Source: a virus
Reading direction: 5' to 3' (one strand)
IMG/VR virus record: IMGVR_UViG_3300042889_002944
Location: 1-25,474 of that record
Length of the DNA: 25,474 nucleotides
The notes below the pieces were generated by a model. That model ran no database searches and was not told the DNA's origin. It saw only the letters and a program-made list of their open reading frames with translations. Below are positions 1 through 25,474 of this stretch, piece after piece (the first letter of the stretch is position 1; each line of letters opens with the position of its first letter). Position numbers and translations under genes: made by a program.

Positions 1-12
1 TCTGTTTACTCA

Positions 13-82
13 TGGTGTTGGTTGATTTGAAACGCTTGTTCAAACAGGCGATGTCGGAACATCGCCCGATCAACCAGCACCA
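13..82. repeat. Three-arm inverted-repeat element (possible structured RNA or element end)
   Basis: A closing stem pairs 13-26 with 69-82 over 14 bp, with one position that would be G-U. Inside it sit two hairpins: 27-31 with 39-43 (7-nt loop) and 47-54 with 59-66 (8 bp, 4-nt loop CGGA). The whole forms a compact three-way junction. It is not a tRNA and lacks the integron attC core sites. A run of A follows near 103-111. Function unknown; it could be a non-autonomous element or a small RNA. Confidence 0.5.
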
Positions 83-128
83 GTCGATTTTAACATTTTA
101 ACGAAAAAAAATCCTCTTCCCTACGCCG

Positions 129-196
129 CCTACTTCGCTGAAGCTACGAAGGCCAAGAAGGCTTCCTCCTTCGCTAAAGCTACGGCGGACAAGACG
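129..196. repeat. Two-unit intergenic repeat, 32-bp units, 36-bp period
   Basis: Positions 129-160 and 165-196 are near-identical units sharing cores such as CTTCGCT, AAGCTACG and CAAGA. The unit type resembles dispersed intergenic repeats that I associate with Verrucomicrobiota and related genomes, but this is recalled, not searched. Open reading frames crossing it on either strand are probably chance. Confidence 0.55.
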
Positions 197-266
197 ACAG
201 GCAGGCCGGTCCGACCCATTGGCTCTTTCAGGGGCCTCCCGCAGAAAGCAAATCGCAGCCAGGTTT

Positions 267-395
267 TCAATCCAACGATGCTTCCTCTGTGAGGGCGCGT
301 TTGATTTGGCGGGGCAGTTTGAGGCAGTCGACATCCAACAAAGCTCCGCCGAGCGCATACAGGAGCATGCGATGCGGTCTGACGATGCCGCGCAT
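267..395 (-). CDS. Possible small protein, 42 aa
   Basis: ATG at 395 to TGA at 267-269. The product has a balanced composition, with a hydrophobic stretch (LLYALGGALLDVD) followed by a basic segment (LKLPRQIKRALTEE), unlike the Arg/Ser/Pro-rich shadow frames around it. No ribosome site is seen and no family is recognised. It could be the end of a decayed gene, since the other minus frame upstream of 395 also reads plausibly (residues such as VVVVVENPPEIETVAVGF) before the frame would have to change. Low confidence. Confidence 0.25.
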   Translation of the reverse strand: MRGIVRPHRMLLYALGGALLDVDCLKLPRQIKRALTEEASLD

Positions 396-856
396 GACTA
401 CCCTCGCACCCGGTCAGGAATCCGACGGCTACTGTCTCAATTTCCGGAGGGTTCTCAACTACGACCACCACCTCCCGTGATCCTACTCTGCACAACGCCC
501 GAAGAGCTCGAATGCGTCACATGCTTTCGCTGCGGCACGCAGAAAACACTCCACCTCAAAAGCATTCAGGCCGAAACCCAGCTGTTCCCCCCCGGGATTC
601 GCAAGATTTCGGCCTGATTGAGGTAGGGACCTCTCTAGCGTGCAAGGCAATCTGAAAAGCGGATACCCCCCGGTGTCCGTCCTTCAGGCACAATAAACTC
701 ATTCAATCTCAAACAAAAAGTTGGTGAGAAACCTTCCCGGGCTGTCGATCCCACCCGAACTCCCCCCGGAGCTTGGACTGAGTTGATTTCGACAGTGTCG
801 GTGAAGCTTGTCATCCCTACTCCAATCGCAGTTGAAGTTCTCCATTTCCAAATTTC
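396..856. other. Stretch with no supported gene
   Basis: No reading frame on either strand here has convincing composition, a start context or a partner. Around 396-495 the minus strand may hold the degraded 5' part of the small ORF below 395. The remainder shows no clear promoter, repeat or RNA. Probably eroded accessory DNA. Confidence 0.4.
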
Positions 857-1065
857 ATGAAAAAATTTACATTTAACCCGAATGGAGACTTTTGGAACCC
901 TCTCGTGGAGGCACAGGCAAGCACCTTCTCCAAGATTCGGACTTGATCACCTCACCCAGGGACGAAGCCGCCGCCACCAACCGCGACGTCCAACGCATCG
1001 CCCAAAAGGTTCGTGCCCGATTGCAGGATGCGGAACAGGAAGCCAATCCGAGCGGCAAGCCGTAG
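857..1065 (+). pseudogene. Decayed small gene (frameshifted), about 69 codons
   Basis: ATG at 857 opens a protein-like frame (MKKFTFNPNGDFWNPLVEAQ) that hits TGA after 29 codons near 944. A shifted frame starting within a few bases continues plausibly (ITSPRDEAAATNRDVQRIAQ, then KVRARLQDAEQEANPSGKP) to TAG at 1063-1065. The second half is predicted helical and charged. One single-base indel near 940 would join them. The family is not recognised. Alternatively, the second half is the end of a different gene. Confidence 0.4.
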
Positions 1066-1316
1066 CTGCCTGCTGCCCGTCCCGCCCGCCAAGTCCGCGC
1101 ACGCATCCTGATCCACCGGCTACCGATCTGAACGTGATGGGTGAAGGTAACCGGTGAGCCGGGTTGATGACTTGATCGCGCCTTATGCGAACCAAGTTGA
1201 TGACGTGTTTCAGAGACACCGCTGACATTTGTCTTGGGGCTGCGGGCTATCTTTTTAGTAAATCCCACACCGTTTCCGGCATTCTCCCGAGGGTTGCAAA
1301 AACAAAATCTAACGAA

Positions 1317-1351
1317 TTGTACTGCCCGATTGTCTGCGGTAAAATTTTACC
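1317..1351 (+). promoter_or_regulatory. Promoter overlapped by a perfect 14-bp palindrome
   Basis: TTGTAC (1317-1322), a 17-nt spacer and TAAAAT (1340-1345) form a good sigma70-type promoter about 50 nt before the ATG at 1400. The perfect palindrome GGTAAAATTTTACC (1338-1351) covers the -10 element, the usual position of a repressor operator. Which protein binds it is unknown; the downstream proteins have HTH-like segments. Confidence 0.5.
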
Positions 1352-1399
1352 CACGTCGGCATTCCGCTGACAGGAATCAATAACCGCGCACTCACCACC

Positions 1400-2791
1400 A
1401 TGCCAGCCAACGACACCTCCCATCTTCAAAGCCTGTTCACCCGCTTCGACGTCAAACGCCTCGGCGAAGGCGACACCGCCGCAGGAGCCAACCTCCTCGC
1501 CGCCATGGCCTGCTCTCTCGCGAACATCCAACGCCCGGGCAGCGGCCTCATCACCAGCGACGGGGAGACGATTGCCGTGGGCACCAGCCTCATCGTCTCC
1601 GGCGGGCGCAGCGTCAGCCTGATCTCCGAGAAGGTGCTGGCCGGGCTGGCCACCCGCCAGAACAACTTCGTCTCCCACCTCGGCAAGAAAGTCCAAAGTA
1701 TCGCGGATGAGTCCCAAAAGACCAAACGGTCTGTGAGTGATTCCCTCTCGGAACTGATGAAGAGTATGGACGAGTCGCTCCCTGACAGGCTTTTCCAGCC
1801 ATGGACCTGGCACAACAAACAGGGTGCTGCGGAATCATGGAGCCGGATGGTCGAAACACCGGCTGAACCCACCTTCGAGGACGTTGCCGCGCAGCCCATG
1901 GTGTATGTGACAGGAATCACGGCAGGGACCCTGGGGCCGCAACTGGAGCGCAGCCATTTGGGACGCCCGTTCATGCATGTGGGAGTGGTCAGTGCGAGGG
2001 ACTTCGCAAGCTTCGAACAAATCTGCCCAACCATCATGGACGGTCGGATCACCAGTGGGTCAACGCTGGCAAGCACCCGTGGAACGGTGATGGTGACGGA
2101 TTCATCCGGTGCGCTCTACGAAGCCGTCAAAGCCAACATGCCGCACACACAGTGGTTGTCGCGTCTGCTGTGGCTGGTGGACGGAGATGCGGGACCTGAG
2201 CCGGGTAAACCAGTGGAAGACAAAGCCCTCATTCCGCTCGACCGCCTTGCCGCCCGCTACGAGGCCGCCATGAGAAAGGCTTGGGGGGAGCGCCTCAACA
2301 GCCTGACAACCCCGCCGGAGATGCTGAAATACGATTTCACCGAATCGCAGGCCCGGTGGATGGCTTTCCTCAAAGCGCTGGAGCCGGAATGTCCGGGCAT
2401 CAGCGGCACCGCACGCAACCTTTATGCGACGCTTGGCTTCGGACTATCCCGATTGGTTAGCGCGATGGAAACCACTCCTGTTTTCAAGTGGTGCACTCGT
2501 GATGCTGAGGCGCTTGCCCGGTTCCTCGTCCAGCGCATGGTCAACGCCCGCGCTGCGATGCTCCACTCGGCCGAAGACGACCTCAAACAGCAACAGATGG
2601 AGAAAATCCTCAGCAAGCTCGCAGACGGTCCACTCGAACTCCGCGACCTCGTCCGCAAGTTCCACAGCCTTCCCACCGCGCGGTGTCTTGAGTCGCTGAA
2701 CACTCTTGAAAGCATGGAACGTGTGGCCCTTGTCGATAACAAGTGGCAGCGTGTGGAACCCTCCCGCACCACCGCCGCCCTGTCCAACTGA
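1400..2791 (+). CDS. Uncharacterised 463-aa accessory-element protein
   Basis: The ATG at 1400 is preceded by CTCACCACC, the same Shine-Dalgarno-less leader seen at other starts here. The family is not securely recognised. Residues ~25-60 contain a Gly/Ser-rich stretch (VSGGRSVSLISEKVL) where DUF3987-type element proteins carry a P-loop, but there is no GKS/GKT, so no ATP site can be claimed. Residues ~330-390 are helical (ARNLYATLGFGLSRLVSA). Residues ~400-455 look like a winged helix (LSKLADGPLELRDLVRKFHS). A remote, ATPase-dead relative of DUF3987 proteins is my inference only. It leads a two-gene unit with the frameshifted gene 13 nt downstream and has its own promoter at 1317-1345. Confidence 0.75.
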   Translation: MPANDTSHLQSLFTRFDVKRLGEGDTAAGANLLAAMACSLANIQRPGSGLITSDGETIAVGTSLIVSGGRSVSLISEKVLAGLATRQNNFVSHLGKKVQSIADESQKTKRSVSDSLSELMKSMDESLPDRLFQPWTWHNKQGAAESWSRMVETPAEPTFEDVAAQPMVYVTGITAGTLGPQLERSHLGRPFMHVGVVSARDFASFEQICPTIMDGRITSGSTLASTRGTVMVTDSSGALYEAVKANMPHTQWLSRLLWLVDGDAGPEPGKPVEDKALIPLDRLAARYEAAMRKAWGERLNSLTTPPEMLKYDFTESQARWMAFLKALEPECPGISGTARNLYATLGFGLSRLVSAMETTPVFKWCTRDAEALARFLVQRMVNARAAMLHSAEDDLKQQQMEKILSKLADGPLELRDLVRKFHSLPTARCLESLNTLESMERVALVDNKWQRVEPSRTTAALSN

Positions 2792-2804
2792 CCCCAAGCG
2801 TGAC

Positions 2805-3571
2805 ATGAAGGCAACCCAGCCAGCCAGTGCGCCCACCAGCCGGCCCCAGCCGCTCACGGATTTCCTCAACGCCAACTCGCCCGACCCGGCCACCCGCGCC
2901 ATGGTCGCGACCACGCTGGTGCTCACCTTCTGGCAGATGGGCGGACGGGCGGTCACGCCGCAACTCCCGTCCTTGCTTCTGGTCAATGCCGGGGGCGCAC
3001 AGACCGACCCGCTCGATGCCTTCATCGATCAATGCGGCCTCGGCATGGGGCACAAGGAGCTGCCGAAATCCGGCTCCGGCTCGTATGCCTGCGGCACACC
3101 CGCCAACGCCCCCATGACGATGTTCAATTGCGTCCAGACACGGGAGCAACTCGGCGAGATCACTCCCAACAACCAAGCCCAAATCGTAAGCTTGGAGAAA
3201 CGATTTCATGACGCCCAAGCCACCGGCTTCGGCTGTCACAGCAGCGGCCCTTCCCTTACACCCGCATGTGGAACGATCAAATGGAGTGGATCACCAACGC
3301 GTCCGACCAAATCCTGCTGCGCTTCGACCAGCCCGCCGACCGCGCGGCGTTCCGCAAGGACCTGCTCGACCGCCCCGACAATCTCCTGCGTCCGCGAGGA
3401 GTGAATTCATCACTGCGTATGGCCATCAAAAACATCTCCGTGTCCGGCTCACTGCCACCGGGCGAATGGGACGGCAGCTTGGTTTGCGGCGTGATCGAGT
3501 TGGGCCTGCCGGTGTTCTTCCTGCCGCACGTGGTCAAGGCGCCTCTGATCGTCAGTGACCCGACCGACTGA
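2805..3571 (+). pseudogene. Frameshifted hypothetical gene (~255 codons), partner of the 463-aa gene
   Basis: The ATG at 2805 lies 13 nt after the upstream stop. The first frame reads like protein (TDFLNANSPDPATRAMVATT, LVLTFWQMGGRAVTPQLPSL) up to FHDAQATGFGCHS near 3240. It then degenerates into Ser/Pro/Arg-rich shadow sequence ending at 3404. A second frame, blocked upstream by a TGA near 3210, takes over (RPFPYTRMWNDQMEWITNAS) and runs cleanly to TGA at 3569-3571. The shift must lie between about 3212 and 3245. It could be a true inactivating indel or a sequencing error; no slippery heptamer is obvious. The composition suggests a cytosolic protein. No family recognised. Confidence 0.6.
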
Positions 3572-3814
3572 GGTGGATCGGGTCGCCGCCATCTCCGGCA
3601 AGCTCGGCACCTCGCGAAGGCCAAGACGGCTCAGCGAAGCGTTAAGCAGATAGAAACCCCGGATGCCTTTCATGGGGATGATCTTCCCCTTGTTCACGAA
3701 GTCATGGAACGTGCTCTTCGCCATCGGCGGATCGAAGAAGCGACAGATTATTTCCTGCCGGACGGCGAACTCGGGATAGCCGGTGGGTGGAACCTTGGAT
3801 GAAGGAGAAGCCAT
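3449..3814 (-). CDS. Small helix-turn-helix protein, excisionase/AlpA-like
   Basis: 121 aa from the ATG at 3814; a longer form would need a TTG at 3889. Residues ~18-60 (EIICRFFDPPMAKSTFHDFV, then NKGKIIPMKGIRGFYLLNAS) follow the winged-helix pattern of MerR/excisionase-like proteins that choose a DNA site and a recombination or transcription direction. The last ~40 residues overlap the 3' end of the opposite-strand gene by 123 nt and look like its antisense, so the natural end may once have been shorter. Its place within 300 nt of the tRNA fragment, with direct repeats upstream at 3954-3975, fits an excisionase or regulator of an element flanking the phage. It could also be a plain repressor. 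Confidence 0.6.
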   Translation of the reverse strand: MASPSSKVPPTGYPEFAVRQEIICRFFDPPMAKSTFHDFVNKGKIIPMKGIRGFYLLNASLSRLGLREVPSLPEMAATRSTSVGRVTDDQRRLDHVRQEEHRQAQLDHAANQAAVPFARWQ

Positions 3815-3953
3815 GGCGGAACTGTCCGTATTCCCGGCCGGGGTGGCACGGATATTTTTTTCGCTTCCAAGGGAGGCAAGCAGCGCCAAACGCCAATCTC
3901 TCGGATGGACGGAATCAGAGCCAGCAAGTAGAGATCATTAAGACGCCTTAAAT

Positions 3954-3975
3954 AGTTGCCCAATCAGTTGCCCAA
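3954..3975. repeat. Paired 10-bp direct repeat, 12-bp period
   Basis: AGTTGCCCAA occurs at 3954-3963 and again at 3966-3975. It lies upstream of the excisionase-like gene and ~115 bp from the tRNA remnant. Short phased repeats next to an attachment site are typical of accessory-protein or integrase arm binding sites; that role is inferred. Confidence 0.5.
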
Positions 3976-4087
3976 ATCGCAACTTTTTTTCGGAATTCGA
4001 CGGACTCTGGCGGACGCGCACGGAGAGACGTAAAACAAGGACTCATTCATAAACCACTTAAATACAGCCAACTTAGCGACTTTAAGC

Positions 4088-4134
4088 TGGAGCCGGCTAT
4101 CAGAGTCGAACTGATGACCTACTGATTACAAATC
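4088..4134 (-). other. 3' half of tRNA-Thr(TGT), probable attachment site (att)
   Basis: Read on the minus strand, 4134 to 4088 matches the end of a bacterial tRNA-Thr: anticodon loop TTTGTAA with anticodon TGT, 3' anticodon strand, variable loop, T arm with GTTCGACTC, the acceptor strand GCCGGCT and an encoded CCA. The match stops abruptly inside the 5' anticodon stem. The next ~30 nt upstream (rightward) show no D arm or 5' acceptor strand, so no complete tRNA can form. This 47-nt remnant is what a tyrosine integrase using a tRNA 3' end leaves at the distal junction. The polarity puts the element at coordinates above 4134. Confidence 0.8.
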
Positions 4135-4226
4135 GTCTAGCGGGCCGGTCTTGGAGTGCAAGTGGTTGACAGCGAGTGACAATCTTCACGCTGGGGCGCG
4201 GTAAATTGACCCGTGATGGGGGTCCG

Positions 4227-4249
4227 GGTGGGCATTGCGGTGGGCATTG
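4227..4249. repeat. Paired 11-bp direct repeat, 12-bp period
   Basis: GGTGGGCATTG is present at 4227-4237 and 4239-4249, ~55 nt before the regulator start codon. The 12-bp period is close to one helical turn, which suits an operator for the adjacent HTH protein or an integrase arm site near the att remnant. Function inferred. Confidence 0.45.
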
Positions 4250-4266
4250 GGAGGGGCGAAAAAGAG

Positions 4267-4283
4267 CTTGCGCTTTCGCCAAT
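4267..4283 (+). promoter_or_regulatory. 17-bp phage regulatory motif, copy 1
   Basis: CTTGCGCTTTCGCCAAT ends 19 nt before the ATG at 4303. An identical 17-mer is at 22993-23009, 22 nt before the helicase ATG, and its 11-bp core is inverted at 14650-14660. The motif is an imperfect palindrome (TTGCGC/CGCCAA halves). It is probably an operator or promoter element of the early genes. Confidence 0.55.
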
Positions 4284-4302
4284 ACAGAGCAAACGATGGG
4301 GC

Positions 4303-4746
4303 ATGAGCACGAAGCGGCAGAAGATGGTCGGGACACGTTTCATGGCGGAGCTCCGCAATGTGATCTCGGATGATTTCGATGGCAATATGTCAGAGCTTTC
4401 CCGCCAGAGCAAGGTGCCGTCCGGGACGCTGGGGCATTATCTGTCGACCCACCGCTATCCGCGGGTGGATGTGCTGGACCGGATGCTGCGCTGCCTGGGC
4501 AAGGAGTCGAAAGCCCGCTTGTTGGAGGCGTATCTATTGGACCTGACGCCACCGTCCGCCCGCGGGCAGGTGGTGGTGCGGGGCTCGCAGGACCCGGCGC
4601 TGGAAACCCAGCGGCTGAACGAGGACCTGGGCTTCGATAGGAAGCTGGGGGAGTGTCTGGAGTGGATGGGCAGGCTGGCGATGGAGAACCACGCGATCCG
4701 GCTGATGGTGACCCAGACGGCGAAGGCGTTGGGGTGGAAGGGTTAG
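4303..4746 (+). CDS. Phage HTH transcriptional regulator, 147 aa
   Basis: The ATG at 4303 is chosen over upstream GTG/ATG codons at 4213-4218, because the earlier residues are Gly/Arg-rich and the shared regulatory motif (4267-4283) would lie inside the gene. Residues ~28-52 (NMSELSRQSKVPSGTLGHYL) form a Cro/CI-like helix-turn-helix, with MSELSRQS as the first helix and SGTLGHYL as the recognition helix. The C-terminal ~90 residues are helical and may dimerise; there is no LexA-type Ser/Lys protease domain. It is the only plus-strand gene at the left end of the phage and faces the late block across a shared hairpin. A role as repressor or early/late switch is inferred. Confidence 0.65.
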   Translation: MSTKRQKMVGTRFMAELRNVISDDFDGNMSELSRQSKVPSGTLGHYLSTHRYPRVDVLDRMLRCLGKESKARLLEAYLLDLTPPSARGQVVVRGSQDPALETQRLNEDLGFDRKLGECLEWMGRLAMENHAIRLMVTQTAKALGWKG

Positions 4747-4752
4747 TTCGGA

Positions 4753-4785
4753 GCCACCGCCACCACCACTTGAGGTGGCGGCGGC
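4753..4785. terminator. Hairpin between convergent genes (bidirectional terminator candidate)
   Basis: CCGCCACC (4757-4764) pairs with GGTGGCGG (4774-4781) around a 9-nt loop. GCC (4753-4755) and GGC (4783-4785) extend the stem after one mismatch. It fills the 50-nt gap between the regulator stop and the stop of the minus-strand block. No T tract follows on either strand, so it may need a factor or only protect the 3' ends. Confidence 0.5.
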
Positions 4786-4796
4786 CGGGGAGCCGA

Positions 4797-5387
4797 TCAC
4801 TCGTCGATCACTTCAACGCCGGTTGGCGCGGTGGTGATGGTCACGCTGTAATAGCGGGTGATGTTGCCGGTCGAGTCATCCACGCTCGAATTGCGGGTGA
4901 TGCTCAGACGGGACGGGCGGTCGTCGGTGGCGAGGCTCGTGTAGCGCCAGTAGAGCATCTCCATGATGCCGAAGACCATCTTGCGCCAGTCGCCCGTGGA
5001 GGACGCGGTGGCCTCGGTGTCGGTGACCTCGTCCAGCGGACCCATGACTTGGCAGGTGTTGTTCGATGTGCCGCTGACGGCGATGGCGAGAGTGCCACCA
5101 CCCCGCGTGGCGGAGAGCGTCACCGTGGTGGTGGTCGGGACGGTCTTGACGTAGTAGTCAGTCGCGGCAGCGAGTCCGGTTGGCAGGGTGGTCACCTGAG
5201 TGAAGCGCACCCGGTCCCCAATGATGAGGTCGTGGGCGGCGGCGAACAGCACTGTGTCGGCGACCGCGCACGAGACGGTGGTCCCGGTGGTCAAACCAGC
5301 ATAGGTGTTGGTTTTTAACCGGACCTCGTTGGAGGCGATTGCGTAGGTTTTGCCAAAGAAGGCAAGCGGGGATTTGGTATAGGCCAT
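4797..5387 (-). CDS. Virion-associated beta-rich protein, 196 aa
   Basis: Last gene of the late block. Residues ~40-105 contain a segment of the kind common in phage particle proteins (IIGDRVRFTQVTTLPTGLAA, then TDYYVKT and TTTVTLSATRGGG), in which a position-in-space beta module is followed by a Gly-rich strand. The remainder is mixed, with an aromatic motif (MVFGIMEMLYWRYTS) and a beta-rich end. No catalytic motif is seen. Position after the capsid and head-completion genes and the absence of a signal peptide suggest an internal or decoration/tail component. The start is ATG in the context ACGACC-ATG, the same as the major capsid gene. Confidence 0.6.
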   Translation of the reverse strand: MAYTKSPLAFFGKTYAIASNEVRLKTNTYAGLTTGTTVSCAVADTVLFAAAHDLIIGDRVRFTQVTTLPTGLAAATDYYVKTVPTTTTVTLSATRGGGTLAIAVSGTSNNTCQVMGPLDEVTDTEATASSTGDWRKMVFGIMEMLYWRYTSLATDDRPSRLSITRNSSVDDSTGNITRYYSVTITTAPTGVEVIDE

Positions 5388-5399
5388 GGTCGTATGTGG

Positions 5400-5591
5400 T
5401 TATTGGTTTGGTTTGGTGGAGAGTGAGAATGTAGCATTGAGCGCAGCCCGGCGCTTGGCGCAGCCGCCACAATGCTCGATGCCGGTCCCGGCGAAGCGGT
5501 CGATAACGCGGGCGACGGGTTGCGCGACGAGCGCGACCACATCGCCAAGACCCCTCAGCCGTGGACGGGATGTGCGCTTGGGGATGTCCAT
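5400..5591 (-). CDS. Small Cys-containing phage protein, 63 aa
   Basis: ATG at 5591 lies one base after the upstream TGA (TGA-C-ATG), so the two genes are translationally coupled. The protein has a hydrophobic helix (LGDVVALVAQPVARVIDRF) and a compact Cys motif (GIEHCGGCAKRRAALN), C-x-x-C with a basic helix after it, which may bind zinc or a metal. I have seen similar short proteins with a xxC-x-GC-xxRR pattern in phage late regions, but no function is known. The frame upstream of 5591 is shadow of the neighbouring gene and was excluded. Confidence 0.6.
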   Translation of the reverse strand: MDIPKRTSRPRLRGLGDVVALVAQPVARVIDRFAGTGIEHCGGCAKRRAALNATFSLSTKPNQ

Positions 5592-5592
5592 G

Positions 5593-5982
5593 TCAGTAGT
5601 CGGTGGCGATGACGATGAAGGTGAGGTCGTTGGCGAGCGTCGTCTTGGCCCGCGCACGGATCGACCAGCCAAGCTCCAGATTAATGAGCGCATTGTAAAT
5701 GCAGGCCAACCCAAGAACGTCAAAGGCGACGGTGGTGCCAAGGTTGCCTGCCGAGGCGGGGACGACTACCGTGGTGAGGATGAAGTCAGACGACCCGTTG
5801 TAGAGCAGGATCTCCACCGTGGCGGAAACCGTGTGCGCGTTGCGGATGGTGAACTGGTTGATCACGCTGTCGTTCGCCCCTGCGGCGATGATGAGTTTGG
5901 GAACAGTGGTGTCAGCGGCAGTGAGGTTCACTGCCGCGATGTTGAATCCTGTCGGTTTGTAGTCGTTGGTTTGCTTGGCCAT
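5593..5982 (-). CDS. Small beta-rich virion protein, 129 aa
   Basis: Begins at ATG 5982 with the leader TAAACCACCACC and no Shine-Dalgarno. The sequence alternates Val/Thr/Ile strands (KPTGFNIAAVNLTAADTTVP, TIRNAHTVSATVEILLYNGS), typical of a jelly-roll or Ig-like fold such as a capsid decoration or head-fibre protein. It has no signal peptide, Cys pair or enzyme motif. It sits between the 520-aa protein and the coupled 63-aa Cys protein. Assignment to the particle rests on fold-like composition and operon position only. Confidence 0.55.
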   Translation of the reverse strand: MAKQTNDYKPTGFNIAAVNLTAADTTVPKLIIAAGANDSVINQFTIRNAHTVSATVEILLYNGSSDFILTTVVVPASAGNLGTTVAFDVLGLACIYNALINLELGWSIRARAKTTLANDLTFIVIATDY

Positions 5983-5991
5983 GGTGGTGGT

Positions 5992-7554
5992 TTAGTTGCC
6001 GGGGTTGCCGGGGTTGCCGGGGTTGCCTGCATTGACAGCAGGGGATTCGAGGTCAAGTTCGACCTGCTCTCCAGTGAGTTGAGGCTTCTGACCGAACTTA
6101 GAAGATCGGTAGCATTCGTAGCGGACGTTCACGATTCTTTTGTCGCCGGGAGCGTCGGGCGGTTCTAGGTAGTAAAAGTCTGAAAGCCAGCTCTCGTCTT
6201 CGGAGTCTTCGGGGTTGCCGGGGCCGGTCCACTTGACCTCGTTGTCCTGCGAGTCATAAAAGCGAGGGCGAGCCACCCATTCAGGGTGATCTTCAAGGTA
6301 TGCGGCCCACGCTATCACTGCTTCGTCGTAAACGACAACATCGGCGAGGTATGAGTCGTGAGCGGCGAGGTATGAGTCGTAAGCGTCAGACGCTGCCAGC
6401 CATGCGTTGTAGGCGGGGTTGGTGATTTCTTCTGACGGCTCATCCTCGGGATAAGGCGGCGCATCGGCAGGCGGGTCCCACGCGTTAGCCCACGCTTCGG
6501 CAGCATTTTCCCATACGACATGTGCAGGGTTGGTGATGAGCTCTACTGGCTCCGCACCGGGATCTGACACCGTGTCAGGCCGGACAGGTGGGACAGGTGG
6601 GTTTATATCCCACCCATCCGGCTCCTCGATGATGTCGTAGATGATCTTGAAGTAGCTGCCAAGATGGGTGCTTGGGATCTTCCAGCGGTAACGGACCTTT
6701 GAGGCGTAAGCGGCGGTCAAGAAGTCCCCGTAACCGGCGATAGGTCTCACGGTCTGCGCATAGCTTGATTCGCAAACATTGCTGCGGTAGGCCCCGGAGC
6801 CCGGACAAGCCCCTTCAAACAGATTCTCAGCCGCAATGGCAGCCATGGCTGCTGTCTTTGCGGCTTTTAAAGGGATACGGTCATCGAACTCCCTGGGAAT
6901 CGCGCCTTCAACAAAAGATGTCGAGAGGCCGGGGACGGTGGTTGCGACAGTGGTGGTGGATCCAAAAACGAGGGGCTCCACGTCTTCTATCGTGCTCGCA
7001 ATAGTGGTTGTTGTCAGGCTCCAGACATTAGCGACTGCTGTAACCGAGTCTGTGATGTCGCTATCCGTATGGGTGAATTTATTGCTGGGAGCCCCATCAA
7101 CAGGGTTGGCGTAGCCACCGGTTCCGACGTAAGAACGGGTGTAAGTTCCCTCGCGAGTGACGGTTGTTGTTTGCTCAGGGTAGGCCGCGCACCCATACGT
7201 CCTAATAGCGGGTTGTATTTTACTGGTTTCCGTTCGGGTGTCCGTCCTTGACTCGGATTGATAGACAAACAACGGCCCTGTGACCGTTGAAACAAGAATG
7301 TTACCGCTTCCGTCCAGCCTATAAAGAGTGTATGAGGTGTCCGAGTATGTAATCGGCCCGGCTGGACCTCGATTGCTGAACGCCTTCCGAGTCGAATGCG
7401 GTATCCCTGCAGCGTCGTAGTAAGGAGACCCGACGTTAGTGGACACGCTCAAACTCACACACGTCATCGAAGGAGCGGCACACCCCGGCATCTCGCAACA
7501 CCCGCACATGCGGTTGTTCCAGTCCTCCAAGGTTTTGATGAGGGCGGCGGGCAT
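5992..7554 (-). CDS. 520-aa virion-block protein with Cys-rich N-terminus and NPG tail
   Basis: The ATG at 7554 follows the upstream TAA by 3 nt. Residues ~16-32 are Cys-rich (MCGCCEMPGCAAPSMTC), a possible metal site. The middle is Thr/Ser beta-rich. Residues ~330-440 carry loose repeats of the form ITNPAxxxWxxAxxAxxxxxxA (NPAHVVWENAAEAWANAWDP; NPAYNAWLAASDAYDSYLAA), i.e. acidic, aromatic helices. The protein ends in AGNPGNPGNPGNPGN, coded by a 9-bp tandem repeat at 5995-6027. Unrecognised. The internal repeats and low-complexity tail suit a stalk or interior/ejection protein, but nothing proves this. Confidence 0.6.
   Translation of the reverse strand: MPAALIKTLEDWNNRMCGCCEMPGCAAPSMTCVSLSVSTNVGSPYYDAAGIPHSTRKAFSNRGPAGPITYSDTSYTLYRLDGSGNILVSTVTGPLFVYQSESRTDTRTETSKIQPAIRTYGCAAYPEQTTTVTREGTYTRSYVGTGGYANPVDGAPSNKFTHTDSDITDSVTAVANVWSLTTTTIASTIEDVEPLVFGSTTTVATTVPGLSTSFVEGAIPREFDDRIPLKAAKTAAMAAIAAENLFEGACPGSGAYRSNVCESSYAQTVRPIAGYGDFLTAAYASKVRYRWKIPSTHLGSYFKIIYDIIEEPDGWDINPPVPPVRPDTVSDPGAEPVELITNPAHVVWENAAEAWANAWDPPADAPPYPEDEPSEEITNPAYNAWLAASDAYDSYLAAHDSYLADVVVYDEAVIAWAAYLEDHPEWVARPRFYDSQDNEVKWTGPGNPEDSEDESWLSDFYYLEPPDAPGDKRIVNVRYECYRSSKFGQKPQLTGEQVELDLESPAVNAGNPGNPGNPGN
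5995..6027 (-). repeat. 9-bp tandem repeat coding an Asn-Pro-Gly tail
   Basis: GTTGCCGGG (plus strand) is repeated 3.7 times and codes the C-terminal NPG repeats of the 520-aa protein right up to its stop. Copy number could vary by slippage without changing the frame. Confidence 0.7.
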
Positions 7555-7557
7555 GGC

Positions 7558-8235
7558 TTATCCTCGGCTGATGGTGAATCCGCTGAAACAAAAGCCGATG
7601 CCGTAGTTTCCCGGCAGGTTGGGCGAAAAAGAATTCTCCCCGAAAACCCCGAGCGACGTCTTGAAGGTGCCACTGAGCGAATCCACCGTGGGGAGCGTCG
7701 GATCTCCCACGTCACTGGCGACCGCGAGTGATCCAGCGGACATATTGAACTGCGGCAAGAGCACGTCGTCGGCCGCTTCGGCAGTGCCGGTCACGGTCAA
7801 GACGAGGTGTTGGCCCGCCGTTCCCGCCCAGTCCGGATCATTATCTCCCACGGGCGCGGCCATAAGCTCAAAAGGGACGATGGTTTCGCTACCATCTCCC
7901 GCCCAAACATACCCGCCTTTCAGCATGAGGTTACCGTCCGGGTCTGTGTAGCGGGTGTAGAAATTTCCTTCAATGCCGCCGCCGCCGCTTACCGGGTCCG
8001 GAGTGAGGGTGATCTTGAGCTCGGTCTTGTTGCGGCGGGGCGGCTCCGGGGTTGCGTAGGCCCCGATCTTGGCAGGGACATAGTTACTGCCTTGGCCGGG
8101 GCCGAAGAAAGAGTTGGGGTTGACTGGACCGGTGTTCCACGGATCGCGGGTAATCGGCGTGCCCCTGCTCCCGGTCCCTCTGCCCGCGCCAGCGGTAGCC
8201 GCATCGTTCACCGTGCCTGTATCCTTGAGTCCCAT
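7558..8235 (-). CDS. 225-aa virion-block protein, unknown
   Basis: The start ATG (8235) overlaps the stop of the 720-aa gene by one base (TGATG), so the two are coupled. The N-terminus (~70 aa) is Gly/Pro/Asn-rich and probably disordered or a linker (GTVNDAATAGAGRGTGSRGT). The rest is beta-rich (LKITLTPDPVSGGGGIEGNF, TAGQHLVLTVTG). It resembles a baseplate-like or tail-knob accessory protein by composition only. No enzyme motif, membrane segment or signal peptide. It most likely works with the large repeat protein encoded immediately upstream. Confidence 0.55.
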   Translation of the reverse strand: MGLKDTGTVNDAATAGAGRGTGSRGTPITRDPWNTGPVNPNSFFGPGQGSNYVPAKIGAYATPEPPRRNKTELKITLTPDPVSGGGGIEGNFYTRYTDPDGNLMLKGGYVWAGDGSETIVPFELMAAPVGDNDPDWAGTAGQHLVLTVTGTAEAADDVLLPQFNMSAGSLAVASDVGDPTLPTVDSLSGTFKTSLGVFGENSFSPNLPGNYGIGFCFSGFTISRG

Positions 8236-10397
8236 CAGTCCGTGTATTTGACTTGGATTTCCTTGACCAGATAGCCGTCCTCAAACGGGTCGATCTGGAT
8301 CGCATAGTTCTGCCATCCTGTGGGTATCCTTGTAGGTTCGGTGGCGGTGAAGTGTGTGAAAGACGTAGAAAGCTTTTGGAGCGAAACGTAGTCCGGGTCG
8401 TTGGTCCCGATTGTGTCGACAAGGTTGACCTGTTCGTGCAGGGTCTCGCCGATGGACACCTGAAACTGGATGCCGTCGTAGTCGACGCGCTTGGTCTTGA
8501 AGACCAGCGGCTTGAAGTTTTCCGCCGCAGCGGGGTCTTTGGTGAAATACTCCGTGATCTTGGCCGGGAACAGACCGCTGTAACCTTCCTCGATGTCGGC
8601 CCGGATGCAGATCTTGTCGCGGACGGGGCCTTCGCTGTTCGGCTTGCGCTTGATCTTCTCTATGAGAAGCTGTTTAAGCCGGCTCGGCGTCTGCGCGTTG
8701 ATCACCGAGTAGTAAATCTTCCTGCCTTTAGGCTCAATAGTCCGCACCGTTTTCTCAAACACCCTTTCCGTTCCTTGGGCAAACACCAGCCGGGTTTGGG
8801 AATTGGGTTCGCTGGCTTCCGAACTGGTGGAAAAACTGGTGGTTTCGGTAACCGTGTAAGTAGGGGTGGTTTTTTTCGCCGACTGGAAAGCTCCTGCAAG
8901 CGGCCTGACTTGGGGGGTCTCGTTGAGATAGACGCTGCCACCCGGACCGGAATACACTTGGCGGCTTTTTCCGTTCGAGCCTGCGTTGGCGCTTTTCGAA
9001 TAAGTCCCATTCCACGCGATCGAGCCCCACGAGTTGGCGTCAGTTTCCTCAGTGCCACCTTCAGGTTGAAGTGTGGCTGTCTCATTGAGGTAGACGGAAT
9101 CCACGCCGTTGGACCACACCTGCCTCGACTTGTCGCCGCTGGTGCTTTTGGCGTAGGTGCCTTTCCACGTGAGTTTGCCCCATGCGTTGGCGTCGATGTC
9201 TGTAGTGGACCCGGAGGTGGTGACGCTGGGGGTGGATGCTTCGTAGATTTTGACACTTCCGCCGTCATAGACCAGCTGCACGGAGCCGCCGGAGGGCGCG
9301 TTGTCGCTTGTGGTGTAGTTGGTGGTGGTTTTCAGGGACCCCCACTGCTGGGCGTCGGTCTCAACCCCCTTGAGCCCGGTCTTCGCGGTGGCGGTAACCT
9401 CACTGACCTCGTAAACCCGCACGCTGCCGTCGTTGAAGACCACGTTCGAACTGCCCGTGGCGGTGGCCACCTCCGGGCTGGTGCTGTATTTCTTGTTGGA
9501 GGTCAGTCGGACAAACGGCTTCTCATCCTTTTCCGTTCCGGCAGGGCCGGGGCGGGCGGTGGCGACCTCCGCCACGTTCTCATAAATCTTGGTGTCCCCG
9601 TTCTCATAGACGAGCCGTGACGAGGCGTTGCCCGTGGCTGCCAGCGAGATGGATGACCCCGGAGTCATCGTGCTCTTGATGCTCACGAACGGCTTGCGCT
9701 CCACCGACTCGTCCACCGAGGAGGTGTTGAGGGCGAGTGTTTGCTCTGTGACGGTTTTCCGATATTGGTCGTCGTTGAGCTTCTGGTGGACGATTTTGGT
9801 TTGATTGCCGCTGAGATATGCCGTATCCGGGATGTCGTTGACATTGGCGGACGGCAACGTCTCCGTGGTAGCGGTTTCGTTTGAAATGCTTTGCCTGCGG
9901 TATCTTTGCGGCGGAGGGTTTTCGGAGCCAATGGCTTTGACCTGCTGTTGCGGGTAGCCGTCCTCAAAGGTGCCGTCGGTTTTTTTGCGGCGGGGTTTTT
10001 TGGTTCGCTTGAGGGACTTGGCCTCGTCGATGGGCTGGTAGGAGGAGAGGGTGTCGGCCTCGATGGCGGATTGGGTGGGGGTGGGGACGACTTGCTGGGA
10101 GTAGAGGTGCTCGCCGAGGCCGTCCTGGCGGTCGCCGCTGCCGAGGAGTGTCGTCCAGGCCGGGGCGGAGCAGTGGGAGACGCTGAGGATGCGCTTGCCG
10201 TCCTTGGGTTGGATGGAGGCGTCGAGGACGACGTGGGCGGCGAACTGCGGGCCGAGGATGTTTCCGAGCACGCTGCCGCGGGCGGGTGGCTCGGTCTCGG
10301 CGGCGACCTCGCGCTGGGAGGTGTAGGTGCGCGGCATCCCCAGGAGTCCCGGCTCCTGGAGGGTGGTGATGGGGCGGAATGCTTCGGAGGAGGCCAT
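8235..10397 (-). CDS. 720-aa repeat-containing virion protein
   Basis: The ATG at 10397 is 6 nt after the upstream stop. Residues 1-130 are a globular N-domain (VLGNILGPQFAAHVVLDASI) with a following basic patch (LKRTKKPRRKKTDG, ~129-142). Residues ~233-559 hold six divergent repeats of ~50-58 aa. The shared pattern is D-A-x-x-W-G-x-L, an x-x-x-x-Y-x-x-S strand, then V-Y-x-x-G-S-V-x-x-Y-E/L-N-E (e.g. VYDGGSVKIYE, VWSNGVDSVYLNE, VYSGPGGSVYLNE). Residues ~560-720 are a separate C-domain (FEDGYLVKEIQVKYTD end). Such arrays usually form elongated beta structures in fibres or stalks. No known family is recognised. Position after the head-completion gene suggests a tail, hub or stalk component. Confidence 0.6.
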   Translation of the reverse strand: MASSEAFRPITTLQEPGLLGMPRTYTSQREVAAETEPPARGSVLGNILGPQFAAHVVLDASIQPKDGKRILSVSHCSAPAWTTLLGSGDRQDGLGEHLYSQQVVPTPTQSAIEADTLSSYQPIDEAKSLKRTKKPRRKKTDGTFEDGYPQQQVKAIGSENPPPQRYRRQSISNETATTETLPSANVNDIPDTAYLSGNQTKIVHQKLNDDQYRKTVTEQTLALNTSSVDESVERKPFVSIKSTMTPGSSISLAATGNASSRLVYENGDTKIYENVAEVATARPGPAGTEKDEKPFVRLTSNKKYSTSPEVATATGSSNVVFNDGSVRVYEVSEVTATAKTGLKGVETDAQQWGSLKTTTNYTTSDNAPSGGSVQLVYDGGSVKIYEASTPSVTTSGSTTDIDANAWGKLTWKGTYAKSTSGDKSRQVWSNGVDSVYLNETATLQPEGGTEETDANSWGSIAWNGTYSKSANAGSNGKSRQVYSGPGGSVYLNETPQVRPLAGAFQSAKKTTPTYTVTETTSFSTSSEASEPNSQTRLVFAQGTERVFEKTVRTIEPKGRKIYYSVINAQTPSRLKQLLIEKIKRKPNSEGPVRDKICIRADIEEGYSGLFPAKITEYFTKDPAAAENFKPLVFKTKRVDYDGIQFQVSIGETLHEQVNLVDTIGTNDPDYVSLQKLSTSFTHFTATEPTRIPTGWQNYAIQIDPFEDGYLVKEIQVKYTD

Positions 10398-10403
10398 GGC
10401 GGC

Positions 10404-11351
10404 TTAGTAGGCCGACCGCAGGCGGGTGCCGGGGGCGGACTGAGGGTTGAGGGTGCGGAGCATGGTGACGGCCTGGGTGTAGGCGTCCTCGATGGCTTGG
10501 CGGGCGGAGTCGTTGCGAAAGAAGGGCGAGCGGGTGAGGTGCTTTTCGGCGACGGGGACGAGGATGCTCTCGGCGTAGCCGTGGGGGATGGGCAGGTCGC
10601 TGCCGGGGTTGTCGTCGAGGCTGAAGATGGGCACGGCGTAGCGGACGCGGGCTTCCAGCAGGCAGGCGCCGGCCGGGGCGGGGAAGATCCGCAGGCGGAA
10701 GGCGGGCATGCTGTAGGGCGTGTGCTGGTGGCTGTCGACACAGTATCTCATCGGGGTGCCGGTGGTGGTGCCGACCTGTGGCAGCACGGGGAGGCGGGTG
10801 ACGCGGTCCTGCATGCCGTAGTCCTCCCAGCTCTCCACGGAGTAGCCGGGCAGGTGGGTGACGGAGGGGACCGGGGCGAGCATGGAGGCGCCCTTGATGC
10901 AGACCGGGGAGAGGACCTCGCCGATCTCGTGGGGGAGAGTGAGGCTGTCGTGGTAGAGGGTGACGGTGGCGCTGCCGGTGGCGCCGTCGTGCGGGAGTTC
11001 GAGGGTGACCTCGTTGGTATCGGGGTCGATGCCGCGGATGCGGTTTTCCGCGCTGGAGCCGGAGACGCGGCAGGCGCAGCCTTCGAACCAGTCCAGCCAG
11101 GCACCGCCGAAGCCGATGACGGTGCTGCCGTAGGTGACGGTGGCGGCGGCGGTGGCGGGCGCGTGCAGGATGAAGCCGTGGGTGCCTCTGCGTGCCCACG
11201 GGGCGTGGTTGGAGAAGAGGAACTGCATGGCCGCGTTGATGGCGGCGATGGCGGCCTCGGTGCGGCCGGGGTAGTCGGCGCCGTCGAGCAGTCCGCGCTC
11301 CTCGGGCGAGAAGTGGGTCTGGAGCCGGGTGATGAGGTCGCCGAGGTTCAT
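10404..11351 (-). CDS. Head-to-tail adaptor/completion-like protein, 315 aa
   Basis: ATG 11351 in the leader CCACCACC-ATG. The N-terminus (MNLGDLITRLQTHF, then EAAIAAINAAMQFLFSNHAP) is a helical start much like podovirus connector/adaptor proteins, which begin with a helix that docks on the portal ring. It is followed by a beta domain (GFILHAPATAAATVTYGSTV) and a helical C-terminus (ARQAIEDAYTQAVTMLRTLN). Length and position, two genes after the major capsid protein, fit the P22 gp4-like/tubular-tail A role. No catalytic motif. The assignment is by layout and secondary structure, not by a named signature. Confidence 0.5.
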   Translation of the reverse strand: MNLGDLITRLQTHFSPEERGLLDGADYPGRTEAAIAAINAAMQFLFSNHAPWARRGTHGFILHAPATAAATVTYGSTVIGFGGAWLDWFEGCACRVSGSSAENRIRGIDPDTNEVTLELPHDGATGSATVTLYHDSLTLPHEIGEVLSPVCIKGASMLAPVPSVTHLPGYSVESWEDYGMQDRVTRLPVLPQVGTTTGTPMRYCVDSHQHTPYSMPAFRLRIFPAPAGACLLEARVRYAVPIFSLDDNPGSDLPIPHGYAESILVPVAEKHLTRSPFFRNDSARQAIEDAYTQAVTMLRTLNPQSAPGTRLRSAY

Positions 11352-11363
11352 GGTGGTGGGGAG

Positions 11364-11756
11364 TTATCCCGCCAGCACGGCCATGGCGGCGTCTTCGGCG
11401 GATTTCTTGTGGGCAGGGGCGGCTTTGGCCTTGGGCAGCGGTTTGGGGGCTGCGGGGGGCGCGGACTTGGAAATGGGGAGGACCAGAGTGACGAGCGTGT
11501 AGCTGTGGGCGGCGGAGGTCATCAGGTCGCGGGCCATGGCGGCGTTGTCGGCCATCCAGACAGATTCCGGCACGGTGAGGGCATGGCAGGAGGCTGCCGG
11601 GTCGTGCTCGAAGATGTAGCGCACGTTGCGCTTGCCTGGCACTGGCACCGGGCGGTGGTTGTAGCAGCCGGAGAGCTCGACGCGGATGTTGCGGGCTTCA
11701 TCGGACTTGCGCTGGGATTCCAGCCATTCGCGGGTGACGAGGTTCGGGTAGTTCAT
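11364..11756 (-). CDS. 130-aa late protein, unknown
   Basis: The ATG at 11756 is chosen because the upstream extension is shadow of the capsid gene. The protein starts MNYPNLVTREWLESQRKSDE, has an Arg/His-rich central part (GCYNHRPVPVPGKRNVRYIF), a hydrophobic strand (SYTLVTLVLPI), and an Ala/Lys/Pro-rich tail (APKPLPKAKAAPAHKKSAED) that looks disordered and basic, possibly contacting DNA or a capsid. It lies 12 nt before the adaptor-like gene and after the structured gap that follows the capsid gene. No family recognised. Confidence 0.55.
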   Translation of the reverse strand: MNYPNLVTREWLESQRKSDEARNIRVELSGCYNHRPVPVPGKRNVRYIFEHDPAASCHALTVPESVWMADNAAMARDLMTSAAHSYTLVTLVLPISKSAPPAAPKPLPKAKAAPAHKKSAEDAAMAVLAG

Positions 11757-11808
11757 GAAGGTAAAAGCTGAGACGCTGAAAATCTGAGATGCTGAAAGGA
11801 AAGGGGGC

Positions 11809-11862
11809 GGGCCGGTCAAAGACACCATGAAGAAGACCGACCCGCCCCGCAGTCCGGGGCGG
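11809..11862 (-). terminator. Double hairpin after the major capsid gene (attenuator/partial terminator)
   Basis: Directly after the capsid stop, 8-bp arms at 11842-11849 and 11855-11862 (CCGCCCCG/CGGGGCGG) close a 5-nt loop. A second, overlapping 9-bp pairing joins 11809-11817 with 11835-11843, perfect on the minus-strand RNA if one G-U pair is counted. The two share 11842-11843, so they could be alternative folds. No long U tract. Such structures commonly stabilise or attenuate transcripts so that capsid protein is made in excess. Confidence 0.55.
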
Positions 11863-11869
11863 CAGGCGA

Positions 11870-13426
11870 TTACGCCAAGCTGGGCACCGGATAACCTTCG
11901 TGATCGCAAGCGAACTCGAGGAGCAGGTAGCCGTTGGTCACGCCGTTGGTGTTGATGGTGGGCGCTTGGCCATACACCATTTCGTAACCCCTGCCCTTGA
12001 TGAAGGAGTAGTCGTCCTCCTGTTCGATTCCGTTCATCTGGACCGAGCCGTAGGCGCGGCAAGCCGCGTGGGCGCCGAAGATGAAGCCGTAGCCGATGGG
12101 GACACCTTTGCTGTTGGCAGGGATAATCACCGCACCGACGTCCACCCTGTCGACCAGCACATAGCTGGCGATGTCGGAAGGAAGGGTTGGGCTTGTTCCG
12201 GCGGTGAGGACGCGAGTGGTTGCATTGACTGATGCCGATCCGCCGATAACAAGACCACCGACCGTCGTCGCGCCTTGGCCTGAAGTTCCGGCAGCGGACG
12301 ACAAGACCTTGCTGAGAGTGATCTGGTTGCCAGCGACTCCGGTGAAGCCTGTGGTTCCGGCATAGGCAAGGAACGCGATGGAGCCATCCGGGTTGATCGC
12401 CCATGCGTAGGCTTCGGTGGTGTTGGATGGCAGCTTGTCGTCTTCCGTGAACTCATACCGGAAACCGGGGAAGAACTGGAAGTAGAGGCTGGTGGTGGTG
12501 GTGGACGATCCCTTGAGGACGCAGGAGCCGGATGCGCCGCCGGCATTGAATCCAACAGCGTTGACCGCTTTGGGTTGGATCGGCGAACCGACATAGTCAT
12601 CCCAGTCCTGGTCGGTGACGATGTGCTCGTAGAAGTTCTGGCCCTGCCAGGTGACGAGCTTGCCGGAGAACAGTGGGTTTTCGCCACCGCGGGCGCCGCC
12701 GTCACGGACGGCGTTCTGGTAGCCGCTGTCGTTGCGGATATCGAGGAACGCGTATTCCGAGGCGAAGGTGAGGAAGCCGTTGATGTGGTCGCCGTTGGTT
12801 CCCATGGTATGGGAGATCGGCTTGGCACCGAGGGTGTTCAGGCGGGCCTTGGCGGTGGAGGCGAGGGTCAGCGAGAGCGTGTCCGTCTTGGAGAGGGCGT
12901 TGCGACTGGTCTTGCCGTTCGGGCGGTAGGTGTTGCCGGATCCGCGGTGGATCAGACCCATCATCATGTCGTTCTGTTTCCAGATGCCCATCTTGAGCTT
13001 GAGCAGCTCGGCGGTGGTTTCCTCGAGGACGTTGCCGGTGGCCATGAAGGCGATTTGCTTCTTGGTGAAGGCGACGGCATCACGGTGCCAGTCAACGGTG
13101 ACCGAGTAGGTCTTGAACTTGGAATGGGATTCCGCGCCCTTGAGGGAGCGTTCACCGATGGCGCCAGGACCGCCGGGGGCGGAGATGACGGTGAAGTGGA
13201 CCTTGTCACCGCCCTGGGCCTTGAGGTCGCGGCGGCGGCAGAAGATGCCGCTCTTGCCAGCGTTGGCGAGGGGGATGCGGGGTTGTTCCGACTCGAAGGC
13301 GGAGAAGGCGTCATAAGCCTTGGAGCCGATCTCGAGATAGCGAGCCCAGAGTTGGGCCTTCACGTTGGCGTCCATTGCGGTCGCCTCGGAGAGGGTCTGG
13401 AAGTTGAGTGCAGTTGCGTTAGCCAT
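11870..13426 (-). CDS. Major capsid protein, N4-gp56/DUF4043-like, 518 aa
   Basis: Forms the icosahedral head shell. Residues ~70-165 follow the N4-gp56-type core: a GGDKVHFTVISAPGGPG strand, GAESHSKFKTYSVTVDWHRD, then a long helix pair (KKQIAFMATGNVLEETTAEL, LKLKMGIWKQNDMMMGLIHR). ENPLFSGKLVTWQGQNFYEH (249-268) matches the NPLFTGxLGxYNG-type motif of this family. FGAHAACRAYG (450-460) and the acidic GIEQEDDYSF region match its C-terminal part. Residues ~295-430 are a Ser/Thr/Gly-rich insertion (SSTTTTSLYFQFF, ATTVGGLVIGGSASVNATTR), possibly a surface domain. It is preceded by the scaffold-like gene, the canonical order. Start context ACGACC-ATG without Shine-Dalgarno. Confidence 0.82.
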   Translation of the reverse strand: MANATALNFQTLSEATAMDANVKAQLWARYLEIGSKAYDAFSAFESEQPRIPLANAGKSGIFCRRRDLKAQGGDKVHFTVISAPGGPGAIGERSLKGAESHSKFKTYSVTVDWHRDAVAFTKKQIAFMATGNVLEETTAELLKLKMGIWKQNDMMMGLIHRGSGNTYRPNGKTSRNALSKTDTLSLTLASTAKARLNTLGAKPISHTMGTNGDHINGFLTFASEYAFLDIRNDSGYQNAVRDGGARGGENPLFSGKLVTWQGQNFYEHIVTDQDWDDYVGSPIQPKAVNAVGFNAGGASGSCVLKGSSTTTTSLYFQFFPGFRYEFTEDDKLPSNTTEAYAWAINPDGSIAFLAYAGTTGFTGVAGNQITLSKVLSSAAGTSGQGATTVGGLVIGGSASVNATTRVLTAGTSPTLPSDIASYVLVDRVDVGAVIIPANSKGVPIGYGFIFGAHAACRAYGSVQMNGIEQEDDYSFIKGRGYEMVYGQAPTINTNGVTNGYLLLEFACDHEGYPVPSLA

Positions 13427-13481
13427 GGTCGTAGGTAGTTAGTGTGTGGTGTGCGGTGTTGCAGGGGTTGGCGGAAACGGT

Positions 13482-14588
13482 CTATGCGGCCCCGAAAAGG
13501 GCGGCGCGGATGGTTTCCTCATTGGATGTCTCGATGAGCCTTTGGATGTTGTCCGGTGACGGCCGCACGGCGCTCTGGGAACCGGGAGCGCCGGACCCGA
13601 TGGGTCTGGCATTCTGGCGTGGGGCGGGTGCGGGGGTGCCTGTTGGCTTGGCGGCTGGCGGCGCGATCTCCTGCGCGACTCTTGAGGCTAGGGCCTTGAG
13701 TTGGGCGGGGTGATTGCGGATGGGTCCGTAGGCTTGCTCGTAGGACTCGACTTCCTGCGTGAGGCGGTAGCTGAAGAAGCTCCTGGGGTCTTCCGATTCC
13801 GGGTGGTCCACGTAGATGTCCTCGATGGCGGCACTGAGGGCCTGGGCTTGGACGGTGGTTTCCCTGGAGCGGAGGGCCGCGTGAGACTTCGCTTCCGACA
13901 GTGCGGCGACGGCGTCTTCGATTTGGCTGGTGAGTTCGAGTTCGGTGGGCCGGTCGAATTCCTCCACGGCGGCCTTGCGCTGGGCGCGGAGGTCGGCGAG
14001 TTGGGTTGCTAGGGCGGCTACATCGGCGTCTGGCTCGGTTACGGGTGCTGGCTGCCTGGCGGGCGTGGCGGCTGGAGGGGTGTCGTCTGCGGGTTGCTGG
14101 GCTTGCGGGCTTGGTTCTGACATGCCGTCCCCTTGAGTGAGGATTCTGATGGCATCTGCCAGACGGGGCGCTTTTCCTTCGCGCACCAGGTCCTTGGCTT
14201 GGGCAACGAGCAGGCGGTCGTCCGGGTGCAGGGATCTCAGGGAGATCCTGTCCAGTGCTGACGCTTGCTGGGGCGGTGCGGGCGGGGTGTCCTGGTCCCC
14301 GGCGGCGTCCAGCGGCTGTTCGCCTGCGGGGTCGTCTGCGGTGGGCTCGGGATCGGCCTGCGGATATGGGGTGTCACCGGACGCTGGGCCGGCTGGCTCG
14401 GCGTCGGCTGGAGAAGCGGGTTCCCTGCCGAAGAGCAGGTTTCCGATTTCCGTGGCGTTGGTCATCGCATCGATGGAGGCGGTGACGTCGGCGGGTTCCT
14501 GCCGTTGGGGCTGTTCGCCTCCTGCGGGCACTGTCTGGGTCTGAGGTTGCGGTTGTGCACCTGCAACGGGTGGGTCCATGACTGGCAT
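13482..14588 (-). CDS. Scaffold-like assembly protein, 368 aa
   Basis: Directly upstream of the capsid gene, the usual scaffold position. The sequence is Pro/Ala/Gln/Asp-rich and largely disordered for ~190 residues (PQPQTQTVPAGGEQPQRQEP), with a helical segment at ~110-150 (LDRISLRSLHPDDRLLVAQA). A charged coiled coil follows at ~190-250 (ALATQLADLRAQRKAAVEEF), then a C-terminal part ending in a helix (NIQRLIETSNEETIRAALFG). This matches scaffolds, which dimerise by coiled coil and bind the capsid through the C-terminus. The start is ATG 14588; ATG 14579 is an in-frame alternative. The upstream gap holds two phage regulatory motifs, so this gene likely begins its own transcript. Confidence 0.65.
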   Translation of the reverse strand: MPVMDPPVAGAQPQPQTQTVPAGGEQPQRQEPADVTASIDAMTNATEIGNLLFGREPASPADAEPAGPASGDTPYPQADPEPTADDPAGEQPLDAAGDQDTPPAPPQQASALDRISLRSLHPDDRLLVAQAKDLVREGKAPRLADAIRILTQGDGMSEPSPQAQQPADDTPPAATPARQPAPVTEPDADVAALATQLADLRAQRKAAVEEFDRPTELELTSQIEDAVAALSEAKSHAALRSRETTVQAQALSAAIEDIYVDHPESEDPRSFFSYRLTQEVESYEQAYGPIRNHPAQLKALASRVAQEIAPPAAKPTGTPAPAPRQNARPIGSGAPGSQSAVRPSPDNIQRLIETSNEETIRAALFGAA

Positions 14589-14619
14589 GGACGAGAGAGT
14601 AGAAGAGAAAAACGGGCGC

Positions 14620-14660
14620 GGGAGTGGCGGGAGTGGCGATTTCGCTAAAATTGGCGAAAG
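14620..14660 (-). promoter_or_regulatory. Regulatory region before the scaffold/capsid unit
   Basis: On the minus strand this 82-nt gap holds the 11-bp core CTTTCGCCAAT (14650-14660), an inverted pair TTTCGC/GCGAAA (14640-14645 and 14654-14659), and the 13-bp element TCCCGCCACTCCC (14620-14632) ending 31 nt before the start codon. The same 13-mer with the same 31-nt spacing precedes the portal gene. The region probably drives or gates capsid-module transcription. Confidence 0.5.
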
Positions 14661-14670
14661 TGGGAGGTTT

Positions 14671-15258
14671 TCAGTTGATCGGCCCCTCGATGAGCATGAG
14701 CGCGAACCTCTTCAGCCCGGCTGAATGGAGCGTCTCGTTGAGCGTGCGTCGGAAGTCCGACCACTGCTCGGGTGGCAGCGTGCAACAGCCTTCGCTCGAA
14801 GTGCCGTTCACCCCGCCCAGATGCAGGTTGATCCCGAACTCGCCGCTCTCGGTCACAGCGACCGTGCCGTCCTTCTTGACCCGCTCCACGGTGACGAGAT
14901 TCTCGCCCTGTCCGAACGCCTGATACTTGCCCCGGTGGATGAGCGGCTTGAACCACCAGCAGCCCGGCTTGAGCCGCGCCATGAAGCGTCCGCCCTCGGG
15001 GCGCAGGCCGTAGCGGCTCGGGTCGGTGTTGCCGTTCCAGCTCGTCATGGAGGTGGGGGTGACGATGAAGAACGCGTCGTCGTAAACTGCAATATCGTTA
15101 CCCTCCTCTCCGATGGTCCCGGCGTAGTAGCCGCGCACCGCGAGCACGAAACGCTCTGGCGGCGGGGTGGTGCCGTGCTTGTCCGCCCACGCCTCCGTGG
15201 CGGTCTTGATGACGAGGTCGCGGCTGGCTTTGGGCTTGGCTTTTGGGATGGGGATCAT
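14671..15258 (-). CDS. Probable cell-wall enzyme with an L,D-transpeptidase-like motif (endolysin candidate), 195 aa
   Basis: The key stretch is residues 142-166: GINLHLGGVNGTSSEGC, with H146 and S155-E-G157-C158. This resembles the H...S-x-G-C site of YkuD-fold L,D-transpeptidases, in which Cys is the nucleophile and His the base, although the His-to-Ser spacing is short. Residues ~34-70 (ERFVLAVRGYYAGTIGEEGN, then DIAVYDDAFFIVTP) would form the earlier beta strands. No signal peptide, so export would rely on the holin-like proteins encoded just upstream. As the last gene of the lysis cassette it is the best endolysin candidate; a structural or wall-modifying role is the alternative. Confidence 0.55.
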   Translation of the reverse strand: MIPIPKAKPKASRDLVIKTATEAWADKHGTTPPPERFVLAVRGYYAGTIGEEGNDIAVYDDAFFIVTPTSMTSWNGNTDPSRYGLRPEGGRFMARLKPGCWWFKPLIHRGKYQAFGQGENLVTVERVKKDGTVAVTESGEFGINLHLGGVNGTSSEGCCTLPPEQWSDFRRTLNETLHSAGLKRFALMLIEGPIN

Positions 15259-15268
15259 GGTGTCTTAT

Positions 15269-15364
15269 TCAAACATGGTAGAAAGCGAGGGCGAGGATGA
15301 TGGCGGCTAAGACAAGCAGCGCGACCAGCCCCGGCCACCACGGCGGGGTGTTGACTGGCTCCAT
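15269..15364 (-). CDS. 31-aa single-pass membrane peptide of the lysis cassette
   Basis: ATG at 15364 to TGA at 15269-15271. The product starts MEPVNTPPWWPG and is followed by one strong hydrophobic helix (LVALLVLAAIILALAFY) ending at HV. A Trp-Trp pair marks the membrane interface. It lies 10 nt before the wall-enzyme start and 18 nt after the lipoprotein stop, so the spacing is tight and operonic. The size and position suit a pinholin, antiholin or other small lysis effector; no homologue is recalled. It is easily missed because of its length. Confidence 0.6.
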   Translation of the reverse strand: MEPVNTPPWWPGLVALLVLAAIILALAFYHV

Positions 15365-15382
15365 GTCGTAGTTCGAGGACAC

Positions 15383-15520
15383 TTACTTCTCGGCGAGGAT
15401 TTCGATCACCCGCATGGCGGACGGCGCGTCAACGCTAACGTCCTTACTGCCATCCGGATTGACACGGACGGAGCAGGAGGTCAGGCAGACAATGGCAACA
15501 AGTATGGCGATGGTTTTCAT
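15383..15520 (-). CDS. Small lipoprotein, possible outer-membrane spanin (Rz1-like), 45 aa
   Basis: MKTIAILVAIVCLTSCSVRV is a textbook lipoprotein signal: Lys at position 2, a hydrophobic core, and a lipobox LTSC with the Cys at residue 16. Mature protein is ~30 residues (SVRVNPDGSKDVSVDAPSAM). The ATG at 15520 overlaps the previous stop (ATGA). A tiny lipoprotein next to a membrane coiled-coil protein, a holin-like protein and a wall enzyme is the layout of a two-component spanin, which fuses inner and outer membranes at the end of lysis. It is not nested in the i-spanin gene as in lambda. A general small lipoprotein is the alternative. Confidence 0.6.
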   Translation of the reverse strand: MKTIAILVAIVCLTSCSVRVNPDGSKDVSVDAPSAMRVIEILAEK

Positions 15521-15681
15521 GGTTCTTGGGTGGGGGTTGCGTCCTTGGCGAGGTAGCCGAGCACGGCGAGGGTGACGGGCAGAACCCATGTCTTCCAATC
15601 CTCGATGGCATGGCCTTGTTGGACGATTCCTTGGATGGCGGCGGCAACGGCTGCAAGCAGTCCGATCAGTGTGGTTTTCAT
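15517..15681 (-). CDS. Holin-like membrane protein, 54 aa
   Basis: The ATG at 15681 opens a 54-residue protein with two hydrophobic helices, residues 4-20 (TLIGLLAAVAAAIQGIV) and 31-46 (TWVLPVTLAVLGYLAKD), linked by a short loop QQGHAIEDWK and ending in a polar tail. This is the class II holin pattern: two membrane passes, very small, a charged C-terminus. It overlaps the lipoprotein gene by 4 nt (ATGA) and lies 5 nt after the preceding gene. The frame upstream of 15681 is shadow. Confidence 0.65.
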   Translation of the reverse strand: MKTTLIGLLAAVAAAIQGIVQQGHAIEDWKTWVLPVTLAVLGYLAKDATPTQEP

Positions 15682-15686
15682 AATGA

Positions 15687-15986
15687 TTATTTTTGGGTGT
15701 CCTCGATGCGGCGCAAGGCGTCGTCGAGACGGGCGATCCGCTGGTTCGAGTCGTCGATTTTCTGGGCGAGCGCGGTGAGGACCTGCACGTTTGCCCGCGA
15801 GAGTTCCGCGATTTGCGCGTTGGATTCTTTCAAGTCCGCATAGACCGGGACGAGCATCATCAGGAAGATGATGCCGACGCCCCATTTGCCAGCCGCCCAA
15901 ACGATCAGCCCTCCCCACGACGCGGGGATGTTGACCATCTCCGGCGTGGAGTTGACGGCGATGGAGTGTAGTTCGTCTTTGCTCAT
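15687..15986 (-). CDS. Membrane-anchored coiled-coil protein, possible inner spanin or holin partner, 99 aa
   Basis: A membrane segment at residues ~24-50 (GGLIVWAAGKWGVGIIFLMM) is followed by a heptad-like helix at 51-99 (DLKESNAQIAELSRANVQVL, KIDDSNQRIARLDDALRRIE). A signal-anchor plus periplasmic or cytoplasmic coiled coil is the inner-membrane spanin (Rz) plan, with the lipoprotein two genes downstream as partner. If the segment instead inserts the other way, it could be a hemolysin XhlA-like holin partner, which has the coiled coil before the helix; here the order is reversed. First gene of the lysis cassette, after the Pro-Glu tail protein. Confidence 0.6.
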   Translation of the reverse strand: MSKDELHSIAVNSTPEMVNIPASWGGLIVWAAGKWGVGIIFLMMLVPVYADLKESNAQIAELSRANVQVLTALAQKIDDSNQRIARLDDALRRIEDTQK

Positions 15987-16010
15987 GGGTGGGGGGGGTG
16001 GTAGGTGTGG

Positions 16011-16478
<468 letters not shown>

Positions 16479-16495
16479 GTGTGTGGTTTGGTTAG

Positions 16496-17269
16496 TTAGG
16501 TAAGAGCTGCCATGTAGGTGGTGAGGCGGGCGTTGAGAAGGGCGAGGTCGAGGGACTCGCCTATGTGATAGAAACTTAGCCTGCCGTCGAAATACAACGA
16601 AGGGGTTGGCTTGTGATTGAAAATCGCCGCCGTGCCGTTATACGGCGCTTCGCTGGTGTTCGTGACCGTCACGTTCGATCCCGCAGACCTTAGCGTGTAT
16701 TCCGTGGAGGCGGACCGGGAAATCCCAACCAATCCCAGCGGGGCTACAAATTTTCCGGCGGAAAAAGTTCCGCTGCGGCACCGGGACCGGCTGAATGTAG
16801 TGGCAATGGTCAAGCCTAACGACCCCGGGGAAGAGCGTCCGCTGCTGAGTGCGGCGCGCTCCGCAGATGGCAGCGTGCTGACCCAAACTCCCGCTGATAC
16901 ATTGTCTTGCGCCAGCACGGATGGGTTATAGTTCGAGTCCAGTTGCTTCGTTAATCCGTCGCCAACCAGCCCCGTCGTGCGGGAGTAGTCGCCCGACACA
17001 AACGGTCCGTTATTCGTCGGCGCGGCACCAACCAGCGGCACCAAGGCCCCGGCCAGCGAGTCGGGCCCGGCGAGCAGGCAGCTCGCTTTGATCGCCGTCC
17101 AGATGCCATCAGCCTTGCAGCCTGCGATGAACGCATTGACGGCGGCTTTGTTGGCGGTCGTGATGCTGCTGCCCGCCGTTGCGATGGCGGCGAAATAGGT
17201 GGACGCCTCCGTCTCGTAGGAGACGCCGACGCTGGCTGTCATGGACATTCTGAATGCGGACGTGAACAT
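16496..17269 (-). CDS. LamG/concanavalin-like tail or receptor-binding protein, 257 aa
   Basis: The ATG at 17269 overlaps the stop of the 653-aa fibre gene (TAATG), so earlier residues in this frame are shadow. A helical N-part (ATAGSSITTANKAAVNAFIA, GCKADGIWTAIKASCLLAGP) leads into a beta domain (NGPFVSGDYSRTTGLVGDGL, GTAAIFNHKPTPSLYFDGRL). The end SFYHIGESLDLALLNARLTT is the helix-capped last strand I associate with LamG-like domains in phage tail proteins that bind cell-surface sugars. It is downstream of, and translationally coupled to, two fibre genes, so it probably forms the tip or a receptor-binding subunit. Confidence 0.6.
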   Translation of the reverse strand: MFTSAFRMSMTASVGVSYETEASTYFAAIATAGSSITTANKAAVNAFIAGCKADGIWTAIKASCLLAGPDSLAGALVPLVGAAPTNNGPFVSGDYSRTTGLVGDGLTKQLDSNYNPSVLAQDNVSAGVWVSTLPSAERAALSSGRSSPGSLGLTIATTFSRSRCRSGTFSAGKFVAPLGLVGISRSASTEYTLRSAGSNVTVTNTSEAPYNGTAAIFNHKPTPSLYFDGRLSFYHIGESLDLALLNARLTTYMAALT

Positions 17270-19230
17270 TACGGCGTGAAGTTTTGGGCTGCGCTGCCAT
17301 ACCAGTTGGTCCCGTCGGAGACGAACGTGAGGAGGTCCATCCTGCCTGCGGTAGCGGTGATGGTGGGGGCGGTGCCTGCTGGCCATTTAACCGAGGTGAA
17401 GGTGGCAGTGCCGTTGCCCGTCGCGGCGGCCTGTTTGAGTAGTAGCGTGAAGCTCTTGCCTGCCGCCGCTGTTGGCATGGTGAAGGTGCACGCGGTGGAT
17501 GCCGTCAGCGTCGCGGTGATGAGCGTCCCCGCCGTGATGGAAATGGTGGCTGTCGTCGTCACGGTGCCAATCGCGACGGCTGTTTCGGCGATGGCCGCAA
17601 CGGTGGTGTTGCCCGTGACCGAAACGTCCCCCGTGAACGCCTGCGTGCCGGAAAACGCGGAGCCGGTCCAGTTGTTCATGCCGCCCGCCGTGACCGTGCC
17701 GGTGAAAAAGCCGGTCGTGCCCGAGACCGCCCCGCTAAACTTCCCGGTCCTGCCGGTGATCGCGCCGCTCGGATTCATCACCGCGCTGGCAGCGGTATGC
17801 GTGTATGCCTCCGCCCCGGACGCTAACGGCCCGGAAAACGGGAGTGTCGTCATCGAGGTGTCGCTCGCGATTGCGGTGATCACTCTCGTCTGACTGCCAG
17901 CGGTCGTGTTGACGGTGATGGAATCCCCGACGACGAACCGGGAGAGGAAATCGGTTGATGTGCCAGTGATGTCCGTTAGTGAGAGGTTAGTAAAAACCGT
18001 GCCGACTCCCACCGTGCCACGGCTCGCAGTTACCCTCGCGCCCGTGTTGACCGCGCCGACCACGCCGAGACCGCCCGCGACTTTCAGGGCTCCTGTTGTG
18101 GTGGTGGTGCTTGCGGTGGCGTCCGTGACGGAAACGGCCCCCGTGAACGCCTGCGCCCCGGAGAACGTCTGCGGCCCGCTAGTCAGCGCGATCGTGCCGG
18201 ATGCGTTCGGGAATGCAATGGCGTTGTTGGAGGTCGGCGCATGGGAAAGCGTGGTGGCGTGCGTGCCGTTGAAGAGATTGAACGTCGAGCGCGACTGGAT
18301 AAATGCGTTGACTCCGGTTGTGGTCACTGACCCCCAGAACGTAGTTTCGCCACTACCATCAATTCTAAAGAACGACTGTGATGCGAGATTGAACATGCTA
18401 CCCACTTGGAATACCGTGGAATCGGGCCCCGCCCACCGATTCATTACAAGCATTCCGTTTTTATGAGGCTGATCCAGTTGATTGAAGACACGAGCGGCCC
18501 ACGTGCCAACCGGTATTGTGCCAGCGTTCGAAGCAGTGCCGCCGGTGGTTACGACAAATGATCCGGAACCGCTTTGAGCGCCACCATCAGTAAATGCAGC
18601 AGCCCCCGCCGTGACCGTGCCGCTGGCGGTGAGGTTAGTTAGCTCCAAGCTACCGCTCGCGTCGTTCGCTGCGCCGTTGCCGATTCGGAGTGTGCCGGGG
18701 GTGGAGGTTTTGCGTGATAGCCCCGTATCACTGCTTGCACCAGCGGAGCTGGTGGCGGTGAACGCGTATATCCCGTTGTTTAAAATACGAACTCCAGTAG
18801 ATGGAAACTCCACAGCTTGGATGCTCGAAGTGATGATTTGCGGGATGCTGGATCGGAACGCTAATCCGCTCGTTGGATGAGCTCCCGTCGTAAAAGCAGG
18901 CACACCAATGCTCGGCGTGACCGCCGCCACCGCCCCGCTGAAGGTCCCGGTCGTGCCGGTGATCGCGCCGGTCGCTGTCACCGTCCCCGTGAAAGTCGGG
19001 TTGGCGAGCGGGGCCTTGAGGGTGAGCGCGTCAAACACCGCGTTGCTGGAGACCGCGTTGGTGTTGTTGTCGGTGACGGCGTTTTCGACGGTCTCCGAGA
19101 TCGGGCTCCAGCGTTCCTTGGCAGCGCTCCAGAGCCACTGATTCCCGGACGGGTCGGTCCATGGGCTGGATGTGTAGAGCGTCCGCGCCGTGCTCGGCGT
19201 GTCGTTGGGTGGAAAGCTGATTGCGGCCAT
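17269..19230 (-). CDS. Tail fibre protein with beta-repeat stalk, 653 aa
   Basis: N-terminus MAAISFPPNDTPSTARTLYT is followed by a short virion-binding-type segment (SPWTDPSGNQWLWSAAKERW, residues ~23-42), common at the start of phage fibres. The rest is dominated by Gly/Thr/Ala strand-turn repeats (NPTFTGTVTATGAITGTTG, GTFSGAVA, SGTVTAGAAAF, GKFSGAVSGTTGFF) recurring roughly every 20-60 residues, as in triple-stranded fibre stalks. A beta C-terminal domain (SDGTNWYGSAAQNFTP) follows. ATG 19230 has the leader CCCACC. It lies in a three-gene fibre group after the portal. Confidence 0.75.
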   Translation of the reverse strand: MAAISFPPNDTPSTARTLYTSSPWTDPSGNQWLWSAAKERWSPISETVENAVTDNNTNAVSSNAVFDALTLKAPLANPTFTGTVTATGAITGTTGTFSGAVAAVTPSIGVPAFTTGAHPTSGLAFRSSIPQIITSSIQAVEFPSTGVRILNNGIYAFTATSSAGASSDTGLSRKTSTPGTLRIGNGAANDASGSLELTNLTASGTVTAGAAAFTDGGAQSGSGSFVVTTGGTASNAGTIPVGTWAARVFNQLDQPHKNGMLVMNRWAGPDSTVFQVGSMFNLASQSFFRIDGSGETTFWGSVTTTGVNAFIQSRSTFNLFNGTHATTLSHAPTSNNAIAFPNASGTIALTSGPQTFSGAQAFTGAVSVTDATASTTTTTGALKVAGGLGVVGAVNTGARVTASRGTVGVGTVFTNLSLTDITGTSTDFLSRFVVGDSITVNTTAGSQTRVITAIASDTSMTTLPFSGPLASGAEAYTHTAASAVMNPSGAITGRTGKFSGAVSGTTGFFTGTVTAGGMNNWTGSAFSGTQAFTGDVSVTGNTTVAAIAETAVAIGTVTTTATISITAGTLITATLTASTACTFTMPTAAAGKSFTLLLKQAAATGNGTATFTSVKWPAGTAPTITATAGRMDLLTFVSDGTNWYGSAAQNFTP

Positions 19231-19236
19231 GGTGGG

Positions 19237-19269
19237 TTAAAAAGTGGAGAGTTGGCGGATGATCGACAT
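19237..19269 (-). pseudogene. 10-codon vestige: MSIIRQLSTF
   Basis: Between two fibre genes, ATG at 19269 in a full AACCACCACC-ATG leader opens MSIIRQLSTF and ends at TAA. Its first seven residues and its nucleotide context (GTTGGCGGATGAT) equal the start of the Pro-Glu-tail gene at 16478. Either a remnant of a duplicated copy or a very short translated leader peptide. Confidence 0.5.
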
Positions 19270-19278
19270 GGTGGTGGT

Positions 19279-20832
<1,554 letters not shown>

Positions 20833-20850
20833 GGGGATAGGGTTGCTGGA

Positions 20851-22932
20851 TCAGGGGGTTGCGGGGAGTGGCGGTGATCCACCTGCCGTGCCTTCCGTGC
20901 CCGGGGCGGCCGGCGGGGCGATGAGCCCGGATTGCTGGGCGAACATCAGGAAGGGTTGCTGGAGTTCTGGCGGCAGCAGGGCGGCGATGCTGGCGGCGTC
21001 GGTGATGGGTTCGCGGATGATCTGGTCGGCGCCGTGGAAGCCGAGCGACATCATGGCCTGGATGAAGATGGGGCGGACGGCGACCTTCTCCGGCTCCGGC
21101 AGGGCGAGGTATTCCTTAAGGAAGGTGATGGCTCCCTGGGCGCTCTGGAGCTTGGTCTGGTTCTGCGCCTGCGTCATGGTGAGGGTGACGTTCATCCGCA
21201 GGCCGCGGACGTCGTTGCGGGCGATCTGCATCAGCTCCGGCACCCGGCCTTCCGACCAGGTGAAGGTTTCGTCGGCCTGTTGGTTGGCGTAGAGCAGGTG
21301 GATGGCGCAGTCGAGCGGGCGGGCGAGGGCGTCCTTGATCTCGTCGATGGGCCACTTGAGGAGGGTGGCGCCGCGGGAGATGATCTGGTTGACGCCGGTG
21401 GCGGTGTTAACCTCCGGCACGCCGGAGAGTTCGCCCTGGCTGGCGGAGGTGATGCCGGTGCGGCTCTGGGCCATCTGGATCATCATTTGCATGAGGTCGA
21501 TGGTGCGGTGGTTCGCATCCGGGACGGTCATGGTGGTGAATCCCTCGTCGATCTTGCGGCCGGGCTTGAGCTTGTAGGTCTTGCCTGGGGAGATGACGAT
21601 GTCGGACTCTTCCATGTCCTCGTCGAAGACCTCCGGGTCCACGCCGGTGATGGGGGTGGCGGCTTGGCGGTCGCGGTGGACGGTGAGGTTGAACTGCTCG
21701 TCGATGAAGTCGTCCACGTCCTCAAAGCGTTCAAAGTAGCCCTTGCCGGCGATGCGGTTGGGGATCTTGAACCACGGGATGGCGAAGATGGGAAGGATGC
21801 CGCCGGGGGTCTGGTTCTGGAGGTAGTCGAGGGTGAAGATCTGCCGCAGCATGGGTGAGAAGACACACCAGATGCGGATGGGGGAGCCGTCCGCGCCGTA
21901 GGGGTTCACGCGGAGGTAGCCTTCGCAGAGGATGATGGGCGGATTGGCGTCGGGCTCCTCCAGCGAGCGCTCGGTGGGGGATGCTTCGGCGCGTTGCTCG
22001 CGGGGGGTGTGGAGGCCGTCCTTCGCGTTGGTGATGAGGCTCAGGGCGGCGATGTATTGCTCGCCGGTGAGACTGTAGATGCGCTTGGCGTCGAGCAGGC
22101 CGATCTGGAAACTGTGGAAGACGTCGGTGTGGAGCAGCGACATTTCCGGGGCGGTGGGATCGAAGGCGATGTCGTTGTAGTCGATGCAGCGGGCCTCGAT
22201 GTTGTCCCAGATGACCGCTTGATCCTCGACGAGCATTTCCTGCCAGCCCATGGCGGTGGCGGCCTCCTGGTCGTCCGGGGTGACGTAGGAGCCGTCTGGC
22301 TTGAGGAGCGGCGTGCCGTCCTCGCCGAGGGCGACGGTCTTGATGGACTGGAAGTCCTCGATCTCTTTGCGCCAGGTGAGTTTGGGGAAGGCGGTGCCGA
22401 GGTCGCAGGCGAGCTTGAGGCAGTCGATGAGGCAGGACTTGAGGGAGGTGTGTTTGAACTTCCAGTGGGCGTGGCGGGTGATGGTGGTGCCGAGTCGTTC
22501 GTCGTCCGATCCTTCCGGGGCGGCGGAGAACCACGGCGAGGTGCCGAAGATGTCGTCGCGGGCCTGGGCGAAGGCGAAATCCGCGAAGCCGGAGACGAGT
22601 CCCAGCGTTCGGTTGGATTTTTCGAAAATGGTCAGCGGGGCGTCGGTGACGTCGCGGTTGGGAGCGCCCTTGCGGTCCTGGAGGTTCGCCTCGGATCGGC
22701 GCTCGCAGGACGACCGCTTGGCCCGCCAGCCGGTGAGCGCGGACTGGTAGGACTCGTAGCGGGTGGTGGCGTATTCCGCGAGCCAGTCGAGCTGGTGGTC
22801 CTTGAGCGAGATGGCGAGGGCGGTTTTCCCTTTGGGCAGGCGCTTGCCGGGGGTTTTCCCCGGCTGGAGGAAGCGGCCTTCGCGTTCGCGCTTGGCGGAA
22901 TCGGAGTGAGGATTTTCGACAACGAGCGACAT
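20851..22932 (-). CDS. Portal protein (P22-like, head-tail connector), 693 aa
   Basis: The dodecameric portal is the DNA gate of the head and the seed for assembly. Its length is near the P22 gp1 type (~720 aa). Typical features: a helical wing start (DHQLDWLAEYATTRYESYQS), the acidic DWRKEI/ALGEDG middle, a loop rich in Pro/Trp (GGILPIFAIPWFKIPNRIAG), a long helix (YFERFEDVDDFIDEQFNLTV), and near residues 509-535 the NTATGVNQIISRGATLLKWP segment, a conserved portal/clip pattern. A Pro/Gly-rich tail closes it. ATG 22932 is 31 nt after the 13-bp late motif at 22964-22976. The divergent early operon starts 100 nt away. Terminase does not precede it, which is unusual. Confidence 0.8.
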   Translation of the reverse strand: MSLVVENPHSDSAKREREGRFLQPGKTPGKRLPKGKTALAISLKDHQLDWLAEYATTRYESYQSALTGWRAKRSSCERRSEANLQDRKGAPNRDVTDAPLTIFEKSNRTLGLVSGFADFAFAQARDDIFGTSPWFSAAPEGSDDERLGTTITRHAHWKFKHTSLKSCLIDCLKLACDLGTAFPKLTWRKEIEDFQSIKTVALGEDGTPLLKPDGSYVTPDDQEAATAMGWQEMLVEDQAVIWDNIEARCIDYNDIAFDPTAPEMSLLHTDVFHSFQIGLLDAKRIYSLTGEQYIAALSLITNAKDGLHTPREQRAEASPTERSLEEPDANPPIILCEGYLRVNPYGADGSPIRIWCVFSPMLRQIFTLDYLQNQTPGGILPIFAIPWFKIPNRIAGKGYFERFEDVDDFIDEQFNLTVHRDRQAATPITGVDPEVFDEDMEESDIVISPGKTYKLKPGRKIDEGFTTMTVPDANHRTIDLMQMMIQMAQSRTGITSASQGELSGVPEVNTATGVNQIISRGATLLKWPIDEIKDALARPLDCAIHLLYANQQADETFTWSEGRVPELMQIARNDVRGLRMNVTLTMTQAQNQTKLQSAQGAITFLKEYLALPEPEKVAVRPIFIQAMMSLGFHGADQIIREPITDAASIAALLPPELQQPFLMFAQQSGLIAPPAAPGTEGTAGGSPPLPATP

Positions 22933-22963
22933 CGCGGGGAGAATAGGGGCGGCGGGATATTTC

Positions 22964-22976
22964 GGGAGTGGCGGGA
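22964..22976 (-). promoter_or_regulatory. 13-bp late-gene element, portal copy
   Basis: TCCCGCCACTCCC on the minus strand, ending 31 nt before the portal ATG. The identical 13-mer sits at the same 31-nt distance before the scaffold ATG (14620-14632). Here it lies between the arms TATTTC and GAAATA. Probably an activator or promoter element of the late transcripts. Confidence 0.55.
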
Positions 22977-22983
22977 AATAGAT

Positions 22984-23023
22984 TTGACGAGTCTTGCGCT
23001 TTCGCCAATGTTTCCGGAGAGGA
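22984..23023 (+). promoter_or_regulatory. Early-operon control region: 17-bp motif copy 2 and a true Shine-Dalgarno
   Basis: TTGACG (22984-22989) could be a -35, with AATGTT 17 nt further on as a poor -10. The 17-bp motif CTTGCGCTTTCGCCAAT (22993-23009) fills the spacer, where a regulator could block or aid polymerase. GGAGAGGA (23016-23023), 8 nt before ATG 23032, is one of the few clear ribosome sites here and decides the helicase start over ATG 23008. Confidence 0.5.
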
Positions 23024-23031
23024 CAGACACC

Positions 23032-24627
23032 ATGCTTTTACTCAAGACAGGAACCCGCTACGAGGCCAAGTGCAGCTATGAGGACAGGTATGTCCTGAAG
23101 TCGGCGGGGTTCCAGTGGGATGCGGCAGCGAAGGCGTGGTGGACGGCCGAGGAGTCCTGCGTGGCGAGGCTGCGGGGGCTGCATCCTGAGCCAGTGGAGA
23201 TCCACGAGAGCGCGGTGCAGGCGGATTTCTCGATCCCCTCGACATGGGACGGCCATCCGTCCTGCGCGACGGACGGACCGGAGGATATCCCCTGCCCTCC
23301 GGGTCTGGCGTATCTGCCCTACCAGCGCGGCGGGATCGCCTATGCGCGGGGGAAGGCGGGGGTGTTGATCGCGGACCAGCCTGGACTGGGGAAGACGATC
23401 CAGGCCATCGGTATCCTCAACGACGAGCCGGTGCGGGCGGTTCTGATCATTTGCCCGGCATCAATCAAGGAGAACTGGCAGCGGGAGGTGGACAAGTGGT
23501 TGAACTACTACCTGCCGGTGCATGTGGTGGACAAGGCGGCGCATCCGCTGCCGAAGAAGACGGGCGTGTTGATCGTCAACTACGACATTGTCGCCAAGCT
23601 GCGGCCGCGGTTGGATCTGGTGGAGTGGGACGTGCTGATTTGTGATGAGAGCCATCTCACGAAATCGCTCACGGCAAAGCGGACGGTCGCAGTTCTCGGG
23701 GTGAACGGCCAAGGCGGGATCCGGGCGGGCAAGCGGGTTTTCCTGACCGGGACGCCTGCGGAGTCGCGGCCGGCGGAGTTGTTCAGCGTGTGCCACGCGC
23801 TGCGGCCGGATTTGTTCCCGAGCTGGCTGGATTTCGCCTTCCGCTACTGCGGCGCCTACCAGAGCAAATACGGGCTGGATTCGCGGGGGGCGACGAACGT
23901 GGGCGAGCTGCAGGCGATCCTGCGGGAGAATTTCATGGTCAGGCGGATGAAGGTGGACGTCCTGAAGGACCTGCCGCCGAAGGTGCGGGTGCGGGTGACG
24001 CTGCCGTGCGACAAGAAGCTGCGCGGGCAGGTGGACGCGGAGCTGGCGGCCTACCAGCGCGAGCGGGCGCTGATCGAGAACCTGAAGCAGCGCGGGGCGT
24101 CCGTGGAGGATGTGCTGCTGGCGAAGAACGCGGCGCAGGCCCGGATGCGTGACCTGCGGGTGGCGACCAGCGCGGGCAAGATGCCGATGGCGCTGGAGTT
24201 CATCAAAAACGCGGCGGCGCAGGAGAAGGTGATCGTTTTCGCCAAGCACCACGCGGTGCTCGACGTGCTCGTCAAGGAGTTCGGCGAGCGGGCGGTGTGC
24301 ATCTCCGGCAAGACGCCGACGCATGAGCGGATGGCACTGGTGGACCGTTTCCAGAGTGATCCCGACTGCGCGGCGTTCATCGGCCAGATCGACGCGGCCG
24401 GGGTGGGTCTGACGCTCACGGCGTCGTCCCACGTCATCTTCGTGGAGTATGACTGGAGACCCGGCGTGCTGGAGCAGGCGAGCGACCGGGCGCACCGGAT
24501 CGGCCAGAAGGACTCCGTGACCTGCTCTTATCTCGTCATCGAGGACTCGCTCGACGACGTGATGCTTTCTTCAATCAACAAAAAACGCGACACCCTGCAT
24601 GAAACGCTCGATCTACCGTGCCGATAG
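23032..24627 (+). CDS. SNF2-family DNA helicase/translocase (SMARCAL1-like), 531 aa
   Basis: An ATP-driven double-strand DNA translocase of superfamily 2, seen in phages as a replication or recombination helper. Visible motifs: P-loop ADQPGLGKT (114-122), motif Ia region ICPASIKENW, DESH box (205-208), motif III LTGTP (238-242), motif V GQIDAAGVGLTL (451-462), motif VI QASDRAHRIGQ (482-492). All key residues are present, so it should be active. An N-terminal ~45-aa module (VLKSAGFQWDAAAKAWWTAE) resembles the small domain that precedes the helicase core in SMARCAL1-like and DUF5710 proteins. Start set by GGAGAGGA. First gene of an overlapping early operon and divergent from the portal. Its last 29 nt overlap the next gene. 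Confidence 0.9.
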   Translation: MLLLKTGTRYEAKCSYEDRYVLKSAGFQWDAAAKAWWTAEESCVARLRGLHPEPVEIHESAVQADFSIPSTWDGHPSCATDGPEDIPCPPGLAYLPYQRGGIAYARGKAGVLIADQPGLGKTIQAIGILNDEPVRAVLIICPASIKENWQREVDKWLNYYLPVHVVDKAAHPLPKKTGVLIVNYDIVAKLRPRLDLVEWDVLICDESHLTKSLTAKRTVAVLGVNGQGGIRAGKRVFLTGTPAESRPAELFSVCHALRPDLFPSWLDFAFRYCGAYQSKYGLDSRGATNVGELQAILRENFMVRRMKVDVLKDLPPKVRVRVTLPCDKKLRGQVDAELAAYQRERALIENLKQRGASVEDVLLAKNAAQARMRDLRVATSAGKMPMALEFIKNAAAQEKVIVFAKHHAVLDVLVKEFGERAVCISGKTPTHERMALVDRFQSDPDCAAFIGQIDAAGVGLTLTASSHVIFVEYDWRPGVLEQASDRAHRIGQKDSVTCSYLVIEDSLDDVMLSSINKKRDTLHETLDLPCR

Positions 24628-24973
24628 CATCCACAAGCCCGCCCTGCCCTTCCCGATGCCCGACCCGCAGCGGGAGGCGGCGATGGTGATTCTGATTGAA
24701 GAGGCGAAAGCCGCGAAGGTGCCGCCGGCGATGCTGGTGACGCACCTGCCGCACGCCGAGGAGATGAAGCTCACGGCGATCCGCAGCCGGGTGATCTGCC
24801 GCATCCATGCGGAGGTGCCGGGGATCGGGATCAAGATGTTGGCGCGGGCGTTCCGGCGGGACCACCGGCGGATCCGGGATCTGCTGGACGGGGTTTATGG
24901 AGGGAAGAGGGAGAACGCCAAAGCGATGGCATCCGCCGACGAGAAAACTACACCGAAGCAAACAACTTTATGA
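24599..24973 (+). CDS. Stand-alone DnaA domain-IV-like DNA-binding protein, 124 aa
   Basis: The C-half, residues ~58-97 (KLTAIRSRVICRIHAEVPGI, KMLARAFRRDHRRIRDLL), matches the pattern of the DnaA C-terminal helix-turn-helix that binds DnaA boxes: an R-x-R-x-I helix, a turn, then FRRDHRRIRD comparable to the DHTTV signature. No ATPase domain is present, so it can bind but not melt DNA. Residues 1-55 are helical and polar. ATG 24599 overlaps the helicase end by 29 nt, and its stop TGA overlaps the next ATG (ATGA), so translation is coupled. It may mark the phage origin or act as a DnaA-box competitor; function inferred. Confidence 0.6.
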   Translation: MKRSIYRADSIHKPALPFPMPDPQREAAMVILIEEAKAAKVPPAMLVTHLPHAEEMKLTAIRSRVICRIHAEVPGIGIKMLARAFRRDHRRIRDLLDGVYGGKRENAKAMASADEKTTPKQTTL

Positions 24974-25296
24974 TACCTAAAAACACTAACACACCACTGA
25001 AGGCGGATTGTCCATCCGCGCCTTGTTCTCCATCTTCGGAATATCCGGGGACGCTGAAACTAGGCGAACCACACCCCGCCGCAATCGACGCGCTGCGATA
25101 CGTGGCAGAACTCGGATTCATGCGGCAATCGACGCTCATGGAATCCTTCTCAAGCTGCGCCATCGAAGGGAACCGATTCGCGGAAGTCTGCGGCGAAACG
25201 CTGCGGCGTGTCATGCACCGCGGGCCGGTGAGTGACCGATACATCCTCGGCTTGGCTTGGGCGATTCGCGGCATGGATTCTTTGGAGAACGTCTAA
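24970..25296 (+). CDS. 108-aa early-operon protein, unknown
   Basis: The ATG at 24970 overlaps the preceding stop by 4 nt. The first ~35 residues are Pro/Ser-rich and flexible (TPLKADCPSAPCSPSSEYPG). The rest is a compact helical domain (AIDALRYVAELGFMRQSTLM, FAEVCGETLRRVMHRGPVSD, ILGLAWAIRGMDSLENV). No membrane segment or enzyme motif. Coupling to a DnaA-like DNA-binding protein and a helicase suggests a partner in replication, e.g. a loader or regulator, but nothing in the sequence shows that. Confidence 0.65.
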   Translation: MIPKNTNTPLKADCPSAPCSPSSEYPGTLKLGEPHPAAIDALRYVAELGFMRQSTLMESFSSCAIEGNRFAEVCGETLRRVMHRGPVSDRYILGLAWAIRGMDSLENV

Positions 25297-25350
25297 ATCT
25301 TCCCACCATGACCTTCACCGCCACTCCGCCACGCCTTGCGCGTCCTAACG

Positions 25351-25378
25351 AAAAACCCGCTCCGAACTCGGAGCGGGT
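25351..25378 (-). terminator. Intrinsic terminator (minus strand)
   Basis: A perfect 10-bp stem (25355-25364 with 25369-25378) closes a 4-nt loop. On the minus strand it is followed by a T tract from the A run 25351-25355. It lies 34 nt after the stop of the gene entering from the right edge. Without a T tract on the plus strand it should act mainly on the minus transcript. Confidence 0.85.
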
Positions 25379-25411
25379 CATGGTTGGGAACGATGCCTTG
25401 TTGAGCCTCTT

Positions 25412-25474
25412 CTATTTCGGATGGGACGCCGCCAGAGCACGGATGGCCAATGCCGCCTCTTCGGTGATGAGCTT
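25412..25474 (-). CDS. C-terminal end of a gene entering from the right edge
   Basis: Only the last 20 residues are visible (KLITEEAALAIRALAASHPK), ending at TAG 25412-25414. They form a clean Ala-rich helix and are followed by the intrinsic terminator, which supports a real gene on this strand. The partial frame is open to the window end. A plus-strand frame from ATG 25308 covers the same bases but would run through the terminator. Function cannot be judged. Confidence 0.6.
   Translation of the reverse strand, partial: KLITEEAALAIRALAASHPK

Follow-up and report, generated by a model that had tools for sequence, protein, structure and literature searches.

A tRNA-Thr 3' fragment as the probable junction of an integrated Akkermansiaceae temperate phage and an older integrative element

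We analysed a virus record of 25,474 bases, the whole of which is referred to here as the window, and propose that the 47 nt at 4088-4134 are a tRNA-Thr(TGT) 3' fragment lying at the repressor-side end of an integrated Akkermansiaceae temperate phage, in tandem with an older, decayed integrative element. We put the probability of this reading at roughly 0.82. As at a prophage end, the tRNA fragment has phage DNA on one side and non-phage DNA beyond it, and the features of the window on both sides are as follows.

1400-2791, plus strand: first protein of a two-gene module, 463 aa
2805-3559, plus strand: second protein of the module, cut short near residue 250 of 459, with a frame break between 3233 and 3257
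3575-3814, minus strand: xis-like gene, truncated, with 80 of ~160 residues left
3955-3976, minus strand: two direct repeats TTGGGCAAC at 12-bp spacing, on the element side, in a layout that recurs 3' of intact tRNAs in many relatives
4088-4134, minus strand: tRNA-Thr(TGT) 3' part, 47 nt including CCA, the probable core or displaced fragment at the phage-element junction
4227-4249, minus strand: two direct repeats AATGCCCACC at 12-bp spacing, on the phage side ~112-115 nt from the core, presumed integrase arm sites
4303-4746, plus strand: repressor-like gene, nearest to the core
4797-22932, minus strand: phage late gene block, including tail-fibre-like proteins
11870-13426, minus strand: major head protein, in the late block
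20851-22932, minus strand: portal protein, in the late block
23074-24627, plus strand: phage DNA helicase (phrog_62), start approximate

On the minus strand, positions 4088-4134 begin in the anticodon stem, take in the TGT anticodon and the T arm, and end with CCA; they are letter-identical to the tRNA-Thr(TGT) 3' end of Akkermansiaceae genomes, a match that is far beyond chance. An exact search of genome_contigs with this 47-nt core returned nine loci, found only in Verrucomicrobia assemblies, and at eight of these ARAGORN called a complete tRNA-Thr(tgt) whose 3' end is the match; the remaining locus, L003, is likewise a tRNA remnant. When the window was aligned with the exact-core loci, identity extended across all 47 nt and similarity was lost immediately 5' of them, the 5' half being absent, and in the window and L003 remnants identity begins at one common base, a G in the anticodon stem. 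With up to three mismatches allowed, the core had one match each in 13 of 260 genomes of the bacterial family, and a reversed control pattern at the same tolerance had none in the same 260. The core bases were matched at 85-89% in proteobacterial records, a plasmid search of window positions 1-4200 gave the tRNA stretch as its sole match, and no exact 47-nt copy was present in viral_contigs, with the window's own record holding one copy. ARAGORN called no tRNA at 4088-4134 and Rfam found nothing in window 1-6000 at E ≤ 1, as expected because this is half a gene. Elsewhere in the window, ARAGORN reported a 90-nt tRNA-Thr(ggt) at 921-1010, which is probably false, as Rfam finds no tRNA there (E ≤ 1). 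In L003, positions 578-1977 form an integrase-end remnant carrying the identical tRNA-Thr core.

On the phage side of the fragment, above 4134, the gene nearest to the core is a putative repressor on the strength of a weak PHROG match. The portal protein had a relative in one 5.5-kb contig at 89%, a match in 4 of 260 genomes of the bacterial family, and only three weak matches (23-24%) among 50,697 phage records; relatives of the major head protein were found in two contigs, at 65% and 82%, and the same 50,697 records gave no match to it. Two repetitive stretches were also observed here, namely an in-register array of GGCTCA/GGCTCT hexamers in the minus-strand late gene region (15991-16161), and repeats of 9-bp period within a collagen-like tail fibre gene (20175-20390). 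The original prediction, made from the letters of the window, had described the 47 nt as the 3' half of tRNA-Thr(TGT) with CCA and without a 5' half, and had placed an integrated element above 4134; the first of these claims is confirmed by the exact match and the alignment, and the second is borne out by the late genes, major head protein and portal found there. We detected no integrase in window 1-4088 using Pfam, PHROGs on the larger ORFs, and tblastn with two integrases, and the lack of an integrase left of the core argues for an integrated end rather than attP.

A related phage, IMG/VR contig 3300043773_001994 (L038/L039; L038 is 31,196 bases), provides the comparison. L038 carries, in order, a repressor-like gene, a tRNA 3' half, a tyrosine integrase, SSB, a DnaB helicase and the terminase large subunit, and with phage genes on both flanks of the attachment site, its tRNA-half locus is attP. 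We take this tRNA half to be from tRNA-Lys, based on an anticodon read as CTT rather than on a comparison of genes. The integrase gene starts ~40-115 bp past the core, and a TGCCCACC repeat pair lies on the repressor side at a distance of 112 nt from the core, with a second pair on the integrase side. Exact phased 7-mers were present in 16 of 100 stretches of 250 bp, and since they are this common we placed weight on the shared position and sequence of the repeats. L038 and the window are alike in the major head protein (81-82% identity), the repressor-like gene (77-80%), the position of the core and the phased repeats; however, L038 has an integrase adjoining its tRNA 3' half and the window does not. 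A viral_contigs scan with the L038 integrase returned its own contig and no other.

Integrated relatives were found in two genomes. The G172 prophage encodes portal, head, terminase and DnaB relatives and is bounded by a 38-nt direct repeat (499.4 kb) and tRNA-Leu(taa) (562.7 kb). Its integrase, of the L038 type, lies 115 nt from the intact tRNA, and the tRNA fragment is at the opposite end. This prophage resembles the window phage in its portal (42%) and head protein (43%), and L038 in its terminase and DnaB relatives, but differs from the window in lying at tRNA-Leu(taa) and in that the duplicated part is the tRNA 5' half (38 nt). G090 has portal, head and terminase relatives bracketed by tRNA repeats: on one side, at 71.5 kb, is a 75-nt repeat including the tRNA-Leu 3' part, and on the other, at 129.9 kb, the intact gene. 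Here, the fragment end carries an integrase, whereas the integrase of the L038 type is broken, with a fragment of it inside the prophage. Integrase placement is therefore not universal, and the ORF listing and PHROGs rule out G090 as an exact copy of the window layout. The repressor-like gene of the phage side was not found in the searched stretches of G090 and G172.

The L038-type integrase itself had a match in 38 of 260 genomes, and at 26 of the 30 loci fetched an intact tRNA lies 60-223 bp from the start of the match, with the integrase in sense orientation to the tRNA in 7 of the 26 and antisense in 19. The antisense integrases (among L120-L149) are mostly at tRNA-Met. Antisense placement suggests frequent duplication of the tRNA 5' half, which is verified for G172 only (38 nt). 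At one locus, in G128 (L121), an L038-type integrase is positioned directly 3' of an intact tRNA-Thr(TGT) in sense orientation, which is the type of junction predicted beyond the right edge of the window.

Below 4088, the window resembles the end of an integrative element. Using a 74-residue query, the xis-like protein was matched in 29 of 260 genomes, and 21 of 30 loci fetched have an intact tRNA upstream on the same strand, 178-328 bp before the start of the gene, with the isotypes Pro, Ala, Thr, Lys, Arg and Met represented. At two further loci (L076 and L079) the printed sequence has a tRNA 3' half alone upstream, and the remaining seven lack both a tRNA and a fragment at that place, in two cases because the contig ends. 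Many loci have a TTGGCAAC-like repeat pair, 12 bp apart, between the tRNA and the xis-like gene. In L058, L060 and L100 it is tRNA-Thr(tgt) that is followed by the xis-like gene, and when the window was aligned with five loci, three of them at tRNA-Thr(tgt), a conserved block was seen to run from the repeats into the xis-like gene.

The far ends of these elements could be located in several genomes. The last 52 nt of the tRNA 3' region recur in G172:C12 (element of ~65 kb) and the last 35 nt in G109 (~41 kb), each copy with a tyrosine integrase adjoining, and these repeats comprise the tRNA 3' part and one or two bases beyond. Likewise, the ~68-kb element of G103:C36 has a 49-nt tRNA-Pro repeat beside an integrase, which was found only beyond the 60 kb searched first; xis loci of G092, G089 and G102 had no distal tRNA repeat within 60-100 kb downstream. 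The element integrase matched in seven of 20 genomes searched (G172, G103, G090, G148, G159 and G109, and weakly in G008). Given the distal tRNA repeats and integrases in G172, G109 and G103, the xis/repeat layout marks one end of a genuine integrative-element type of ~40-68 kb with its integrase at the far end. The left side of the window has phased TTGGCAAC repeats and an xis-like gene 3' of a tRNA in common with these three elements, but its copy is truncated and stands behind a tRNA fragment rather than an intact tRNA.

The xis-like protein had no clear Pfam or PDB match, its best hit among curated excisionase/HTH models was HTH_17 (E 0.13, for 1 of 15 members), the only hit of a PDB profile search with the xis alignment was a ribosomal protein at chance level, and a viral_contigs scan with the same alignment found no relatives. 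It is a putative excisionase, a role suggested by its position only. The cargo downstream of the xis-like gene seems by eye to be varied, with what we take to be an abortive-infection-like pair in L095, an IS transposase in L089 and a nuclease-like ORF in L086.

The two-gene module at window 1400-3571 is ~460 + 460 aa in relatives. Its first protein occurs in 18 of 260 genomes and lies 1.7-3.2 kb from the element integrase in G090:C11, G103:C15 and G103:C36. A viral_contigs scan with this protein found no relative, the module received no Pfam assignment, and NCBIfam gave no match to the module, to the xis-like gene or to the integrase of L003; window 1-1400 had no match among the compared loci by tblastx or tblastn. 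In the window the xis-like gene ends at 3575 and its convergent module neighbour at 3559, and an intact xis-like gene (~160 residues) is absent, showing that this copy has decayed. A deletion that fused the two convergent truncated genes (3559/3575), and so brought the xis-like gene beside the module, would explain this arrangement. Such a deletion would place the resident integrase just left of position 1, and from the spacing in three relatives we expect this integrase and a further tRNA 3' fragment immediately beyond the left edge.

The left side could in principle be plain host DNA downstream of tRNA-Thr, without a second element. A plain flank is possible at such a fragment, since in L003 it is followed by a gene that we take, by eye, to be a host glycogen synthase. 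However, the repeats and xis-like gene of the window's left side also occur beside five other tRNA isotypes, and the left module adjoins an integrase in three such elements, which makes this explanation hardly credible. The original prediction had allowed for either host DNA or a second, tandem element on the left; the repeats and xis-like gene match element ends, which favours the second element, in decayed form, and disfavours plain host DNA.

The same genes bear on whether the window might instead be attP of a circularly permuted free phage, in which the integrase arm had been replaced by the xis-like gene and the module as cargo. Arm-like phased repeats do flank the core on both sides, as at the L038 attP, but the left-hand repeats have the sequence type of the genome-borne elements and not that of the phage. 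Furthermore, no integrase was found in window 1-4088, the genes there are truncated and frame-broken, and both the xis family and the module first protein gave no relatives in viral_contigs but are present in bacterial genomes at the frequencies given above. We consider a free phage very improbable.

Junctions resembling that of the window were seen elsewhere. In L079, upstream of 1498, the integrase end of an element of the resident type is followed by a tRNA 3' half and the xis-like gene, making this an independent tandem junction of the same kind, without a phage. Upstream of 1426 in L076, a tRNA 3' half without a 5' half stands directly before the xis-like gene, also a tandem-type junction. 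These loci are relevant to a further alternative, that the window is an assembly chimera in which a free phage attP was joined through the shared 47 nt to a host tRNA-Thr with its xis element. The shared stretch is a possible misjoin point, and the window is a virus record for which the source reads are not given. However, usual read and k-mer lengths exceed 47 nt, real integration yields an identical join, and fragment junctions of this kind exist in independent genomes (L003, L076 and L079); a chimera is, in our view, unlikely.

In the integrated tandem that we favour, the integrative element would have settled at tRNA-Thr first and decayed, and the phage would have integrated in the same gene afterwards. 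A phage tyrosine integrase, presumably of the L038 type, would recombine an attP core spanning the anticodon stem-loop to CCA with the same 47 bases of the chromosomal gene, a mechanism that is in itself textbook. The phage copy of the core would then complete tRNA-Thr at the integrase end and the original 3' part would be displaced to the repressor end, so that an intact tRNA-Thr and the phage integrase are predicted past 25474, where the record ends. The DNA below 4088, with its 12-bp-phased repeats and xis-like gene, would be the tRNA-proximal end of the older element, which occupies this same gene. Had the phage come first and the element then taken the fragment as its site, the same window would result, but this order is probably the less likely of the two because the element is the decayed partner.

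Islander (PMC4383910) counts 3,919 islands in tRNA and tmRNA genes: 3,760 have 3' and 159 have 5' fragments, 2,083 of the islands are anticodon-centred, and there are 125 tandems of two or more. As described there, islands and prophages of this class share with the window a tRNA fragment running from the anticodon region to the end of the gene, an intact gene expected opposite, and a tyrosine integrase; in the window, by contrast, the intact gene is outside the record and both neighbours of the fragment are element ends, in tandem. On these counts of tRNA islands and tandems, the junction in the window is ordinary in kind. In the literature searched, which covered titles and abstract openings and so leaves absence unproved, no title concerned tRNA-borne elements of Akkermansiaceae, and neither the phage lineage nor the xis/int element type was met in titles. 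The novelty appears to be modest and to lie in the two element lineages, both apparently little described, tandem tRNA occupancy being already known.

For Akkermansiaceae, the results tie a little-known lineage of temperate phages, at one of its ends, to a named site in the chromosome, and both missing ends of the tandem now carry exact predictions. They also show that phages and this type of integrative element occupy tRNA sites of the family in tandem. The short signature of tRNA 3' end, TTGGCAAC pair and xis-like gene makes the elements easily found in draft genomes. More broadly, we regard it as an evenly balanced proposition that Akkermansiaceae carry undescribed elements of ~40-68 kb whose recombination genes are divided between the two ends, the intact tRNA having the xis-like gene with phased arm sites beside it and the displaced fragment having the integrase, and which share tRNA sites in tandem with an undescribed phage lineage, alongside an integrase lineage that mostly (19/26) lies antisense at the tRNA 5' end and, in one checked case, duplicates the 5' half.

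Follow-up and report, generated by a model that had tools for sequence, protein, structure and literature searches.

A conserved box before the regulator, helicase and scaffold-like genes of a tailed phage and its candidate XRE-type regulator

The L5-type (cluster A) mycobacteriophages carry operators and stoperators, asymmetric sites of 13-17 bp that lie in short intergenic gaps and are oriented with transcription; their immunity repressor is a small protein with an N-terminal helix-turn-helix, and the L5 genome has more than twenty such sites (PMC9283540). Leaderless bacterial genes are marked by a TANNNT motif some 12 bp ahead of the start codon (PMC3160421; PMC12340547).

The window analysed here, 25,474 bp from an IMG/VR virus record, contains a 17-bp sequence, box A, that is comparable to the L5-type stoperators (PMC9283540) in that its sites are intergenic and all oriented toward the gene they precede. 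Unlike the L5 sites, those of box A number three in the window and two in the relative G001, one of them is palindromic, the regulators share no sequence match and the binder of box A is a predicted one. The candidate regulator, encoded from position 4303, resembles XRE (Cro/CI-type) repressors such as P2 C in its modelled N-terminal five-helix fold, in the location of its gene near the putative attachment site and in having a site before its own gene. It differs from them in lacking a sequence-family match and an assigned role in lysogeny, and no site was found near the integrase or replication genes of G001.

We favour the reading that box A serves a phage regulator as its operator. The most likely candidate is the XRE-type product of 4303-4746, which would then control its own gene, the promoter region between the divergent portal and helicase genes and the promoter of the scaffold-capsid genes; we put the probability of this reading at roughly 0.55. 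The result is a small, concrete regulatory map with putative binding sites and promoters and a candidate regulator. The phage clade that it describes is known here from metagenomes alone and has no close relative in the phage records searched, and the map makes the timing of structural genes in such phages testable.

Placement, rarity and conservation of box A

The window derives from a tailed phage; its portal is SU10-like, its major capsid protein belongs to the Phage_capsid_3 family and its helicase is of the SNF2 type. Three relatives were found through their proteins. G001 (31,196 bp) encodes a regulator and a capsid protein that are each 81% identical to those of the window and a scaffold-like homologue at 73%; L005 shares the helicase (91%) and portal (89%); and L020 shares the helicase (71-73%), portal (59%), capsid (65%) and scaffold-like protein (46%). 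These relatives are few and fragmentary, and the regulator gene was not seen in the L005 and L020 fragments. The genes and sites concerned are as follows.

4267-4283, plus strand: box A site 1, exact match to CTTGCGCTTTCGCCAAT, 19 nt before the regulator start codon at 4303
4303-4746, plus strand: putative XRE-type regulator gene, 147 aa, with the 81% homologue in G001 and an N-terminal domain model; adjoins the putative attachment site
13482-14588, minus strand: scaffold-like gene that immediately precedes the major capsid gene, named by position only; homologues in G001 and L020
14640-14660, minus strand: box A site 2, palindromic form CTTTCGCCAATTTTAGCGAAA, kept in G001 with equal spacing
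20851-22932, minus strand: portal gene, first of the leftward structural genes (PF23899 SU10_portal, E 4.6e-17)
22984-22988, plus strand: TTGAC, -35-like element just upstream of site 3, invariant in the window, L005 and L020
22993-23009, plus strand: box A site 3, exact match to CTTGCGCTTTCGCCAAT, 22 nt before the helicase start codon at 23032
23032-24627, plus strand: SNF2-type helicase gene (PF00176, PF00271; phrog_62)

The original prediction had placed an identical 17-mer before the regulator and helicase genes and its core, with an inverted TTTCGC arm, on the minus strand before the scaffold gene. Both copies of the 17-mer and their distances to the start codons proved exact on recheck, and the inverted arm was found as described. 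The third copy, CTCCCACTTTCGCCAAT at 14650-14666 on the minus strand, has three mismatches; arms of TTTCGC (14640-14645) and GCGAAA (14654-14659) make site 2 a 20-bp imperfect palindrome, TTTCGCCAATTTTAGCGAAA at 14640-14659, of which the core forms one half. Counted from the A of the scaffold ATG, its centre is at -61.5 in the window and G001 alike. Box A is thus palindromic at one place and asymmetric at two, and at each of the three sites it points to the gene that it precedes. Relative to the divergent portal gene, site 3 spans -61 to -77, with the start codon as +1. Site 1 has a possible inverted arm on its upstream side, GGCGAAA at 4255-4261, which is missing in G001 and was therefore rejected as part of a conserved dyad. 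The scaffold name itself is based on the position next to the major capsid gene; no family matches the protein.

All three sites are noncoding, as had been claimed, in a region (4240 to 25300) of which only 4.1% is noncoding by our own gene set (867 bp of about 21 kb). A search of the whole window for the 17-mer with up to three mismatches returned three matches against 0.11 expected, a number reached in 0 of 100 shuffles; all three were noncoding, and coding DNA showed no scatter of chance copies. Exact matches to the core 11-mer CTTTCGCCAAT occur in the window only at the three box A sites. The longest repeat common to different noncoding gaps is 17 nt, compared with a maximum of 15 nt among 500 dinucleotide shuffles, which usually gave 9-10 nt (mode 9). 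A scan for the sigma-70 consensus gave no match at the sites of box A. Predicted RNA folding was no better than in shuffles, and a search of Rfam returned no family.

The sites recur at homologous places in three related contigs, and so withstand the test of conservation by which the original prediction could have failed. In G001, box A before the regulator gene is identical at 16 of 17 positions and occupies the homologous place, and before the scaffold-like gene the palindrome is intact. The box before the helicase gene is kept in L005 and L020, with TTGACnnGnnTTGCGnnTnCGCCAA common to both and the window. Identity within sites exceeds that of their flanks in each comparison (16/17 versus 61/146, 21/24 versus 9/40 and 12/17 versus 26/63). 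When only the sites of the relatives were used to build a matrix, the window sites ranked at the top, with 27.0, 27.0 and 22.6 bits and the next match at 12.3, a test that is partly circular because the relatives' sites had been recognised at homologous places. Conservation has limits within the clade: of the scaffold box, L020 keeps little more than CGCCAA, and no box stands in front of the portal gene of a more distant relative, L147 (portal 43%). G001 has its two sites and no further strong one, including near its integrase, RecT, SSB and DnaB genes. An exact scan of viral contigs with TTGCGSTTTCGCCAA returned at least 120 stretches, a number attainable by chance alone, and among the matches listed only G001 has homologues of window proteins. 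The stricter helicase pattern matched L005 and L020, plus an unrelated coding match, L149.

Portal and scaffold leaders

The two leftward leaders share further elements, which are additions to the original prediction, as is the differing placement of box A relative to promoters.

14596-14601, minus strand: TACTCT, putative -10 hexamer of the scaffold leader, ending 7 nt before the ATG
14619-14632, minus strand: box B of the scaffold leader, TCCCGCCACTCCCG, 30 nt ahead of the ATG and identical in G001
22940-22945, minus strand: TATTCT, putative -10 hexamer of the portal leader, ending 7 nt before the ATG
22963-22976, minus strand: box B of the portal leader, TCCCGCCACTCCCG, 30 nt ahead of the ATG; L005 differs at one of the first 13 nt

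Box B lies exactly 30 nt upstream of both ATGs and 17 nt upstream of the TAnnnT hexamer; in a putative leaderless promoter it would occupy the -35 position. All six portal and scaffold leaders have TAnnnT at a distance of exactly 7 nt from the ATG, and none of 50 other gene starts has it; the arrangement was sought after it had been sighted in two leaders, so that the window pair is no independent test. The L005 portal leader keeps both box B and TAnnnT. In L020, the portal and scaffold leaders carry another, mutually identical 12-mer, ACCGCCGCCCCT, 21 nt before TAAAAT and TAAGAT, which again lie 7 nt before the ATG. Because these leaders have strongly diverged, the L020 pair is the better evidence for the signature.

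We propose that TAnnnT-N7-ATG at the portal and scaffold genes is a putative leaderless-promoter signature. As in the leaderless TANNNT promoters of high-GC bacteria (PMC3160421; PMC12340547), the first T lies close upstream of the start, here 13 bp before the portal or scaffold ATG in every relative showing them. In contrast to those promoters, the arrangement here marks two gene starts per genome and comes with a conserved box at the -35 position that is unlike TTGACA. The signature is usable to locate structural operons in relatives. Many of the leftward gene starts in the window lack a clear Shine-Dalgarno sequence and read ACCACC-ATG, CACC-ATG or CGACC-ATG.

A candidate regulator and how it might act

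Searches of Pfam, PHROGs and NCBIfam returned no family for the 147-aa protein, and the phage and plasmid records searched contained no relative of it. Its N-terminal 87 residues model as a five-helix fold (pLDDT 81). In a Foldseek search with this domain the best PDB matches were almost all XRE proteins, including C.Esp1396I, ClgR and the P2 C repressor; probabilities reached 0.99 and TM scores about 0.6, with E-values of 0.3 and above, which are not significant on their own. The whole protein gave a mediocre model whose fold matches were meaningless and were set aside; the N-terminal part alone was informative. On this modelling the product is likely a helix-turn-helix protein, and it is a plausible binder of box A. 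The regulator gene carries box A in both genomes where the gene was seen, the window and G001. Because this layout is autoregulatory, we infer that box A is the operator of the 4303 protein, and its arrangement suggests that it is probably an autoregulatory one.

The position of box A, its orientation, its rarity in coding DNA and its conservation in relatives give good support to the idea that a common regulator acts at the three sites, as had been proposed. The accompanying suggestion that the helicase belongs to an early operon under this control is not supported: in G001 the replication and recombination genes lie elsewhere, without a site. Some features weigh against the operator reading. 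It would be unusual for one dimeric binder to use a palindrome at one place and asymmetric sites at two, and both the largely lost L020 scaffold site and the L147 portal gene without a site run counter to it.

We considered whether the repeat could be a by-product of chance or base composition. The window does have other repeats of 17-18 nt, and these fall in repetitive or tail-fibre coding DNA. Box A, by comparison, is noncoding, longer than shuffles give and kept at homologous places in three contigs, and we therefore regard chance or low complexity as ruled out to within a negligible residue. A role as a core promoter element, for phage or host RNA polymerase with an unusual sigma factor or a phage promoter, would account for the common orientation of the three sites to their downstream genes, for start codons only 19 and 22 nt away and for the conserved TTGAC just upstream at the helicase gene. 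We nevertheless find it unlikely, as the portal gene, first of the leftward structural genes, has no box A in the forward direction, and box A at the scaffold-like gene lies 62-72 bp upstream of the ATG with the separate TAnnnT promoter signature in between. The palindrome of site 2 fits a protein dimer, and no phage RNA polymerase was found among the G001 proteins scanned.

It is also conceivable, if somewhat doubtful, that box A is bound by a different protein, for example a regulator of the host or a second phage protein like the product of 24599-24973, and that the 4303 gene is just one of its targets. The 4303 protein is tied to the site by position and fold alone and belongs to no recognisable family, and the small 24599-24973 protein is conserved in L005 (74%). 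A host factor would leave unexplained the confinement of the site to few places and its maintenance there across a phage clade, and 4303 stands as a single gene preceded by its own box, as is usual in autoregulation.

Returning to the operator of the 4303 protein, we infer protein binding, and propose a tentative sign of regulation, from where box A sits. At the regulator's own gene and at the helicase gene, the box lies where a bound regulator would block RNA polymerase: just upstream of its own start it would repress its own gene, and downstream of TTGAC it would repress the helicase. At the structural genes, whose candidate promoters are leaderless, box A lies upstream of the promoter, 61-77 bp for the portal and about 61.5 bp for the scaffold-like gene, so that the protein would act from upstream, perhaps as an activator. 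With TTGAC ahead of box A at the helicase gene, and the structural promoters downstream of the box in their own direction, a single protein could repress transcription one way and influence it from an upstream site the other way. We tentatively sketch, as a scheme with a small chance of being right in full, a direction switch in which a small regulator encoded near the attachment site would, at the box shared by the divergent genes, repress the rightward helicase unit and, from about -60 to -77, activate the leaderless portal and scaffold-capsid promoters, through an asymmetric site at one place and a palindromic site at another. By analogy with L5, a repressor that silences all units is a possible alternative; the orientation of the sites fits it, and their number does not.

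Attachment region and neighbouring genes

The 3' half of a tRNA-Thr gene (anticodon TGT by eye) lies at 4088-4134 on the minus strand, with no 5' half adjoining; at the corresponding place, G001 has the 3' half of a tRNA-Lys gene (CTT) beside its integrase gene. The half at 4088-4134 looks like a phage attachment core. At 4227-4250 on the plus strand is a direct repeat of GGTGGGCATT with a period of 12, which is kept in G001; copies of the GGTGGGCATT type also occur on the far side of the tRNA half in that genome, and these repeats resemble integrase arm-type sites. The segment 1-4087 has one marginal match to the early region of G001 and otherwise no similarity, shows the opposite GC skew and has no recognisable integrase; it is possibly bacterial DNA flanking an integrated prophage. 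Searches of bacterial genomes with the portal and capsid proteins found neither a host nor a prophage, and the phage records searched contained only remote portals.

The small protein encoded downstream of the helicase gene (24599-24973, plus strand) resembles DnaA domain IV by eye and has no family match. On the minus strand, the protein encoded at 16011-16478 ends in a long proline-glutamate dipeptide repeat (16011-16160), and a tail-fibre-like protein at 19279-20832 has collagen-like Gly-X-Y repeats at 20255-20390.
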